This document shows positions 1 to 64,000 of a DNA stretch of 64,000 bases, one piece after another. A model generated the notes under the pieces. That model did no database searches, was not told where the DNA came from, and saw only the letters and a list, made by a program, of their open reading frames with translations. The first letter of the stretch is position 1, and every line of letters begins with the position of its first letter. Origin of the DNA: Frankia sp. RB7 (GTDB lineage: Bacteria > Pseudomonadota > Alphaproteobacteria > Rhizobiales > Xanthobacteraceae). The stretch is from positions 1 to 64,000 of the forward strand of contig JAUEPE010000013.1 of the NCBI GenBank assembly GCA_030403585.1. Direction: 5' to 3'. A program made the position numbers and the translations under genes.

Positions 1-1026
1 GGGGATGTCGGCCTTCTTCGCGGCCTCGACCGCATCCATGATCGCGGTGAGCTGCGGCACGCCGACGCCGGCGACGATGCGCGTGGTGCAGATCGAGCCC
101 GGGCCGATGCCGACCTTGATGCAGTCCGCGCCCGCATCGATCAGCGCCTGCGTACCCTCCGCGGTCGCGACGTTGCCGGCGACGACCTGCACGGAATTGG
201 AGAGACGCTTGATGCGGTTCACCGCATGCAGCACGTGGCGGGAATGGCCGTGCGCGGTGTCGACCACGACGAGGTCGACGCCGGCATCGATCAGCCGCTC
301 GGTGCGCTCGAAACCGGTGTCGCCGACCGTGGTGGCGGCGGCGACGCGGAGGCGCCCCTGCGCGTCCTTGCAGGCGAGCGGATGGGCGACCGCCTTCTCC
401 ATGTCCTTGACGGTGATCAGGCCGACACAGCGATACTGCTCGTCGACGACCAGCAGCTTCTCGATGCGGTGGTGATGCAGCAATCGCCGGGCTTCGTCCT
501 GGCTGACATTCTCGCGGACCGTGACGAGGCCCTCATGCGTCATCAGCTCGGAGACTTTTTGCCGGCGGTCGGTGGCGAAACGCACGTCGCGGTTGGTGAG
601 GATACCAACCAGCTTGCCTGGCACGGCCTTGCTGGCGCCGGTGACGACGGGAATGCCGGAGATACCGTGGTCGCTCATCAGCTTGAGCGCATCGTCAAGC
701 GAGGCCTCGGGGCTGATGGTGAGCGGGTTCACCACCATGCCCGACTCGAACCGCTTGACCTGCCGCACCTGGGCGGCCTGGCCTTCGGGATCGAAATTGC
801 GGTGGATGACGCCGAGGCCGCCGGCCTGCGCCATGGCGATCGCCATGCGGGCCTCGGTGACGGTGTCCATGGCGGAGGCCATGATCGGGATGTTGAGCGG
901 AATGGCGCGGGTGACGCGGGAGCGGATATCGACTTCGCCCGGCATGACGTCCGACAGGCCCGGCTTCAACAGCACGTCGTCGAACGTGAAGGCTTCGCGG
1001 ATGCCTTGAAGTTGCACCGTGGCCAT
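1..1026 (-). CDS. guaB: IMP dehydrogenase, C-terminal end cut off by the window edge
   Basis: Oxidises IMP to XMP with NAD+, the committed step of GMP synthesis in the cytoplasm. The first 342 residues are present out of roughly 500. The N-terminal barrel begins [20 protein letters not shown], a CBS-domain pair lies at about residues 95-210, and the catalytic loop GPGSICTTR carries the active-site cysteine at about residue 313. The ATG at 1026 is preceded by a strong GGAAGGAG ribosome site with correct spacing. The gene is transcribed out of the window to the left; no neighbour in the window is co-oriented and close enough to be in its operon. Confidence 0.96.
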
Positions 1027-1401
1027 TTGCCAACTCCTTCCTGCGGCCGTGCCGCAAATAAGTATGGATGAGCGCCGCCCTCGGCGTGCCTTGCGGCATC
1101 GCCGGAGATTCGGAGCCCATCGGTGGGGTTGACGCGGGTCGATAGCACGGCCGCGTGACGAATCAAAGCAAATCGGACCGCTGGCCAGCCATGCACAGGC
1201 TTTTTAGGTAAATTCAGCGGGGATAGCCCGGCCGCAACCCACCCACCGTCATTCGGGGGCGCGTCGAAGGCACGAGCCCGGGCTGACGAAGGAACGAGCG
1301 CAGGATTTAGGTGCTATGCGTTGATCCGCAATGGTCCCGGCCGAGTCGTGGTGTTAAGCCGCAAGTCCACCCCTCCTTCTGATTTTCATTACCAATCCGT
1401 C
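1027..1401. other. 375-base divergent intergenic region guaB / MFS gene
   Basis: No credible gene is seen here. The guaB ribosome site lies at the left end. Around 1249-1290 there is a decayed half of the GTCATTC-GGGG palindromic repeat family that is complete elsewhere in the window (for example 2903-3009). A TTG-started extension of the MFS frame (from 1321) is possible but adds residues that do not look like transporter sequence. Confidence 0.5.
1139..1166 (-). promoter_or_regulatory. possible guaB promoter
   Basis: On the minus strand TTGATT (1166-1161) and TATCGA (1144-1139) are separated by 16 bases and lie about 113 bases upstream of the guaB start. The boxes are only partial matches to a sigma-70-type promoter. 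This is an inference from position and sequence. Confidence 0.25.
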
Positions 1402-2892
1402 ATGGTCGACAAGCAACGCATCATTCCGCTGATCGTGGCCACTGCTCTCTTCATGGAGAACATGGACTCCACGGTGATCGCCACCTCGCTGCCGGCGATC
1501 GCGGCCGACATCGGCACCAGCCCGCTGACGCTGAAGCTGGCGATCACGTCCTACCTCCTGTCGCTCGCGGTATTCATCCCGGCGAGCGGCTGGACCGCTG
1601 ACAGGTTCGGCGCGCGCATGGTGTTCGCGATCGCCGTCGGCGTTTTCATGGTCGGCTCGGTTGGCTGCGCGCTATCGACCTCGGTCACCGACTTCGTGTT
1701 CGCGCGCATCCTCCAGGGCATGGGCGGCGCGATGATGACGCCGGTCGGGCGCCTCGTGCTGCTGCGCTCCGTCGACAAGAGCGCGCTGGTCAACGCCATG
1801 GCCTGGGTGACGGTCCCCGCCCTGATCGGTCCCGTGATCGGCCCGCCGCTCGGCGGCTTCATCACCACCTACGCGACGTGGCACTGGATATTCCTGATCA
1901 ACATTCCGATCGGGCTGCTCGGCATCTTCATGGCGCTGAAGTTCATCGATCCGATCAAGAGCGACGAACGCGAGCCGTTCGACCTCTACGGCATGGTGCT
2001 GGCGGGCGTCGGGCTTGCCGGCATCGCGTTCGGTCTCTCCGTGGCCGGCCTCAATTTGCTGCCCTGGAGCATCGTTGCGGCCCTGGTTGCGGGCGGCGCG
2101 ATCTCGATGACGCTCTACGTCATCCATGCCCGGCGGACGGGATCGCCGGTGCTGGACTTCTCGCTCCTGAACCTGCCGACGCTGCGCGCGGCGGTGCTCG
2201 GCGGTTTCCTGTTCCGGCTCGGCATCGGCGCGCTGCCCTTCCTTCTGCCGCTGCTGATGCAGATCGGCTTCGGGCTGTCGCCATTCCATTCCGGCCTCGT
2301 CACCTTCGGCTCCTCGCTCGGCGCGATGGGCATGAAGACGCTGGCCGCGCGGATCATCCGCACCTTCGGCTTCCGCAACCTGATGACGGTGAACGCCATC
2401 ATCAGCGCATTTTTCCTCGGCGTCTGCGCGCTGTTCACGGTGACGACGCCGCTGCTGATCATCCTGGTGATCCTGGTGGTCGGCGGCTTCTTCCGCTCGC
2501 TCGAATTCACCGCGATCAACACGGTGGCCTATGCCGACGTCGAGAGTGCGCAGATGAGCCGCGCCACCACGCTGGTCAGCGTCAATCAGCAGCTCGCGGT
2601 CTCCGCCGGCGTCGCGGTCGGTGCCGCCTCGGTCGAGACCACGATGTGGCTCAGCCATGTCAGCGAGCTCAACGCCACCGTGTTCGCGCCGGCCTTCGTC
2701 GTGGTGGCGCTGACCTCGGCGGCGTCGAGCTGGTTCTTCTGGCAGATGCCCGACGACGCCGGCCACGAGATCTCCGGCCGCAAGGTCGGCGACATCGCAA
2801 GCCGCAAGGGCGCGGCCAAGAGCGCGGCAACCGCCGCCGTCAAGGTGGCGACGGAAGACACGCAGGACATGCGGGATCAGCGGCTGGGGTGA
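1402..2892 (+). CDS. MFS transporter, DHA2 (EmrB/QacA-like) family
   Basis: Predicted inner-membrane proton-coupled exporter of drugs or other small molecules. The 496-residue protein is almost entirely hydrophobic helices. Family motifs are visible: MENMDSTVIATSLPAIA in helix 1, the loop DRFGARMVF, RILQGMGGAMMTPVGR in helix 4, and the antiporter motif GPVIGPPLGG in helix 5. The ATG at 1402 is preferred because it places helix 1 directly after a short MVDKQR leader; the frame is open upstream to a TTG at 1321. A charged Ala/Lys tail closes the protein. No periplasmic adaptor (EmrA-like) gene adjoins it, so the substrate cannot be told. Confidence 0.87.
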   Translation: MVDKQRIIPLIVATALFMENMDSTVIATSLPAIAADIGTSPLTLKLAITSYLLSLAVFIPASGWTADRFGARMVFAIAVGVFMVGSVGCALSTSVTDFVFARILQGMGGAMMTPVGRLVLLRSVDKSALVNAMAWVTVPALIGPVIGPPLGGFITTYATWHWIFLINIPIGLLGIFMALKFIDPIKSDEREPFDLYGMVLAGVGLAGIAFGLSVAGLNLLPWSIVAALVAGGAISMTLYVIHARRTGSPVLDFSLLNLPTLRAAVLGGFLFRLGIGALPFLLPLLMQIGFGLSPFHSGLVTFGSSLGAMGMKTLAARIIRTFGFRNLMTVNAIISAFFLGVCALFTVTTPLLIILVILVVGGFFRSLEFTAINTVAYADVESAQMSRATTLVSVNQQLAVSAGVAVGAASVETTMWLSHVSELNATVFAPAFVVVALTSAASSWFFWQMPDDAGHEISGRKVGDIASRKGAAKSAATAAVKVATEDTQDMRDQRLG

Positions 2893-2902
2893 TTATCCCC
2901 TC

Positions 2903-3009
2903 CGTCATTCCGGGGCGATGCGCAGCATCGAGCCCGGAATCCATTTGCCTCAGGAATGCGCGGAGAAATGGATTCCGGGCTCGCCTCTTCGAGGCGCCCC
3001 GGAATGACG
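2903..3009. repeat. palindromic intergenic repeat (CGTCATTCCGGGG family)
   Basis: The ends CGTCATTCCGGGGCG (2903-2917) and its exact reverse complement (2995-3009) form a 15-base stem. A second nested pair is GAGCCCGGAATCCAT (2930-2944) with its complement (2968-2982). It lies between convergent genes and could act as a bidirectional terminator or mRNA 3' end structure. A related element is at 41444-41549. Confidence 0.85.
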
Positions 3010-3012
3010 AGC

Positions 3013-3699
3013 TTACGTCTTCGCCTCGCCGCGAAACCCCGTCGCGAGCACGTAGCGCTCTGAGGAATCCTGCCGGCTCGCGGCCGGCTTGACGTGACGC
3101 ACGGACGCAAAATCGCGCTTGAGCTGGGCAAGCAGCTCGGCGTCGGCGCCGCTCTGGAACGCTTTTGCGAGAAACGTTCCGCCGGGCTTCAGCACATCAC
3201 AGGCGAACGCCGCCGCGGTCTCGATCAGACCGACGATGCGGAGCTGGTCGGTCTTGCGGTGGCCGGTGGTGTTGGCGGCCATGTCGGACATCACGACGTC
3301 GGCGCCGCCGCCGAGCATGGCGTTGAGCTTCGCCGGGGCCTCGTTGTCCATGAAGTCGAGCTGCGCGAAGTCGACGCCGGCAATCTCGGGCATGTCCAAC
3401 AGATCGATCGCGACGACCTTGCCCTTGCCGTCGATCGAGCCGACGCGCTTGGCCGCGATCTGGCTCCAGCCGCCCGGCGCGGCACCAAGATCGACCACGG
3501 CCATGCCCGCTTTCAGCAGGCGGTATTTGTCGTCGATCTCGAGCAGCTTGAACGCCGCGCGCGAGCGATAACCCAAAGCCTTCGCCTTGACGACATAGGG
3601 ATCGTTGAGCTGTCGCTCCAGCCAGAGTTTCGACGACAATTTGCGCTTGCCGTGGGTCTTGACCTGGACGTGCAAGCGGCCGGTGGTGTCTTTGGCCAT
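3013..3699 (-). CDS. rlmE: 23S rRNA (uridine-2'-O-)-methyltransferase RlmE (FtsJ/RrmJ)
   Basis: Methylates the 2'-OH of the universally conserved uridine in the 23S rRNA A-loop (U2552 in E. coli) during late 50S assembly. The 228-residue protein has the SAM-binding motif VDLGAAPGGWSQIA. The K-D-K-E catalytic set is seen as the lysine in the N-terminal AFKLLEI region, MSDMA, FLAKAF and SSERY. Its ATG lies one base after the stop of the upstream phosphatase gene, with GGAGCTGGTGAG as ribosome site, so the two are translationally coupled. It has a basic N-terminal extension. Confidence 0.94.
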   Translation of the reverse strand: MAKDTTGRLHVQVKTHGKRKLSSKLWLERQLNDPYVVKAKALGYRSRAAFKLLEIDDKYRLLKAGMAVVDLGAAPGGWSQIAAKRVGSIDGKGKVVAIDLLDMPEIAGVDFAQLDFMDNEAPAKLNAMLGGGADVVMSDMAANTTGHRKTDQLRIVGLIETAAAFACDVLKPGGTFLAKAFQSGADAELLAQLKRDFASVRHVKPAASRQDSSERYVLATGFRGEAKT

Positions 3700-3700
3700 C

Positions 3701-4771
3701 TCACCAGCTCCTGAGCGCGCCGTCCTCGCGCATCATCTCGACCAGCATGCCCTCGCGCAGGCCCCGGTCGGCGACGCGCAGGCGCGGCAGCGGGAAAGCG
3801 CGGCGGATCGCATCGAGGATGGCGCAGCCGGCCAGCACGAGATCGGCGCGCTCGATGCTGATGCAGCTATTGTTGGCGCGGTCCTCGTAGCTCATGCCGA
3901 GCAGCTTGTCGATGGTCGCGGTGAGGTCGGAATCGTTCATCCAGATACTGTCGATGCGGCGGCGGTCGTAGCGCGCGAGATTGAGATGGATGCCGGCGAG
4001 CGTGGTCACGGTGCCCGACGTGCCGAGCAGATGCATGTCGGCCAGATCGCGGCCATGCGTTTCCGCGAACGGCGTAATATGGTTGGCGACCTCCTGCTCC
4101 ATCGCAGCATAAATCTCCGGCGTCACGTCGCGGCCGCCGAACTGCTCGGCCAGCGTCACGACGCCAAGCGGGATCGACATCCAGGCCTTGATGCGCGGCT
4201 CCGGATTTTCCGGGTCGCGCTCGATCCGCACCAGCTCGGTCGAGCCGCCGCCGATATCGAACAGGATGGCGCCGCGCCCCTTCGGGTCGACCAGCGGCGA
4301 GCAGCCGAGCATGGCGAGCGAGGCTTCGGTCTCGCGGTCGATCACCTCGAGCTCGATGCCGGTCTCGGCCGCGACGCGGCCGCGAAAGTCCTCCGCATTC
4401 GAGGCCGCACGGCAGGCTTCGGTCGCGATCAGCCGCAGCCGCTTGGCTTTGCGCAAATTGATCTTGTCCCGGCAGATGCTGAGCGCGGCGATGGCGCGAT
4501 CGATTGCGGCCTCGCTGATCGAGCCGGTCGCCGAGACGCCCTCGCCGAGTCGGATGATGCGTGAGAAGGAATCGACCACGCGAAAGCCGTCGTGGGTCGG
4601 ACAGGCGATCAGGAGCCTGCAATTGTTGGTACCGAGGTCCAGCGCCGCATAGACGCCGGTTCCCGCTTGCGCAGGGACAGCCGGTTCGGGGGCCAACGCC
4701 ACCGCCGCCATCGACCCCTCCAGCTCACCGTGCGGCGCATGGCCGTCGCGGAGCCGCGTGTGGTCATTCAT
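3701..4771 (-). CDS. Ppx/GppA family exopolyphosphatase / pppGpp phosphatase
   Basis: Hydrolyses polyphosphate and/or the gamma phosphate of pppGpp. The 356-residue protein shows the ASKHA phosphate motifs ALDLGTNNCRLLIA, the second phosphate loop FDIGGGSTELV and LGTSGTVTTLAGI. It has only the core domains, shorter than the roughly 500-residue E. coli Ppx and GppA, as is common in alphaproteobacteria. The ATG at 4771 gives a short variable leader before the first motif; the frame is open to 4939. It is upstream of and coupled to rlmE. Whether the main substrate is polyP or pppGpp cannot be decided from sequence. Confidence 0.9.
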   Translation of the reverse strand: MNDHTRLRDGHAPHGELEGSMAAVALAPEPAVPAQAGTGVYAALDLGTNNCRLLIACPTHDGFRVVDSFSRIIRLGEGVSATGSISEAAIDRAIAALSICRDKINLRKAKRLRLIATEACRAASNAEDFRGRVAAETGIELEVIDRETEASLAMLGCSPLVDPKGRGAILFDIGGGSTELVRIERDPENPEPRIKAWMSIPLGVVTLAEQFGGRDVTPEIYAAMEQEVANHITPFAETHGRDLADMHLLGTSGTVTTLAGIHLNLARYDRRRIDSIWMNDSDLTATIDKLLGMSYEDRANNSCISIERADLVLAGCAILDAIRRAFPLPRLRVADRGLREGMLVEMMREDGALRSW

Positions 4772-4982
4772 ACAAACTGTCTTTCCGCGGCCGGTCGGGC
4801 CGGTCTGGAATTGATTTTTCGCCTGAAACATTAGCAGCGCGGCAGGTATGCGCAACAACGCATCACATGGGACCATGCCCATTCGTGCGTTGTCGTGAAC
4901 GGGTCGGTGGGTTATTTCAATGGGGTCCGGTCCCTCCACGCGCCCACAAACCGCGCAATTGCCGGCTTTTCAGGTCATTTCC

Positions 4983-7352
4983 ATGCAAGAACACACGAAA
5001 TCCTCGACGCTCGAAAACGCTATTGCACTGCAAAAATATGGCGTCGGGCAGCCGGTCCGCCGCAAGGAAGACGACACGCTGGTGCGCGGCAAGGGCCGTT
5101 ACACCGACGATTTCAACCTGCCCGGCCAAGCCCATTGCGTGGTCGTCCGCTCGACCCATGCCCATGGCATCCTCCGCGGTATTGGCACTGACGCCGCCAA
5201 GGGGATGCCGGGCGTACTGGGCGTGTGGACGGGCAAGGACCTCGACGCGGCCGGCTATGGCCCCTTCACCTGCGGCCTGCCCTTGAAGAGCCGTGACGGC
5301 TCGCCCCTGCTCCAGACCAACCGCCAGCCGCTGGCGACCGACAGGGTCCGCTTCGTCGGCGATCCCGTCGCCTTCGTGGTCGCCGATACGCTGGCCCAGG
5401 CGCGGGACGCGGCCGAGGCCGTCGAGCTCGATATCGAGCCGCTGCCGGCGGTGACCGATCCCGAGGAAGCCACCAAGCCCGGCGCGCCGCAGCTCTACGA
5501 CCACATCCCGAACAACGTCGCGCTCGACTATCATTATGGCGACATGGAGAAGGTAAGCGCCGCTTTCGCCAGCGCCGCCCATGTCACCAAGGTCGACATC
5601 GAGAATACCCGCGTCGCCGTGGTCTCGATGGAGCCGCGCGTGGGACTTGCCTCCTACGACAAGACCACCGAGCGCTACACCATCCAGATGCCGACGCAGG
5701 GCGTCGCGGGCAACCGCGCCAACCTCGCCAAGAACCTGAAGGTGCCGAACGAGAAGGTGCGCATCCTCACCGCCAATGTCGGCGGCTCCTTCGGCATGAA
5801 GAACGTCAACTATCCCGAATACATGTGCATCCTCTACGCGGCGAAGGCGCTGGGACGCCCGGTGAAGTGGCTCGACGAGCGCTCCACCAGCTTCCTCTCC
5901 GACAGCCACGGCCGCGCGCAGCGCATCCACGCCGAGCTCGCGCTCGATGCCGAAGGACACTTCCTCGCGGCAAAGCTCTCCGGCTACGGCAATCTCGGCG
6001 CCTACATCACCGGTGTCGCGCCGGGGCCGCTCTCGCTCAACACCGGCAAGAACTTTTCCAGCGTCTATCGCACGCCGCTGATGGGCATCGACATCAAGAC
6101 GGTGCTGACCAATACTACGCTGATGGGCGCCTATCGCGGCGCCGGCCGCCCCGAGGCGAACTACTACATGGAGCGGCTGATCGACCGCGCCGCCGACGAG
6201 ATGGGCATCAACCGGCTGACCATGCGCAAGCGCAACTTCATCAAGCCGAACCAGATGCCCTTCCCGGCCTCTTCCGGCGTCACCTATGACAGCGGCGACT
6301 TCCAGGCGGTGTTCAACAAGGCGCTCGACATCTCCGACCACGAGAATTTTGCCAAGCGCAAGAAGGAGAGCAAGAAGGCCGGCAAGCTGCGCGGCATCGC
6401 TGTCGGCTCCTACCTCGAGGTCACCGCGCCGCCGAGCCCCGAGCTCGGCAAGATCGTGTTCGATCCCGATGGCAGCGTGCAGCTGATCACCGGCACGCTC
6501 GACTACGGCCAGGGCCATGCATCCGCATTTGCGCAGGTGCTTTGCGCGCAGCTCGGCGTGCCCTTCGAGAGCGTCAAGCTCGTGCAGGGCGACAGCGATA
6601 TCGTCCACACCGGCAACGGCACCGGTGGCTCGCGCTCCATCACCGCGACCGGACAAGCCATCGTGGAATCCTCGAAGCTCGTGATTGAAAAGGGCAAGCG
6701 CGCCGCCGCGCACATGCTGGAGGCCTCGGAAGCCGACATCGAGTTTGCCGATGGCGCCTTCACCATCGCCGGCACCGACCGCAGCATCGACATCATGGAG
6801 CTCGCCAAGAAGCTGCATGACGGCAAGGTGCCGGACGGCGTGCCTGACTCACTCGACGTCGACCATACCAGCGCGCCGGTGCCGTCAGCCTTCCCGAACG
6901 GTTGCCATGTCGCCGAGGTCGAGGTCGATCCGGAGACCGGCGTGGTGCAGATCGTGCGCTACAGCGCCGTGAACGATTTCGGTACGGTGATCAACCCGAT
7001 GCTGGTTGCGGGCCAGCTCCATGGCGGCGTCGTCCAGGGTATTGGACAAGCGCTGATGGAGCACGTGCGCTACGACGAAGGCGGCCAGCCGATCACGGGT
7101 TCACTGATGGACTACGCACTGCCCCGCGCCGAGGACGTGCCGTTCATGGAGGTCGGCGACCATCCGGTGCCGGCCAAGAGCAATCCCTTGGGTACCAAGG
7201 GTTGCGGCGAGGCCGGCTGTGCCGGCAGCCTGTCGACCGTGGTAAACGCGGTGGTCGATGCGCTGTCGGATTACGGCATCAAGCACATCGACATGCCGTT
7301 GACGCCGGAACGGGTGTGGCGCGCGATCCAGGACGCCAAGGGCGCGGCGTAA
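4983..7352 (+). CDS. molybdopterin-binding large subunit of a xanthine dehydrogenase / CO dehydrogenase-like hydroxylase
   Basis: Molybdenum hydroxylase large subunit of 789 residues, related to CoxL, XdhB and aldehyde oxidase large chains. It has the N-terminal a/b hammerhead (VGQPVRRKEDDTLVRGKGRYTDD is the entry motif) and the Mo-cofactor domain with GGSFGMKN. The motif AYRGAGR is present where form I CO dehydrogenases carry AYXCSFR, so it is a form II-type protein of unknown substrate. GCGEAG contains the conserved catalytic glutamate. The ATG at 4983 begins MQEHTK; an upstream start at 4920 is possible. The FAD (medium) and 2Fe-2S (small) subunits that normally sit beside such genes are absent on both sides. 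Confidence 0.9.
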   Translation: MQEHTKSSTLENAIALQKYGVGQPVRRKEDDTLVRGKGRYTDDFNLPGQAHCVVVRSTHAHGILRGIGTDAAKGMPGVLGVWTGKDLDAAGYGPFTCGLPLKSRDGSPLLQTNRQPLATDRVRFVGDPVAFVVADTLAQARDAAEAVELDIEPLPAVTDPEEATKPGAPQLYDHIPNNVALDYHYGDMEKVSAAFASAAHVTKVDIENTRVAVVSMEPRVGLASYDKTTERYTIQMPTQGVAGNRANLAKNLKVPNEKVRILTANVGGSFGMKNVNYPEYMCILYAAKALGRPVKWLDERSTSFLSDSHGRAQRIHAELALDAEGHFLAAKLSGYGNLGAYITGVAPGPLSLNTGKNFSSVYRTPLMGIDIKTVLTNTTLMGAYRGAGRPEANYYMERLIDRAADEMGINRLTMRKRNFIKPNQMPFPASSGVTYDSGDFQAVFNKALDISDHENFAKRKKESKKAGKLRGIAVGSYLEVTAPPSPELGKIVFDPDGSVQLITGTLDYGQGHASAFAQVLCAQLGVPFESVKLVQGDSDIVHTGNGTGGSRSITATGQAIVESSKLVIEKGKRAAAHMLEASEADIEFADGAFTIAGTDRSIDIMELAKKLHDGKVPDGVPDSLDVDHTSAPVPSAFPNGCHVAEVEVDPETGVVQIVRYSAVNDFGTVINPMLVAGQLHGGVVQGIGQALMEHVRYDEGGQPITGSLMDYALPRAEDVPFMEVGDHPVPAKSNPLGTKGCGEAGCAGSLSTVVNAVVDALSDYGIKHIDMPLTPERVWRAIQDAKGAA

Positions 7353-7380
7353 AGCTGCCCTTCTGCCTCCACATGCACAC

Positions 7381-7482
7381 TGTCATCGCCCGGCTTGACC
7401 GGGCGATCCAGTACTCCGCGGCAGTCGTGATTCACGGATGGGCCGCGGCGTACTGGATTCCCCGCCTTCGCGGGGAATGACA
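7381..7482. repeat. palindromic intergenic repeat
   Basis: The ends TGTCAT (7381-7386) and ATGACA (7477-7482) bracket nested complementary blocks GATCCAGTACTCCGCGGC and GCCGCGGCGTACTGGATTC. It lies between convergent genes. It has the same architecture as the other extragenic palindromes in the window, but the outer arm is CGCCCGGC-type. Confidence 0.75.
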
Positions 7483-7507
7483 GTGAATGCGGGGATACGC
7501 CGAAACC

Positions 7508-8308
7508 CTACTCCACCGCCCGCTCGCGCGGCTGATAGATCGCGATGTGCTGGCAATGCGCCAGCGGCGTCGTGCCGTTGGCCACGACCAGCGCGTCGAG
7601 CTCGACGAAGCGGTGGCCCTTCTTCTCGTAGTTCGCGGTGACCTTGGCCCGCGCGACGATTTCGTCGCCCGTGCGCACCGGTGACAAGAGTTGCATGCGG
7701 CTGCCGACATGGATCCACGGGCCGAGGATCGTATTGTCGACCAACACGCGGTTCATGACGCGCTGGATCAGGCCGGGATGGCCGAGGCCCTCGCGCGCGA
7801 AAATCGGATCGGCCTCCCTGACATCGGCGAGATAACCGGTCGCATCCTGCCCGGCCCAGCGGCGCGGCATCGTGCCCAGCCATTTGCCGACCTCGAAGAT
7901 GGCAGGGCTGACCGGCTTGCGCACGGACACCGCGGGCACTTCGACATAGTCGCCCAATGACACCGCTGGCGCTGCCGCTGGCAGCGACGCCGTTCCGGTG
8001 GCGCAAAGCTCGGTGCGGCTGAAGACCTCGATCGTCAGCAGACCGTTGTGCTCGGTCGCATCGATATCTGCGGTCTCGCCGTCATAGACCGGCTTGATGA
8101 AGCGCGCCTCGACCAGCCCGCGCGCGAGGAAATCACGGCCCCAGCGCGCCACCGGCACATGCATCATGTAGGCGAACACATCGACGCCCGGGACGAGGCC
8201 ACCGGAAAAGCCGAAGCGGCGCGCCACCGTGTCGTCATGCATCTTGTTTTCGGACTGCTTGGCGGTGTTGTAGGCCTCGACGCGGTAGGTTTCGAGCCGG
8301 TTCGGCAT
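7508..8308 (-). CDS. hot-dog fold dehydratase-like protein (MaoC/FAS1-dehydratase type)
   Basis: The 266-residue protein looks like a double hot-dog acyl-CoA dehydratase or thioesterase relative. The first half has a MaoC-like start (AYNTAKQSENKMHDD, then GLVPGVDVFAYMM). The second half contains HPGLIQRVMNRVL, WIHVGSRMQLLSPVRTGDEI and the YEKKGHRFVELDALV strand typical of hot-dog helices and sheets. A clear catalytic D-x-x-x-x-H pair of R-hydratases was not confirmed, so the reaction is not assigned. The ATG at 8308 is the first codon matching family sequence (MPNRLETYRVEAYN). It is divergent from the YaiI gene. Confidence 0.7.
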   Translation of the reverse strand: MPNRLETYRVEAYNTAKQSENKMHDDTVARRFGFSGGLVPGVDVFAYMMHVPVARWGRDFLARGLVEARFIKPVYDGETADIDATEHNGLLTIEVFSRTELCATGTASLPAAAPAVSLGDYVEVPAVSVRKPVSPAIFEVGKWLGTMPRRWAGQDATGYLADVREADPIFAREGLGHPGLIQRVMNRVLVDNTILGPWIHVGSRMQLLSPVRTGDEIVARAKVTANYEKKGHRFVELDALVVANGTTPLAHCQHIAIYQPRERAVE

Positions 8309-8415
8309 GGCTGGCTTTTTCCTAAGTTTTTGATCTTTCAGGGCAGATCGTAGGCCTCGCGGAACAGGGGTCAATCCCCTCGCCTTTGCGGCCCGAATGG
8401 GGTACCACGCGGCGA

Positions 8416-8907
8416 ATGACTGACATCCCCACCCGCATCTATGTCGACGCCGACGCCTGCCCGGTGAAGGACGAGATCTACCGCGTCGCGAGCCGGCACG
8501 GCGTCCCCGTGAGCGTAGTCGCCGGCAATTTTATCCGTGTGCCGCAGGACCCACTGATCGAGCGCATCGCCGCCGGCGCCGGCATGGACGCGGCTGACGA
8601 CTGGATTGCAGAGCGGGCCAAGCCCGGGGACGTCGTCATTACTTCCGACATTCCGCTGGCGAGCCGCTGCGTGAAAGCCGGCGCCGACGTGATCGCGCCG
8701 AACGGCAAGCCGTTCACGGAGGAGTCCATCGGCATGACGCTGGCGGTGCGCAATCTCATGACGGATCTGCGCTCAGCCGGCGAAGTCACCGGTGGCCCAA
8801 GATCGTTCGCCCCACGCGACCGCTCCTCATTCCTCTCGGCGCTCGACCAGACGCTGCGCCGGATCCAGCGCCGCCGCGCCGATCAGGCCGCAACGAGCCA
8901 AGGTTAG
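8416..8907 (+). CDS. YaiI/YqxD family protein (DUF188)
   Basis: Conserved bacterial protein of 163 residues with a PIN-like/NYN-related fold; the biochemical role is not established. The family signature [17 protein letters not shown] is at the N-terminus, followed by the acidic positions in [25 protein letters not shown]. It has the usual length. The start at 8416 removes a non-conserved ten-residue leader that would begin at 8386. The downstream ABC-F gene begins two bases after its stop, suggesting co-transcription. Confidence 0.88.
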
Positions 8908-8909
8908 TC

Positions 8910-10721
<1,812 letters not shown>

Positions 10722-10724
10722 TCC

Positions 10725-11804
10725 ATGACCACACCCCTCGCCGCCAAGATCGCCCGTGAATACGGCACGCCCTGCGCCGTCATCGACATGGACAAGGTCG
10801 AGCGCAACATCGCGCGGATCCAGAAGGCCTGCGATGACGCTGGCGTTGCCAACCGTCCCCATATCAAGACGCACAAGAATCCGACCATTGCGAAGATGCA
10901 GGTCGCGGCCGGCGCCAAGGGCATCACCTGCCAGAAGATCGGCGAGGCCGAGATCATGGCCAATGCCGGCATCGACGACATCCTGATCAGCTACAATCTC
11001 CTGGGCGAGGAAAAGATGGCGCGCCTCGGCGCGCTGAATGCCAAGACCAACATGACGGTTGCAGCCGACAATTCGACCGTCGTCGCTGGACTGCCGAGGG
11101 CGGCCGCGGCCTCGGGCCGACCGCTCTCGGTCGTGGTCGAATGCGACACCGGCCGCAAGCGCGCGGGCGTCGAGACGCCGGCGGAAGCGATTGCGCTCGC
11201 ACGCGAGATCGCAGCGTCTAAGGGACTCGCGTTTGCCGGCTTCATGCTCTACCCAACCGAGACCGGCTGGGGCGATGCGCAGAAATTCTTCGACGAGGCG
11301 TTGGCCGGCGTGCGCGCGCACGGGCTCGATGCCAAGATCGTCTCGACCGGCGGCACGCCGAACCTCAAGAACATCGGCAAACTCAAGGGCGGCACCGAGC
11401 ATCGTTTCGGCACCTATATCTACAATGACCGTATGCAGGTCGCAGCCGGCTCCGCCAGCTGGGACGATTGCGCGCTGCACATCTATTCGACCGTGGTGAG
11501 CCGCGCCGCGCCCGAGCGCGGTATTCTGGACGCCGGCTCGAAGACGCTGACGACCGATACCGGCGGACTCGACGGTCACGGCCTGATCCTGGAGCACCCC
11601 GAAGCCAAGATCGCGAAATTTGCCGAGGAGCACGGCTTCCTCGACCTCTCCCGCAGCAACACGCGACCGAACGTCGGCGACGTCGTCCGCATCGTGCCCA
11701 ATCATGTTTGCGTCGTCGTCAACATGATGGACGAGGTGGTGATGGTCCGCGGCGAGGAGATCATCGGCACGCTGCCGGTAGCGGCGCGGGGCAAGCTAAG
11801 GTAG
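10725..11804 (+). CDS. PLP enzyme of the D-threonine aldolase / D-serine dehydratase (DSD1) family
   Basis: Fold-type III PLP enzyme of 359 residues with an alanine-racemase-like barrel and a C-terminal beta domain. The PLP lysine is K48 in PHIKTHK. The metal site is H327-x-C329 in PNHVC. As known for characterised members, His/Cys zinc ligands are typical of D-serine dehydratase and His/Asp of low-specificity D-threonine aldolase, so a dehydratase-like activity is slightly favoured. It acts in D-amino-acid breakdown in the cytosol. It starts three bases after the uup stop. Confidence 0.83.
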   Translation: MTTPLAAKIAREYGTPCAVIDMDKVERNIARIQKACDDAGVANRPHIKTHKNPTIAKMQVAAGAKGITCQKIGEAEIMANAGIDDILISYNLLGEEKMARLGALNAKTNMTVAADNSTVVAGLPRAAAASGRPLSVVVECDTGRKRAGVETPAEAIALAREIAASKGLAFAGFMLYPTETGWGDAQKFFDEALAGVRAHGLDAKIVSTGGTPNLKNIGKLKGGTEHRFGTYIYNDRMQVAAGSASWDDCALHIYSTVVSRAAPERGILDAGSKTLTTDTGGLDGHGLILEHPEAKIAKFAEEHGFLDLSRSNTRPNVGDVVRIVPNHVCVVVNMMDEVVMVRGEEIIGTLPVAARGKLR

Positions 11805-11829
11805 GCCGCTACGCTCGCAATGACGGTGG

Positions 11830-13047
11830 TTAGCGCCTCAGCCAATCCAGCGCGCCCCTGCCCGCAGCAGCGCCGGTCGCAAACGACGCCTGTAGCAGAT
11901 AGCCGCCGGTCGGGGCTTCCCAATCCAGCATCTCACCTGCGGCGAACACGCCCGGCAGTTTGCGCAGCATGAAGTGATCGTCGAGTTCGTCGAAGGCAAT
12001 CCCGCCCGCCGTTGAGATGGCGCGGTCGATCGGCGCTACTCCAGTAAGCTGAACCGGAATCGCGTTCACCAGATGCGCAAGCTCCGCCGGCGAGAACGAA
12101 GCCAGCGGCCGGCCGGATGCAATGGCCGCTTCCTGCATCAGGCCGATGCCGACCGGCGACACTTGCGCCGCTTTGCGCAGAAAATTCGCGAGCGACTGCT
12201 TGCCGCGCGTGCCCGACAGGCGCGCGGTCAGCGCAGCGGCGTCGAGATCGGGCCGCAATGCGATCATCAGCGTCGCCTGCCCGATCCCCAGCACCGCCTC
12301 GCGCAATTCTGCCGACAGCGCGTAGATCGCGCCGCCTTCGATGCCGCTGCGGGTGATCATCGCTTCGCCGCGCACCGTGTGCGCGCCGATCGTGAGCGCC
12401 ACGCCCTTGAGCGGCTGGCCCTCGAACCGATCCCGAAACACGTCGGACCAAGCGACCGTGAAGCCAGAATTAGCCGGCCGGAGCTTCGAGACGGCAACGC
12501 CCTTGGTGGCGAGACAATCGACCCACGCGCCATCCGAGCCGAGCCGCGGCCAGCTCGCGCCGCCGAGCGCAAGCACGGTTGCCTTGGCGCCGATGGCAAG
12601 CGCACCATCGGGCGTTTGAAATTGCAGCTCGCCCTTCGCGTCCCAGCCGGTCCAGCGATGCCGAAACGCAAATTGCACGCCGGCCGCATCGAGCCGCCGG
12701 AGCCAGGCACGCAACAAGGGCGAGGCCTTGAACGTTTTGGGAAACACCCGCCCGCTGCTGCCGACGAAGGTCAGCTGTCCAAGAGCCGCGCTCCACTCGC
12801 GTAGCGCGTCGGGCGGGAACGCTTCCACCGCTGCGCGCAGATGCGGCATCGCCTCGCGGTAACGGGCGAGAAAATCCGGCAGTGGCTCGCTGTGGGTCAG
12901 GTTGAGACCGCCACGGCCGGCCATCAGGAACTTGCGACCCGCCGACGGCATAGCGTCATAAACGGTGACGCGGGCGCCGCCCTGCGCCAGCACCTCCGCC
13001 GCCATCAGCCCGGCGGGACCGGCACCGATGACGGCGACGTCAGTCAG
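11830..13047 (-). CDS. NAD(P)/FAD-dependent flavoprotein, HI0933/YhiN (BaiN-like) family, CTG start
   Basis: Flavoprotein of about 405 residues; family members are flavin reductases or oxidoreductases of uncertain substrate. The FAD-binding fingerprint VAVIGAGPAGLMAAEVL must be included. It is encoded at 13038-13000, but no ATG, GTG or TTG occurs in frame between the stop at 13144-13146 and the ATG at 13005, which lies inside the fingerprint. The only plausible start is CTG at 13047, giving LTDVAVIGAG and overlapping the stop of the upstream SDR gene as CTGA. Other family motifs are AGRGGLNLTHSE near residue 45 and the C-terminal GEMLDWEAPTGGYLLQ with LQASFATGAAAG. Confidence 0.82.
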   Translation of the reverse strand: MTDVAVIGAGPAGLMAAEVLAQGGARVTVYDAMPSAGRKFLMAGRGGLNLTHSEPLPDFLARYREAMPHLRAAVEAFPPDALREWSAALGQLTFVGSSGRVFPKTFKASPLLRAWLRRLDAAGVQFAFRHRWTGWDAKGELQFQTPDGALAIGAKATVLALGGASWPRLGSDGAWVDCLATKGVAVSKLRPANSGFTVAWSDVFRDRFEGQPLKGVALTIGAHTVRGEAMITRSGIEGGAIYALSAELREAVLGIGQATLMIALRPDLDAAALTARLSGTRGKQSLANFLRKAAQVSPVGIGLMQEAAIASGRPLASFSPAELAHLVNAIPVQLTGVAPIDRAISTAGGIAFDELDDHFMLRKLPGVFAAGEMLDWEAPTGGYLLQASFATGAAAGRGALDWLRR

Positions 13048-13961
13048 AGCTTGATCCCCGCCCGTGCCGCGGCCTGCGCCACATATTTCTGCGTCTGCTC
13101 GAACGCGCCGGTTAGCGCCCTCGCCTTCGACATGTCGCTGATCTCAGCAAAATGCGCGGCGACCGCGTCGGGGGTCCAGTCGGACTCCGGCAGGTTGATG
13201 CCTTCGCTCTCGAGAATCTTGATCACGGCGAAGGAGCCGGCACCGGCGCCCATGATGGTGCGGGTCGGCGCGTCCTCGCTCAGCATGTATTCGACGGCGG
13301 GCGTGATCGCGTTCGGCTTCATCAGCTGCAGCGCCTGCGGCGGCAGCAGCTCTTCGGTCATGCGGGTCGCTGCGGTCGGCGAGATGATGTTGACGCGGAT
13401 GTCGGTCTTGCGGCCTTCCTCGGCGAGCACATTCATCAGGCCGACCATGCCGGACTTGGCCGCGCCGTAATTGGCCTGGCCGAAATTGCCATAAAGGCCG
13501 GAGGACGACGTGGTCAGCACGATGCGGCCGTAGTTGCGGTCGCGCATGCCGGCCCAGACCGCCTTGCAGCAATAGAAGGTGCCAACGAGATGCACGTCGA
13601 TCACCTTCTGGAAATCGGCCGCTTCCATCTTGCCGAATGACTTGTCGCGCAGGATGCCGGCGTTGGCGCACATCAAATCGACGCTGCCCCATTCCTTGGT
13701 CGCGCGCTCGACCATGGCGGTGACCTGCTCGAAATTGGAGACGTCGGCGCCGTCGGCCATCGCGGTGCCGCCGGCCTTGCGGATCTCCTCGACCACGGCT
13801 TCAGCCGGCGAGAGCGAACCGCCGCTGCCGTCACGCGCGCCGCCGAAATCGTTCACGACAACTTTCGCGCCGCGGCTCGCGAGGCCCAGCGCATGCGCCT
13901 TTCCGAGACCGTTGCCCGCGCCGGTGACGATGGCGACGCGTCCGTCGAACCTGATTGCCAT
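13044..13961 (-). CDS. short-chain dehydrogenase, (3R)-hydroxyacyl-CoA dehydrogenase-like
   Basis: NAD(P)-dependent dehydrogenase of 305 residues. It has the TGAGNGLGKAHA cofactor loop, NDFGGARDGSGG, NAG(I) and the YxxxK active site in YGAAKSG (near residue 165). The NDFGG region and the extended C-terminal tail resemble the dehydrogenase domain of peroxisomal multifunctional enzyme type 2, so oxidation of a (3R)-hydroxyacyl-CoA is likely. The neighbouring MaoC-type hydratase would supply that substrate. The stop codon overlaps the CTG start of the downstream flavoprotein. Confidence 0.85.
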   Translation of the reverse strand: MAIRFDGRVAIVTGAGNGLGKAHALGLASRGAKVVVNDFGGARDGSGGSLSPAEAVVEEIRKAGGTAMADGADVSNFEQVTAMVERATKEWGSVDLMCANAGILRDKSFGKMEAADFQKVIDVHLVGTFYCCKAVWAGMRDRNYGRIVLTTSSSGLYGNFGQANYGAAKSGMVGLMNVLAEEGRKTDIRVNIISPTAATRMTEELLPPQALQLMKPNAITPAVEYMLSEDAPTRTIMGAGAGSFAVIKILESEGINLPESDWTPDAVAAHFAEISDMSKARALTGAFEQTQKYVAQAAARAGIKL

Positions 13962-13985
13962 GAGTGTGCTTCCTGGATGTTAGAT

Positions 13986-14073
13986 CGTCATGGCCGAGCT
14001 TGACCCGGCCATCTATCAAAATTGATGGGCTTTTGAGCAGCGATGAGTTGCCGGGTCAAGCCCGGCAACGACG
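13986..14073. repeat. palindromic intergenic repeat (GCCGGGTCAAGCCCGGC type)
   Basis: Two hairpins in tandem: ATGGCCGAGCTTGACCCGGCCAT-like (13990-14012) and TTGCCGGGTCAAGCCCGGCAA-like (14048-14068). They are also complementary to each other (CTTGACCCGGC with GCCGGGTCAAG) and are flanked by CGTCAT and ACGACG. It lies between two genes of the same operon direction. Confidence 0.75.
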
Positions 14074-14080
14074 CCTCAAG

Positions 14081-14560
14081 TTACGCGAAATAGGTCAGGC
14101 CGAGCCATTCCGCGACCAGCGCGGGCTTGTCCTCGCCTTCGATCTCCACCGTGACGTTGGTGCGGGTCTGAAATTCGTTCGGCTTGCGCAGCTTGGCCTC
14201 GGCCAGCACGAAACGGCCACGGACGCGCTTGCCTGAGCGCACCGGGGAGATGAAACGCAACTTGTCGAAACCGTAATTGACACCCATCGTCGCGCCCGCG
14301 ATCGCTGGCATCACCTCGTAGGACATGATCGACAGCAGCGACATCGTGAGGAAGCCGTGCGCGATGGTGGTGCCGAAGGCAGTTTCCTTTTTGGCGCGCT
14401 CGGGATCGACATGGATGAACTGGTGGTCCTCGATCACGTCGGCATAGGCGTCGATGCGGGGCTGATCGACCAGATGCCACGACGACACGCCGATCTCGTT
14501 GCCGACCATGGCATGATAGGTCTCCAGCGTGATCGGCGGCTTCTTCCAGACTTCGTTCAC
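14081..14560 (-). CDS. MaoC family (R)-specific enoyl-CoA hydratase
   Basis: Single hot-dog protein of 159 residues that hydrates trans-2-enoyl-CoA to (3R)-hydroxyacyl-CoA. The hydratase motif is DHQFIHVDPERAKKETAFG, with the catalytic Asp/His pair, followed by IAHGFLTMSLL, as in PhaJ-like enzymes. Its ATG abuts the stop of the acyl-CoA synthetase gene (14561), so the two are coupled. It is followed after a palindromic repeat by the SDR that could oxidise its product. Confidence 0.9.
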   Translation of the reverse strand: MNEVWKKPPITLETYHAMVGNEIGVSSWHLVDQPRIDAYADVIEDHQFIHVDPERAKKETAFGTTIAHGFLTMSLLSIMSYEVMPAIAGATMGVNYGFDKLRFISPVRSGKRVRGRFVLAEAKLRKPNEFQTRTNVTVEIEGEDKPALVAEWLGLTYFA

Positions 14561-16276
14561 TTAGGTCTCACTCCGTGTTTTCGAAAACTCCGGAAAATCC
14601 TCCTCACGGAATTCCCGGCCGCGCAGCGGATCGTTGCGATCATCGTCGCGTTCGAGCCGTCGTAGCTGCACGCGGCGGATTTTGCCAGAGATCGTCTTCG
14701 GCAGCTCGGTGACGATTTCGAGGCGGCGGATGCGCTTGAATGGCGCAAGCCGCGCGTGCAGGTGCCTGAAGATGGACAGTGCCGTCTCCGGCGTTCGCTC
14801 CGCGCCGGAGGTCAGCAGCACGAACGCCTTGGGGATCGCGAGCCGGATCGGATCGGGGCTCGGCACCACCGCGGCTTCCGCGACGAGTTCATGCTCGAGC
14901 AGCACGCTCTCCAGCTCGAACGGGCTGATGCGATAGTCCGAGGATTTGAACACGTCATCGGAGCGGCCGACGAAAGTGAGATAGCCATCCTCGTCTTCGA
15001 ATACGACGTCGCCGCTGCGATAGAGCGCGCCTTCGGCGCCGGAGAGCTTGCCGTCGTCGCTCTGATAGCCCTGCATCAGACCGGCGGGACGATCAGCGCC
15101 CAGCACCAGCGCCACCTCGCCTTCCTTCGCCGGATGGCCGTCGGCGTCGCTGACCTGAACGCGATAGCCCGGCAGCGGGCGGCCCATCGAGCCGACCTTG
15201 ATCTTCTGCCCCGGCGAATTACCGGCGAGCGCCGTGGTCTCGGTCTGGCCGTAGCCGTCGCGGATGGTGAGGCCCCAGGCGGCCTGCACCTGGTCGATCA
15301 CCTCTGGATTAAGCGGCTCGCCGGCGCCGCAGACTTCGCGCAAGGCGACCTTGAAGGCCGAAAGATTCTCCTGAATGAACAGCCGCCACACAGTCGGCGG
15401 CGCGCACAGCGTGGTGACGCCGCAACGGCCGATGGTGGCGAGCAGGCCCTTGGCATCGAAGCGCGGCTGATTGACCACGAACACGGTCGCACCCGCATTC
15501 CACGGCGCGAAGAAACAGCTCCAGGCGTGCTTGGCCCAACCGGGCGAGGAGATGTTGAGATGGACGTCGCCGGGCTTCAGCCCGATCCAGTACATGGTCG
15601 AGAGATGGCCGACCGGGTAACTCCGCTGGCTGTGCAGCACCAGCTTTGGTTTCGCCGTCGTACCCGAGGTGAAATAGAGCAGCATGGGGTCGTCGGCTTT
15701 GGTCGGGCCGTCAGCCACAAAACTCTCCGACGCTGTCGCCGCTTCTCCATAGGCAAGCCAACCGTCGGAGGCCGCACCGACGACGATACGCACGACATTC
15801 TCGGCACCAAGGCTTGCGAATTTCGCGACCTGATCTTCGGCCGCCACCACTGCCTTCGCCTTGCCGCGATCGAGCCGGTCGCGCAACTCCTCGGCCGTGA
15901 GCAGCGTGGTTGCAGGGATCACGACGACGCCGAGCTTCATCGCGGCGAGCATCGTCTCCCACAGCGGCACCACATTGCCGAGCAGCAGCAAAAGGTGATC
16001 GCCGCGCTTCAGGCCCTGCGCGCGGAGGAAGTTTGCGACCTGGTTCGAGCGGTTCGAGAGCGCGGCAAAGGACAGTTTTGTCTGCTTGTCCTGCGCGGCA
16101 TCGACAATCCAGAGCGCAGGTCTGTCCCTGGCCTCCGCGTCTTTCGCCAGCTCATCGAACCAGTCGAGCGCCCAGTTGAAGGGAACCGGATCGGGCCAGC
16201 GGAAATCCCTGACCGCTGTCTCGTAATCCGTGCGGTTGTGCAGCAGAAACGCGCGCGCTTCGTGAAATGTCGTCAT
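14561..16276 (-). CDS. AMP-dependent acyl-CoA synthetase
   Basis: Activates a carboxylic acid to its acyl-CoA via an acyl-adenylate. The 571-residue ANL enzyme has the AMP-binding loop YFTSGTTAKPK (about residues 215-225), the YGQTETT motif, the hinge region around YRSGDVVFEDEDGYLTFVGR, and the C-terminal catalytic lysine in LPKTISGKIRR. Length and layout fit medium-chain/acetyl-type synthetases. The start ATG overlaps the mmsB stop by one base (TAATG), so it continues the valine-degradation transcription unit. The acid substrate is not determinable from sequence. Confidence 0.92.
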   Translation of the reverse strand: MTTFHEARAFLLHNRTDYETAVRDFRWPDPVPFNWALDWFDELAKDAEARDRPALWIVDAAQDKQTKLSFAALSNRSNQVANFLRAQGLKRGDHLLLLLGNVVPLWETMLAAMKLGVVVIPATTLLTAEELRDRLDRGKAKAVVAAEDQVAKFASLGAENVVRIVVGAASDGWLAYGEAATASESFVADGPTKADDPMLLYFTSGTTAKPKLVLHSQRSYPVGHLSTMYWIGLKPGDVHLNISSPGWAKHAWSCFFAPWNAGATVFVVNQPRFDAKGLLATIGRCGVTTLCAPPTVWRLFIQENLSAFKVALREVCGAGEPLNPEVIDQVQAAWGLTIRDGYGQTETTALAGNSPGQKIKVGSMGRPLPGYRVQVSDADGHPAKEGEVALVLGADRPAGLMQGYQSDDGKLSGAEGALYRSGDVVFEDEDGYLTFVGRSDDVFKSSDYRISPFELESVLLEHELVAEAAVVPSPDPIRLAIPKAFVLLTSGAERTPETALSIFRHLHARLAPFKRIRRLEIVTELPKTISGKIRRVQLRRLERDDDRNDPLRGREFREEDFPEFSKTRSET

Positions 16277-17166
16277 TAAGCTTTCCCGGCGAGATCCCTA
16301 ACGTGCTTGATAATTCCGGAAAAATCCACCCCGCCCTGCCCCGCTCTGTCGAAGGCCTGGTAAATCTCCTGCGCATGCTGGCCGAGCGGCGTCGCGGCGC
16401 CCGCGGCCTTTGCGGCGTCCTGCGCCAGGGTCAGATCCTTCACCATCAGCGCCGAGGCAAAACCCGGCTTGTAGTCGTTGTTCGCCGGCGATGTCGGCAC
16501 CGGGCCCGGAACCGGGCAATAAGTCGTGAGCGACCAGCACTGGCCCGACGAGGTCGAGGCCACATCGAACAGCGCCTGATGCGAGAGGCCGAGCTTCTCA
16601 GCCAACGCAAACGCCTCGCTCACCGCGATCATGGAAATGCCGAGGATCATGTTGTTGCAGATCTTTGCCGCCTGGCCTGCGCCGCTGCCGCCGCAATGCA
16701 CGATCTTCTTGCCCATCTTCTCCAGCACGGGCTTTGCCGCCGCGAACGCGCCCTCCTCGCCACCGCACATGAAGGTGAGCGTGGCGCCCTTGGCGCCGCC
16801 GGTGCCGCCGGACACGGGCGCATCGACCGAGAGCACGCCGTGCTTGGCTGCGAGCGCATGCGCTTGGCGCGCGCTCTCGACGTCAATGGTTGAGCTATCG
16901 ATGATCAGTGCGCCCTTGGCCATGGCGGGAACCACCTCGTTCCAGACGCCCAGCACGTGCTTGCCGGCCGGCAGCATGGTAACGACGACATCGGCACCTT
17001 TCACCGAACTCGCGGCACTCTCCCCGATGCTGGCGCCGTCGGCCTTGGCCTGATTGCGTGACGCCTCGGCGAGATCAAAGGCCACCACCTTGTGGCCGGC
17101 CTTGACCAGATTGGCGGCCATCGGGCCGCCCATGTTGCCGAGACCGATGAATGCGATCGTGGCCAT
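16276..17166 (-). CDS. mmsB: 3-hydroxyisobutyrate dehydrogenase
   Basis: Oxidises 3-hydroxyisobutyrate to methylmalonate semialdehyde with NAD+ in valine catabolism. The 296-residue protein has the Rossmann signature FIGLGNMGGPMAANL, the substrate loop VSGGTGGAKGATLTFM and the catalytic lysine in GAGQAAKICNNM (near residue 170). The usual length is about 295. It sits between the 3-hydroxyisobutyryl-CoA hydrolase that makes its substrate and the acyl-CoA synthetase, in the same direction. Confidence 0.95.
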   Translation of the reverse strand: MATIAFIGLGNMGGPMAANLVKAGHKVVAFDLAEASRNQAKADGASIGESAASSVKGADVVVTMLPAGKHVLGVWNEVVPAMAKGALIIDSSTIDVESARQAHALAAKHGVLSVDAPVSGGTGGAKGATLTFMCGGEEGAFAAAKPVLEKMGKKIVHCGGSGAGQAAKICNNMILGISMIAVSEAFALAEKLGLSHQALFDVASTSSGQCWSLTTYCPVPGPVPTSPANNDYKPGFASALMVKDLTLAQDAAKAAGAATPLGQHAQEIYQAFDRAGQGGVDFSGIIKHVRDLAGKA

Positions 17167-17191
17167 CTTCGTTTCCTCCGCTTGAACGTTG

Positions 17192-18253
17192 TTAGTTGAA
17201 CTTCAATTCGTCGGCGCCGATCTCGGCGAGATAAGGCGCAAGCACGTCCGGCGTCACGTCTTCGATCCGTGGTGGCGACCAGATCGGGTTGCGATCCTTG
17301 TCGATCACGGCGGCGCGCACGCCCTCGCGGAAATCGTCGCTGCGGAAAACCTCCAGCGCGGCGCGATATTCGCGCACCAGACATTCTTCGAGACTCGACG
17401 CGCTGCGCGCCAGCCGCAGCAGCTTCAGCGTCACCACCATGCCCCGCGGCGATTTTTCGTTGAGTGTCTTGAGCGTAGCCAGTGCGAACTCGGAGCCGTC
17501 GCGCTTCAACGCCGCAAAAATGTCTTCCATGCGGTCGAAGCCGAACAGCGCATCGATCATCGGCTGCTTCGCCGCGACAGGACCGGCGGCATCGTCTGTC
17601 GCGAAGCTGTTGATGAGCTTACTGACCTCCGCCGCAGTCGCGTCTGATCGAACCTTCGTCAGCGCTTCGCGCAGCTCCGGCCACTTGGCCGCCGGCACCA
17701 CCGCATCGGCGAATTTCGCATGGATCGCGTCAGGCCCATTCATGGTCTGGCCGGTGAGGCCGAAATAAGTGCCGATCTCACCGGGCGAGCGCGACAATAG
17801 CCAGGTGCCGCCGACATCGGGGAAAAAGCCGAGCCCGACTTCAGGCATCGCCAGCTTGGTGCGATCGGTGACGACACGATGGCTGGCATGGCCGGACAGG
17901 CCGACGCCGCCGCCCATCACCAGCCCATCCATGAACGCGACATAGGGTTTTGGGTACTTCGCGATCCGCGCATTCATGACGTATTCCTGACGCCAGAACC
18001 GCGCGCCGAGATCGCCGCCTTCGCGCGAGTTCTCCCAGAGGCCACGAATGTCGCCGCCGGCGCAGAGCCCGCGTTCGCCGGAGCCTTCGAGCACGATCAC
18101 CGCCACTTCAGGATCGGCTTCGAACCGGTCCAACGCAGCGTCGATGCCTTCCGACATCCCCAGCGTCATGGCGTTGATCGCCTTGGGCCGGTTGAGCCGA
18201 ATTACGCCCGCCGCGCCCTCGCGACGAACGATCAGATCGCCCTCCTCCATCAT
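17192..18253 (-). CDS. 3-hydroxyisobutyryl-CoA hydrolase (crotonase superfamily)
   Basis: Releases 3-hydroxyisobutyrate from its CoA ester, the step that makes the valine pathway irreversible. The 353-residue protein has the crotonase oxyanion loop GLCAGGDIRGLWENS, the second loop GLVMGGGVGLSGHASHR, and PEVGLGFFPDVGGTWLL, all typical of HIBCH rather than enoyl-CoA hydratase. Its length is about 100 residues over plain crotonases, as expected. ATGATG at 18253/18250 overlaps the upstream dehydrogenase stop (TGA at 18252-18250), and GGAGGAGG inside the leader is not needed for this start. Confidence 0.92.
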   Translation of the reverse strand: MMEEGDLIVRREGAAGVIRLNRPKAINAMTLGMSEGIDAALDRFEADPEVAVIVLEGSGERGLCAGGDIRGLWENSREGGDLGARFWRQEYVMNARIAKYPKPYVAFMDGLVMGGGVGLSGHASHRVVTDRTKLAMPEVGLGFFPDVGGTWLLSRSPGEIGTYFGLTGQTMNGPDAIHAKFADAVVPAAKWPELREALTKVRSDATAAEVSKLINSFATDDAAGPVAAKQPMIDALFGFDRMEDIFAALKRDGSEFALATLKTLNEKSPRGMVVTLKLLRLARSASSLEECLVREYRAALEVFRSDDFREGVRAAVIDKDRNPIWSPPRIEDVTPDVLAPYLAEIGADELKFN

Positions 18254-19395
18254 CGCGCGCCCTCGATCAATTTGCGCGCCACGATCAGCCGCATGATTTC
18301 GTTGGTGCCTTCGAGGATCTGGTGCACGCGCAGATCGCGCACGATCTTCTCGATGCCGTACTCGCTGAGATAGCCATAGCCGCCGTGAAGCTGGAGCGCC
18401 TGGTTGGCGACCTCGAAACCGGCATCGGTGCCGAACCGCTTTGCCATCGCACAGAGCATGGTGGCGTCGGGGTCTTTCCGATCCAGCGCCGCCGCTGCGC
18501 GCCACAGGAAAGTGCGCGCGGCCTCGAGCTCGATCGCCATGTCAGCGAGCTTGAATTGCAGCGCCTGGAATTCGTCGAGCCGCTTTCCGAACGCCTTGCG
18601 CTCCTTCATGTAGGCGCGCGCCTTGTCGAGCGCGGTATGCGCGCCGCCGAGTGAGCAAGCCGTGATATTGAGGCGGCCGCCGTCGAGGCCGGCCATCGCG
18701 ATCTTGAAGCCGATGCCCTCCTCGCTGAGCCGGTTGGCCACCGGCACGCGCGCGTTCTCGAAAATGACGGCGCGGGTCGGCTGCGCGTTCCAGCCCATCT
18801 TGCGCTCGTTGGCGCCGTAGGACACGCCCGGCGTCTTGCCGTCGACGACGAGGGTCGAGATGCCGCCGGGACCATCGCCGCCGGTGCGCACCATCGCGAC
18901 CAGCAAATCGGTGCCGCCAGCGCCCGAGATGAACTGCTTCTGTCCGTTGAGCACGTAGTGATCGCCGTCGCGCACCGCGCGGGTGCGCAGCGCTGCCGCA
19001 TCGGAGCCGGCGCCCGGCTCGGTCAGGCAGTAGCTTGCGATCAGCTCCATGGTGCAGAGTTTTGGCAGCCATGTGTGGCGCTGGGTGTCGTTGCCATAGG
19101 CATCGATCATCCAGCTCGCCATGTTGTGGATGGAGATGAAGGCCGAGGTGGTCGGACAGCCCGTCGCCAGCGCCTCGAAAATCAGCGCCGCGTCGAACCG
19201 CGTCATCGCGGAGCCGCCGACATCCTCGCGGATGTAGATGCCACCCATGCCGAGGGTGGCGGCTTCGCGCATGACGTCGACGGGGAAATGCTTTTCCTCG
19301 TCCCAGCGCAGCGCATGCGGCGCGATCTTTTCCGCCGCAAACGCCAACGCCATGTCGCGAACCGCGAGCTGATCTTCGTTCAGAGCGAACTGCAT
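18250..19395 (-). CDS. acyl-CoA dehydrogenase, probably isobutyryl-CoA dehydrogenase
   Basis: FAD flavoenzyme of 381 residues that desaturates a short branched acyl-CoA. It has AYCLTEPGAGSDAAALRT, the FAD-binding FISGAGGTDL block, the C-terminal QLHGGYGYLSEYGIEKIVRD with YGIE, and RDLRVHQILEGTNEIMR, all family signatures. Context (mmsA upstream, 3-hydroxyisobutyryl-CoA hydrolase and mmsB downstream) points to isobutyryl-CoA as substrate. The start at 19395 (MQFALNEDQ) is the family start; the open frame reaches 19446 into a repeat. Confidence 0.92.
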   Translation of the reverse strand: MQFALNEDQLAVRDMALAFAAEKIAPHALRWDEEKHFPVDVMREAATLGMGGIYIREDVGGSAMTRFDAALIFEALATGCPTTSAFISIHNMASWMIDAYGNDTQRHTWLPKLCTMELIASYCLTEPGAGSDAAALRTRAVRDGDHYVLNGQKQFISGAGGTDLLVAMVRTGGDGPGGISTLVVDGKTPGVSYGANERKMGWNAQPTRAVIFENARVPVANRLSEEGIGFKIAMAGLDGGRLNITACSLGGAHTALDKARAYMKERKAFGKRLDEFQALQFKLADMAIELEAARTFLWRAAAALDRKDPDATMLCAMAKRFGTDAGFEVANQALQLHGGYGYLSEYGIEKIVRDLRVHQILEGTNEIMRLIVARKLIEGAR

Positions 19396-19415
19396 GCTGG
19401 GCTCCTCACCTCCCT

Positions 19416-19501
19416 CGTCATTGCGAGGAGCAAGGCGACGAAGCAATCCAGGATGCCTGTGCGGAAAGATTCTGGATTGCTTCGCTGCGCTCGCAATGAC
19501 G
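19416..19501. repeat. palindromic repeat (CGTCATTGCGAG...CTCGCAATGACG)
   Basis: Outer arms CGTCATTGCGAG (19416-19427) and its exact complement (19490-19501). The inner pair is CGAAGCAATCCAG / CTGGATTGCTTCG. It lies between mmsA and the acyl-CoA dehydrogenase gene, so it is transcribed inside an operon. Same family as 35133-35219, 35300-35411 and 56248-56365. Confidence 0.85.
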
Positions 19502-19516
19502 GGCTGGGCAACAGCC

Positions 19517-21013
19517 CTACTTCATCAGCGGGATCGAGAACTCCGCACCTTCCTTGACGCCGGACGGCCAGCGCGAGGTGACCGTCTTGGTCTTGGTGTA
19601 GAAGCGGACCGAGTCCGGGCCGTGCTGGTTGAGATCGCCGAAGCCGGACTTCTTCCAGCCGCCGAAGGTGTAATAGGCGATCGGCACCGGGATCGGCACA
19701 TTGATGCCGACCATGCCGACATTGACCTTGGCTGCGAAGTCGCGCGCGGCATCGCCGTCGCGGGTGAAGATGGCAACACCGTTGCCGTAATCATGCTCGG
19801 ACGGCAGCGCCAGCGCTTCCTTGTAATCGTGCGCGCGCACGACCGAGAGCACCGGGCCGAAGATCTCTTCCTTGTAGATCCGCATGTCCTTGGTGACGTT
19901 GTCGAACAGCGAACCGCCGAGATAGAAGCCCTTCTCGTAGCCCTGCATCTTGAAGCCGCGGCCGTCGACGGCGAGCGTTGCGCCTTCCTTGATACCGATG
20001 TCGATGTAGCCCTTGACCTTCTCGACGGCCTCGCGCGTGACCAGCGGACCGTAATCGGCGGACGGATCGATCGAGGTGCCGATCTTGAGGCTCTCGACGC
20101 GCGGGATCAGCTTTTCCATCAGGTGATCGGCGGTGGACTTGCCGACGGGGACCGCGACCGAGACCGCCATGCAGCGCTCGCCGGCCGAACCGTAGCCGGC
20201 GCCGATCAGCGCGTCGACCGCCTGGTCCATGTCGGCGTCGGGCATGATGATGGCGTGGTTCTTGGCGCCGCCAAAACACTGGCAGCGCTTGCCGGTCTGG
20301 GCGGCGCGCTCGTAGATGTATTGCGCGATCGGCGTGGAGCCGACGAAGCCAACAGCCTTGATATCGGGATCGTCGAGGATGGCGTCGACGGCTTCCTTGT
20401 CGCCATTGACGACGTTGAGGATCCCAGCCGGCAGGCCTGCCTCGATCATCAGTTCGGCGAGCATCATCGGCACGCCGGGATCGCGCTCCGACGGCTTGAG
20501 GATGAAGGCGTTGCCGCAGGCGATCGCGGGCGCGAACTTCCACATCGGGATCATCGCCGGAAAATTGAACGGCGTGATGCCGGCAACGACGCCGAGCGCC
20601 TGGCGCATGGAGTAGATATCGATGCCGGGGCCGGCGCCCTCGGTGTATTCGCCCTTCATCAGGTGCGGGATGCCGCAGGCAAATTCGGCGACCTCGAGGC
20701 CGCGCTGGATGTCGCCCTTGGCGTCGGGCACGGTCTTGCCGTGCTCACGGGCGAGCAGTTCGGCGAGCTTGTCGTAATCGCGCTGCACCAGCTCGACGAA
20801 TTTCATCATGACGCGGGCGCGGCGCTGCGGATTGGTCGCAGCCCATTCCGGCTGCGCGGCGCGGGCGTTCTCCACGGCGGCGCGGACTTCGGCCTTGGAC
20901 GCCAGTGCCACCTTGGCCTGGACGTCGCCGGTCATCGGCTCGAAGACGTCGGCGGTGCGGCCCGAGGTGCCCTTGACCTCCTTGCCACCGATGAAATGTC
21001 CGACTGAACGCAT
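19517..21013 (-). CDS. mmsA: CoA-acylating methylmalonate-semialdehyde dehydrogenase
   Basis: Converts methylmalonate semialdehyde to propionyl-CoA (and malonate semialdehyde to acetyl-CoA) with NAD+ and CoA, the last step of valine and myo-inositol breakdown. The 498-residue length is exactly typical. It has GITPFNFPAMIPMW, VGFVGSTPIAQYIY, and the nucleophilic cysteine in SAGERCMA near residue 285. It lacks the ELGG-type glutamate region of hydrolytic aldehyde dehydrogenases (FGGAKNH is present instead), as expected of CoA-dependent members. AAGGAGATCATTCC precedes the ATG at 21013. It is first gene of the operon and divergent from a LysR gene. Confidence 0.96.
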   Translation of the reverse strand: MRSVGHFIGGKEVKGTSGRTADVFEPMTGDVQAKVALASKAEVRAAVENARAAQPEWAATNPQRRARVMMKFVELVQRDYDKLAELLAREHGKTVPDAKGDIQRGLEVAEFACGIPHLMKGEYTEGAGPGIDIYSMRQALGVVAGITPFNFPAMIPMWKFAPAIACGNAFILKPSERDPGVPMMLAELMIEAGLPAGILNVVNGDKEAVDAILDDPDIKAVGFVGSTPIAQYIYERAAQTGKRCQCFGGAKNHAIIMPDADMDQAVDALIGAGYGSAGERCMAVSVAVPVGKSTADHLMEKLIPRVESLKIGTSIDPSADYGPLVTREAVEKVKGYIDIGIKEGATLAVDGRGFKMQGYEKGFYLGGSLFDNVTKDMRIYKEEIFGPVLSVVRAHDYKEALALPSEHDYGNGVAIFTRDGDAARDFAAKVNVGMVGINVPIPVPIAYYTFGGWKKSGFGDLNQHGPDSVRFYTKTKTVTSRWPSGVKEGAEFSIPLMK

Positions 21014-21042
21014 GGAATGATCTCCTTGAGGCCTGATCCGCT

Positions 21043-21077
21043 TTGACAAATCCTATCGACCTGCATTTTATAGGATT
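21043..21077. promoter_or_regulatory. inverted repeat and TTGACA box between mmsA and the LysR gene
   Basis: AATCCTAT (21049-21056) and its exact complement ATAGGATT (21070-21077) are separated by 13 bases. The spacing and position fit a LysR-type operator in a divergent promoter. On the plus strand TTGACA (21043-21048) and TTTTAT (21066-21071) are 17 bases apart and could be the regulator promoter; this would make the regulator transcript leader short. Operator function is inferred. Confidence 0.5.
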
Positions 21078-21111
21078 CAAGTCTGAGATAATGCACCATA
21101 GATGTGCGAAA

Positions 21112-22020
21112 ATGCTGGATCAAGGCGCTATCGACTGGGATGACTTTCGCTTCGTGCTGGCCATCGTGCGGGGCGGCTCGGTTTCGGCTGCGGCCAAACA
21201 GCTTGGCGTGGACCACGCCACCGTGATCCGCCGCGTCGACCGGCTTGAGAAGCACCTCTCGGCCAAGCTCTTTGACCGCCGCAAGACCGGCTACCTTCTC
21301 ACGGAGGCCGGCCAGCGCGTCGCCGACAGCGCCGAGGCGATGGAATCCACCATCGTCGCCAACCAGGAGCAGGTCGGCGGCTCCGTGGCGCGGCTGACCG
21401 GTACGGTGCGGATCGGAGCGCCCGACGGGTTCGGCACCGCCTTCCTTGCGCCACGGCTGGCGCCCTTCGCCGACCGCTATCCTGATCTCGATCTGCAACT
21501 TGTAGCCACCGCGCGACTGTTCAGTCTCTCCAAGCGCGAGGCCGACATCGCCATCAGCCTGACCATGCCGAAGGAAGGCCGCATCGTCGGCCGCAAGCTG
21601 CTCGATTATCGCCTCGGACTTTATGCCTCGCCGGCCTATCTCGACCGCTTCCCGGCCATCACCTCGCGCGAGGTGCTGCCGCAGCACCGCTTTGTCGGCT
21701 ATATCGAGGAACTGCTGTTCACACCCGAGCTCGACTATCTGCCTCAGGTGTCGCCGCGGATCTCGGCACGTCTCCGCAGCGCCAATCTGATCGCTCAGCT
21801 CAACGCCACCCTTGCAGGCTTCGGCATCGCGGTGCTGCCGGACTTCATGGCGGCCGACTATCCGCAGCTCGTCGCGGTGCTGCCGGAAGAGGTTTCGATC
21901 ACGCGGACGTTCTGGATGCTGATGCACGCCGACAGCAAGGATCTCGCGCGAATTCGGGCGGTGGCGGATTACATCGGCGAGATCGTGGAACGCGAGCGGG
22001 CATTGTTTGCGGGGCGGTGA
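21112..22020 (+). CDS. LysR family transcriptional regulator
   Basis: DNA-binding regulator of about 302 residues. The N-terminal winged helix-turn-helix begins IDWDDFRFVLAIVRGGSVSAAAKQLGVDHATVIRRVDRLEKHL-like sequence (positions 21127-21252). The effector domain starts around residue 90 (TGTVRIGAPDGFG). The helix-turn-helix variant VDHATVIRRV is seen in LysR proteins that guard aldehyde or amino-acid catabolism genes. It is divergent from mmsA across a shared inverted repeat, so regulation of the valine operon is likely (inference). ATG 21091 is an alternative start. Confidence 0.85.
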   Translation: MLDQGAIDWDDFRFVLAIVRGGSVSAAAKQLGVDHATVIRRVDRLEKHLSAKLFDRRKTGYLLTEAGQRVADSAEAMESTIVANQEQVGGSVARLTGTVRIGAPDGFGTAFLAPRLAPFADRYPDLDLQLVATARLFSLSKREADIAISLTMPKEGRIVGRKLLDYRLGLYASPAYLDRFPAITSREVLPQHRFVGYIEELLFTPELDYLPQVSPRISARLRSANLIAQLNATLAGFGIAVLPDFMAADYPQLVAVLPEEVSITRTFWMLMHADSKDLARIRAVADYIGEIVERERALFAGR

Positions 22021-22035
22021 GCGTGAATTGCCAAA

Positions 22036-22142
22036 CCCTCATGGTGAGAAGGCGCGAAGCGCCGTCTCGAACCATGCAGGACCGCATGTTCCCCGCGGCC
22101 ATCCTTCGAGACGACCGCTACGCGGTCTCCTCGGGATGAGGT
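22036..22142. repeat. palindromic repeat (CCTCATGGTGAG...GGATGAGG)
   Basis: The outer blocks CCTCATGGTGAG (22038-22049) and CTCGGGATGAGG (about 22130-22141) enclose the small hairpins GGCGCGAAGCGCC and GACCGCTACGCGGTC. CGTCTCGAACCATG and CATCCTTCGAGACG are also complementary. A different sequence class from the CGTCATTGCGAG elements, located between convergent genes. Confidence 0.7.
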
Positions 22143-22161
22143 CCTGAGCGTGTAGCTGGGG

Positions 22162-22782
22162 TTAATTCTGCTTCGCCTTCTTCGCAGCCGTCACCTTCGG
22201 CTCCCGCCGCGCCCCCTCCAGCGCACTGTCCTTGCCCGCCTTCAGCACCTCGTCCGACAGTTCGCTCGAGCCCGCGATACGGGCCAGCAGCATGGTGCCG
22301 GCCATCGTGGCCAGCGTCGCGATCGCCTGCTTGCGCGCGGTTTTGCGCGGCAAATTGGGGATGAAGTCGGTCATCATCTCGACCATCTCGTCAAGCTTGC
22401 CGGCAAAGGCTTTTCGCGTCTTCGGGCTCTCGCGGGCGATCTCGGCGCCGAGTGCGGGAATCGAGCAGCCGTGGCCGGGATTGTCGCGGTGGAGCACGGA
22501 GAGATAGGTCTCGACCATCTGGGCGAATTGTTTCTCTGGAGAAACCTGGCCGGACTGCTTGCGCCAATGCTCCATCGAGCGGTCCATGGCGTAGGCAAAG
22601 GCCTCGATCACCAGCGCCTCGCGGGAATCGAAATGCGCATAGAAGCCGCCATGGGTCAGCCCCGCCTCCTTCATGAGGTCGGCGACGCCAATGCCGTGGG
22701 CCCCCTTTTCGCGCAGCCGCACGGACGCCTTCTTCACGATGCGGTCGTGGGTTTCCTGCTTGTGTTCCCGAGAATAGCGCAT
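22162..22782 (-). CDS. TetR/AcrR family transcriptional regulator
   Basis: The 206-residue regulator has an N-terminal helix-turn-helix (THDRIVKKASVRLREKG, then GVADLMKEAGLTHGGFYAHF). The ligand domain contains HGCSIPALGAEIARES. The helix-turn-helix signature with THGGFYAHFDSREAL is common in regulators of short-chain acyl or aldehyde metabolism. It is downstream of and co-directional with a thioesterase gene, 59 bases away, with a 12-base perfect palindrome in the gap. The C-terminal tail is Lys/Ala-rich. Confidence 0.9.
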   Translation of the reverse strand: MRYSREHKQETHDRIVKKASVRLREKGAHGIGVADLMKEAGLTHGGFYAHFDSREALVIEAFAYAMDRSMEHWRKQSGQVSPEKQFAQMVETYLSVLHRDNPGHGCSIPALGAEIARESPKTRKAFAGKLDEMVEMMTDFIPNLPRKTARKQAIATLATMAGTMLLARIAGSSELSDEVLKAGKDSALEGARREPKVTAAKKAKQN

Positions 22783-22818
22783 GCGGCTCTCATTGGATGT
22801 CGGAGGTCATCTCATAAC

Positions 22819-22830
22819 ACGGATATCCGT
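22819..22830. promoter_or_regulatory. perfect palindrome upstream of the TetR gene
   Basis: ACGGATATCCGT is a 12-base perfect palindrome 37 bases upstream of the regulator start and 12 bases beyond the end of the thioesterase gene. Position suggests an autoregulatory operator; the length is short for a TetR operator. Confidence 0.4.
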
Positions 22831-22841
22831 CCGGCGGCGCA

Positions 22842-23381
22842 TTAATTCCCGGTAAAATTGTTGCCGATCATGGAAAAGGTTGCAGTTGCATGGACTGCAA
22901 GCGCCCCCTTGCCGTCGCGCACGAAGCCTTCGGTGTAGCTGGTCTGGCGCCCCAGCTTGATGATCTTGCCCTCGGCCGAGATCAGCCCCGAACGGACCGA
23001 GAGCGGACGCAGGAAGGTGATCTTCAGGTCGAGGGTAACCGATCCCTGCCCGGGCTCCAGCCGCGTCGAAATCGCACAGCCCATGGCGGTGTCGAGGAGC
23101 GCAGCCGCGGTCGCGCCATGCAGGAGCCCGATGGTATTTTCGAGATCCTCTCGCGGCGTCAGTTCCATCACGATCCGGCCCGGCTCGACCACCGCCATGA
23201 TGAAACCGATCAGCTTGGCGAACGGCGGCGGCGGTAGCCGGCCGTCACGGATGCCGAGCATGGCGTCGATGCCGGACAGTCCCATAGCCACCTTCGCGAC
23301 CGGTGCAGGCACCTGCCAATCCACCACGCGCTCACGCCGCTGCTCTGGTGAAAACAGGTCAAGTTGAGCGGGTTCGGTCAT
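22842..23381 (-). CDS. PaaI family hot-dog thioesterase
   Basis: Predicted acyl-CoA thioesterase of 179 residues. The hot-dog domain (about residues 70-175) contains NTIGLLHGATAAALLDTAMGCAIST, the PaaI-type HGG-like turn and active-site region, followed by TLDLKITFLRPL. An N-terminal extension of about 65 residues precedes it. It is probably co-transcribed with the TetR gene. The exact acyl substrate is unknown; in context it may relieve trapped CoA esters. Confidence 0.85.
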   Translation of the reverse strand: MTEPAQLDLFSPEQRRERVVDWQVPAPVAKVAMGLSGIDAMLGIRDGRLPPPPFAKLIGFIMAVVEPGRIVMELTPREDLENTIGLLHGATAAALLDTAMGCAISTRLEPGQGSVTLDLKITFLRPLSVRSGLISAEGKIIKLGRQTSYTEGFVRDGKGALAVHATATFSMIGNNFTGN

Positions 23382-23404
23382 GGGCGGCCTCTTTGTATTA
23401 TTTT

Positions 23405-23416
23405 CATCATACTATG
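23405..23416. promoter_or_regulatory. imperfect palindrome upstream of the thioesterase gene
   Basis: CATCATACTATG lies 24 bases upstream of the thioesterase start, in the divergent region with the enoyl-CoA hydratase gene. It resembles CATCATATGATG at 24388-24399 in front of the thiolase. A shared operator is possible but not proven. Confidence 0.3.
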
Positions 23417-23534
23417 CTGCGGACTTCGCGATGGCAACTCCGCCCCACCCGCTTGACAAGCCGGACGTTTCGGCACGGAAGTGATCTTGACCGGTGCACC
23501 TCGCGCCTATCCACGAAACCTTCGAGATTCCACG

Positions 23535-24305
23535 ATGGAAATGCTCAACAATCATTGCGGCGTGACGCGTGATGCGCGCGGCGTCGTTCATGTCGCGATC
23601 TGCAATGCGGGCTCGCTGAATATCCTGGGCTCGCCCGTGACCGATGCGGTGCGCGAAGGCCTGCAAAAGCTCGCCAATGATCGCAGCATCCGCGTCGTTA
23701 TCCTGCGCGGCCAGAGCGAGAAGAGCATGATCGGCGGCGCCGACATCAAGGAGATGGCCAAACTCGACCAGAAGTCGGCCGAAGCCTTCATCAGCCGCCT
23801 GCGCGATCTCTGCGAGGCCGTACGCCGGTTCCCTGCCCCCGTGATCGCGCGCATGCCCGGCTGGTGCCTCGGCGGCGGGCTCGAGGTTGCGGCGGCCTGC
23901 GACTTCCGCATCGCGGCGCATGATGCGCATTTCGGCATGCCCGAGGTCCGCGTTGGCATCCCCTCGGTCATTCACGCCGCCCTGCTGCCGCGGCTGATCG
24001 GCTGGGCCCGCGCGCGCTGGCTGGTGATGACCGCGGAGAATATCGACGCGCCGACGGCGCTGGCCTGGGGCCTGATCGACAAGGTTGCACCGGCCGGCGG
24101 ACTGGATGCCGAGATCGAGCACCTCGTGACTGCGCTGCTCGAATGCGGCCCCGAGGCGCTGCGCTCGCAGAAGGCATTGCTGCGGCAATGGGAGGAACTG
24201 CCGCTGACGGAGTCAGTGAACCTCAGCGTCAAGGTGTTCGGCGAGTCGTTCCTGACCGACGAGCCGACGCGACTGATGCAGGCGTTTGTGAACCGGAAGC
24301 GGTAG
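23535..24305 (+). CDS. enoyl-CoA hydratase/isomerase family protein
   Basis: Crotonase-fold protein of 256 residues. It has the oxyanion-hole loop SMIGGADIKEMAKL, the second loop GWCLGGGLEVAAACDFRIA and the acidic region FGMPEVRVGIPSVIHAALLPRLIG. PEV-GIPSV rather than PE-LGLPG-GG suggests a specialised hydratase or lyase rather than the fatty-acid beta-oxidation enzyme. The ATG at 23535 starts MEMLNNHCGVTRD; a frame from 23481 exists. It is divergent from the thioesterase and upstream of a thiolase. Confidence 0.88.
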   Translation: MEMLNNHCGVTRDARGVVHVAICNAGSLNILGSPVTDAVREGLQKLANDRSIRVVILRGQSEKSMIGGADIKEMAKLDQKSAEAFISRLRDLCEAVRRFPAPVIARMPGWCLGGGLEVAAACDFRIAAHDAHFGMPEVRVGIPSVIHAALLPRLIGWARARWLVMTAENIDAPTALAWGLIDKVAPAGGLDAEIEHLVTALLECGPEALRSQKALLRQWEELPLTESVNLSVKVFGESFLTDEPTRLMQAFVNRKR

Positions 24306-24387
24306 GCCCCTCCTCCATTCGAACGATCAATTCTCATCCAATCCACGACAATTTCTCATGCCGGGCGCGGTTGCATTTTTTGCGCCG

Positions 24388-24399
24388 CATCATATGATG
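24388..24399. promoter_or_regulatory. perfect palindrome upstream of the thiolase gene
   Basis: CATCATATGATG is a 12-base perfect palindrome 38 bases before the thiolase ATG, placed where an operator would overlap a promoter. It is related to the degenerate CATCATACTATG at 23405-23416. Confidence 0.35.
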
Positions 24400-24436
24400 A
24401 CCATAATCTCAATCGTCATTGCCAGGGAACCTTGTC

Positions 24437-25633
24437 ATGGCCGAAGCCGCCGATCCCGTCGTCATCGTCTCCGCCGCCCGAACCCCGCTCGGTCGCTTCA
24501 TGGGCGAATTGTCGCCACTCGCCGCGCACAAGCTCGGATCGCACGTGATAAACGCGGCGCTGGAACGCGCCAGGCTTGCGCCCGAGAAGGTCGACGAGGT
24601 GTTCATGGGCTGCGTGCTGCCGGCCGGCCAGGGCCAGGCACCGGCACGCCAGGCCGCACGCGCCGCTGGTCTCCCTGACGCGACCGGCGCGACCACGGTC
24701 AACAAGGTCTGCGGCTCCGGCATGAAGGCGACCATGCTGACGCACGACATCATCCGCGCCGGCTCGGCCGAGATCGTCGTCTCAGGCGGCATGGAGAGCA
24801 TGAGCAACGCGCCGTATCTTCTGGCAAAAGCTCGCGGCGGCTATCGCGCCGGTCACGACCGCATCATCGACCACATGATGATGGACGGGCTCGAGGACGC
24901 CTACGAGACCGGCCGCTCCATGGGCGATTTCGGCGAAGCCACGGCCGAGGCTTATCAGTTTACCCGCAAGGACCAGGACGCCTATGCGATGGAAACGCTG
25001 AGCCGCGCGCGCAAGGCGGTCGAGGGTGGCGCCTTCAAGGCCGAGATCGCGCCGATCACGCTGACCGAAAAGGCCGGGCCGCGCATCTTCGCCAATGACG
25101 AGCATCCGCTGAAGGTGGATCCCGCAAAAATTCCCGGATTGAAGCCGGCGTTCCGCGCCAACGGCACGATCACGCCCGCGGCCTCCTCCGCCAACGCCGA
25201 CGGCGCCGCCGCGCTGGTGCTGACCAAGCGCTCCCTCGCCGACCGCAACGGCCTGCCGGCACTCGCCGTGATCAAAGGGCACGCCACCCACAGCCAGGAA
25301 CCACAATGGTTCACCACGGCGCCGATCCCGGCGATCCGCAAACTGCTCGACAAGGTCGGCTGGAGCGCAGGTGATGTCGATCTCTTTGAGATCAACGAAG
25401 CGTTCGCGGTCGTCGCGATGGCCGCGCAGCGCGATCTCGGCATCCCCCGCGAGAAGCTGAATATCAACGGTGGCGCCTGCGCACTCGGCCATCCCATCGG
25501 CGCCACCGGCGCGCGGCTGATCGTGACGCTGCTGCACGCGCTCGAGGCCAACAACCTCAGGCGCGGCGTCGCGGCACTCTGCATCGGCGGCGGTGAAGCC
25601 ACTGCGATCGCGGTAGAGCGTCTCTTGCACTAG
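24437..25633 (+). CDS. acetyl-CoA C-acetyltransferase (biosynthetic-type thiolase)
   Basis: Condenses or cleaves acetoacetyl-CoA. The 398-residue protein carries all thiolase catalytic elements: acylated cysteine C92 in NKVCGSGMK, the histidine in GGACALGHPIGATG, and the base cysteine C382 in CIGGGEA. EINEAFAVVA is also present. Start ATG 24437 (MAEAADPVVIVSAARTP) is supported by the family N-terminus. It is followed by a strong terminator, so it ends the transcription unit. Confidence 0.93.
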   Translation: MAEAADPVVIVSAARTPLGRFMGELSPLAAHKLGSHVINAALERARLAPEKVDEVFMGCVLPAGQGQAPARQAARAAGLPDATGATTVNKVCGSGMKATMLTHDIIRAGSAEIVVSGGMESMSNAPYLLAKARGGYRAGHDRIIDHMMMDGLEDAYETGRSMGDFGEATAEAYQFTRKDQDAYAMETLSRARKAVEGGAFKAEIAPITLTEKAGPRIFANDEHPLKVDPAKIPGLKPAFRANGTITPAASSANADGAAALVLTKRSLADRNGLPALAVIKGHATHSQEPQWFTTAPIPAIRKLLDKVGWSAGDVDLFEINEAFAVVAMAAQRDLGIPREKLNINGGACALGHPIGATGARLIVTLLHALEANNLRRGVAALCIGGGEATAIAVERLLH

Positions 25634-25655
25634 CCGTCGCGATGTCCTGAATTGA

Positions 25656-25687
25656 GGGAAGTCTGGCATTTCAGACTTCCCGTTTTC
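25656..25687 (+). terminator. rho-independent-type terminator after the thiolase gene
   Basis: GGGAAGTCTG (25656-25665), loop GCATTT, perfect complement CAGACTTCCC (25672-25681), then GTTTTCG. The stem is 10 base pairs, 22 bases after the stop codon. The U-tract is short. Confidence 0.8.
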
Positions 25688-25747
25688 GTGCCAGACTGCA
25701 ACAACGACGCGGGTGTTCCAAAACCCGCCAACCTGGATTGAGGGGCA

Positions 25748-27043
25748 ATGATTTCGAACTGGCTTTCGGCCGCGCTCGGCCGTCGCAACATCCACTACGG
25801 CTGGGTGATGGTCGGCGTGACCTTCTTCGCCGCGCTGATCAGCGCCGGCACGGTCGGCGCGCCCGGCGTGTTCATCGTTCCGCTTCAGAAGGAGTTCGGC
25901 TGGAGCACGGCGCAGATCTCGTCTGCGCTCTCGATCCGCTTCATCCTGTTCGGGCTGATGGCGCCGTTCGCAGCCGCACTCCTCAACCGCTATGGCCTGC
26001 GCAATGTCACGCTGACCGCGCAGCTCATCGTCGTCTCGGCGCTGGTGCTCTCGCTCGGCATGACCGAGATCTGGCAGCTCGTCGCTCTCTGGGGCGTAGT
26101 GATCGGCATCGGCACCGGCATGACCGCGCTGGTGCTGGGCGCCACCATCTCCACGCGCTGGTTCGCCGCGCGGCGGGGCCTCGTGGTCGGCATCCTGACC
26201 GCGAGCGTCGCCACCGGCCAGCTCGTATTCCTGCCACTGCTCGCAAGCCTGACCGAACGTTACGGCTGGCGCCTGGCGCTCGGCTTCGTCTGCATCATGC
26301 TCGGCGTTTCCGCAGTGGCAGTGCTGCTCGTGATGCGCGATCGCCCGAGCGATGTGGGCCTGCGTCCCTTCGGCGACGAAGGCACCGAGCCGCTGCCCGT
26401 ACCGCCGGTGAACCACGGCTCGATCACGGCCGTTGCGCTCGGCACGCTGCGCGACGCCTCGAAGTCGCGCGCGTTCTGGATCCTGTTTGCGACCTTCTTC
26501 GTCTGCGGCGCCTCGACCAACGGCCTCGTGCAGGTGCATCTGATCCCGATGTGCCTCGATTTCGGCATCCCGCAGGTACAGGCCGCGAGCCTGCTGGCGG
26601 CGATGGGTATCTTCGACTTCTTCGGCACCATCATGTCGGGCTGGCTGTCGGACCGCTACGACAATCGCTACCTGCTGTTCTGGTATTACGGCCTGCGCGG
26701 GCTCTCGCTGATCTTCCTGCCCTTCAGCGATTTCTCGTTCTATGGATTGTCGATCTTCGCGATGTTCTACGGCCTCGACTGGATCGCGACCGTGCCGCCG
26801 ACGGTGCGTCTGACCGCGCAGAAATTCGGACCCGAACGCGCCAATCTGGTGTTCGGCTGGATCTTCGCCGGCCACCAGCTCGGCGCCGGCACGGCCGCTT
26901 TCGGCGCGGGCCTGTCGCGGACGCTGCTGCAAAGCTACTTGCCCGCCTTCTTCGTGGCCGGGGCGCTCTGCGTGTTTGCCTCGCTGATCGTGCTGGCGCT
27001 GTCGCGGCAACCGAAGCCGCAAGCAAAGCCCGCGATGGCCTAA
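25748..27043 (+). CDS. MFS transporter (oxalate/formate antiporter or monocarboxylate type)
   Basis: Inner-membrane carrier of 431 residues with about 12 hydrophobic helices. The N-terminal YGWVMVGVTFFAAL segment, RFILFGLMAPFAAAL, TRWFAARRGLVVGI and the second-half WLSDRYDNRYLLFWYYGLRG loop fit the OFA/monocarboxylate branch of MFS. Helix 5 has GIGTGMTALVLGATIST. Substrate probably an organic anion (inference). Its stop overlaps that of the convergent porin gene by four bases. Confidence 0.87.
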   Translation: MISNWLSAALGRRNIHYGWVMVGVTFFAALISAGTVGAPGVFIVPLQKEFGWSTAQISSALSIRFILFGLMAPFAAALLNRYGLRNVTLTAQLIVVSALVLSLGMTEIWQLVALWGVVIGIGTGMTALVLGATISTRWFAARRGLVVGILTASVATGQLVFLPLLASLTERYGWRLALGFVCIMLGVSAVAVLLVMRDRPSDVGLRPFGDEGTEPLPVPPVNHGSITAVALGTLRDASKSRAFWILFATFFVCGASTNGLVQVHLIPMCLDFGIPQVQAASLLAAMGIFDFFGTIMSGWLSDRYDNRYLLFWYYGLRGLSLIFLPFSDFSFYGLSIFAMFYGLDWIATVPPTVRLTAQKFGPERANLVFGWIFAGHQLGAGTAAFGAGLSRTLLQSYLPAFFVAGALCVFASLIVLALSRQPKPQAKPAMA

Positions 27044-28452
27044 TACCGGAGCGTGGTGGTGACGCCGAACACAGCGGCGTCACCGATCCGCGACACGCCG
27101 GTAGGATCGTTCGGGTTGGCGATGCCACCGGAGGGACGCACCACATACTGGAAATAAGGCGCGATCAGCCAGCCCGGCTTGATGTGCGCCTCGTAAATGA
27201 TTTCGAGCAAGGCCTCGCTGCTGCGTACCGGGCTCTGGATGCCGTTGAAAAACTGCGTATCGACGTCGAGGCTTCGTGCTGCGCCCGAAATCCGCATATA
27301 GGCCACCCCGATCCCGAACCGATCGAGCGGACGGCCTGGCGTAAAGCCGACAAAGCCGACGCCGCCGTCGAGATAGAGATCGATCAGATTGCGGTCGGGC
27401 GGGCTGTAGGCGATCCGGCCGAACGCGGTGACGCCGGGGATCGAGGCCGATACGGTCTTTTCGGTTTCTGTCCCCGGCGGCCGCCAGAGGGCCTGTTCGA
27501 CGACCGCGTAGATTCCGTAATTGCCGCGAAGCTTCGCTGGAATGCCGGACCCGGTCGGGTCCGCGAGCGAGAAGCCGTCCGCAGTGAAGCGCTGACTGTC
27601 GAAGTCGCCGAAATGATACCAGCCACCGGGCGTGAAGTTACCGGCAAGCGAGCTTCCGCCGATATCAACATGATAGTCGAAGTGAACCTGGCCGATGACC
27701 CAGGGCGGATCATTGACGCGGAACGCCAGACCGTGATTGTCACGCGTCTGCGGATCTCCGTCACCGGGCGCGGCCGGATTGCCGTTGAACACCGCACCGA
27801 AGACGGTGACGTTGTCCGCGATCTGGGCCTTGACGCGAATACCGGGCACCGCGATCGGCGGCGCCGGGCCGCCGGCCGGCAAATTGGTGGCCTTGATCGC
27901 GGGCCAACCGAAGGTGCCGTTGATGAAGAGGTCGTCGGTCTGGCTGTCGAAGAACTCGACGTCGGCCGCCTGCTGACCGGCGCGGATGTTCAGGCGATCA
28001 TTGAAGAAGCTCTGCTCGAAATACGCGTTGTAGAGCCGCTGGTCGGGCAGCGCCTCGATCTCGCTGATGGTGGCGAGATTGTAGATGTAGTTACGGCTGA
28101 GCCCCCGGCCGTAGATGATGTAACCGTTGGCAAAGATACGGCCGCCGGTCCAGCCGACGAGCTTGTCGAGATCGGCGTCGACTGACAGATCGAGCCGGCC
28201 GAAATGGATGGCGCCGCGCGAGACCCCGCCCGACACATTGCCGATATTGTCGGCGATGTAGGTCGCGCCGAAATTCAGCCCCTTGTTGGCGAGCCCGTCA
28301 TGCCACTCGTTGAACCATTTTGGGAACAGCCAGTCGGCGGCGCTCTCATCCTTGGCGCCGGCGAATGCGCTGGTGGTCGCGAACAACGTCGCCGCGATCA
28401 CGAGCGAGCGTCGCAATGTAAATGTCTGGGCGATCGCACTCACGGCTGGCAC
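27040..28452 (-). CDS. carbohydrate porin, OprB family
   Basis: Outer-membrane beta-barrel of 470 residues for diffusion of sugars or other small solutes. A signal peptide precedes the mature part, with hydrophobic core LVIAATLFATTSAFAGA and likely cleavage after AFA near residue 31. The mature part has OprB hallmarks: WFNEWHDGLANKGLNFGATY, GRLDLSVDADLDKLVGW and the terminal beta-strand ending in an aromatic residue (TLRY). It has no ABC system beside it. Convergent overlap with the MFS gene. Confidence 0.88.
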   Translation of the reverse strand: MPAVSAIAQTFTLRRSLVIAATLFATTSAFAGAKDESAADWLFPKWFNEWHDGLANKGLNFGATYIADNIGNVSGGVSRGAIHFGRLDLSVDADLDKLVGWTGGRIFANGYIIYGRGLSRNYIYNLATISEIEALPDQRLYNAYFEQSFFNDRLNIRAGQQAADVEFFDSQTDDLFINGTFGWPAIKATNLPAGGPAPPIAVPGIRVKAQIADNVTVFGAVFNGNPAAPGDGDPQTRDNHGLAFRVNDPPWVIGQVHFDYHVDIGGSSLAGNFTPGGWYHFGDFDSQRFTADGFSLADPTGSGIPAKLRGNYGIYAVVEQALWRPPGTETEKTVSASIPGVTAFGRIAYSPPDRNLIDLYLDGGVGFVGFTPGRPLDRFGIGVAYMRISGAARSLDVDTQFFNGIQSPVRSSEALLEIIYEAHIKPGWLIAPYFQYVVRPSGGIANPNDPTGVSRIGDAAVFGVTTTLRY

Positions 28453-28465
28453 CGGCTGTCATGCG

Positions 28466-29485
28466 CTATTTTTTGAAGATGCCGGTGCGCCGCATGAACA
28501 GATAGGCAAGGCCGATCGAGCTCACCATCAGCGCCGCCGCCCAGATAAACCCCTCGTCGACGTCGGTGAACGGCAGGCCCTTGGTGTTCATGCCGAAGAT
28601 GCCGGTGATCAGCGTCGGCGGCAGCAACAGCGTCGTCACGATCGAGAGCGTGTGGAGGTGTTTGTTGCTCTCCTCCTCGTTCTTGAAACGCAGCTCCTCC
28701 TCGAGCAGGCGGCTGCGCTCGCGCAGTTCTACGATGTCATGATCGAGACCGTCGAGCCGCTGCGCGAGTTTGCCGGCCTGAATGCGCAAGCCCGGCGACA
28801 GATGATCGGTATTCTTCTGGTCGAGGCGGTGAAACAGCACGCGCAGGCCGGTGAGCTGGCGGTGCAGTCTGACGCAGGTCCGGCGCAGCCGGCCAAGCGT
28901 GCGGCGCATCTCCGGCTTGGCGTCGTCGGCCAGGATCCGCTCCTCAATGCCGTCGATTTCCTGGCCGAGCTTGTCGGCCATGCGGTCGAGTGTGTCGGCG
29001 ACCTCGTCGACGATCTTCTCCAGGAGATGGGCGACATTGTCGACGCGATAGCCGCCTTCGAGCACGCGCCGCGTCGCGTCCGCCGAGCACAGCGCCTGAT
29101 GCCGGCCCGAGACCAGCAGATGCTCGGTCATGGCGAAGCGCAGGAACGCGGTCTCTTCCGTGGCGGCGTCGATGTCGCGGACGAGATCGGAGAACACGCC
29201 ATAGACGCAGTGGTCGATGACGTGCAGCTGCTGAAACGTGTCGCTCGACAGCAAGAGGTCACGCGCCAGCGGCGGCAGCTGTGACGCCGCGATCCACGGC
29301 CGCGCGCGACCATCGGTCAAATTGAAATGCAGCCAGAGCCGGCCATCATGGCTGAACTCGATCGGCTGGTCGATCGGCAGCGCCTCGGCGCTGCCGTCGT
29401 CGTGCAGGCGGAACGCCCAGACCAGGCCGGGAATGGCGGGTTCAGCGCTCGATATCGCGCCGACAAGCTTCGCCGGCTCAGCCAT
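28466..29485 (-). CDS. CorA/ZntB family divalent-cation transporter
   Basis: Homopentameric inner-membrane Mg2+ or Zn2+ channel. The 339-residue protein has a large N-terminal cytoplasmic domain with a long helix (about residues 150-270) and two C-terminal membrane helices. The signature GIFGMNTKGLPF lies at the end of helix 1 and the tail is basic (RRTGIFKK). GMN followed by TKGLPF rather than acidic residues resembles ZntB, so zinc export or uptake is possible. The ATG at 29485 follows GGGGGTAGGC; 29512 is an alternative start. Confidence 0.88.
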   Translation of the reverse strand: MAEPAKLVGAISSAEPAIPGLVWAFRLHDDGSAEALPIDQPIEFSHDGRLWLHFNLTDGRARPWIAASQLPPLARDLLLSSDTFQQLHVIDHCVYGVFSDLVRDIDAATEETAFLRFAMTEHLLVSGRHQALCSADATRRVLEGGYRVDNVAHLLEKIVDEVADTLDRMADKLGQEIDGIEERILADDAKPEMRRTLGRLRRTCVRLHRQLTGLRVLFHRLDQKNTDHLSPGLRIQAGKLAQRLDGLDHDIVELRERSRLLEEELRFKNEEESNKHLHTLSIVTTLLLPPTLITGIFGMNTKGLPFTDVDEGFIWAAALMVSSIGLAYLFMRRTGIFKK

Positions 29486-29593
29486 GCCTACCCCCACGTC
29501 AATGCAGCCCATGCCCGGGCGGCCGTTAGCGGCCTCCTCCGGGTCCTCCTGCAGTCAATTACGCCAGTGTTACAGTTTGATGATGGGGCCGCC

Positions 29594-30370
29594 CTACTCC
29601 GCGGCCAGCCCCGTCGCAGCCTGGGCTTCCTTGATGTAGTCGTGGACGACGCGGCCGAACGGCAGCGTCAAATCGGCGATGTAGTGATGCGCGCCGATGC
29701 AGCGGCGGACGGGGAAATCCGCAACCGGGGCGTTGACGTGCGGCACCAGATGCAGCCGGCCGGGGCCCATCCAGGAGCCCTTCGGCACGATGTCGATCAG
29801 GTTGATGGCGACGAGCTGGCAGACCTCGAGATGGCCGTCGACGCCCGGGATCATCTTCAGATTGATCTGCGTCTTCGACAGCGTGGCGCGGGTGAGATCG
29901 CCGTTGCCGGCCATGCTCTCGTGCTTGTAGCCCATCGTGCCCATGGCGACGAGCTGGCCGGCATATTCAAGCGTGCCCGTCAGCGTGTCCTTGACGATCT
30001 CGAGTTTTGGATGGGCGTACTTCTTGGGGAAGCCCCAGATCTCGCGGCCGGCCGCGATCGGCGGATCATCGTCGAGATACATCTGCGAGACGAAGTTGAC
30101 CTCCTCGCCGTGTAGCCGCGCCGGGATCACCAGGCCGGACTCGGTGTAGCTGCCGAAGCCGGAGGAGTCCGGCATCCTGATCCATTCATAGTGCACGATC
30201 GGCTGGTCGATCGGCTCGAGCGGCTCAGGCAGGCCGGCACGGATCAGGTCGGGATCGGTCTCGTAGGTGATGACCAGGAATTCGCGGTTGACGAAGCGGT
30301 ACGGGCCGGCCGGATAGCTCGGCCCGGCGGCCGGCATGGACGGAAGCCTCAGCACGTCTTCCCTGCGCAT
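29594..30370 (-). CDS. adc: acetoacetate decarboxylase
   Basis: Decarboxylates acetoacetate to acetone and CO2 via a lysine Schiff base. The 258-residue protein contains the catalytic segment EIWGFPKKYAHP with K116/K117, matching the Lys115-Lys116 pair known from Clostridium. YGQ-like and ESG-rich loops are also seen. The ATG at 30370 gives the family start MRREDVLRLPSMPAAGP. It is divergent from the patatin gene; in related rhizobia acetoacetate decarboxylase genes cluster with a patatin and a hydroxybutyrate dehydrogenase, suggesting a link to polyhydroxybutyrate turnover (inference). No bdhA is adjacent here. Confidence 0.92.
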   Translation of the reverse strand: MRREDVLRLPSMPAAGPSYPAGPYRFVNREFLVITYETDPDLIRAGLPEPLEPIDQPIVHYEWIRMPDSSGFGSYTESGLVIPARLHGEEVNFVSQMYLDDDPPIAAGREIWGFPKKYAHPKLEIVKDTLTGTLEYAGQLVAMGTMGYKHESMAGNGDLTRATLSKTQINLKMIPGVDGHLEVCQLVAINLIDIVPKGSWMGPGRLHLVPHVNAPVADFPVRRCIGAHHYIADLTLPFGRVVHDYIKEAQAATGLAAE

Positions 30371-30590
30371 CGTTGTCTCCTGTGGTGATGCTGTGATGTC
30401 CGGCAAGTTCCGACTTTTCGCAAATTGCTAGCCGCCGTCCTTGACTGCGATATGACCGATTTCCGTCAGCCACACGACCTGGTGCCATTCCCGTTGCGGT
30501 TGACCTGCATGCAAAGGATGCATCGGCCTGCTTTGTCATCACGCCGTCACCACCGGCCGCAATCGTCCCATGAAGGCAGGAGGCATCACT

Positions 30591-31766
30591 ATGGACGCTC
30601 GCACGTCGCAACCGACACATCAGACCCATCAGCCTCCCGCGCGGGGCTGGCGGCCCGAGCGCTGCGACCGTGTCGCGCTGGTCCTGCAAGGCGGCGGCGC
30701 GCTCGGCGCCTACCAGGCCGGCGTCTACCAGGCGCTGCACGAAGCCGGCATCGAGCCCGACTGGGTCACCGGCGTCTCCATCGGCGCGATCAACTCGGCG
30801 ATCATCGCCGGCAACAAGCCGGAGAAGCGGCTCGATGCGCTGCGCGTGTTCTGGGAGCGCATCACCAATCGCAAGATCTGGCACTACACGCCCGACGGCG
30901 ACGTCTTTCGCCAATGGCGCAATCTCTACAGCTCCTGGATGACGTCGGCGATGGGCCAGCCGGGCTTCTTCACCCCGCATCAGGTCAACCCGTGGCTCAG
31001 CCCGGCCGGCGCCAAAACCGCAACCAGCTATTACGACACGGCTGCGCTGAAGGCGACGTTGCTCGAGCTCGTCGACTTCGGCCTCATCAACGAGAAGAAG
31101 ACCCGCTTCGCGGTCGGCGCGGTCAACGTGCTCTCCGGCAACTTCATCTATTTCGACAACGCCCATGACGAGATCGAGCCGGAGCACATCATGGCCTCCG
31201 GCGCCCTGCCCCCCGCGCTGCCGATGGTACGGATCGGCACCGATCATTTCTGGGACGGCGGCATCGTCTCCAACACGCCGCTGCAGCATCTGCTCGACCA
31301 GGAGGACGCGATCAATTCGCTGGTGTTCCAGGTCGACCTGTTCAGCGCGCGTGGCGTGCTGCCGCGCTCGATCCAGGACGTGATGGCCCGCCACAAGGAC
31401 ATCATGTATTCCTCGCGCACCCGCCACAACACCGACGTCTACCGCCGCACCCATAATCTCAAGGTGCTGCTCTACAAGGCGCTGGCAAAAGTCCCGGACG
31501 AGCAACTCTCAGACGAGGACCGCAGCCTCAAGGCCAGCCTGCGCCGCATGCCGGAAATCGCGATCCTGCATCTGATCTACCAGCAGAAGGCCTATGAGGG
31601 CGACGCCAAGGACCACGAATTCTCGGGCACCTCGATGCGCGAGCACTGGACCTCCGGCTACGAGGACACCAAGCGCACCCTGAAGCGCCGCGACTGGATC
31701 AAGATGCCGGACGAAGGCATGGGCCTCGTCGTGCACGACGTGCATCGGGAGACGGAGAGCGCCTGA
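30591..31766 (+). CDS. patatin-like phospholipase with DUF3734 C-terminus
   Basis: Serine acyl hydrolase of 391 residues with a Ser-Asp dyad. It has the oxyanion loop GGGALGAYQ (residues 34-42), the nucleophile elbow GVSIG with S63, and the DGG motif in FWDGGIVSNTP near residue 220. The C-terminal third matches the DUF3734 extension common in rhizobial patatins. AGGAGGCATCACT before the ATG at 30591 is a strong ribosome site and decides the start. Substrate (phospholipid or polyhydroxybutyrate) is not known. Divergent from adc. Confidence 0.9.
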   Translation: MDARTSQPTHQTHQPPARGWRPERCDRVALVLQGGGALGAYQAGVYQALHEAGIEPDWVTGVSIGAINSAIIAGNKPEKRLDALRVFWERITNRKIWHYTPDGDVFRQWRNLYSSWMTSAMGQPGFFTPHQVNPWLSPAGAKTATSYYDTAALKATLLELVDFGLINEKKTRFAVGAVNVLSGNFIYFDNAHDEIEPEHIMASGALPPALPMVRIGTDHFWDGGIVSNTPLQHLLDQEDAINSLVFQVDLFSARGVLPRSIQDVMARHKDIMYSSRTRHNTDVYRRTHNLKVLLYKALAKVPDEQLSDEDRSLKASLRRMPEIAILHLIYQQKAYEGDAKDHEFSGTSMREHWTSGYEDTKRTLKRRDWIKMPDEGMGLVVHDVHRETESA

Positions 31767-32073
31767 GACGGCGCTCTCGACAAAACGCGAAAACAACCCC
31801 ATGCACAGTAGAAATCGTTCAAGAATTTAGTCGCGACGACTCGACCCATAGCACGGCGTTTGACACGTCGGGCAAAACACCTGCATGATGGCATCATTGT
31901 AAAATCGCACGACTGATCCGCTCTGCGCCAACGCGCGACATGGCGAGCTCGCGCCCGACGCCGTACATTGAGCGTTGAGAGCGTCAGTTAATCCGAGCGG
32001 TGCAGACAGTCACGATCCTCTGTGCCTCCAGTTCCGTAACGCCGCTGACCTCGCCGATGCGCGGGAGACAATC
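31767..32073. other. 307-base intergenic region
   Basis: No credible gene. It is more A+T-rich than its surroundings in the first half. TTGACA is at 31860-31865 and a 13-base palindrome ATGATG-G-CATCAT is at 31885-31897, which could be an operator for the downstream aldehyde dehydrogenase gene. The reading frame of that gene is open back to a TTG at 31975 but the ribosome site favours 32074. Confidence 0.5.
31885..31897. promoter_or_regulatory. 13-base palindrome upstream of the aldehyde dehydrogenase gene
   Basis: ATGATGGCATCAT is symmetric about G31891. It lies about 177 bases before the downstream start codon, next to a TTGACA box. Function is inferred from symmetry only. Confidence 0.25.
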
Positions 32074-33447
32074 ATGATTCAAGTCGTACAGGCCTTCGAC
32101 CGAAAAGAGATCACCGAGCTCGCCAGTGACGACGCCGCCGCGCTCGAAGCGAAATTCGAGACCGCGCGAAAACTGCTCGCGGACCGAAAGGCCTGGCTGA
32201 AGCCGCATCAGCGGATCGCCATCCTCCACAAGCTCGCCGATCTGGTTGCCGAGAAGCGGCAGGATTTCGGTATCCTGATCGCACGGGAGGGCGGCAAGCC
32301 GCTCACGGATGCGTTGATCGAGACCGATCGGGCGATCGACGGCATCCGCTCTGCGGCGGATTTCCTGCGAACCCGCGCTGGCGTCGAGATCCCCATGGGC
32401 CTCACGCCCGCGAGCGACGGCCGCCGGGCATGGACCATCAAGGAACCGATCGGCATCGTCGCGGCCATCTCGGCCTTCAATCATCCCCTCAACCTGATCG
32501 TTCACCAGGTCGCGCCGGCGATCGCGACCGGTTGCCCGGTGATCGTGAAGCCGGCGGGCACAACGCCGCTGTGCTGCGTGGAACTGGTGAAGCTCGTTCA
32601 CAAGGCCGGCATGCCCGAAGGCTGGGTTCAGACGTTCTTACCCGACGATCCGAGCCTTCCGGAAAAATTTGCGACCGACCCGCGCGTCGCCTTCCTGAGC
32701 TTCATCGGCTCGGCACGTGTCGGCTGGCACCTGCGATCTGTCATCACGCCCGGTGCGCGCTGTGCTCTCGAGCACGGTGGCGTCGCCCCCCTCATCGTCG
32801 ACCGCAGTGCCGACCTCGAGAAAATCATCGAGCCGGTCGTCAAGGGCGGTTACTACCACGCGGGACAAGTCTGCGTGTCGGTGCAGCGCATCTACGTGCA
32901 TTCCGCGCTTCAGAAGGAATTCATCGACCGGATGGCGGCAAGGGTCGAGGCCCTGAAGGTGGGAGATCCGACCCTCCCCAGGACGGAGGTCGGGCCGCTG
33001 ATCACACCGCGGGAGGTCGAGCGTGTCGAAGGCTGGATCGCCGAGGCGACATCCGGCGGAACGCGCCAGATCGGCGGCGGACGGTTGAGCGAGACGACAC
33101 TCAAGCCATCGATCCTCGTCTCGCCACCGCGCGACGCAAAAGTCTCGACCCTGGAAGTCTTCGGGCCGGTGACCTGCGTCTATCCGTTCGATCGCATCGA
33201 CGATGCTATCGAAGAGGCCAACTCACTTCCCGTCTCGTTCCAGTCCGCCATCTTCACGCGCGATCTCGCGGTCGCACTCGATGCCGCGGAGCGCCTCGAC
33301 GCGGCGGCGGTGTTGATCAACGACCACACCGCCTTCCGTACCGACTGGATGCCCTTCGCAGGCCGCCGCGTATCAGGCCACGGCGTCGGCGGCATCCCGT
33401 ACACGATGCACGAGATGACCGCGGAGAAGATGATCGTTTTCAAGTAG
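32074..33447 (+). CDS. NAD(P)-dependent aldehyde dehydrogenase family protein
   Basis: Oxidises an aldehyde to the acid. The 457-residue enzyme has the cofactor loop GIVAAISAFNHPLNLIVHQV, the FIGSARVGWHLR helix, the general-base glutamate in ALEHGGVAP and the nucleophile in AGQVCVSVQR (near residue 265). It is closer to the lactaldehyde/phosphonoacetaldehyde dehydrogenase branch than to betaine dehydrogenases; the substrate is unknown. GGGAGACAATC precedes the ATG at 32074. Confidence 0.87.
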   Translation: MIQVVQAFDRKEITELASDDAAALEAKFETARKLLADRKAWLKPHQRIAILHKLADLVAEKRQDFGILIAREGGKPLTDALIETDRAIDGIRSAADFLRTRAGVEIPMGLTPASDGRRAWTIKEPIGIVAAISAFNHPLNLIVHQVAPAIATGCPVIVKPAGTTPLCCVELVKLVHKAGMPEGWVQTFLPDDPSLPEKFATDPRVAFLSFIGSARVGWHLRSVITPGARCALEHGGVAPLIVDRSADLEKIIEPVVKGGYYHAGQVCVSVQRIYVHSALQKEFIDRMAARVEALKVGDPTLPRTEVGPLITPREVERVEGWIAEATSGGTRQIGGGRLSETTLKPSILVSPPRDAKVSTLEVFGPVTCVYPFDRIDDAIEEANSLPVSFQSAIFTRDLAVALDAAERLDAAAVLINDHTAFRTDWMPFAGRRVSGHGVGGIPYTMHEMTAEKMIVFK

Positions 33448-33481
33448 GCGGCGACCGCTCTTAGTCGGCGTCATTTCCGCG

Positions 33482-33523
33482 AAAAAAAGAAGCCCACTGC
33501 GAAACGAGAGTTCTCCAGTGGCT
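33482..33523 (-). terminator. minus-strand terminator-like hairpin without an assigned gene
   Basis: Read on the minus strand, AGCCACTG (33523-33516) pairs with CAGTGGGCT (33499-33491) with one bulge, and TCTTTTTTT follows (to 33482). The loop contains GAGAACTCTC, itself a small hairpin. No supported minus-strand gene lies upstream of it, so it could end a small RNA from the 33.5-33.65 kb gap, or be chance. Confidence 0.4.
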
Positions 33524-33654
33524 TGGTTGCTCGTCCCCCCGGCTCGCCAGCTTGAAGCCATATTTGCCGTTAGACTTCGCGGCCCAAACGTGGACAATAC
33601 CCCCAAGCGCTTCGCGCGCGCAGTGCACACAAAGATGCGCCAAGGGGAAACAAA

Positions 33655-35130
33655 ATGCCGACTGCCTTCCCGTCGCCCGTACCCGCCATTCCGACCACGC
33701 CTTTGACCGCCCAGCTCCGCGACGCCTTGCGCGCGATCGTAGGCGAGAAAGGTTTCATCGAGGACGAGCACGGCAAGCAGCCGTTCGTCACGGACTGGCG
33801 GGGGCTGCTGGTTGGCGGCGCCGGGGCGGTCATACGTCCCGGCAATACCGAGGAAGTCTCGAAAGTGGTCCGGCTTTGCCATGAGCACGGCGTCGCGATC
33901 GTGCCGCAGGGTGGCAACACCGGGCTGATGGGCGCCGCCACGCCCTGGCCTGTGCACACCGGCATCGTGCTGTCACTCGGCCGCATGAACCGCGTGCTGG
34001 AGGTCGATCCCGTCGGCTATGCGATGACGGTCGAGGCCGGCTGCGTCTTGCAGACGCTGCAGGAGACCGCGGCTGCGCACGACAGGTTCCTGCCGCTGAG
34101 CCTTGGCGCCGAGGGCTCCTGCATGATCGGCGGAAATCTCTCGACCAACGCCGGCGGCGTGCAGGTGCTGCGCTACGGCAACGCGCGCAACCTCGTATTC
34201 GGGCTCGAGGTCGTCCTGCCCAACGGCGACGTCTGGAACGGCTTGCGTGCGCTCAAGAAGGACAACACCGGCTACGACCTCAAGCACCTCTTCATGGGCG
34301 CCGAGGGGACGCTCGGCATCATCACCAAGGCCGTTCTCAAACTATGGCCGGCGCCGAAGGACGTCTGCACGGCGTGGCTGGCTGTCCGCGATCCACGCGC
34401 GGCGCTGGAGATCCTCTCGGACGCGCATGCGGCATCCGAGGACAATGTGGGGTCTTGCGAGCTGCTGAGCCGCGCGGCCGTCGACCTCGTGATGCGGCAC
34501 ATTCCCGGTGTCCAGGATCCGCTCAAGGCGGATTCGCCGTGGTACCTGCTGCTCGAATGGTCGTCCTCGCGCCCACGGCAGGACGGGGCCGACGGCATGT
34601 CGGAGAAGCTGGAGCAATTTCTCGCCGACCAGCTCGAGGCCGGTCGCGTGGTCGACGCGGTGATCGCGCAGACCGTCGGCCAATCACGCAACATGTGGCG
34701 CATCCGGGAAGCCATGGCCGAGGCCTCCCGCGCCGAGGGACCGGGGATCAGCTACGATATGTCGGTGGCGATCTCCAGAATTCCGGAGTTCATCGACAAG
34801 GGGCTCAAGGCCGTGCTCGATATTCTCCCGAGCATTCGCCCCTATCCTTTGGGGCATATCGGCGACGGCAATCTGCATTTTTCGTTCATGGGGCCGAAGG
34901 GGATGGATCAGCAGACGCTGAACCAGTACACGGCCGCGATCACGCGGGCCGTGAACGACATCATCACCTCCATGGGCGGCTCGATCTCGGCGGAGCATGG
35001 CATCGGCATCGACAAGCTCGACGAGCTCAGCCATTACCGCTCCAAGACCGAGCTCGACATCATGCGCACCATCAAGCGCGCGCTCGATCCGCAGAACATC
35101 ATGAATCCGGGCAAGGTGCTGCGGGTGTAG
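33655..35130 (+). CDS. FAD-binding D-2-hydroxyacid dehydrogenase (GlcD/D-2-hydroxyglutarate dehydrogenase type)
   Basis: Flavoprotein of 491 residues that oxidises a D-2-hydroxyacid and passes electrons to an acceptor protein or quinone. The PCMH-type FAD domain shows VPQGGNTGLMG and GGNLSTNAGGVQVLRYG. The C-terminal domain has the metal-binding GHIGDGNLHFSF and EHGIGIDK. The overall pattern is that of D-2-hydroxyglutarate dehydrogenases, but D-lactate and glycolate oxidases share it. GGGGAAACAAA precedes the ATG. It is monocistronic: a repeat pair lies just downstream. Confidence 0.9.
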   Translation: MPTAFPSPVPAIPTTPLTAQLRDALRAIVGEKGFIEDEHGKQPFVTDWRGLLVGGAGAVIRPGNTEEVSKVVRLCHEHGVAIVPQGGNTGLMGAATPWPVHTGIVLSLGRMNRVLEVDPVGYAMTVEAGCVLQTLQETAAAHDRFLPLSLGAEGSCMIGGNLSTNAGGVQVLRYGNARNLVFGLEVVLPNGDVWNGLRALKKDNTGYDLKHLFMGAEGTLGIITKAVLKLWPAPKDVCTAWLAVRDPRAALEILSDAHAASEDNVGSCELLSRAAVDLVMRHIPGVQDPLKADSPWYLLLEWSSSRPRQDGADGMSEKLEQFLADQLEAGRVVDAVIAQTVGQSRNMWRIREAMAEASRAEGPGISYDMSVAISRIPEFIDKGLKAVLDILPSIRPYPLGHIGDGNLHFSFMGPKGMDQQTLNQYTAAITRAVNDIITSMGGSISAEHGIGIDKLDELSHYRSKTELDIMRTIKRALDPQNIMNPGKVLRV

Positions 35131-35132
35131 CT

Positions 35133-35219
35133 CGTCATCGCGAGCGCAGCGAAGCAATCCTGGCTGTCTCCGCGGAGGGAATCTGGATTGCTTCGTCGCG
35201 AGGGATCCTCGCAATGACG
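35133..35219. repeat. palindromic repeat (CGTCATTGCGAG family)
   Basis: CGTCATCGCGAGCG with GAAGCAATCC on the left; GGATTGCTTCG and CTCGCAATGACG on the right. It starts three bases after the dehydrogenase stop codon and may serve as its transcript end. Confidence 0.8.
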
Positions 35220-35299
35220 GTGGAGGGAGTTGGGCCGTCTGCGGGTGCCTTGCTCCGCGATGCACGGGGATGCGGTTCACGCAGGATGCTGCCACACGC

Positions 35300-35411
35300 T
35301 CCGTCATTGCGAGTTTGGACCGGCCTTGAGGGGCCGACGCGCGCTGAATGCCAGACTGCCTCCGCGGAGGGACTCTGGGTTGCTTCGTCGCAAGAGCTCC
35401 TCGCATTGACG
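35300..35411. repeat. degenerate palindromic repeat (CGTCATTGCGAG family)
   Basis: CGTCATTGCGAG at 35300-35311 and CTCGCATTGACG at 35400-35411 (one substitution) bracket a diverged centre containing CTCCGCGGAGG. It is the second copy within 170 bases, in the convergent gap before the carboxyltransferase gene end. Confidence 0.7.
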
Positions 35412-35415
35412 AGGA

Positions 35416-36975
35416 TCAAGGCCTGATCGAAAAATTCTCCGGCGGCCCCGCTTTGCGCAGCGGCTCGGCAAGACGCGCGAACTCGCAGAGCAGCGAGCGC
35501 GTCTTGCGGGGATCGATGATCTCCTCGACCCAGAATTTTTCGGCCGAGCGGAACGGCGAGCGCAGCTTGTTGAGCCGCTCCTGGATCTCGTTGAGCTTGG
35601 CGGCCTTGTCTTCGGCAGCATCAATGTCGGCGCGGTAGGCGGCCTCGATGCCGCCTTCGAGCGGCAGCGAGCCCCAATAGGCCGACGGCCAAGCGTAGCG
35701 GATCGAGAAGCGATCGGCCGGCTGATGCACGACGCCGGCCACACCAAAAGCGTTGCGCAGGATCACGGTGCACCAGGGCACGGTGGTCTGGTTGACCGCG
35801 GCCATGGCGCGGACGCCGTGGCGGATGGTCGCCGCCTTCTCGGCATCGAGACCGATCATGAAGCCGGGGCAATCCATGAGATAGACGATCGGGAGATGGA
35901 AGGTCTCGGCGAAGTCGACCCAGCGCACCACCTTCTGGCAGGCATCCGCCGTCCAGGAGCCGCCATAGTGAAAGCTGTCGCTGGCGAGCAGCATCACCGC
36001 CCTGCCCTCGAGCCGTGCCAGGCCCACGATGATCGGCTTGCCGAAATTGGAGGCGACTTCGAAGAACGAGCCCTTGTCGACCACCTGCTCGATGATCGGC
36101 CGTATCTTGTAGACCTGCTTGCGGTTGCGCGGCACCGCATTCATCAGCGCCTCTTCGCTGCGCTCGGGATTGTCGATGCAGGGCAAGGTCGGCGGCAGCT
36201 CGTAGACGGATGACGGCAGATAGGACAGGAAGCGCCGCGCGCAGGCAAAGGCCTCCTCCTCGGTGTCGACGGCATGATCGACCGCGCCGGCCTTGGTCTG
36301 AATGTCGGCGCCGCCGAGCTCTTCCTTCGAGAGATTTTGGCCCAGCGCCTTCACCACCGGCGGACCCGCGACGAACATCGCGGACTTCCGCGTCATGATG
36401 GAATAGTGGCTGGCGGCCAGACGCGCGGCACCCAGGCCTGCTACCGAACCAAGCCCCAGCGCGACCACCGGCACGCGCGAAAGATTCTCCGTCGTGAAGC
36501 GATACCAGCGGGTGCCGCCGATGCCGCCGGGCAGGTTCGCCGCGCCCTTGGTCTCGATGGTCTTGACCGAGCCGCCGCCGCCGGAGCCCTCGATGATGCG
36601 GACGATGGGCAGACGAAAATCGTGTGCCATCTCCTCCGCCATCAGCGGTTTTGCCGAGATCGACGCATCGGCAGAACCGCCGCGCACCGTAAAATCGTCG
36701 CCGACCACGACGACCGTGCGGCCGTCGACGCGCGCGCGGCCGAACACACAGTTCGCCGGCGTCACGGTCTTGAGTTCACCGGATGGATCGTATTCACCGA
36801 TGCCGGAAACGGCACCGATCTCGTGGAAGCTATTCCTGTCGATCAGTTTGTCGATGCGCTCCCGAACAGTCAGTCGGCCCTGGTCATGCTGTCGCTTGAC
36901 CTTGTCAACGCCGCCCATCTCCCGCGCGAAGGCTTCGCGCCGGGCGAGCTCGTCGAGTTCCGGCTTCCAGTTCAT
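35416..36975 (-). CDS. acyl-CoA carboxylase carboxyltransferase beta subunit
   Basis: Transfers CO2 from carboxybiotin to an acyl-CoA (propionyl-, methylcrotonyl-, geranyl- or similar). The 519-residue protein has both crotonase-like halves: an N-terminal half with DFTVRGGSADASISAK and EGSGGGGSV, and a C-terminal half with DCPGFMIGLDAE and the oxyanion glycines of NAFGVAGV. CGGAGGGAG just upstream fixes the ATG at 36975. It overlaps the end of the upstream IclR gene by 71 bases in the same direction, an unusually long overlap. No biotin carboxylase gene is nearby, although a biotin carrier protein is encoded across the IclR promoter. Confidence 0.9.
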   Translation of the reverse strand: MNWKPELDELARREAFAREMGGVDKVKRQHDQGRLTVRERIDKLIDRNSFHEIGAVSGIGEYDPSGELKTVTPANCVFGRARVDGRTVVVVGDDFTVRGGSADASISAKPLMAEEMAHDFRLPIVRIIEGSGGGGSVKTIETKGAANLPGGIGGTRWYRFTTENLSRVPVVALGLGSVAGLGAARLAASHYSIMTRKSAMFVAGPPVVKALGQNLSKEELGGADIQTKAGAVDHAVDTEEEAFACARRFLSYLPSSVYELPPTLPCIDNPERSEEALMNAVPRNRKQVYKIRPIIEQVVDKGSFFEVASNFGKPIIVGLARLEGRAVMLLASDSFHYGGSWTADACQKVVRWVDFAETFHLPIVYLMDCPGFMIGLDAEKAATIRHGVRAMAAVNQTTVPWCTVILRNAFGVAGVVHQPADRFSIRYAWPSAYWGSLPLEGGIEAAYRADIDAAEDKAAKLNEIQERLNKLRSPFRSAEKFWVEEIIDPRKTRSLLCEFARLAEPLRKAGPPENFSIRP

Positions 36976-37879
36976 CCACTCCCTCCGAATTGATCGGCTT
37001 GTTATTGTTATGCACAGCCATTGCGACCGGTTTGCGCGAAATGCGGTTGTTGAAGGCGTCGCCTTCCGCGCCCTCCATCAGGCTGCCGAGCGAACGGCCG
37101 AGCGCGACCATCACCGGGGCAACTTCTGCATGCAGACGCTGCTCGTCATACATCGCCGAAAGAACGCCGATCGTGACCACCACGAAGGTCTGATATTGCG
37201 GCGACCAGATCGGCACCGCCAGGCCATTGATGTGCGGGCTCCACAGGCCGCAGGCCGTGACATAGCCCCGCTCCTGCAGCGATTGCCGGTTGGCCTCGAT
37301 GCGGGGCCGCAGGATTTTTGCAGCCTCGGGCGCTTCGCGCTCCATTTCCGCGATGTAGGCATCGCCGACTTCCGGCGACAAGGCCGCGGTGTAGGCCGCG
37401 CCCGCGGCGGTCGAGGCCATCGAGATGCGGCTGCCGGTGCCCTCGTGCAGGCCGAGCGCAGAGGCCGAGCGCGCGAACTGGAGATAGACGAGATGGAAGC
37501 GATCCGGCACGACGAAGCCGACGGTGCCCGGCAATTGCTCGGCGACTTCCTGCAGCCGCTGCCGGATCATGCTGCGCAGCTGCGCGCCCTTCATCATCGA
37601 GGCGCTCATCGCCACCGCGCTCGGACCGATGCGATACTTCTGGTCACGCGGCAGGTAAACTAACTGCCCCATGCGCGTCAGCGTGTGCGTGAGCCGCGAC
37701 ACCGTCGAGCGCGGCAAGCCGCAGCGATTCGAAATCTCGAGATTGCCGAGCCTGGCCTCGTGGCCCTCGAAGCATCGCAACACGTCGAACGCGCGCGACA
37801 CCACCTGGATGACATCACCTTCACCGGCATCGCCAGCGAGTGCACCTTGCCTACTCAACCGCTCAGAACGTCGTCCCAT
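36905..37879 (-). CDS. IclR family transcriptional regulator
   Basis: The 324-residue regulator has an N-terminal winged helix-turn-helix (VIQVVSRAFDVLRCF, then LEISNRCGLPRSTVSRLTHTL). The C-terminal effector domain includes SASALGLHEGTGSRISMASTAAG and YVTACGLWSPHINGLAVPI. The ATG at 37879 lies 16 bases from a symmetric TTCCGC-TGT-GCGGAA site. The tail (about 25 residues) is coded by sequence that also codes the start of the carboxyltransferase, so the two proteins are expressed from one transcript. Confidence 0.9.
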   Translation of the reverse strand: MGRRSERLSRQGALAGDAGEGDVIQVVSRAFDVLRCFEGHEARLGNLEISNRCGLPRSTVSRLTHTLTRMGQLVYLPRDQKYRIGPSAVAMSASMMKGAQLRSMIRQRLQEVAEQLPGTVGFVVPDRFHLVYLQFARSASALGLHEGTGSRISMASTAAGAAYTAALSPEVGDAYIAEMEREAPEAAKILRPRIEANRQSLQERGYVTACGLWSPHINGLAVPIWSPQYQTFVVVTIGVLSAMYDEQRLHAEVAPVMVALGRSLGSLMEGAEGDAFNNRISRKPVAMAVHNNNKPINSEGVDELEAGTRRARPARSLRAGDGRR

Positions 37880-37894
37880 GATCCCTACCGTTTG

Positions 37895-37918
37895 TTCCGC
37901 TGTGCGGAATTAAATTCC
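37895..37918. promoter_or_regulatory. IclR-type operator in the divergent promoter
   Basis: TTCCGC-TGT-GCGGAA (37895-37909) is a perfect 15-base palindrome typical of IclR-family sites. It overlaps a second palindrome GGAATT-A-AATTCC (37906-37918). Both lie between the iclR start (37879) and the biotinyl protein start (37974), so one regulator could control both directions. Confidence 0.65.
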
Positions 37919-37973
37919 ACTTGCAGACGACGCTACCTCAGGCATTTTGCCACCACAACAAAAAGGCGATGGC

Positions 37974-38195
37974 ATGCCAGAAATTAAGATCGTCACGGAG
38001 GTCGCCGGTCGCATCTGCGCAACTCCCGTGCAAGTTGGAGGAACCGTCGCCGATGGCGATGAAATTGTGCTCGTCGAAGCCATGAAGATGGAGATACCAG
38101 TGTCCGCACCTGCTGCAGGCACGCTCACATCATTGCTCGCAGAGATCGATGACCTCGTCGCCGAAGGCCAGACCATCGCGATCGTCGCGAGCTGA
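37974..38195 (+). CDS. standalone biotinyl/lipoyl carrier protein (BCCP-like)
   Basis: A 73-residue single-domain protein that would carry carboxybiotin between a biotin carboxylase and a carboxyltransferase. The biotinylation motif VEAMKME has the target lysine at residue 38, and the hammerhead fold is covered end to end (starting VTEVAGRICATPVQVG). There is no biotin carboxylase or N-terminal Pro/Ala linker, unlike AccB or MccA. GCGATGGC precedes the ATG. It is divergent from the IclR-carboxyltransferase operon, its likely partner. 145 bases without a gene separate it from glsA. Confidence 0.9.
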   Translation: MPEIKIVTEVAGRICATPVQVGGTVADGDEIVLVEAMKMEIPVSAPAAGTLTSLLAEIDDLVAEGQTIAIVAS

Positions 38196-38340
38196 GCACG
38201 CACCGTTGCAGCTTCTGATCCGCGACAATCTGAAACAGATCATATTGCGATGCTGCGCGGCGTCTTGCGTTCGGGCGTTACGACGAACGCAGGTGCCGGA
38301 CGGGTTGCGCGTGCCCTGATTGCGTTGCACAAGGGAGGCG

Positions 38341-40188
38341 ATGATAGCGCAACCGCCGCCCGCCTCCGCCTGGACCCGCTCGAAGCCGCCGCTGCTGCGG
38401 TTTCTCGACACCTGCCTGAATGAATTCTCCGCGGAGACCTCGGGCCACGTCGCGGATTATATTCCCGAGCTGAGCAAGGCCGACCCTGCCTATTTCGGCA
38501 TCAGCCTCGCGACGCTCGATGGTCATGTCTATGAAGTGGGCGACAGCCGGGTGCCCTTCACCATCCAGTCAATGTCAAAGCCGTTCGTGTTCGCGCTGGC
38601 GCTGGATCTTCTGGGCGCAGGCAAGGTCGAGAGCGCGATCGGCGTCGAGCCGTCGGGCGATCCCTTCAACTCGATCCGGCTCAATGCGGACAACCATCCG
38701 TTCAACCCGATGGTCAATGCCGGCGCGATCGCTTGCACCGGGCTGATCTACGACAGCAAGGGCCCCGAGGCGTTCGAGCAGATCCGCCTGGCGCTCAGTC
38801 GCTTTGCCGGACGAGACCTTGCCGTCGACGAGGCGGTCTACAACTCCGAGAGCCAGACCGGCGACCGCAACCGCGCCATCGGCTATCTGCTCAAGACCAA
38901 TGCGGTGATCTCGGACAATGTCGCAGGCGTGCTCGACGTCTATTTCCGGCAATGCGCCGTGCTGGTGACCGCGCGCGACATCGCGGTGATGGCGGCGACG
39001 CTCGCCAATCGCGGCGTCAATCCGGTCACGGGCGAACAGGTGCTGACGCCTTACGCGATCTCGCGCACGCTGTCGGTGATGACGTCGTCGGGCATGTACG
39101 ATTATGCCGGCGAATGGATCTACCGGATCGGCATCCCCGCCAAGAGCGGCGTCGGCGGCGGCATCCTGGCGGCGCTCCCTGCGCGTCTGGGGCTCGGCAG
39201 CTATTCGCCAAAGCTCGACAAGCACGGCAACAGCGTGCGCGGCATCAAGGTCTGCGAAGCGCTGTCCTCGCATTACGATCTGCACATGCTCAACCGCAGC
39301 GACGACGCCCGCAACGCCGTCATCGCCGACTACGACATCGGCAAGAGCCCGTCGCGCCGCGTCCGCCGCCAGCAGGAGCGCGACATCCTCGCCGCGCATG
39401 AGCAGGAGGTGCGGATCATCGAGCTGGTCGGCACGCTGTCGCTCTCGGCGGTCGACTATGTCTCGCGCCGGCTGGCGGACCGGCCGCGCCCGCAATTCGT
39501 GATTTTCGATCTTCACCGTGTCACCTCCACCACGCGGGCCGGCGCCCGGCTGATCGCGGAGGCCTTCGAGGACCTCGCCGCACTGAATGTGACCGTGGTG
39601 ATCTCCGGCGTCCGCCGCGCCTCCAAGGAGTGGAACACGCTGCGGGAATGGACCGCCGAGCTGAAGAATGTCCGCGACTTCTATCTGCTCGATACCGCGA
39701 TCGAATGGGCCGAAGATCAAATCGTCTACCGCTATGGCGGCTCGATCGATTTTCACGAGACCACCGAACTGTCCGAACAGCCGCTGCTCGACGGCCTCGG
39801 TGCCGAGGAGCTGACCGACCTCGCCTCGATCTGCACGATTCGGACCTATCAGTCCGGTGCAAAGATCCTCACCACAGGCGATCCCGCGGACGCCCTGTTC
39901 TTCCTGCGCAGCGGCGCAGTGCATGTTACGTTGCCTGACGGCGTCAGGCTTGCGACGCTGACTGCCGGCATGGCGTTTGGCGAGATGGCCTTGATCGAGA
40001 CCGCCCGCTCCGCCGACGTGTTCGCGGACATGGCCGCGACCGCGTTCGAAGTGCCGCTCAGGGATTTCGAGCGTTTTCGCAGGCAGCACCCGCGGGCGTC
40101 AGAGCGCATCATGCGCAATCTGGCACAGCTCCTGGCCGATCGGCTGATCGTCGCCAACACCAAGGTCGATATCCTGACTTCGACGTAG
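38341..40188 (+). CDS. glsA: glutaminase A fused to STAS and cyclic-nucleotide-binding domains
   Basis: Hydrolyses glutamine to glutamate and ammonia. Residues 1-310 are the serine-dependent glutaminase fold with S77-x-x-K80 in SMSKPF and VNAGAI plus YNSE downstream. Residues about 355-460 form a STAS-like domain (RIIELVGTLSLSAVDYVSRRL, then VIFDLHRVTSTTRAGARLI). Residues about 485-610 are a cNMP-binding (CRP-like) domain with ILTTGDPADALFFLRSG and GMAFGEMALIETARSADVFA. The protein is twice the usual 310 residues. AAGGGAGGCG before the ATG sets the start. The two added domains suggest allosteric control by a cyclic nucleotide or partner. It is followed by the mazG-like gene on the opposite strand. 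Confidence 0.93.
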   Translation: MIAQPPPASAWTRSKPPLLRFLDTCLNEFSAETSGHVADYIPELSKADPAYFGISLATLDGHVYEVGDSRVPFTIQSMSKPFVFALALDLLGAGKVESAIGVEPSGDPFNSIRLNADNHPFNPMVNAGAIACTGLIYDSKGPEAFEQIRLALSRFAGRDLAVDEAVYNSESQTGDRNRAIGYLLKTNAVISDNVAGVLDVYFRQCAVLVTARDIAVMAATLANRGVNPVTGEQVLTPYAISRTLSVMTSSGMYDYAGEWIYRIGIPAKSGVGGGILAALPARLGLGSYSPKLDKHGNSVRGIKVCEALSSHYDLHMLNRSDDARNAVIADYDIGKSPSRRVRRQQERDILAAHEQEVRIIELVGTLSLSAVDYVSRRLADRPRPQFVIFDLHRVTSTTRAGARLIAEAFEDLAALNVTVVISGVRRASKEWNTLREWTAELKNVRDFYLLDTAIEWAEDQIVYRYGGSIDFHETTELSEQPLLDGLGAEELTDLASICTIRTYQSGAKILTTGDPADALFFLRSGAVHVTLPDGVRLATLTAGMAFGEMALIETARSADVFADMAATAFEVPLRDFERFRRQHPRASERIMRNLAQLLADRLIVANTKVDILTST

Positions 40189-40189
40189 G

Positions 40190-40498
40190 CTACGCCGAGC
40201 GGCTTGCCGCCTCGCTGATCCGCCGCTTGATCTTGGCGGCGCTGGCCGCGAGCAATTCGGATGGCTGCTGGCCGGTCGCGGCGCACAGGCAAGCCCAGTA
40301 ATAAATGACATCGCCGAGCTCTTCGACGAGACCCGCCTTGTCGAGCCAATCGTCGCGCAACAGCTTCTTGATGTGCTCCGCGACCTCGCCGGATTCACCG
40401 GCGAGGCCGAGCCCGAGATAGGACAGGCGCTCGTTCGAGGGATGCGCGTCGACTTTCGCAATGGTCGCGGCCCAGGCCGCATATTCATCGATCGTCAT
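40190..40498 (-). CDS. MazG-like nucleotide pyrophosphohydrolase
   Basis: All-alpha NTP pyrophosphatase of 102 residues that may hydrolyse non-canonical or excess nucleoside triphosphates. The metal-binding ExxE...ExxD motifs are seen as GESGEVAEHIKK and EELGDVIYYWA. The length is that of single-domain MazG proteins. It is followed 28 bases on by a carboxymuconolactone decarboxylase-family gene in the same direction, and converges on glsA with a one-base gap. Confidence 0.87.
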   Translation of the reverse strand: MTIDEYAAWAATIAKVDAHPSNERLSYLGLGLAGESGEVAEHIKKLLRDDWLDKAGLVEELGDVIYYWACLCAATGQQPSELLAASAAKIKRRISEAASRSA

Positions 40499-40526
40499 GA
40501 TCGTCCCTCGCAAGCCCAACTTTGGA

Positions 40527-41054
40527 TCAGCCCACCACTTCGGTGGCGGGCTGGAGATCGATCTCGAAAGTCTCCAGGAATTTTGACGTCATGATGTAGA
40601 AGCCGACCGAGAGCTGCAGCTCGACGAGCGCTGCCGGCGTCAGTTTTGCGGCAATCGCCTTGAAGGTCGCATCCGTCGGCTTCCTCAGCTTCACGATCTC
40701 GTCGGTGAAGGCGAGCGCGGCACGCTGGGTCTCGTCGAAACAGTTAGCGGCCTGCCAGTTGTCCAGCGCCTCGTTCTGCGCGTCGGTGACGCCGGCGTTC
40801 TTGCCGATGCGCTTGTGCGCGACGATCTCGTACGGCGCCTCGCACAGAATGCCGGTGCGCGTGATCGCGAGCTCGCGCACGATCGGATCGAGCTCGCCCT
40901 TGTGGCGGATGGCGCCGCCGAGGCGGCAGTATTGCTCGAAATAGCTCGGCGAATGCGACATCATCCGGAAGATGTTGGCATTGCGGTTCTTGTCGAGGAT
41001 CTCGCGGGTGCGGTCGGATGCCTTGGAGGAATCGCTGTAGTCGATGCGGGCCAT
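40527..41054 (-). CDS. carboxymuconolactone decarboxylase family protein
   Basis: The 175-residue all-alpha protein belongs to the AhpD/CMD superfamily. The family segment is LAITRTGILCEAPYEIVAHKRIGKNAGV, with one cysteine of the usual CxxC missing; so a redox AhpD-like disulphide is unlikely and a decarboxylase or unknown role is more likely. The product is not assigned. It is the first of two minus-strand genes and is followed by mazG. Confidence 0.83.
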   Translation of the reverse strand: MARIDYSDSSKASDRTREILDKNRNANIFRMMSHSPSYFEQYCRLGGAIRHKGELDPIVRELAITRTGILCEAPYEIVAHKRIGKNAGVTDAQNEALDNWQAANCFDETQRAALAFTDEIVKLRKPTDATFKAIAAKLTPAALVELQLSVGFYIMTSKFLETFEIDLQPATEVVG

Positions 41055-41322
41055 GAGGGAATTTTTTCCTTGAGCTTTTGATGCTTATTGTCGTTGTCGC
41101 GGCAAGTTCCCAAAAACTGTATTCGTGCGGCGACGCAGGAGCAACAACATCGAGTCAAAATGCCGCCGCATTGCTGATCGACCTTGGTACAATCGATATT
41201 CGCCGCGTGGGGACACATTGCAGCGAATACTCGAAGTGGGGTGTTCCGAGTAAAATAATTGGCCGTCGGGTGTGCGAGTAGCGCACACGATGAGTCACGC
41301 CCAGGTCTAGGGAGAAAACGGC

Positions 41323-41424
41323 ATGAAGGAAGCCACCAAGGGGGCGGCCTCGGAAGCGCTCGCGCATATGCTGGCGGTGATGGCAATGCTCGTCATCGCC
41401 AGCATATTATTCTACGGGCGTTGA
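41323..41424 (+). CDS. small membrane protein (33 residues)
   Basis: ATG at 41323, ATT-free open frame MKEATKGAASEALAHM then a hydrophobic stretch (residues 13-31, LAVMAMLVIASILFY) and GR at the end. GGGAGAAAAC lies 3-12 bases upstream as a fair ribosome site. The N-terminal part is amphipathic/charged and the rest is a single membrane helix. Too short for ORF prediction by length; codon use is GC3-rich in the N-terminal half. A palindromic repeat follows 20 bases later. Confidence 0.55.
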   Translation: MKEATKGAASEALAHMLAVMAMLVIASILFYGR

Positions 41425-41443
41425 GTTCGCGTTTCAGAGTTTT

Positions 41444-41549
41444 CGTCATTCCGGGGTGGCTCTCCCGGGACCGCGCATTGCGCGGCCCTAGCAAGCCAGG
41501 CCCAGAATACCCGTTCCAGGCTCGGTCTCTTGACCGCCCCCGAATGACG
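41444..41549. repeat. palindromic intergenic repeat (CGTCATTCCGGGG family)
   Basis: CGTCATTCCGGGG (41444-41456) and CCCCCGAATGACG (41537-41549) are complementary outer arms. Internal hairpin GACCGCGCATTGCGCGGCC-like at 41470-41488. Related to 2903-3009. It lies between convergent genes and may act as a terminator. Confidence 0.8.
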
Positions 41550-41557
41550 AAATCCCA

Positions 41558-41917
41558 CTACGTCTTCTTCGCAAAGAACGGGACCAGCTTACCGGCAAAC
41601 GGCTTGAAGCCTGCGGTCACCTCGTCGCCAATGGCAAGATCATTCTCGCCATGGGCCATCATGCGAAATCCCTCGGCGCAATCGACCAGCAGGATGTTGT
41701 AGGGCACGTGCGCCCGCGTCTCTGGCGTCGCGGCGCGGCAGACCAGCGAAGTCGCGTAGACCCTGCCCTTGCCGCTGGCGCGCTGCTCGTGGGGATCGGC
41801 GGTTCCACACGCCGCGCAAAAGGCGCGGTGGAAATATTGCACATGGCCGCATGCGGCGCAGGTCTGGTACGTGATGGCCTGCTCGCCCTTGGTCCAGTCC
41901 GCTAAACGCTCGCTCAT
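41558..41917 (-). CDS. Zn-ribbon/OB-fold DUF35 protein
   Basis: The 119-residue protein has an N-terminal rubredoxin-like zinc ribbon CAACG...CAACG (residues about 21-40) and a C-terminal OB fold (VYATSLVCRAATPETRAHVPYNILLVDCAEGFRMMAHG). DUF35 proteins bind thiolase-fold partners; for example the ChsH2 DUF35 domain activates the Ltp2 aldolase in steroid side-chain breakdown. Its start overlaps the stop of the upstream thiolase-fold gene by four bases, which supports a protein complex. The start at 41917 is the codon that gives MSERLADWTKG, the family N-terminus. Confidence 0.87.
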   Translation of the reverse strand: MSERLADWTKGEQAITYQTCAACGHVQYFHRAFCAACGTADPHEQRASGKGRVYATSLVCRAATPETRAHVPYNILLVDCAEGFRMMAHGENDLAIGDEVTAGFKPFAGKLVPFFAKKT

Positions 41918-43050
41918 CGCACCCGCTCCAGAAACATGCTGACGTGGGACGACAGCACGCCGCCGTCGCCGTGCAGCAGCGCAATCGAGGCGTCGCGCAC
42001 TTGTCGATTCGCGGCACGCCCCGTGATCTGCAAATGCGCCTCGACCAGATGCGCCATGGCGCCGCCGACGCCGCAATGGCCGTAGCTGAGCAGGCCACCA
42101 TGGGTGTTGAGCGGCATCGCGCCGTCTCGGCCAAAATGACCGGCGCGTACGCGGGCAGCCGCCTCGCCGCGGCCGGCAAGGCCGAGGTCTTCCAGCAGCA
42201 TCGCGAGCGTGATGGTAAAGCTGTCGTAGATCGCGGCGTAACGCACGTCGGAGATCGCAAGGCCGGTGGCCTCCCTGGCGCGCGCGATGGAGATTTCGGC
42301 GCCGAGTTCACTTAAGCTTGGCGCAGCCGTGACGTGCTGATGGGTATGCGCCTGGGCGCAGCCGCGGATGCGCACGCCGGCCTCGCCGGTTCGCTCGCGG
42401 CTGATGACGAAGGCCGCGCCGCCATCGGACACCGGGCAGCAGTCCAGCAGCTTGAGCGGCATCGCGACCGGCTTCGAGGCCATGACGTCGGCGACCGCAA
42501 TGGGATCGTGGAATTGCGCGCCGGGGTGGGTGCAGGCGTGGGCACGCATCAGCACCGCGAATTCGGCGAGGTCCTCTTCGGTCACGCCGTATTCGTGCAT
42601 GTAGCGCGTGGCGACGAGACCGTAATAGGCGGGGATGGTTGGACCCAACGGCACCTCGTAGTCGGGGTGACCGACCTGCGCCAGCGCCAGGATCGAGGCA
42701 TCGCGGCTCTGCCCGGTGAGGCGGTTCTCGCCGGCGACGACGAGCACGTTGCGGCAGACATCGGCGTCAACGAGCTGATGCGCTAGCATCGTCATCGCGA
42801 GCCCGGTGGCACCGCCGACCTGGACGGCGTGCGCATAGGACGGACGGATGCCAAAATGTTCGGCGAACACGGTCGCCAGCATGATGTGCGGCGAGACGGT
42901 CGAGTAGCCACAGAGAATGCCGTCGATGTCGGCCCGCTTCAGCCCGGCATCGTCGAGCGCGGCTTGCGCCGCCTTGCTCATCAGGTCGAGCGAGGACGAG
43001 CCTTCGTGCTTGCCGTAGGACGTCAGGCCGACGCCGGTGATGAAGCTCAT
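41914..43050 (-). CDS. thiolase-fold protein lacking the nucleophilic cysteine (possible acyl-CoA aldolase)
   Basis: The 378-residue protein has thiolase architecture, with N-terminal MSFITGVGLTSYGKHEG, and the histidine loop NTHGGLLSYGHCGVGGAMAH in place of the GHPxGA of true thiolases. The position of the acylated cysteine is VQVGGATG, so G80 replaces Cys and no thioester chemistry is possible there. Family members of this type are retro-aldolases acting with a DUF35 partner. The DUF35 gene overlaps it by 4 bases and a CaiB-type CoA transferase is 10 bases upstream. Substrate unknown. ATG 43050 begins MSFITG. Confidence 0.85.
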   Translation of the reverse strand: MSFITGVGLTSYGKHEGSSSLDLMSKAAQAALDDAGLKRADIDGILCGYSTVSPHIMLATVFAEHFGIRPSYAHAVQVGGATGLAMTMLAHQLVDADVCRNVLVVAGENRLTGQSRDASILALAQVGHPDYEVPLGPTIPAYYGLVATRYMHEYGVTEEDLAEFAVLMRAHACTHPGAQFHDPIAVADVMASKPVAMPLKLLDCCPVSDGGAAFVISRERTGEAGVRIRGCAQAHTHQHVTAAPSLSELGAEISIARAREATGLAISDVRYAAIYDSFTITLAMLLEDLGLAGRGEAAARVRAGHFGRDGAMPLNTHGGLLSYGHCGVGGAMAHLVEAHLQITGRAANRQVRDASIALLHGDGGVLSSHVSMFLERVR

Positions 43051-43060
43051 GATGCCCTCC

Positions 43061-44260
43061 CTACTCCGGCATCGGGCGCGTGACGCCATCGCGGACCATG
43101 GCGGCGATCTCGTCGGTGGAGTAGCCGATCTCGCGCAAAATCTCCGCGCCGTGCTCGTTGAGGCGTGGCGCGAGCCTGACAGTCTCGGCCTCGGTCTCCG
43201 ACCAGGTCGCCGTGACCTTCATGCTGCGGATCGGGCCTTCGGTCGGGTGATTCACGACCGGGAAGAAGCCTGTCGCCTCCAGATGCTCGTCATGCAGGAT
43301 CGATGCGAGATCGTGCATCGGCATCACGGGCACATCGGCCTTGGTCAGCAGGTCGATCCACTCGGCCGTGGTGCGTGTCTCAAAGATGCGCGCGAGTTCG
43401 GCGTAGACGACGTCGATATTGGCGGCGCGGCCGGCGAAGGTCGCGAACTTCGGATCGGCGCGCAAATCGTCGCGGCCCGTCGCCTTGAAGAAGTTTTCCC
43501 ACTGCTTGTCGTTGTAGACGATGACGCTGAGATAACCGTCCGATGTCTTGTACGGCCTGCGGTCGCGCGAGAGATGGCGGGCATAGCCGCCCTTGTCGAG
43601 CGGCGGCTCATAGGTGAGCCCGCCCATGTGGTCGCCCATGACGAAGCCTGCCATGGTCTCGAACATCGGGATGTCGACGCGCTGGCCGCGGCCGGTGCGG
43701 TCGCGATGCACGAGGCTGGCGCAGATCGCGCCAACGGCGGTGAGGCCGACGATGCGGTCGACCAGCGCGTTCGGCACATAGCGCGGCACGCCATCACCGG
43801 TCTGCGCCATCAAGGCGGGCAGCGCGGTGGCGCCCTGGATCAGATCGTCATAGGCGGGTTTTGCGGCATAGGGTCCGTCCTGGCCGAAGCCGAACACGCC
43901 GGCATAGACCAGGCGCGGATTGATTGCGGAGACGACGTCATAACCAAGCTGAAGCCGCGCCATCGCCTGCGGGCGGACGTTGTAGACGAGAACGTCGGCA
44001 TCCCTGAGCAGCCGCAGCACGGCCTCGCGTCCCTCAGGCTTCTTCAGGTCGAGGCAGATCGAGCGCTTGCTGCGATTGGTGTTGAGGAACACCGGACCCA
44101 TGCCGGTGTGCCGCATCGGGCCGATCAGGCGGGTGACGTCGCCGTCGAGCGATTCCACCTTGATCACGTCGGCGCCATAGTCGCCGAGCATCTGGGTCGC
44201 ATAGGGACCCATCAGCACGGTGGTCATGTCGACGACCTTGATGCCCTTCAGCGGCCCCAT
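43061..44260 (-). CDS. CaiB/BaiF family acyl-CoA:carboxylate CoA-transferase
   Basis: Transfers CoA between acids through an aspartyl-CoA anhydride. The 399-residue protein begins GIKVVDMTTVLMGPYATQMLGDYGADVIKVE and has NRSKRSICLDLKKPEG. The catalytic Asp is in AYDDLIQGATAL (near residue 165). It is typical of class III CoA-transferases. It is the first of three closely spaced genes (CoA transferase, thiolase-fold protein, DUF35), suggesting that it activates the substrate to a CoA ester for the next two. Confidence 0.9.
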   Translation of the reverse strand: MGPLKGIKVVDMTTVLMGPYATQMLGDYGADVIKVESLDGDVTRLIGPMRHTGMGPVFLNTNRSKRSICLDLKKPEGREAVLRLLRDADVLVYNVRPQAMARLQLGYDVVSAINPRLVYAGVFGFGQDGPYAAKPAYDDLIQGATALPALMAQTGDGVPRYVPNALVDRIVGLTAVGAICASLVHRDRTGRGQRVDIPMFETMAGFVMGDHMGGLTYEPPLDKGGYARHLSRDRRPYKTSDGYLSVIVYNDKQWENFFKATGRDDLRADPKFATFAGRAANIDVVYAELARIFETRTTAEWIDLLTKADVPVMPMHDLASILHDEHLEATGFFPVVNHPTEGPIRSMKVTATWSETEAETVRLAPRLNEHGAEILREIGYSTDEIAAMVRDGVTRPMPE

Positions 44261-44381
44261 TCGTTCGCTCCCGATTGCGCGGGCTCAACTTGCGCCTCGC
44301 GATTTCGGTCCAGCTAAGGACAGCGACGCCGCGCGCGCAAGGGCCGGCCGGCGTATGGCCGCATGCGCCGCGCGGCGCCGG

Positions 44382-44582
44382 CTATTTCTTCTGGCGGGAT
44401 TCGCGGACCTTGAGGAGACGGTCGAGCTCGTCGTTCTGCTGATTGATGCGGTCGGCGATGCGCGACTCGTTCTGCTCGCCCGAGGCGGCCGCGGCCTGCT
44501 CGATCAGCTGGCGGATATTGTCCTCGAGGATCGCGATGCGATCGTTGAGTTGGTCCAAAGAGAGGTAGTCGTCGCTGCTCAT
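44382..44582 (-). CDS. small coiled-coil protein of unknown function
   Basis: The 66-residue protein is mostly heptad-like helix: SLDQLNDRIAILEDNIRQLIEQ, then INQQNDELDRLLKVRESRQKK. It resembles short SlyX-like or hypothetical Bradyrhizobium proteins, but no specific family was recognised. The ATG at 44582 follows TGATGCAT; an upstream start at 44603 exists. It lies upstream of a terminator-like repeat on the same strand order, and downstream of nothing obvious. Confidence 0.6.
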   Translation of the reverse strand: MSSDDYLSLDQLNDRIAILEDNIRQLIEQAAAASGEQNESRIADRINQQNDELDRLLKVRESRQKK

Positions 44583-44616
44583 GATGCATCCCCTGCAAAT
44601 CAATCAGGAGCGGTAG

Positions 44617-44642
44617 GGTGGGCAAATCGAAGCGTGCCCACC
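44617..44642. repeat. GGTGGGCA inverted repeat
   Basis: GGTGGGCA (44617-44624) and its complement TGCCCACC (44635-44642) with a ten-base loop. The arm recurs in the neighbouring terminator, so it may be a duplicated arm. Confidence 0.5.
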
Positions 44643-44654
44643 ATGATCTAGCGC

Positions 44655-44695
44655 AAGAAAAAAGGTGGGCACGGCGCAAGTGCGCCTTTGCCCAC
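44655..44695 (-). terminator. rho-independent terminator downstream of the thiolase gene
   Basis: Minus strand: GTGGGCAAA, nested GGCGCA-CT-TGCGCC hairpin, GTGCCCACC, then TTTTTTCTTG. The outer stem is 44690-44695 with 44665-44670. It starts six bases beyond the thiolase stop at 44701 and should end that transcript. Confidence 0.85.
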
Positions 44696-44700
44696 GAGAT

Positions 44701-45870
44701 CTACTTCAGCGGCTCCAGGACGGAGACGTAGTTGGCAACGGCGGCGCCGCCCATGTTGAAGATGCCGCCGAGCTTTGCGTTCTTGAGCTGCATACCCTCG
44801 GGCGCCTGGCCGGCGAGCTGCATCGCGGTCATCACATGCATGGAGACGCCGGTGGCGCCGATCGGATGGCCCTTGGCCTTCAACCCGCCGGACGGATTGA
44901 CCGGCAGCTTGCCGTCCTTGAGCGTCCAGCCCTCCTTGATGGCGCGGGCGCCCTGCCCCTTCGGCGTCAGGCCCATCGCTTCGTACTCGATCAGCTCGGC
45001 GACGGTGAAGCAATCATGGGTCTCGACGAAGGAGAGATCGGACAGCGTCACGCCCGCCTGCTCCAGCGCGCGCTGCCAGGCGACGGTGCAGCCCTCGAAC
45101 TGAAGGATGTCGCGCTTGGACATCGGCAGGAAGTCCTGCGCGTGCGCGGTGGCGCGGAAGCCGATCGACTTGCCCATGCCCTTGGCGGTCTCGGGATCGG
45201 CCAGCACCAGCGCGGCCGCGCCGTCGGAGACCAGCGAGCAGTCGGTGCGCTTCAGGGGACCCGCGACATACGGGTTCTTCTCGCTCTCGGCGCGGCAGAA
45301 GTCGAAGCCAAAATCCTTGCGCATCTGGGCGAAGGGATTGGCAACGCCGTTCTTGTGGTTCTTGGCCGCGATCAGCGCCAGCGCATCGGACTGGTCGCCG
45401 TATTTCTGGAAATAGGAGCTGGCGATCTTGCCGAACACGCCGGCGAAGCCGCCGACGGTGTCGCCGTCCTCAGGCAGATAGGACGCCTTCAACAGGTTCT
45501 TGCCGATCTCGGCGCTCGGCGTGCGCGTCATCTGCTCGACGCCGACGACCAGCACGATTTTGGCGGCACCTGCGGCAATCGCACGCACGCCCTGGTGCAC
45601 CGCGGCCGATCCCGTGGCGCAGGCGTTCTCGACGCGGGTCGTCGGCTTGAAGCGCAACTTCGGATCGGCCTGGAGCACCAGCGAGGCGGTAAAATCCTGT
45701 GGCGAGAAGCCGGCGTTGAAATGGCCGAGCACGATTTCGTCGACGTCGGAGGCCGAGATGCCGGCATCGGCCATCGCCTCGTTGGCGACGCGGGTGACGA
45801 GGCTCTCGACGGTTTCGGTGTCGAACTTGCCGAACGGCGTATGCGCCCATCCGACGATGCTGGCGGTCAT
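44701..45870 (-). CDS. acetyl-CoA acetyltransferase family thiolase (SCP-x-like)
   Basis: The 389-residue thiolase has the nucleophilic cysteine C84 in VENACATGSAA. Other elements are PSGGLKAKGHPIGATGVS with the active-site histidine, and GGIFNMGGAAVANYVS at the C-terminus instead of the biosynthetic CxGGG loop. This pattern fits degradative/SCP-x-type enzymes. ATG 45870 gives MTASIVGWAHTPFGK. It stands alone with its own terminator; its substrate is a 3-ketoacyl-CoA of unknown kind. Confidence 0.9.
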   Translation of the reverse strand: MTASIVGWAHTPFGKFDTETVESLVTRVANEAMADAGISASDVDEIVLGHFNAGFSPQDFTASLVLQADPKLRFKPTTRVENACATGSAAVHQGVRAIAAGAAKIVLVVGVEQMTRTPSAEIGKNLLKASYLPEDGDTVGGFAGVFGKIASSYFQKYGDQSDALALIAAKNHKNGVANPFAQMRKDFGFDFCRAESEKNPYVAGPLKRTDCSLVSDGAAALVLADPETAKGMGKSIGFRATAHAQDFLPMSKRDILQFEGCTVAWQRALEQAGVTLSDLSFVETHDCFTVAELIEYEAMGLTPKGQGARAIKEGWTLKDGKLPVNPSGGLKAKGHPIGATGVSMHVMTAMQLAGQAPEGMQLKNAKLGGIFNMGGAAVANYVSVLEPLK

Positions 45871-45930
45871 GGTCTTTTCTCCCTGGCGGTCTCTTGCTGA
45901 CCTAAGTCTTAGCGCAGCGATGGCAAGACT

Positions 45931-46581
45931 TCACGCAGGTTTAAGGGCCTGGAGGGTGCGTTGGCAGATGGCAGTTATGCCGGCCCAGTTCCCGGCCCTG
46001 ATCTCCGCCGTCGGGCACAGCCAGGAACCGCCGACCGCGACCACATTGGGCTCCGCGAGCCAGGTCGCCGCATTGGCCTCGCCGACCCCGCCGGTCGGGC
46101 AGAACCGCACGTTCGGGAACGGCCCGCCCAGCGAGCGCAGCCCCTTGATGCCGCCGGCCTGCTCGGCCGGGAAGAATTTTGCGACGTCGAAGCCGTGAGC
46201 CAGCGCCATCATCAGTTCGGACGCCGTGGCAATGCCCGGCGCAAACGGCAGGGAGCTATGGGTGGCGGCCTTGAGCAGATCCGGGGTCAGGCCCGGGCTG
46301 ATGCCGAAAGCGACGCCGAGCTTCTCGACGCGGGTAAAGTCGGCCGGATTGAGAATCGTGCCGATGCCGACGACCGCCTCGGGGACTTCGGACATCATCG
46401 CCCTCGCCGCCTCGATCGCAACGGGGGTACGCATGGTCACCTCCAGCGTGCGGACGCCGCCGGCAACCAGCGCACGCGCCAGCGGCACGGCATCCTGGAT
46501 CCGCTCGATGGTGAGGACGGGAATGACGGTCGCGGCCTTGAACAGCGCGACGAGGTGGTTCTGTTGGGCAGTCGTGGTCAT
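45931..46581 (-). CDS. eda: 2-dehydro-3-deoxyphosphogluconate (KDPG/KDPGal) aldolase
   Basis: Class I aldolase of 216 residues that splits 2-keto-3-deoxy-6-phospho-sugar acids to pyruvate and glyceraldehyde 3-phosphate. The Schiff-base lysine is in GFDVAKFFPAE (near 135) and E47 in LEVTMRTP is the base. ATG 46581 fits the family start (MTTTAQQNHLVALF). It is last in the sugar-acid operon, after the KDG kinase that provides its substrate. Confidence 0.94.
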   Translation of the reverse strand: MTTTAQQNHLVALFKAATVIPVLTIERIQDAVPLARALVAGGVRTLEVTMRTPVAIEAARAMMSEVPEAVVGIGTILNPADFTRVEKLGVAFGISPGLTPDLLKAATHSSLPFAPGIATASELMMALAHGFDVAKFFPAEQAGGIKGLRSLGGPFPNVRFCPTGGVGEANAATWLAEPNVVAVGGSWLCPTAEIRAGNWAGITAICQRTLQALKPA

Positions 46582-46609
46582 CTTGGCTTTCGTTTCGCTC
46601 GATCGCTTC

Positions 46610-47572
46610 TCACTTGGTCGCTTGACGCGTGGTCGCTGGCCGATGCCGTTTCTTCGGCGGCATGGCATAGCCCGGAATGATGGCACCGGGATAGCAGATC
46701 ACGAGGCTGGCGAGGCGATGCCCGGCATGGGCCGCCTCGACGGAATCGGAACCGCCGAGCCGGGCCGCGATATAGGCCGCGGCAAAGCTGTCACCGGCCG
46801 CCGTGGTGTCAACGACCGGCTTGGTCATTGGTTCGGCGCGGACTTCGCTGGTGCCGCCCGGGAAGCGCAGCAGGCTGACGGGCTCGGTGAGGCGGAACAC
46901 CAGTTCGGGCGTCGGGATGTGCGCCATCAATTGCTCGGGGCTCTCGCCGGGATAGAGCGCGAGCAGATCCTCGGTCGAGGTCAGCACGATATCGGCGGCC
47001 GCAAAGGCTGCGGCAAACACCTCGCGCGCGACGTCGCGGTCCGGCCAGCCACGTGCGCGAAAGTTGGTGTCGAACACGAAGCGGGTACCGAGCAGGCGCG
47101 CGCGCTTGATCGCCGCGAACAGGCGATCACGGCCGGAGGCGTCGTAGATCGAGAGCGTGATCGCGGAGAGATAGATGATGTCGTAGCTCATCAGCGAGTT
47201 GAGCAGCTCGTCGGTCTCCGGCAGGTTCATCAATTGCCGCGCCGCCGCACTGTCGCGCCAGTGGAAGAACTGGCGCTCGCCATTGGCATCGAGCTGGATC
47301 ATGTAGAGGCCGGGCAGCTTGCCCGGCAGCCGCACCACACGGCGCGTGCCGACGCCCTCGGCGTTCCAGGCTGCGATCATCTCCTCGCTCATGCCGTCGT
47401 CGCCGAGCGCGGTGAGATAATCGACCTTGACCTCGAGCCGCGCCAGATACACTGCCGTGTTGAGGGTGTCGCCGCCGAAGCCGCGCGAGAACAGGCCACC
47501 GCCCTGCCCACCCTGGGCCTGCCGGAGCTCGACCATGCATTCACCGATGCAAGCAACGCTCGCCATCGCCAT
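46610..47572 (-). CDS. kdgK: 2-keto-3-deoxygluconate kinase (PfkB family)
   Basis: Phosphorylates 2-keto-3-deoxy sugar acids at C6 with ATP. The 320-residue ribokinase-family protein has the sugar-binding GGDTLNTAVYLARL, FDTNFRARGW and the second PfkB signature DTTAAGDSFAAAYIA (with A for the usual G before G-D). ATG 47572 is chosen; ATG 47566 and GTG 47587 are alternatives. It is 23 bases from the DenD-like gene and 28 from eda. Confidence 0.92.
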   Translation of the reverse strand: MAMASVACIGECMVELRQAQGGQGGGLFSRGFGGDTLNTAVYLARLEVKVDYLTALGDDGMSEEMIAAWNAEGVGTRRVVRLPGKLPGLYMIQLDANGERQFFHWRDSAAARQLMNLPETDELLNSLMSYDIIYLSAITLSIYDASGRDRLFAAIKRARLLGTRFVFDTNFRARGWPDRDVAREVFAAAFAAADIVLTSTEDLLALYPGESPEQLMAHIPTPELVFRLTEPVSLLRFPGGTSEVRAEPMTKPVVDTTAAGDSFAAAYIAARLGGSDSVEAAHAGHRLASLVICYPGAIIPGYAMPPKKRHRPATTRQATK

Positions 47573-47595
47573 ATCCACGCGGTTCACGGTTGCGA

Positions 47596-48582
47596 TCAGG
47601 CGACGAAATTGCCGCCGAGCTCGTCGTCGATGTGGATGCGGATGATATCGTCAAACGTCTTCTCGGCGGTGGTGAAGCCGAGCTCGAGCGACCGCTTCGC
47701 ATTGAAATTGCGAGGCCAGCCGCCGACGATGCCGATGATGAAGGGATCCGGCTCCCGCTTGATGCGGGCCGCGACCTTGTCGCCGGCAACCCGCTTCAGG
47801 GCCGCGATCTGCTCTCCGACCGTGGCCGACAGGCCCGGCATGGTCAGGTTGCGGCGCGGGCCGACGGTCGCGAGATCCATGGTGCCGGCGTGGAGCAGGA
47901 AGCCGACCGCGGAGCGCGGCGTGGCGTGCCAGTGGCGAACGTCCTCGGACACCGGGAGCACCACATCCTTGCCGGCCAACGGCTCGCGCAGGATGTTGGA
48001 GAAGAAGCCCGATGCCGCCTTGTTGGGCAGGCCGGGCCGGATGCAGATGGTCGGCAGGCGGATGCCGATGCCGTCGAGGAAGCCGCGGCGCGAATAATCC
48101 GCCAGCAGCAGCTCGCCGATCGCCTTCTGGGTGCCGTAGCTGAGCAGCGGCGTATGGAAGAACTCGTCGCCGATCGCATCCGGGAACGGCGCGCCGAACA
48201 CCGCGATCGAGGACGTGAACACCACGCGCGGCTTGTAGCCGCCGCCGACGAGCCTGACAGCGTCGAGCAGCATCCGCGTGCCGTCCAGATTGATGCGGTA
48301 GCCCTTGTCGAAATCGAGCTCGGCCTCGCCCGAGACGATCGCGGCGAGATGGAAGATCACGTCCGGGCGGCCGGCTATCAGCTTTTCGGCAGCACCGGGG
48401 ACTGCGAAATCGCCCGAGACGGTCTCAACGGGGAAACCGGCCTTCTCCGGCTTCTTGGGCTCGACCACGTCGTGCATGGTCAGCTTGGTGATGTCGCTCT
48501 TGCCGAGACGGCCGTCGCGCAAGAGACGTTCACACAATTTGCGGCCGACCATGCCGGCAGCGCCCAGAACCAGAATGTGCAA
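47596..48582 (-). CDS. NAD-dependent epimerase/dehydratase, D-erythronate dehydrogenase (DenD)-like
   Basis: The 328-residue extended SDR has HILVLGAAGMVGRKL (NAD loop), FHLAAIVSGEAE, and SSIAVFG with YGTQK as catalytic Y-x-x-x-K. It resembles DenD proteins, which oxidise D-erythronate or related C4 sugar acids. Start decided by ribosome site: AAGGAG seven bases before a TTG at 48582 and the GAAGM motif directly after; no ATG is in frame there. It sits between the ABC permease genes and the KDG kinase. Confidence 0.85.
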   Translation of the reverse strand: MHILVLGAAGMVGRKLCERLLRDGRLGKSDITKLTMHDVVEPKKPEKAGFPVETVSGDFAVPGAAEKLIAGRPDVIFHLAAIVSGEAELDFDKGYRINLDGTRMLLDAVRLVGGGYKPRVVFTSSIAVFGAPFPDAIGDEFFHTPLLSYGTQKAIGELLLADYSRRGFLDGIGIRLPTICIRPGLPNKAASGFFSNILREPLAGKDVVLPVSEDVRHWHATPRSAVGFLLHAGTMDLATVGPRRNLTMPGLSATVGEQIAALKRVAGDKVAARIKREPDPFIIGIVGGWPRNFNAKRSLELGFTTAEKTFDDIIRIHIDDELGGNFVA

Positions 48583-48656
48583 GAGCCTACTCCTTCTTAT
48601 TGGCCGGAACGCGCCGCTCATGGATTGACTGGCGCGTTCTCAGGCAGGCCCCGCGA

Positions 48657-49532
48657 TCATTCCTTCACGGCGCCGGTCATCGCCGACACATAGTACTCTA
48701 CGAAGAAGGAATAAAGGATAACTACGGGGACCGAGCCGGTCAGGGCCGCCGCCATCAGGGCGCCCCAATGGTAGACGTCGCCATTGACGAGCTCGGTGAT
48801 GGCGCCGACCGGAATCGTCTTGTTTTCCGACGAGGAGATGAAGGTCAGCGCGTAGATGAACTCGTTCCAGGACAACGTGAAGGCGAAGATGCCCGCCGAG
48901 ATCACCCCCGGCAGCGACAGCGGCAGTGTGATCTTGGTCAGGATCTGAAGCCGCGTCGCCCCGTCGATCAGCGCGCATTCCTCGAGCTCATAAGGAATGG
49001 TGCGGAAATAGCCCATCAGGAGCCAGGTGCAGAACGGGATCAGGAAGGTCGGATAGGTCAGGATCAGCGCCAGATTGCCGTCGAACAGGCCGAGCTGGAA
49101 CACGATCGCGGCCAGCGGAATGAACAGGATCGAGGGCGGGACGAGATAGCCGAGGAAAATTGCCAGGCCGACATAGCGCGAGCCCTTGTAGCGCAGGCGC
49201 TCGATCGCATAGGCCGCGCAGACGCTGGCGAACAGCGAGATGAAGGTCGAGCACACCGAGACGATGACGGTGTTCCACATCCACAACGGATAGTCGGTCT
49301 CGAAGAACAGTTTTGTGATGTGCTCGAACGTCGGATGCAGGATCCAGAACGGATTGTACTTCTCGTAGTCGTACATCTCCGCGTCCGGCTTGAAGGTCGC
49401 GACCGTCATCCAGTAGAACGGAAACAGCAGGAAGACCATGATCAGGCCGAGCGGAAGGTAGACGCGGAGGAACTTCCGCGGAAAACTTTCCAGATAGTCC
49501 ATTCCGACGGTTTGGTCGTCAGCGGTGCTCAT
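48657..49532 (-). CDS. sugar ABC transporter permease (MalG type)
   Basis: Inner-membrane permease of 291 residues with six helices. The EAA loop is in FRTIPYELEECALIDGATRLQILTKITLPLSLPGV (about residues 185-220), typical of the second CUT1 permease. It begins after a short cytoplasmic leader (MSTADDQTVGMDYLESF). Downstream of the other permease by two bases (coupled). It belongs to the CUT1 importer with the ATPase and binding protein. Confidence 0.92.
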   Translation of the reverse strand: MSTADDQTVGMDYLESFPRKFLRVYLPLGLIMVFLLFPFYWMTVATFKPDAEMYDYEKYNPFWILHPTFEHITKLFFETDYPLWMWNTVIVSVCSTFISLFASVCAAYAIERLRYKGSRYVGLAIFLGYLVPPSILFIPLAAIVFQLGLFDGNLALILTYPTFLIPFCTWLLMGYFRTIPYELEECALIDGATRLQILTKITLPLSLPGVISAGIFAFTLSWNEFIYALTFISSSENKTIPVGAITELVNGDVYHWGALMAAALTGSVPVVILYSFFVEYYVSAMTGAVKE

Positions 49533-49534
49533 GG

Positions 49535-50482
49535 TCAGTCCCTTCCGCCCTGCTGCCAGCGGGAGCGCTGAAGTCCGAAGAAGCTCAACAGGATCGCCGC
49601 GACCAGGAACGGGATCATCGCATTCGAGATCGCCGCACCTTCGCCGAGATTGCCGCCGGTGATGGCGCGCTGGAACGACAGCGTCGCCATCAGATGCGTG
49701 GCGTTGATCGGGCCGCCGCGGGTGATGGTGTAAATCAACTGGAAGTCGGTGAAGGTCATCAGCACCGAGAACGTCATCACGACCGCTATGATCGGCGACA
49801 GCATCGGCAGCGTGATGTGACGGAAGCGCTGCAGATTGGTCGCGCCGTCGAGATTGGCGGCCTCGTAGAGCGAGGGCGAGATGGTCTGCAAGCCCGCGAG
49901 CAGCGTGATCGCGACAAAGGGCACGCCGCGCCAGATGTTGGCCACGACCACCGACCAGCGTGCGTTCCAGGGATCGCCGAGGAAGTCGATGTAGTGCGAG
50001 ATGAGACCTGCCTTGATCAGCACCCAGGAGATGATCGAGAACTGGCTGTCATAGATCCACCAGAACGCGATGGCCGAGAGCACTGTCGGCACCACGAAGG
50101 GCAGCAACACGATCGCCCGGATCATCGACTTGAACGGCAGCCGCTCGTTGAGCAGTAGCGCCAGGTAAAGCCCGATCGCGAATTTCACGATGCTGGCGGC
50201 CACCGTGTAGAAGATGGTGTTGAAGACCGACAGCCAGAAGACCGAGTCCCTGGATAGCGAAACAAAGTTCTTGAAGCCGATGAAGCGCCCGACCCCGCCG
50301 ATCTTGGTATCGGTCATGCCGAGCCACAAGCCCAGCACCAGCGGGTAAGCCAGAAACAGAATGAGGATGGCGATTGCCGGCACCATGAACATGGCGCCCA
50401 GGAAGTTTCGGCTTTCGAACGCCCTGCTCCACAAACTGCTGCGCTTGATCTGCGCAGCGACGGGCTCGGCCATAACCGCCAT
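49535..50482 (-). CDS. sugar ABC transporter permease (MalF type)
   Basis: Inner-membrane permease of 315 residues with six helices and an N-terminal cytoplasmic leader. The EAA loop is in SPSLYEAANLDGATNLQRFRHITLPMLSPI. Coupled to the following permease gene. A perfect hairpin lies in the gap from the binding-protein gene, which usually lets the binding protein be made in excess. Confidence 0.92.
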   Translation of the reverse strand: MAVMAEPVAAQIKRSSLWSRAFESRNFLGAMFMVPAIAILILFLAYPLVLGLWLGMTDTKIGGVGRFIGFKNFVSLSRDSVFWLSVFNTIFYTVAASIVKFAIGLYLALLLNERLPFKSMIRAIVLLPFVVPTVLSAIAFWWIYDSQFSIISWVLIKAGLISHYIDFLGDPWNARWSVVVANIWRGVPFVAITLLAGLQTISPSLYEAANLDGATNLQRFRHITLPMLSPIIAVVMTFSVLMTFTDFQLIYTITRGGPINATHLMATLSFQRAITGGNLGEGAAISNAMIPFLVAAILLSFFGLQRSRWQQGGRD

Positions 50483-50510
50483 GTCGGACTCCCCTCCACA
50501 AAATGACAGC

Positions 50511-50532
50511 GGCGTCCGGCAAGCCGGACGCC
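50511..50532. repeat. intercistronic hairpin between binding-protein and permease genes
   Basis: GGCGTCCGGC-AA-GCCGGACGCC is a perfect ten-base-pair hairpin, 13 bases after the binding-protein stop. It could protect the upstream mRNA or partly attenuate transcription, explaining differential expression. Confidence 0.7.
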
Positions 50533-50545
50533 GCCCGACGGCGCA

Positions 50546-51859
50546 TCAGACCTGATAGTAACGCTTGGCGCGCTCGGCGGCACGCGCCGCAGCTTCCTTC
50601 GGCGTGGCCTGTCCGGCGGCGGCTTCCGCGAACATGTCGACCACGACGAAGTCGCCCATGACGGCGGCCGAGGCGTAGCCGAGATCGCCGGCGTAGCCGT
50701 TGTCACGGCAGCGCTTCAGACAGTCGCGATACGGTGTGATCTTGGGATCCGAGGTCCAGACCGGGTTGTCGTTGTAGGCCGGGAGCGGCGGCGAGACATA
50801 GCCGTTGGAGGCGACTTCCCACGCGTCGTAATTCTCCTTGTCCATCATGAACTTGATGTATTCCTTGACCGCCTTCGGATACTTCGAATGCTTGTAGCCG
50901 TAGTAGACCAGGACGTTCTGCTGCTCTGTCGACACGCCCACGGGCCCGATCGGCATCTGCGCGTGGTTCATGTCCTTGGCGATCTCCTGCTGCTTGGGAT
51001 CAGTGGAGTTCTTGCCGACGGTCCAGATCGAGATGCCGTTCAGGGTCAGACTGAGTTCGCCGTTCAGGAACGCCTTGTTGTTGTTCGAGTCGTTCCACGA
51101 CAGCACGCCCGGAATGAACGTCGCATAGAGCTGCTTGACGTATTCGATCGCGGCGATCGTCTCCGGCGAGTCGATCACGACCTCGTTCTTGTCGTTGACG
51201 ACCTTGCCGCCGAACGCCCACAGCGCCCACTGGCACCAGCCGTTGGCATCGCCCGTGGCATGGCCGAGCGCGAAGCCGGCCGGCGTGTTGTTCTTCTTCA
51301 GCGCCTGGCACAGCTTGAGGAAGCCGTCGGTGTCCTTGGGGAATTCCTCGAAGCCCGCGGCCTTCATGTGGCTGATGCGGTAATTCAGACAGCCGCCGGT
51401 CGCGCCCTGGGGAATGGCGATCCAGTTGTTGCCCTTCTTGCCGTAGCGCTCGGCAACCGGATACCAGCCGCCATACTGCTTGCCGAGATAGTCGGCGACG
51501 TCGGTCACGTCGATCAGCTTCTCGGGGAATTTGAAGGGATCGTCGAGCGTGCCGACGATGAGATCGGGGCCTGCGCCGACGTTGGCAGCGACCGCGGCCT
51601 TCGGCCGGATGTCCTCCCAGCTCTCGGCCTCGAGCTTCACCTTGATGCCGGTCTTCTCGGTGAACTTCTTGGTCTGCTCGGCGAACTTGTCGAACTCGGC
51701 CTGGATGAACTGCTTCCAGCGCAGCACGCGGATGGAGGCATTCGGCTCCGGCGTGTTGGTCCACTCTGCGGCACGCACCGGGACGATACCCGGGCCAGCG
51801 AGCAAAGCTGCGCCGCCCAGGCTGGCTTTAAGCACACTACGCCTGTCGAAATGGCTCAT
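50546..51859 (-). CDS. sugar ABC transporter substrate-binding protein
   Basis: Periplasmic binding protein of 437 residues. N-terminal signal MSHFDRRSVLKASLGGAALL has a twin-arginine-like RR and ends at about VRA-A (residue 31). The mature protein has ASIRVLRWKQFIQAEFDKF, the type I/CUT1 binding-protein fold, with WNDSNNNKAFLNGELSLTLNG. It feeds the two permeases downstream. Ligand unresolved; the enzyme genes suggest a sugar or sugar acid. Confidence 0.93.
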   Translation of the reverse strand: MSHFDRRSVLKASLGGAALLAGPGIVPVRAAEWTNTPEPNASIRVLRWKQFIQAEFDKFAEQTKKFTEKTGIKVKLEAESWEDIRPKAAVAANVGAGPDLIVGTLDDPFKFPEKLIDVTDVADYLGKQYGGWYPVAERYGKKGNNWIAIPQGATGGCLNYRISHMKAAGFEEFPKDTDGFLKLCQALKKNNTPAGFALGHATGDANGWCQWALWAFGGKVVNDKNEVVIDSPETIAAIEYVKQLYATFIPGVLSWNDSNNNKAFLNGELSLTLNGISIWTVGKNSTDPKQQEIAKDMNHAQMPIGPVGVSTEQQNVLVYYGYKHSKYPKAVKEYIKFMMDKENYDAWEVASNGYVSPPLPAYNDNPVWTSDPKITPYRDCLKRCRDNGYAGDLGYASAAVMGDFVVVDMFAEAAAGQATPKEAAARAAERAKRYYQV

Positions 51860-51916
51860 CGTTCTCTCCCTGAATTTTATATTTTGTATTTGGTAGTCCT
51901 ACGTCACGAAACGCCG

Positions 51917-52978
<1,062 letters not shown>

Positions 52979-53127
52979 CTAGCTCCCTCCTCCGACTTAG
53001 ACGACGCAACTGTGGCGCCGCCACCGTCTTGTTTTTTCTGAACTTCGCCGACCCGAAGCCCCTCTTAACAGGCGACATTGTCGGCAGTTTCTGCGGCTTT
53101 GGCAATTTGTCTTTGGTTAGTCTTTGC

Positions 53128-53141
53128 TGGTAGCGCTGTCA
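53128..53141. promoter_or_regulatory. LacI-type operator O1 in the divergent promoter
   Basis: TGGTAGCGCTGTCA is symmetric in the TG, AGCGCT and CA positions. It lies 43 bases upstream of the lacI-type start and 150 bases upstream of the ABC ATPase start. It matches the two sites near 54.26 kb (TGRTARCGYTAYCA-like). Confidence 0.6.
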
Positions 53142-53183
53142 ACGATCCTTTGTTTGCGGGAGTGGCTGTGTTAAGAGCGATAA

Positions 53184-54281
53184 ATGGGTCGAAAGCGCAC
53201 CAAGTCTGGCAAGATTCGGCTGGCGGAAGTCGCCGAACTCGCCGGCGTCAGCCCGATTACCGCCTCCCGTTTCTTCCGCAATCCCGAGGCGCTGTCGGTC
53301 GCCAAGCGGACGCGGGTCGAAAGCGCGGCTCGCGAGCTCGGCTATGTGCCTAACCTTGCGGCACGGGCGCTGGCCTCGCAGCGCACCGAGGTGATCGGTG
53401 TCTTGATTCCGTCACTGACCAACAACGTGTTCTCAGACGTGCTGCGCGGCATCTATGACGCCTCCGAAAGCAGCCGTTACTCGATCCAGTTGTCCAACAC
53501 ACGCTACTCCATTCTCCAGGAGGAGAAGCTGTTGCGCCTGTTTCTGGCGCAGAAGCCGGCGGGACTGATCGTCACAGGCATCGACCAGACCACGGAATCG
53601 CGCGCGATGCTGGAGGCGGCCGACTGCCCGATCGTGCAGATCATGGAGATCGGGCCCAATCCTGTCGACATGATGATCGGCTTTTCCCATTTTGAAGCAG
53701 CGCGGGCGGCGATTGCTCATTTGTTCGCGCAGGGCCACCGCAGGATCGGCTTCGTCGGCGCACGCATGGACCCGCGGGTGCAGCGCCGGCTCGACGGCTA
53801 TGTCGCGGCCATGAAGGACGCCGGCCTGTTCGACCAAAGACTGATCGTGACCACGGCGACGCCGACCTCGGTGACGCTCGGCGGCGCACTTTTCGCCGAC
53901 CTGCTCGCGCGCGAGCCCGGCATCGACTCGGTGTTCTGCGCCAATGACGACCTTGCGCTCGGCGTTCTCTTCGAATGCCGGCGCCGGGACATCGCAATCC
54001 CAGAGCAGATCGCGATCGTCGGCTTCAACGACCTCGAATTCATGGCCTCCTCGGTGCCGACGCTGACGAGCGTGCGGACCAACCGTTATGAGATGGGCAG
54101 CACTGCTGCCGCGATGCTGATCGAGGCGATCGAAGGCAAGCGTCCCGAAGAGCCCGTGCTCGATCTCGGCTTCATGGTGATCGAGCGGCAGAGTTCGCAG
54201 ATGCAGCGGCCGGTAGCCAGCCCACGCGCGCCGGAATGGGCGCCAGCCGTACAAAATGATAGCGTTACCAACGACCCATGA
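53184..54281 (+). CDS. LacI family transcriptional regulator
   Basis: Repressor of 365 residues. Helix-turn-helix with hinge helix is at the N-terminus (RLAEVAELAGVSPITASRFFRNPEALS), followed by ARALASQRTEVIGVLIPSL and a periplasmic-binding-protein-like effector domain with a C-terminal tail beyond the usual 340. It is positioned between the transport operon and the dehydratase genes, each with matching sites, so it likely regulates both. The operator at 54257-54270 lies inside its own 3' end. Confidence 0.93.
   Translation: MGRKRTKSGKIRLAEVAELAGVSPITASRFFRNPEALSVAKRTRVESAARELGYVPNLAARALASQRTEVIGVLIPSLTNNVFSDVLRGIYDASESSRYSIQLSNTRYSILQEEKLLRLFLAQKPAGLIVTGIDQTTESRAMLEAADCPIVQIMEIGPNPVDMMIGFSHFEAARAAIAHLFAQGHRRIGFVGARMDPRVQRRLDGYVAAMKDAGLFDQRLIVTTATPTSVTLGGALFADLLAREPGIDSVFCANDDLALGVLFECRRRDIAIPEQIAIVGFNDLEFMASSVPTLTSVRTNRYEMGSTAAAMLIEAIEGKRPEEPVLDLGFMVIERQSSQMQRPVASPRAPEWAPAVQNDSVTNDP
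54257..54270. promoter_or_regulatory. LacI-type operator O2 upstream of the dehydratase gene
   Basis: TGATAGCGTTACCA matches its own complement at 10 of 14 positions and the symmetric pattern of O1. It lies in the last codons of the lacI gene, 139 bases before the dehydratase start. Confidence 0.6.
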
Positions 54282-54282
54282 T

Positions 54283-54296
54283 TAGTATCGCTACGA
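54283..54296. promoter_or_regulatory. weaker LacI-type site O3
   Basis: TAGTATCGCTACGA retains TA-CG-TA symmetry of O2, with centre 26 bases away. Spacing could allow cooperative binding; sequence is more degenerate. Confidence 0.35.
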
Positions 54297-54408
54297 TGAG
54301 GAAACGTTCGCCAGCAGACGGGTCGTTGTTACATGCTCGCGCTGCCGGGCATCGCACCGATCGGCATCCCGGATGTCGGCCCGCGCGTTTGCATTGAAGG
54401 AGAAACCA

Positions 54409-56238
54409 ATGACAAAAAAGCCAACCAATGGGCATGCGCCCGCCGGTAACGGCACCCGCCGCCACCTTCGCTCGCAGGAATGGTTCAACAACCCGCACAA
54501 TCCGGGGATGACCGCGCTGTATCTGGAGCGCTATTTGAATTTCGGCCTGACCCGCGCCGAGCTGCAGTCCGGCAAGCCGATCATCGGCATTGCGCAAACC
54601 GGCAACGACCTCTCCCCCTGCAACCGGCATCATATCGAGCTGGCCCATCGTGTCCGCGAAGGCATCCGCGAGGCCGGCGGCATTGCGATGGAATTCCCGA
54701 CCCACCCGATCCAGGAAACCGGCAAGCGTCCGACCGCGGCGCTCGACCGAAACCTCGCTTATCTCGGCCTGGTCGAAATCCTCTACGGCTATCCGCTCGA
54801 CGGCGTGGTGCTGACCACCGGCTGCGACAAGACCACGCCCGCCTGCATGATGGCGGCCGCGACCGTCAACCTGCCCGCAATCGTGCTGTCGGGCGGACCG
54901 ATGCTCAATGGCTGGCACAATGGCGAGCGTACCGGCTCCGGCACCATCGTCTGGAAGTCGCGCGAGCGGCTCGCTGCGGGCGAGATCGACTATGAAGAGT
55001 TCATGGAGATCGTGGCGTCCTCGGCGCCCTCGGTCGGCCATTGCAACACCATGGGCACGGCATCAACCATGAACGGGCTTGCCGAAGCGCTCGGCTTCTC
55101 GCTGCCGGGCTGCGCGGCCATCCCCGCCCCCTATCGCGAGCGCGGCCAGATCGCCTACGAGACCGGAAAACGCGCCGTCGAGATGGTCTGGGAAGACCTC
55201 AAGCCGTCGGACATCCTGACCCGCAAGGCGTTCGAGAACTGCATCGTGATCAATTCGGCGATCGGCGGCTCGACCAACGCGCCGATCCACATCAACGCGC
55301 TGGCCCGCCATATCGGCGTGGAGCTGTCGATCGACGACTGGCAGAAATTCGGCCACGACGTACCGCTGCTGGTGAACATGCAGCCAGCCGGCTTCTATCT
55401 CGGCGAGGAATTCCACCGCGCCGGCGGCGTGCCAGCGGTGGTGCGCGAATTGATGAAGCACAAGCGCATCCATGAGGACGCGGTCACGGTGAACGGCCGC
55501 GGCATCGGCGAGAACTGCAAGGATGCGCCCGCGCCCGACAACGACGTGATCCGGGCCTACGACAAACCGCTGGTGAAGGACGCCGGCTTCCTGGTGCTGA
55601 AGGGCAATCTGTTCGATTCCGCGATCATGAAGACCTCTGTGATCTCCAAGGAATTCCGCGACCGTTACCTGAGCAACCCGAAAGACCTCAACGCCTTCGA
55701 GGGCCGCGCCATCGTGTTCGAGGGCCCGGAGGATTATCACGCGCGGATCGACGACGCCTCGCTCGACATCGACGAGCGCTGCGTGCTGTTCATCCGCGGC
55801 ACCGGCCCGATCGGCTACCCCGGCGGCGCCGAGGTCGTGAACATGCAGCCGCCGGCTGCCCTGATCAAACGCGGCATCCACTCCCTGCCCTGCATCGGCG
55901 ACGGCCGCCAGTCCGGCACCTCGGGCTCGCCGTCGATCCTCAATGCCTCGCCGGAAGCGGCCGCCAATGGCGGGCTCGCGATCCTCAAGACCGGCGACAA
56001 GGTGCGCGTCGACCTCAACAAGGGCAGCGCCAACATCCTGATCTCGGACGACGAGGTGAAGAAGCGCCACGCCGAGCTGAAGGCCAGTGGCGGCTTCAAG
56101 CATCCGCCGAATCAGACGCCGTGGCAGGAGATCTATCGCAACACCGTCGGCCAGCAATCGACCGGCGCCTGCATGGAGCTCGCCACGCGCTACCAGAACG
56201 TCGCCGGCACCTTTGGTGTGGCGCGGGATAATCACTAG
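54409..56238 (+). CDS. IlvD/Edd family sugar-acid dehydratase (L-arabinonate/D-xylonate dehydratase-like)
   Basis: Dehydrates a sugar acid to a 2-keto-3-deoxy sugar acid. The 609-residue protein has iron-sulfur cysteines C71 (SPCN), C139 (TTGCDK) and C212 (VGHCN), spacing 68 and 73, the same spacing reported for [2Fe-2S] L-arabinonate dehydratase of Rhizobium (C59/C127/C200). The catalytic serine lies in [24 protein letters not shown] before the ATG is a strong ribosome site. Sequence cannot distinguish arabinonate, galactonate or xylonate. It is regulated with the transporter by the LacI protein (inference). Confidence 0.9.
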
Positions 56239-56247
56239 CAACCACAC

Positions 56248-56365
56248 CGTCATTGCGAGCGAAGCGAAGCAATCCAGAGATATGTCCGCGGAGGCAGTCT
56301 GGATTGCTTCGTCGCACCAGCGCAAAATTGCCTTGCAATTTTGTCGCGGGCTCCTCGCAATGACG
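56248..56365. repeat. palindromic repeat (CGTCATTGCGAG family)
   Basis: CGTCATTGCGAG (56248-56259) and complement CTCGCAATGACG (56354-56365) are exact. The inner GAAGCAATCCAG / CTGGATTGCTTCG pair is present, and an extra hairpin GCAAAATTGC-CTT-GCAATTTTG is inserted at 56322-56343. It lies inside the dehydratase-SDR gene cluster. Confidence 0.85.
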
Positions 56366-56401
56366 CGCCGATAGATACATTCAAGGTGAGGAGAAATACA
56401 A

Positions 56402-57133
56402 ATGGCAGACCGCCTCAAGGGTAAGCGCGCCGTCATCACGGCTGCAGCGGCAGGCATCGGGCGCGCATGCGCCCTCGCATTCGCGCGCGAAGGCGCAACC
56501 GTCATCGCGACCGACATCAACGAGGCCGGCATCGCGGGCCTGACCAAGGAAGGCATCGCCGAAGTTGCAAGGCTCGACGTCCGCAACACCGCCGACGTCA
56601 ACGCTTTTGCAAAACGAGTCGGCAAGATCGACATCCTGCTCAACGCCGCCGGCTTCGTGCATCACGGCACCATCCTCGAATGCTCGGAAGAGGATTTTGA
56701 TTTCTCGTTCGACCTCAACGTCAAGTCGATGCACCGGACCATCAGGGCATTCCTGCCCGATATGCTCGCCGGCGGTGGCGGCAGCATCGTCAACATCTCG
56801 TCCTGCGCAGCACTGCGGCCGCCGGCCAACCGTTATGTTTACAGCTCGTCGAAGGCGGCGGTGTCGCTGCTGACCCGTGCCGTCGCGCTCGACTTCATCA
56901 CCAAGGGCATCCGCTGCAACTCGATCTGCCCCGGCACGGTCGAGACCCCCTCGATGCTCGACCGCGCCGCCGCGCAAGGGCCGCAGGGCAAGGAGATGTT
57001 CGTCTCCCGCCAGAAGATGGGCCGGCTCGGCACCGCCGACGAAATCGCCAACATGGCGATCTATCTCGGCAGCGACGAGAGCGCCTTCACCACCGGCGTC
57101 GACCTCGTCGTCGACGGCGGCTACATGCTCTGA
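56402..57133 (+). CDS. SDR family oxidoreductase (2-keto-3-deoxy sugar acid or hydroxyacid dehydrogenase-like)
   Basis: NAD(P)-dependent dehydrogenase of 243 residues. TAAAAGIGRACA is the cofactor loop, NAAGF the structural motif, and YVYSSSKAAVSLL contains Y-x-x-x-K. It resembles BDH2/DHRS6-like enzymes and 2-keto-3-deoxy-L-fuconate dehydrogenases. Together with the dehydratase it could continue a non-phosphorylative branch. GGAGAAATACAA precedes the ATG. Confidence 0.83.
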   Translation: MADRLKGKRAVITAAAAGIGRACALAFAREGATVIATDINEAGIAGLTKEGIAEVARLDVRNTADVNAFAKRVGKIDILLNAAGFVHHGTILECSEEDFDFSFDLNVKSMHRTIRAFLPDMLAGGGGSIVNISSCAALRPPANRYVYSSSKAAVSLLTRAVALDFITKGIRCNSICPGTVETPSMLDRAAAQGPQGKEMFVSRQKMGRLGTADEIANMAIYLGSDESAFTTGVDLVVDGGYML

Positions 57134-57149
57134 CGCCAAAGGCCCCAGC

Positions 57150-57896
57150 ATGAACAAGATTGATCTCAACGGCCGCGTCGCAATCGTCACCGGCGGCGCG
57201 CAGGGTTTTGGCCGCGCCATCACCGAGCGCTTCGTCGCCTCCGGCGCCAAGGTCGCGATCTGGGATTTTGACTCGGCACTGGCCGAGAAGACCGCCAAGG
57301 AAATCGGCGACAACGTCCGGGTCTTCAAGGTCGACGTCACCGACACCGCAGGCGTCGAGCAGGCGCGCGACGCAACGCTCGCCGCCTTCGGCAAGATCGA
57401 CATCCTCGTCAACAATGCCGGCATCGCCGGCGTCAACAAGCCGGTCTGGGAGACCGATCTCGATGAATGGCGCAAGGTGCTGCGCATCAACCTCGACGGC
57501 CCCTTCATCGTCTGCAAGGCGATCGTGCCGACAATGCTCAAGCAGAAATACGGGCGGATCGTGAACATCGCCTCGATCGCCGGCAAGGAAGGCAATCCGA
57601 ATGCCTCGCACTATTCGGCATCCAAGGCCGGCCTGATCGCGCTGACGAAGTCGCTCGGCAAGGAGCTCGCCGCACACGACATTCTCGTCAATGCGGTGAC
57701 GCCGGCGGCGGCGAAGACGGCGATCTTCGACCAGATGACGCAGCAGCATATCGATTTCATGTTGTCGAAAATCCCCAAGGCACGTTTCGTGCTGGTGCAA
57801 GAGCTTGCAGCGATGGCGGCGTGGCTTGCATCCGAAGATTGCGCCTTCTCCACCGGCGCCGTATTCGATATCTCCGGCGGACGCGCAACCTATTGA
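57150..57896 (+). CDS. SDR family oxidoreductase (sugar or polyol dehydrogenase-like)
   Basis: The 248-residue SDR has TGGAQGFGRAITE, VNNAGIAG and HYSASKAG (Y-x-x-x-K). It starts 16 bases after the previous SDR stop. Its likely role is oxidation of the incoming aldose at C1 or of a keto-acid, upstream or downstream of the dehydratase; substrate not known. Last gene of the cluster. Confidence 0.87.
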   Translation: MNKIDLNGRVAIVTGGAQGFGRAITERFVASGAKVAIWDFDSALAEKTAKEIGDNVRVFKVDVTDTAGVEQARDATLAAFGKIDILVNNAGIAGVNKPVWETDLDEWRKVLRINLDGPFIVCKAIVPTMLKQKYGRIVNIASIAGKEGNPNASHYSASKAGLIALTKSLGKELAAHDILVNAVTPAAAKTAIFDQMTQQHIDFMLSKIPKARFVLVQELAAMAAWLASEDCAFSTGAVFDISGGRATY

Positions 57897-57903
57897 GACA
57901 GCC

Positions 57904-58296
57904 ATGATCCGGGAAGGTGGATGCCTGTGCGGCGCGGTGCGGTTCAAGGCGGAGGGCGAGCCGCTGAACGTGCGCATCTGTCATTGCCGCATGTGCCAGA
58001 AGGCGATGGGCTCGCCGTACTTCGCCCGCGCCCAGTTCGACCAGAAAGCGCTGACTGTCGAGGGTGACACCGGCCGCTATGCATCGTCGGAAAACATCGA
58101 CCGCGTGTTCTGCAAGAATTGCGGTACGCGGCTGTTTTCCTGGCGGCGCAACGGCACGTTGGCCGGCGTGGCGCTGACAACCTTCGACGACCGCAATGCC
58201 TTCGCGCCGACCGAGCACATCTGGGTCTCGGAAAAGCTGGCGTGGCTGAAACTCGACGACGGCCTGACGCAATATCCGGGGACGATCCCGGTGTGA
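57904..58296 (+). CDS. GFA family (glutathione-dependent formaldehyde-activating/CENP-V) protein
   Basis: The 130-residue zinc protein has cysteine motifs GGCLCGAVRF, CHCRMCQKAMG and FCKNCGTRLF, the family hallmark of two zinc sites. It may act on glutathione adducts or aldehydes; the family has many uncharacterised members. It starts seven bases after the SDR stop, so it may be in the same transcript, although its function does not obviously fit sugar catabolism. Confidence 0.88.
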   Translation: MIREGGCLCGAVRFKAEGEPLNVRICHCRMCQKAMGSPYFARAQFDQKALTVEGDTGRYASSENIDRVFCKNCGTRLFSWRRNGTLAGVALTTFDDRNAFAPTEHIWVSEKLAWLKLDDGLTQYPGTIPV

Positions 58297-58298
58297 CT

Positions 58299-59198
58299 TC
58301 AGGCTTGGCTTGAAACCGCCTTGGTGCGCCGTCCCGCCGTCGTGGCCAACCAGATCCCGGCGAACACCGCGACGATGCCGGCCGCGAGATTCCAGCGCAA
58401 CGGCTCGTGCAGCAGCCAGGCGCCGACCAGCGAGGCCGTGATCGGATTGACCGTCACCGAGATCGCCACGCGCGTCGGCGTGGTCCGCTCCAGCGCGAAG
58501 GCCCAGAGAAAGAACGTCAGCGCCGCGCCGAAGGCGCCGAGATAGAGCGCGGCCAGCCATTGCGACGCACCGAAATTTGCGACGGGCGCGAAGCTGCCAC
58601 GGAAAAGCGACAGCAGGATCAGGCATGAAGCGCCGGCCGCCATGCTCATGGTCGTGAAGGCGATCGGGCAGGAGCGCCGGATCAGCGGCTTCGACCAAAT
58701 GCCGTACAGCGCCATGCACAGCGCGGCCGCCATCATCAGGAGATCGCCGCGCCAGGCGCCTGATGGCGCCGAGTTCAGGTCCGTGAGCAGCGCAACGGCA
58801 ACGCCGAGTGTTGCCACCACGACGCCGATCGATTTGCGCCAGCTCAGGGCCTCGCTGCCGAGCGCAGCTCCAATCACGAGCGTCAACAGCGGCAGCGTCG
58901 ACAGCGCGAGCGCTCCGCGCGCGGCTGTCGTGAAGATCAGCGATGCGTTGAACAGGATCGGAAACAGCCCGAAGAACAGGATGCCGAGCCCGATCGCAAC
59001 AGCCCAGTCGCCGCGCCCCGGCCAGCGATCGCCACGCAGCCATGTCAGCGGCAGCAGCAGGAGAAAGCCGATCCCGAACCGGAACGAGCCGATCGCCAGC
59101 GGATCGATGCTGGTCACGAGATAGCGCGTGGCGCCGATCGAGGTGCCGCCCAGCGCGCTCGACAGCACCGCAGCCAGAACGCCAAAAATCTCGCCCAC
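58299..59198 (-). CDS. EamA/DMT family transporter
   Basis: Inner-membrane protein of 299 residues with ten helices in two EamA repeats (residues about 10-140 and 150-290). GAALGSEALSWRKSIGVVVATLGV and the RFGIGFLLLLPLTWL segment match metabolite exporters such as RhtA/YdcZ relatives. The substrate is unknown. Convergent with the GFA gene with only two bases between stops; divergent from a LysR gene. Confidence 0.87.
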   Translation of the reverse strand: MGEIFGVLAAVLSSALGGTSIGATRYLVTSIDPLAIGSFRFGIGFLLLLPLTWLRGDRWPGRGDWAVAIGLGILFFGLFPILFNASLIFTTAARGALALSTLPLLTLVIGAALGSEALSWRKSIGVVVATLGVAVALLTDLNSAPSGAWRGDLLMMAAALCMALYGIWSKPLIRRSCPIAFTTMSMAAGASCLILLSLFRGSFAPVANFGASQWLAALYLGAFGAALTFFLWAFALERTTPTRVAISVTVNPITASLVGAWLLHEPLRWNLAAGIVAVFAGIWLATTAGRRTKAVSSQA

Positions 59199-59289
59199 AA
59201 TTCCTCCCGTTCAACGCCCGGACGACCAGCATACGGGCCGTGCGGAAACTGGGAATGGAATTTCCGTCATGCTGGGATAACGTTTCGTG

Positions 59290-60156
59290 ATGACCGCGCC
59301 CGACCTCGATCCCGATCTGCTCAAGGCCTTTCTCGCCGTCGCCGAGCATCGCTCGTTCACGCGCGCGGCGGATCAGCTCAACCGGACCCAGTCTGCCGTG
59401 AGCGTGCAGGTCAGGCGCCTCGAGGAGCGGCTCGGTACAAAACTGTTTCAGCGCAATCGGGCCGGCGTCGTGCTGACCGCCGCGGGCCATGAGCTGCGGG
59501 CCTATGCACAGCGCATCCTTGCGCTCCATGCAGAAGCAGTCGGCGCGTTGCGCGCACGCAAGCCGGAGGGCGTCATCCGCCTCGGCGTGATGGACGATTA
59601 TGGCACGATCGTCACTCCGCCCCTGCTGGCGAGCTTTGCCAGGGAGCATCCGACAATGCGGGTCGAAGTCGAGACCGGGCTGACGGCGACCATGCCGGCC
59701 CGGCTCGGCGAGGCCTATGACCTCGTCATCGCCATGCATCCGCAAGGGCGCGGCGATGGGGAGCTGCTGCGGCGCGAGCAGGCCGTCTGGGCGGCCGCCG
59801 CCTCCTGCCGCGCCACGGCAGAGCACACCCTGCCCGTCGCGCTCTATCCGCCCGGCTGCCTGTTTCGCCAATGGGCTGCCGAGGCACTCGATCGCGCCGG
59901 CCGGCCGTGGCGGCTCGCCTTTGTCAGCCGAACGCTGGCGGCAGTGGAATCGATCGCGGCGGAGGGACTTGCTGTCACCGTGGTCAAGGCCGGCACCCTG
60001 CCGCCCCGCCTGCGCCCTCTCGGCCCACGTGACGGCCTGCCGCCGCTGCCGATGGCCGACATACGCCTCCACCGCGCACGCCACCTGTCGCACCCGGCGG
60101 CATTGCTCGCCGATCATTTGCAGCGTGGCATTTCGGAACCGGCCACCCTATGTTGA
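59290..60156 (+). CDS. LysR family transcriptional regulator
   Basis: The 288-residue regulator has a helix-turn-helix DPDLLKAFLAVAEHRSFTRAADQLNRTQSAVSVQVRRLEE-like region (positions 59311-59430), then ligand domain from about residue 90. It is divergent from the EamA exporter gene, its likely target. GTG at 59287 precedes the ATG at 59290; the ATG is chosen. Confidence 0.87.
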   Translation: MTAPDLDPDLLKAFLAVAEHRSFTRAADQLNRTQSAVSVQVRRLEERLGTKLFQRNRAGVVLTAAGHELRAYAQRILALHAEAVGALRARKPEGVIRLGVMDDYGTIVTPPLLASFAREHPTMRVEVETGLTATMPARLGEAYDLVIAMHPQGRGDGELLRREQAVWAAAASCRATAEHTLPVALYPPGCLFRQWAAEALDRAGRPWRLAFVSRTLAAVESIAAEGLAVTVVKAGTLPPRLRPLGPRDGLPPLPMADIRLHRARHLSHPAALLADHLQRGISEPATLC

Positions 60157-60225
60157 GCTGAAGCGTTGCTGCACCGCCGGTTTGGTCGTCTGCAAGGCGA
60201 CAGGCAAAACCGGGCGAGATGCGAC

Positions 60226-60906
60226 GTGAACATTTCCTACTACGACCTCTCCGTCTGGGTGCTGCCGCTGCTGCTCGCAATCACGTTTCATGAGGCCGCG
60301 CATGGCTTCGTGGCGCACCGTCTCGGCGACAACACGGCTTTCCAGCTTGGCCGCGTCAGCTTCAATCCGCTCCGCCACATCGATCCGTTCGGCACCGTGA
60401 TCCTGCCGGCAATGCTGCTGTTTGCGCATTCGCCGTTCCTGTTCGGCTACGCCAAGCCGGTGCCGGTGAACTTTCGCAACCTCAAAAATCCGAAGCTGGA
60501 TATGGTCTGGGTCGCCCTCGCCGGCCCCGTTACAAACATCCTGCTGGCGCTCGTCGCGGGCCTCGCCCTCCATGGCCTGCCCTGGGTACCCGCCAGCTCG
60601 GCGCAATGGATCTTCGACAACCTCAAGAATGCGCTGCTGATCAACGCCGTGCTGGCCGTCTTCAACATGATGCCGATCCCGCCGCTCGACGGCGGACGGG
60701 TCGCAGTCGGGCTGTTGCCCCGGCCGCTCGCCCTGCCCCTGTCACGACTTGAGCCGTACGGCATGATGATCCTGATCGCACTTCTGATCCTGCTGCCGCT
60801 GGCGGGTTCCCGGTTCGGTCTAAATCTTGATGTTATTTCAGCAATACTGCGAACGTTGACCGGTTATGTGATTCAAGCTGTTCTCTTGCTGACCGGCAAT
60901 GCGTAG
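60226..60906 (+). CDS. site-2 protease family (M50) membrane metalloprotease
   Basis: The 226-residue membrane protein has FHEAAHGFVAHRLGD, an HExxH zinc motif, and NMMPIPPLDGGR, the second metal motif of rhomboid-unrelated site-2 proteases. Several membrane helices follow. GTG start at 60226 gives NISYYDLSVWVLP. Likely intramembrane regulated proteolysis; the target is unknown. Confidence 0.85.
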   Translation: MNISYYDLSVWVLPLLLAITFHEAAHGFVAHRLGDNTAFQLGRVSFNPLRHIDPFGTVILPAMLLFAHSPFLFGYAKPVPVNFRNLKNPKLDMVWVALAGPVTNILLALVAGLALHGLPWVPASSAQWIFDNLKNALLINAVLAVFNMMPIPPLDGGRVAVGLLPRPLALPLSRLEPYGMMILIALLILLPLAGSRFGLNLDVISAILRTLTGYVIQAVLLLTGNA

Positions 60907-60968
60907 TTGATGCCGGTACAGTTTAATCTCCTGCACTTGAACATAGAGCCGAAGGGCTAGAGGCCAAC

Positions 60969-61406
60969 TTGGTCAAAGCTGCCGATATGCTGATCGCGCG
61001 ACGCGCCGACACCCGTGCCCGCGCCGATTTCGCCACCTGGAAGATGATGGCCAAGCTGAATGGGTTGTCGGCGCTGCCTCCGGACGCACAGGGCTTCCTC
61101 GACGGCTACAAGAAGCTCTTGGACCGGATGAGCGAGGGCGACGCGGCCGAGGCCACCATCGCCGAGGTTTACAAATCCTATTATCTGGAGATGGGCGGCA
61201 CCGGGAACCCGCCCGATGTGCGTACGCGGCCGCCTGAGCCCGCGGCGGACAATGTTACCGCCTTCCGGCGCCCGGCCCCCAAACCGAAGAAGGCGGGTAA
61301 CTTCTTCGGATCGACGGCGGGAACCGCAAAACGGCCGTTGCCCGTGGCGCTGATCTTCGCCTGCCTGATCGTGGTCTACGTCTCGATCAAGTTCTACTGG
61401 CGCTGA
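60969..61406 (+). CDS. single-pass membrane protein of unknown function
   Basis: The 145-residue protein has a soluble helical part (about residues 1-85, LADFATWKMMAKLNGLSAL-like), a Pro/Lys-rich linker and a C-terminal membrane helix (about 122-142, LPVALIFACLIVVYVSI). No family recognised. Start is uncertain: TTG at 60969 after AGAGGCCAAC, or ATG at 60987. Distance to the site-2 protease is 62 bases. Confidence 0.6.
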   Translation: MVKAADMLIARRADTRARADFATWKMMAKLNGLSALPPDAQGFLDGYKKLLDRMSEGDAAEATIAEVYKSYYLEMGGTGNPPDVRTRPPEPAADNVTAFRRPAPKPKKAGNFFGSTAGTAKRPLPVALIFACLIVVYVSIKFYWR

Positions 61407-61418
61407 CAGTCACGCCGC

Positions 61419-62210
61419 CTATTTCGACGGCTTCTTGAAATTCACCGGCAGGCTGAAGGCGAACTGATCATCCGTGAGGTCGGCCGGCGGAGCCGGTACG
61501 GGATCCGAGCGGCGCACCATGGATATGGCCTCGCTGTCGAAGGCGGGATCGCCCGAGGATTCGGCCACGTCGACGGACACGACATTGCCGCGACGATTCA
61601 GGACCAGGCTGAGCTTGACCGTCGTGGTCTTGCTCTTGTCCTTGGGATAGCGCTTGTGCAGCTCGAAATAGGCGCTGATGCGCTTGCCCCACTCGGCCGT
61701 CAGCTTGCGAAGGTCCTTGCCGATGCCCTGGTTGGGGGCAGCCGCCTTCTCATCCTCGCGCGCGTCTTCGTTCAACGCTTGCCTTGCCGATTCCTGGGCG
61801 TTCGGCATCTCCTCGACCGCCTGGGTCTCGACCTTGGCCACCTTCGTGGTGTCCTCGACCGGCTTCTTGGAGTCGTTCTCGGTGACGAGGCGGTCCGGGT
61901 CTTCGGCTTCCTGAGGTATTTCCTTCGGAAGATCGGTCTCGTGGACCTCGGCCTGCTGCTGCATCTGCTGCGGCTGGAACTGCGAGGCTTCGCTGTCCGG
62001 TCCCGGCGGCAGATCCGTATCGGGCAGCTTCGGCGAGGTCATCTCGACGGCGTATTCCGCACCATTGGCGCCGAGACCATCGTCGCCGTCGTCGGCGCGC
62101 AAATTGGCAAACGCCAGCGCGGCCCCGCCGAGATGCAGGCCAATCGCGGCAATCGCGGCCAGAATCCAGAGCCGCCGGGATGGTTTCGCCTCGATTAAAG
62201 GGTCGGACAT
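61419..62210 (-). CDS. tonB: TonB family energy transducer
   Basis: Links the ExbB/ExbD proton channel to outer-membrane receptors. The 263-residue protein has an N-terminal membrane anchor (LWILAAIAAIGLHLGGAALAF), a Pro/Gln/Glu-rich spacer, and a TonB C-terminal domain (KRYPKDKSKTTTVKLSLVLNRRGNVVSVDVAESSG region, 61520-61640). Last gene of the four-gene operon. Confidence 0.9.
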   Translation of the reverse strand: MSDPLIEAKPSRRLWILAAIAAIGLHLGGAALAFANLRADDGDDGLGANGAEYAVEMTSPKLPDTDLPPGPDSEASQFQPQQMQQQAEVHETDLPKEIPQEAEDPDRLVTENDSKKPVEDTTKVAKVETQAVEEMPNAQESARQALNEDAREDEKAAAPNQGIGKDLRKLTAEWGKRISAYFELHKRYPKDKSKTTTVKLSLVLNRRGNVVSVDVAESSGDPAFDSEAISMVRRSDPVPAPPADLTDDQFAFSLPVNFKKPSK

Positions 62211-62220
62211 CGCGCTGCCG

Positions 62221-62682
62221 TCAGGGTTGGACCGCTCCCTGCGCCGGCCCAGCCGCCGCAGGAGGTGCTTCGAGCGCCACCAGCTTGATCCGAGAATAGC
62301 CGCCGGACCGCAGGATTTCCATGACGCCCATCAACTCGCCGTAAGGCACCGCCTTGTCGGCGCGCAGGAACACATATTTGTCCTTGCTCATGTCGGAGAT
62401 CCCGTCGAGCGAGCTGACCAGGTCGGTCCGCTTGACCGCGTTTTCGCCGATTGCGAGCGTCAAATCGGGCTTGATGCTGACATAGGTCGGCTTGTCCGGC
62501 TTCTTCTGCGGCGTCGCGCTCGAGGTCGGCAGGTCGATCGGAAGATCGACCGTCGACAGCGGTGCCGCGACCATGAAGATGATCAGCAGCACCAGGATGA
62601 CGTCGATGAACGGCGTGACGTTGATGTCATGCGTTTCCGAGAACTCGTCGTCGTCATCGTTGTCGGTGAGCGAAACAGCCAT
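62221..62682 (-). CDS. exbD: biopolymer transport protein ExbD
   Basis: The 153-residue protein has one N-terminal membrane helix: INVTPFIDVILVLLIIFMVAAP, with the functional Asp in FIDV (near residue 28). A periplasmic domain follows. Ten bases before tonB and three after exbB stop. Confidence 0.93.
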   Translation of the reverse strand: MAVSLTDNDDDDEFSETHDINVTPFIDVILVLLIIFMVAAPLSTVDLPIDLPTSSATPQKKPDKPTYVSIKPDLTLAIGENAVKRTDLVSSLDGISDMSKDKYVFLRADKAVPYGELMGVMEILRSGGYSRIKLVALEAPPAAAGPAQGAVQP

Positions 62683-62685
62683 TGC

Positions 62686-63693
62686 CTACTCCGCCGCGCG
62701 CGAATGCGCGCTGCCGTGGCTGCGATCGAGATCGCGCGACAACAGCCGGGCGGCCGCGCCCGAGGCGCGGCTGACGAGCTCGAGATAGCTCCTCGTCACG
62801 CGCGAGAAGTGATTGTAGATGATGACGGCGGGGATCGCCGCGACGAGACCGATGGCGGTTGCGAGCAGTGCCTCGGCGATGCCGGGCGCGACCACCGCGA
62901 GGTTGGTGGTCTGCGACTTCGAGATGCCGATGAAGCTGTTCATGATGCCCCACACGGTGCCGAACAGGCCGACGAAAGGCGACGTCGAGCCGATGGTCGC
63001 GAGCACGCCCATGCCAATGCGGATGCGCCGTGCTTCCGCGCGCACGATCTCCGAAAAGCTCGAGGCAGCACGCTCCTTGATGCCGGTATCGCTGGACAGT
63101 CCGGCCGACATCCGCGCCTCTCGCAACGCAGCCGCAAGCAAGGACGGCAGGATGCCCCCCTTGGCGCCGAGTGCCATTTGTGCCTCCGCGAGCGACCGCA
63201 CGTCCGCGATTTTCTTAAGCGCCGAACGAAGCTTTGCGGAAGCGACCGACAGCTCGATCGACTTGGCGATGAGGACAGTCCAGGTCATCAGCGACGCAAA
63301 GGCGAGTCCGATCATCACCGCCTTCACGATGATGTCCGCCGACATGAACATCATCCAGGGCGACAATTCCTTCATGGCCGGCGCGATGCCGGCCTTCGCA
63401 GCGCCACCGGCGTCGGATGCCGGGACCACGGCAGCCTCGGTCGCGCTGGGCGCGACGGCCGCAGGCACCGCGGGGGCGGCAGTCGATGGCGCGGGCGCCG
63501 CAATCGCGCTGGGCTGCGCCGCGACAGCGGGAGCCGCCGGAGCCGGCTGAGCCGTCACAGGTGCCGTTGCCGCAACGGGCCGTGCCGGGGCGGCTGGCTG
63601 GGTTTGTGTCTGGGCAGAAACAGGAACCGCGAGCCAGGTGGCCGCCAGCAGCACGGCTGCAGCGAGGCCTGCTTGGAAAGATGTGATCTTCAT
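62686..63693 (-). CDS. exbB: tonB-system energizer ExbB with a long periplasmic N-terminal extension
   Basis: The 335-residue MotA/TolQ/ExbB proton-channel protein has a signal-like hydrophobic start ([21 protein letters not shown]), an Ala/Pro-rich stretch of about 80 residues, and then three membrane helices with [17 protein letters not shown] and [20 protein letters not shown] overlaps the piuC stop (ATGA). Confidence 0.93.
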
Positions 63694-64000
63694 ACTTCGG
63701 CCCAGATGCGAATGAGGTTGTGATAGATACCCGTCAATTTGACCGTTTCGGGATCGTCACGCCCGAGCCGGGCCACCAAAGCCTGAATGGCGGTGTCGAG
63801 GTCAAAGATCATGCTGCGGGCTTGATCGTCCCGTATCATGCTCTGAAGCCAGAAGAAAGACGCAACCCGTGCCCCCCTGGTCACAGGGGTGACCAGATGC
63901 AGGCTGCTGGCGGGATACAGCACACAGTCCCCGGCTGGCAACTTGACTTCGTGCGAGCCGTAGGTGTCCTCGATCACAAGTTCGCCACCGTCGTAATCCT
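63690..64000 (-). CDS. PKHD-type (PiuC/YbiX) Fe(II)/2-oxoglutarate dioxygenase, N-terminus beyond window
   Basis: C-terminal 102 residues of an iron-uptake-associated hydroxylase. [13 protein letters not shown] starts the visible part, then [40 protein letters not shown] with the C-terminal iron-ligand histidine in SLHLV and the 2-oxoglutarate-binding R of TRGAR. Its TGA overlaps the exbB ATG, so it leads the exbB-exbD-tonB operon. Confidence 0.88.

Follow-up and report, generated by a model that had tools for sequence, protein, structure and literature searches.

The closest described relatives of the locus studied here are two aldolases that combine a thiolase fold with a DUF35 protein, the C3 steroid side-chain aldolase TcLtp2-ChsH2(DUF35) (PDB 6ok1) and the C5 bile-acid side-chain aldolase CtSal-CtShy(DUF35) (9myr). 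In TcLtp2, Tyr294 is the catalytic base, Tyr344 the acid, and His296 belongs to the oxyanion hole, while CtSal uses Tyr302 as base and Cys304 as acid, together with Gln352, and loses all activity in the variant C304S (PMC12329534). Cleavage of a non-steroid compound by a thiolase-DUF35 pair devoid of the nucleophilic cysteine is already known from IpfD/IpfE, the ibuprofenyl-CoA dihydrodiol retro-aldolase of plasmid pIBU218, which acts on a non-steroid acyl-CoA within a ring-dioxygenase pathway and releases propionyl-CoA and 4-isobutylcatechol (PMC9195938).

The genes described in this work are found on the minus strand of the window (the whole stretch of 64,000 nucleotides that was analysed) from a Bradyrhizobium-type soil bacterium. 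They code for a thiolase-fold protein without the catalytic cysteine, a candidate acyl-CoA aldolase (41914..43050, 378 aa, ATG at 43050), a DUF35 partner with a zinc ribbon and an OB fold (41558..41917, 119 aa, ATG at 41917), and a CaiB/BaiF class III CoA-transferase (43061..44260, 399 aa). These coordinates bear out the preliminary description, in which the DUF35 gene overlapped the thiolase-like gene by 4 bases (ATGA, the ATG at 41917 against a thiolase-like end at 41914) and the CoA-transferase lay 10 bases upstream (43061 to the ATG at 43050). Further upstream there is an ordinary SCP2-type thiolase (NF005704; 44701..45870, minus strand), with Cys84 and the motifs HDCF and GHP. The thiolase-like protein matches Thiolase_N (PF00108) weakly and Thiolase_C_1 (PF22691) strongly, the DUF35 protein matches zf-ChsH2 and OB_ChsH2_C, and the transferase matches CoA_transf_3 with 373.6 bits, its Asp168 aligning with the conserved Asp of 4ed9 and of formyl-CoA transferase 10uh. 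None of the curated NCBIfam families fits the thiolase-like protein, the best being PRK06158 (288 bits, cut-off 421). In the PDB its best matches are 4u4e (7e-56), CtSal 9myr (9e-45), and TcLtp2 6ok1 (8e-41), and the DUF35 protein likewise matches the DUF35 chains of the CtSal and TcLtp2 aldolases. A thiolase-DUF35 enzyme and a CaiB-type transferase also occur in one pathway in the case of the benzoylsuccinyl-CoA thiolase BbsAB and BbsEF (PDB 7pxp, 9fn0); however, the window pair reaches just 112.8 and 19.8 bits against the NCBIfam equivalog cut-offs for BbsA and BbsB (750 and 250 bits), far below both.

The active-site columns were taken from a MAFFT alignment that reproduces the published Ltp2 residue numbers exactly and those of Sal after a constant offset of 24 residues. 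The column of the thiolase nucleophile is occupied by Cys in 6esq and in the neighbouring thiolase, and by Gly80 (codon 42811..42813, minus strand) in the thiolase-like protein, where VQVGGATG begins at residue 76, as had been proposed beforehand. The second catalytic cysteine (in HDCF or CxG) is also absent, the corresponding motifs being YDSF, with Ser277 (codon 42220..42222, minus strand), and HGDGG. Both catalytic cysteines of SCP2 thiolases have therefore been lost. Tyr275 of YDSF (codon 42226..42228, minus strand) aligns with the catalytic bases TcLtp2 Tyr294 and CtSal Tyr302, Ser277 with CtSal Cys304 and TcLtp2 His296, and His325 (codon 42076..42078, minus strand) with the general acid TcLtp2 Tyr344, CtSal Gln352, and the His of the thiolase GHP motif. 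The active-site tyrosine and aspartate, for which the preliminary description had looked to an alignment, are retained (Y275, D276), and in the alignment no other cysteine substitutes at the nucleophile position, the case that it had regarded as contrary to its proposal. From these columns, the base appears to be kept and the acid positions to be new, unlike both Ltp2 and Sal. Given that C304S is inactive in CtSal and that a Ser occupies this column here, Sal chemistry could not be used as it stands, and as the acid and oxyanion residues differ from those of both enzymes, the Ltp2 mechanism is not simply transferable either. Our working hypothesis for the acid is His325 in the first place and Asp362 or His360 in the second, the loop of Asp362 apparently taking the place of the thiolase CxG loop, in putative register with its Cys. 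An AlphaFold model of the protein, built with 46 homologues (pLDDT 48, pTM 0.46), was left unused.

Overall, the window pair shows the features of Cys-less thiolase-DUF35 acyl-CoA aldolases in the broad sense, i.e., a thiolase fold, Gly at the nucleophile position (Gly80, equivalent to Gly89 of CtSal), the Tyr of a YDxF motif (YDHF in TcLtp2), and a DUF35 partner. Gly and Tyr are also kept in IpfD/IpfE, although IpfD has an Ltp2-like second tyrosine (Tyr342) and Ala294, and is 29% identical to the window protein. The structure 4u4e, deposited as "Thiolase" with no function named, has the same Gly, YDSF, and His pattern, but it belongs to a different clade (with YDAF proteins) and carries Thr instead of Asp362. 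Regarding the partner, its zinc ribbon (C20-x2-C23-x10-C34-x2-C37) is of the C4 type and has the spacing seen in ChsH2, whereas the zinc site of Shy is C3H1. It is a stand-alone protein, whereas in the Ltp2 system DUF35 is fused to the hydratase subunit ChsH2.

Relatives were collected from more than 1,100 genomes plus plasmids, and all those lacking the cysteine have Gly at the nucleophile column. They follow three main patterns, YDSF/GH (that of the window protein), YDCF/AH or AQ, and YDAF/HP. A tree of 81 proteins separates the Cys-less sequences from the Cys thiolases (100/100) and groups 39 of them, all YDSF, with the window protein (100/100; 100/99 in a second, smaller tree), from Alphaproteobacteria, Betaproteobacteria, and an actinobacterial plasmid. 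Placing this clade together with the steroid aldolases was not rejected by the AU test (p = 0.148). Seven residues (G80, Y143, D276, F278, H325, H360, and D362) are invariant in those 39 YDSF sequences (the table has 40 rows, with the window protein counted twice), an independent result only for residues outside the YDSF motif by which the rows were chosen. Within Bradyrhizobium, 55 of the 59 other genomes sampled carry an orthologue with 87–96% identity, and 80 orthologues are free of internal stop codons, with a dN/dS of 0.07 in the thiolase-like gene and of 0.11 in DUF35. Sequencing error or chance as the origin of the missing cysteine can be dismissed on account of the constant Gly column in Cys-less relatives, the intact reading frames, and the low dN/dS.

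The DUF35 gene adjoins the thiolase-like gene in 80/80 Bradyrhizobium loci (by tblastn) and in nearly all of the distant YDSF loci; a regular-expression scan for DUF35, whose length filter missed 12 loci (eight covered by tblastn, four by annotation), did not enter the counts. The pair is lacking at this locus in three Bradyrhizobium genomes (G032, G048, and G1028), where the other operon genes are retained. G032 has thiolase, AMP-ligase, CaiB, dehydrogenase, and ADP-synthetase in succession, with the pair cleanly absent; a fourth possible case (G051) was set aside, its locus stopping at a contig edge. Such a joint loss is good evidence for cooperation between the two proteins; by analogy with homologues, they probably form one enzyme, an alpha-beta-beta-alpha complex.

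In related genera, the operon is made up of the Cys thiolase, an AMP-forming acyl-CoA ligase, CaiB, an acyl-CoA dehydrogenase, the thiolase-like protein, DUF35, and an ADP-forming acyl-CoA synthetase, the ancestral set including two acyl-CoA ligases, and in the window it is shortened to the Cys thiolase, CaiB, the thiolase-like protein, and DUF35. A strong hairpin element (41430..41560, minus strand, z = -7.3) is found downstream of DUF35, in the place occupied in related genera by the ADP-forming acyl-CoA synthetase gene. All 71 full-length Bradyrhizobium loci retain the ordinary Cys thiolase upstream. The dehydrogenase orthologue of the window genome (84%) sits elsewhere, next to a TRAP transporter, a second CaiB (62% identical to that of the window), a MaoC hydratase, and a CitE-type lyase. 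One close copy of this dehydrogenase (82–96%) is present in each of the 11 pair-bearing genomes checked, and in the ten others it is located in the operon or elsewhere, the second site being, where examined, the TRAP/CaiB/MaoC/CitE cluster; in G994 there is also a more divergent one (60%). The dehydrogenase does not, however, follow the pair strictly across genomes, and the association is only suggestive, as 4 of 21 pair-less genomes also carry a close copy (79–86%). The CoA-transferase had been proposed to load the substrate of the aldolase. A specific role of this kind does not hold, since the CaiB-dehydrogenase unit persists in Bradyrhizobium genomes without the pair (in G840, inside a MaoC/CitE-lyase cluster) and the ancestral operon has two ligases of its own. 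We have therefore rejected CaiB as a dedicated partner of the pair; it goes with the acyl-CoA dehydrogenase instead, and probably belongs to the same route without being specific to the aldolase.

Of 27 YDSF loci, 15 have an ADP-forming synthetase gene close to the pair, among them those of Methylobacterium, Comamonas, Roseovarius, and the actinobacterium Cnuibacter. The fullest set is found on a Roseovarius indicus plasmid, with an AMP ligase, two enoyl-CoA hydratases, the pair, two MaoC hydratases, an ADP synthetase, a TRAP transporter, and a dehydrogenase 60% identical to that of the operon, which is what a route of dehydrogenation, hydration, and retro-aldol cleavage needs. Two MaoC hydratases lie directly 3' of the pair on both the Roseovarius and the Azospirillum plasmids, and the annotation of these regions lists no 3-hydroxyacyl-CoA dehydrogenase, a combination that fits aldol rather than thiolytic cleavage. 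Transport systems (TRAP, tripartite tricarboxylate, and branched-chain-type ABC) and IclR regulators are also found in the neighbourhoods of the relatives. No known function for the thiolase-DUF35-CaiB or ADP-ligase arrangement was found in the open-licence literature.

With respect to the substrate, a search of the genome for KshA_C gave no match (the control genomes gave one hit only, below the cut-off), and no steroid genes were recognised among the scanned ORFs of the window. The earlier view that a different acyl substrate was likely, with no steroid cluster nearby, is consistent with this result, and the missing KshA_C match makes a non-steroid compound likely. The transporters of the relatives and the CitE/MaoC cluster sharing the dehydrogenase suggest a small acid, possibly branched or dicarboxylic.

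Taking all this together, we consider it reasonably probable that the thiolase-like protein and DUF35 constitute a retro-aldolase that cleaves the beta-hydroxyacyl-CoA of a non-steroid acid, resembling Ltp2 and Sal but with a new version of their active site; the direction, the acid residue, and the class of substrate are the parts that we infer. The closest solved enzymes of known function are the aldolases CtSal and TcLtp2, Gly and Tyr are common to the window protein, Ltp2, Sal, and IpfD, and genes of an acyl-CoA route (dehydrogenase, ligases, and CaiB) adjoin the pair. Counting against it, Ser277 at the Cys304 column requires a different acid, the Bradyrhizobium operon has no hydratase gene, and the ordinary thiolase of the ancestral operon means that the pathway could use thiolysis, with the thiolase-like protein doing something else. 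The proposed route would begin with the activation of a carboxylic acid as its CoA thioester, for which either a ligase or CaiB, drawing on a donor CoA ester, would be responsible; the acyl-CoA dehydrogenase would next make the enoyl-CoA, and a hydratase encoded elsewhere would add water to it. The complex would then cut the resulting beta-hydroxyacyl-CoA into a carbonyl compound and a shorter acyl-CoA (acetyl- or propionyl-CoA). Tyr275 would take the proton from the beta-hydroxyl, and His325 may help to hold and protonate the enolate in place of Ltp2 Tyr344 or Sal Cys304, the invariant Asp362 and His360 of the former CxG loop being further candidates for the enolate step.

Other roles have to be weighed against retro-aldol cleavage. 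An enolate-forming acyl-CoA enzyme that builds rather than cleaves, or that acts at a different C-C bond (joining a short acyl-CoA to a ketone or aldehyde in an aldol condensation, or decarboxylating a malonyl-type CoA), is unlikely but deserves consideration, as aldol reactions are reversible and His325 stands at the position of the GHP His, which in thiolases stabilises acyl-CoA enolates. The gene neighbours are, however, catabolic (acyl-CoA dehydrogenase, CaiB, uptake systems, and IclR regulators), and decarboxylation of malonyl-CoA, weakly catalysed by a protozoan SLP homologue, was not seen with CtSal (PMC12329534). Acyl transfer by means of another nucleophile (e.g., Cys326 or Cys204/205), or in association with the neighbouring Cys thiolase, seems improbable to us. 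Cys326 adjoins His325, Cys204 is invariant in the YDSF clade, and the same operon holds an ordinary thiolase gene, but Cys326 is replaced by Ser or Pro in 12 clade members, Cys204 is part of an LLDCC loop also present in the aldolase Ltp2, and Gly80 plus Ser277 remove both SCP2-thiolase cysteines. A hidden cysteine nucleophile is accordingly unlikely from the conservation table of the clade.

A purely structural role can also be imagined, with the pair as a scaffold or as a module for binding or channelling acyl-CoA, given that DUF35 proteins are scaffolds in the archaeal thiolase/HMG-CoA synthase complex and in PhlABC (PMC12329534). Polar residues that never vary in the clade occupy active-site positions (Y143, Y275, H325, H360, and D362), which makes this quite improbable. 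Finally, the fold, the Tyr base, and the DUF35 partner are all like those of the steroid side-chain aldolases; yet, an Ltp2 or Sal in the strict sense is highly improbable, with Cys304 and Gln352 of Sal and His296 and Tyr344 of Ltp2 all missing, a stand-alone C4 DUF35 that is not fused to a MaoC hydratase, and neither KshA_C in the genome nor recognised steroid genes in the scanned window ORFs.

Extending the retro-aldolase reading to the whole YDSF clade is more tentative, and falls a little short of what we would call probable. These proteins might be widespread DUF35-dependent acyl-CoA aldolases of proteobacteria and some actinobacteria, acting on ordinary environmental acids by means of a third type of active site (a Tyr base combined with His and perhaps with Asp362); the steroid aldolases would then be specialised members of a wider family of lyases. 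In public databases such proteins are annotated as "thiolase" or "acetyl-CoA acetyltransferase", labels that are very unlikely to be right since neither catalytic cysteine is present. If the clade is one of aldolases, many catabolic clusters have been misread, and an aldehyde or ketone plus an acyl-CoA would be released without a 3-hydroxyacyl-CoA dehydrogenase. The conserved ADP-forming acyl-CoA synthetase and acyl-CoA dehydrogenase provide a concrete set of genes for finding the substrate, and the new residue pattern offers a clear mutational handle on how thiolase folds turn into aldolases.

The orthologue of the operon's acyl-CoA dehydrogenase, encoded in this genome away from the window, lies in a cluster at locus L197 (7058-15328, corresponding to about 86-94 kb of contig G000:C114), where it is adjoined by genes for a Cat1-like CoA-transferase, a TRAP transporter, a second CaiB, a MaoC hydratase and a CitE lyase. 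The last two resemble RipB/Ich and RipC, respectively, each with a score below the cut-off. In genome G840 the CaiB-dehydrogenase pair is itself located inside the corresponding TRAP/MaoC/CitE cluster. Within the window, a separate acyl-CoA cluster (13044-21049), found 20-30 kb from the aldolase pair region, encodes an SDR, a MaoC hydratase, an AMP ligase and an acyl-CoA dehydrogenase, together with ORFs that by eye resemble hydroxyisobutyrate-type and semialdehyde-type dehydrogenases, and could act as a source of hydratase.

Between the DUF35 gene and the next gene, folding revealed a hairpin element of 131 bases (41430-41560) with inverted arms of 19 bases each and a very stable predicted fold (-73.5 kcal/mol, z -7.3). 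It had no match in Rfam, and no second copy was detected in the genome at E<=1e-5. The window also contains an ORF (38320-40188) that combines glutaminase, STAS and cyclic-nucleotide-binding domains, an uncommon-looking three-part architecture.

Three additional Cys-less thiolase-like genes were observed in the same genome (loci L198, L199, and L200), each adjoining a zinc-ribbon OB-fold-type gene, and among their products the motifs YDDY, YDAF and YDSF are found; the YDDY protein clusters with the steroid side-chain aldolase CtSal in the tree, on a long branch. The ibuprofen plasmid pIBU218 carries a second thiolase-DUF35 pair (50938-54556; L188, 939-4557), separate from ipfDE and with Ltp2-like Tyr/Tyr residues; genes for enoyl-CoA hydratase and CaiB transferase adjoin it. 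Regarding the substrate, two YDSF loci (L179, 6323-7678, and L180, 5566-6939) may offer a hint: they are found near a gene annotated as "acyclic terpene utilization AtuA family", along with genes for tripartite tricarboxylate transporters.
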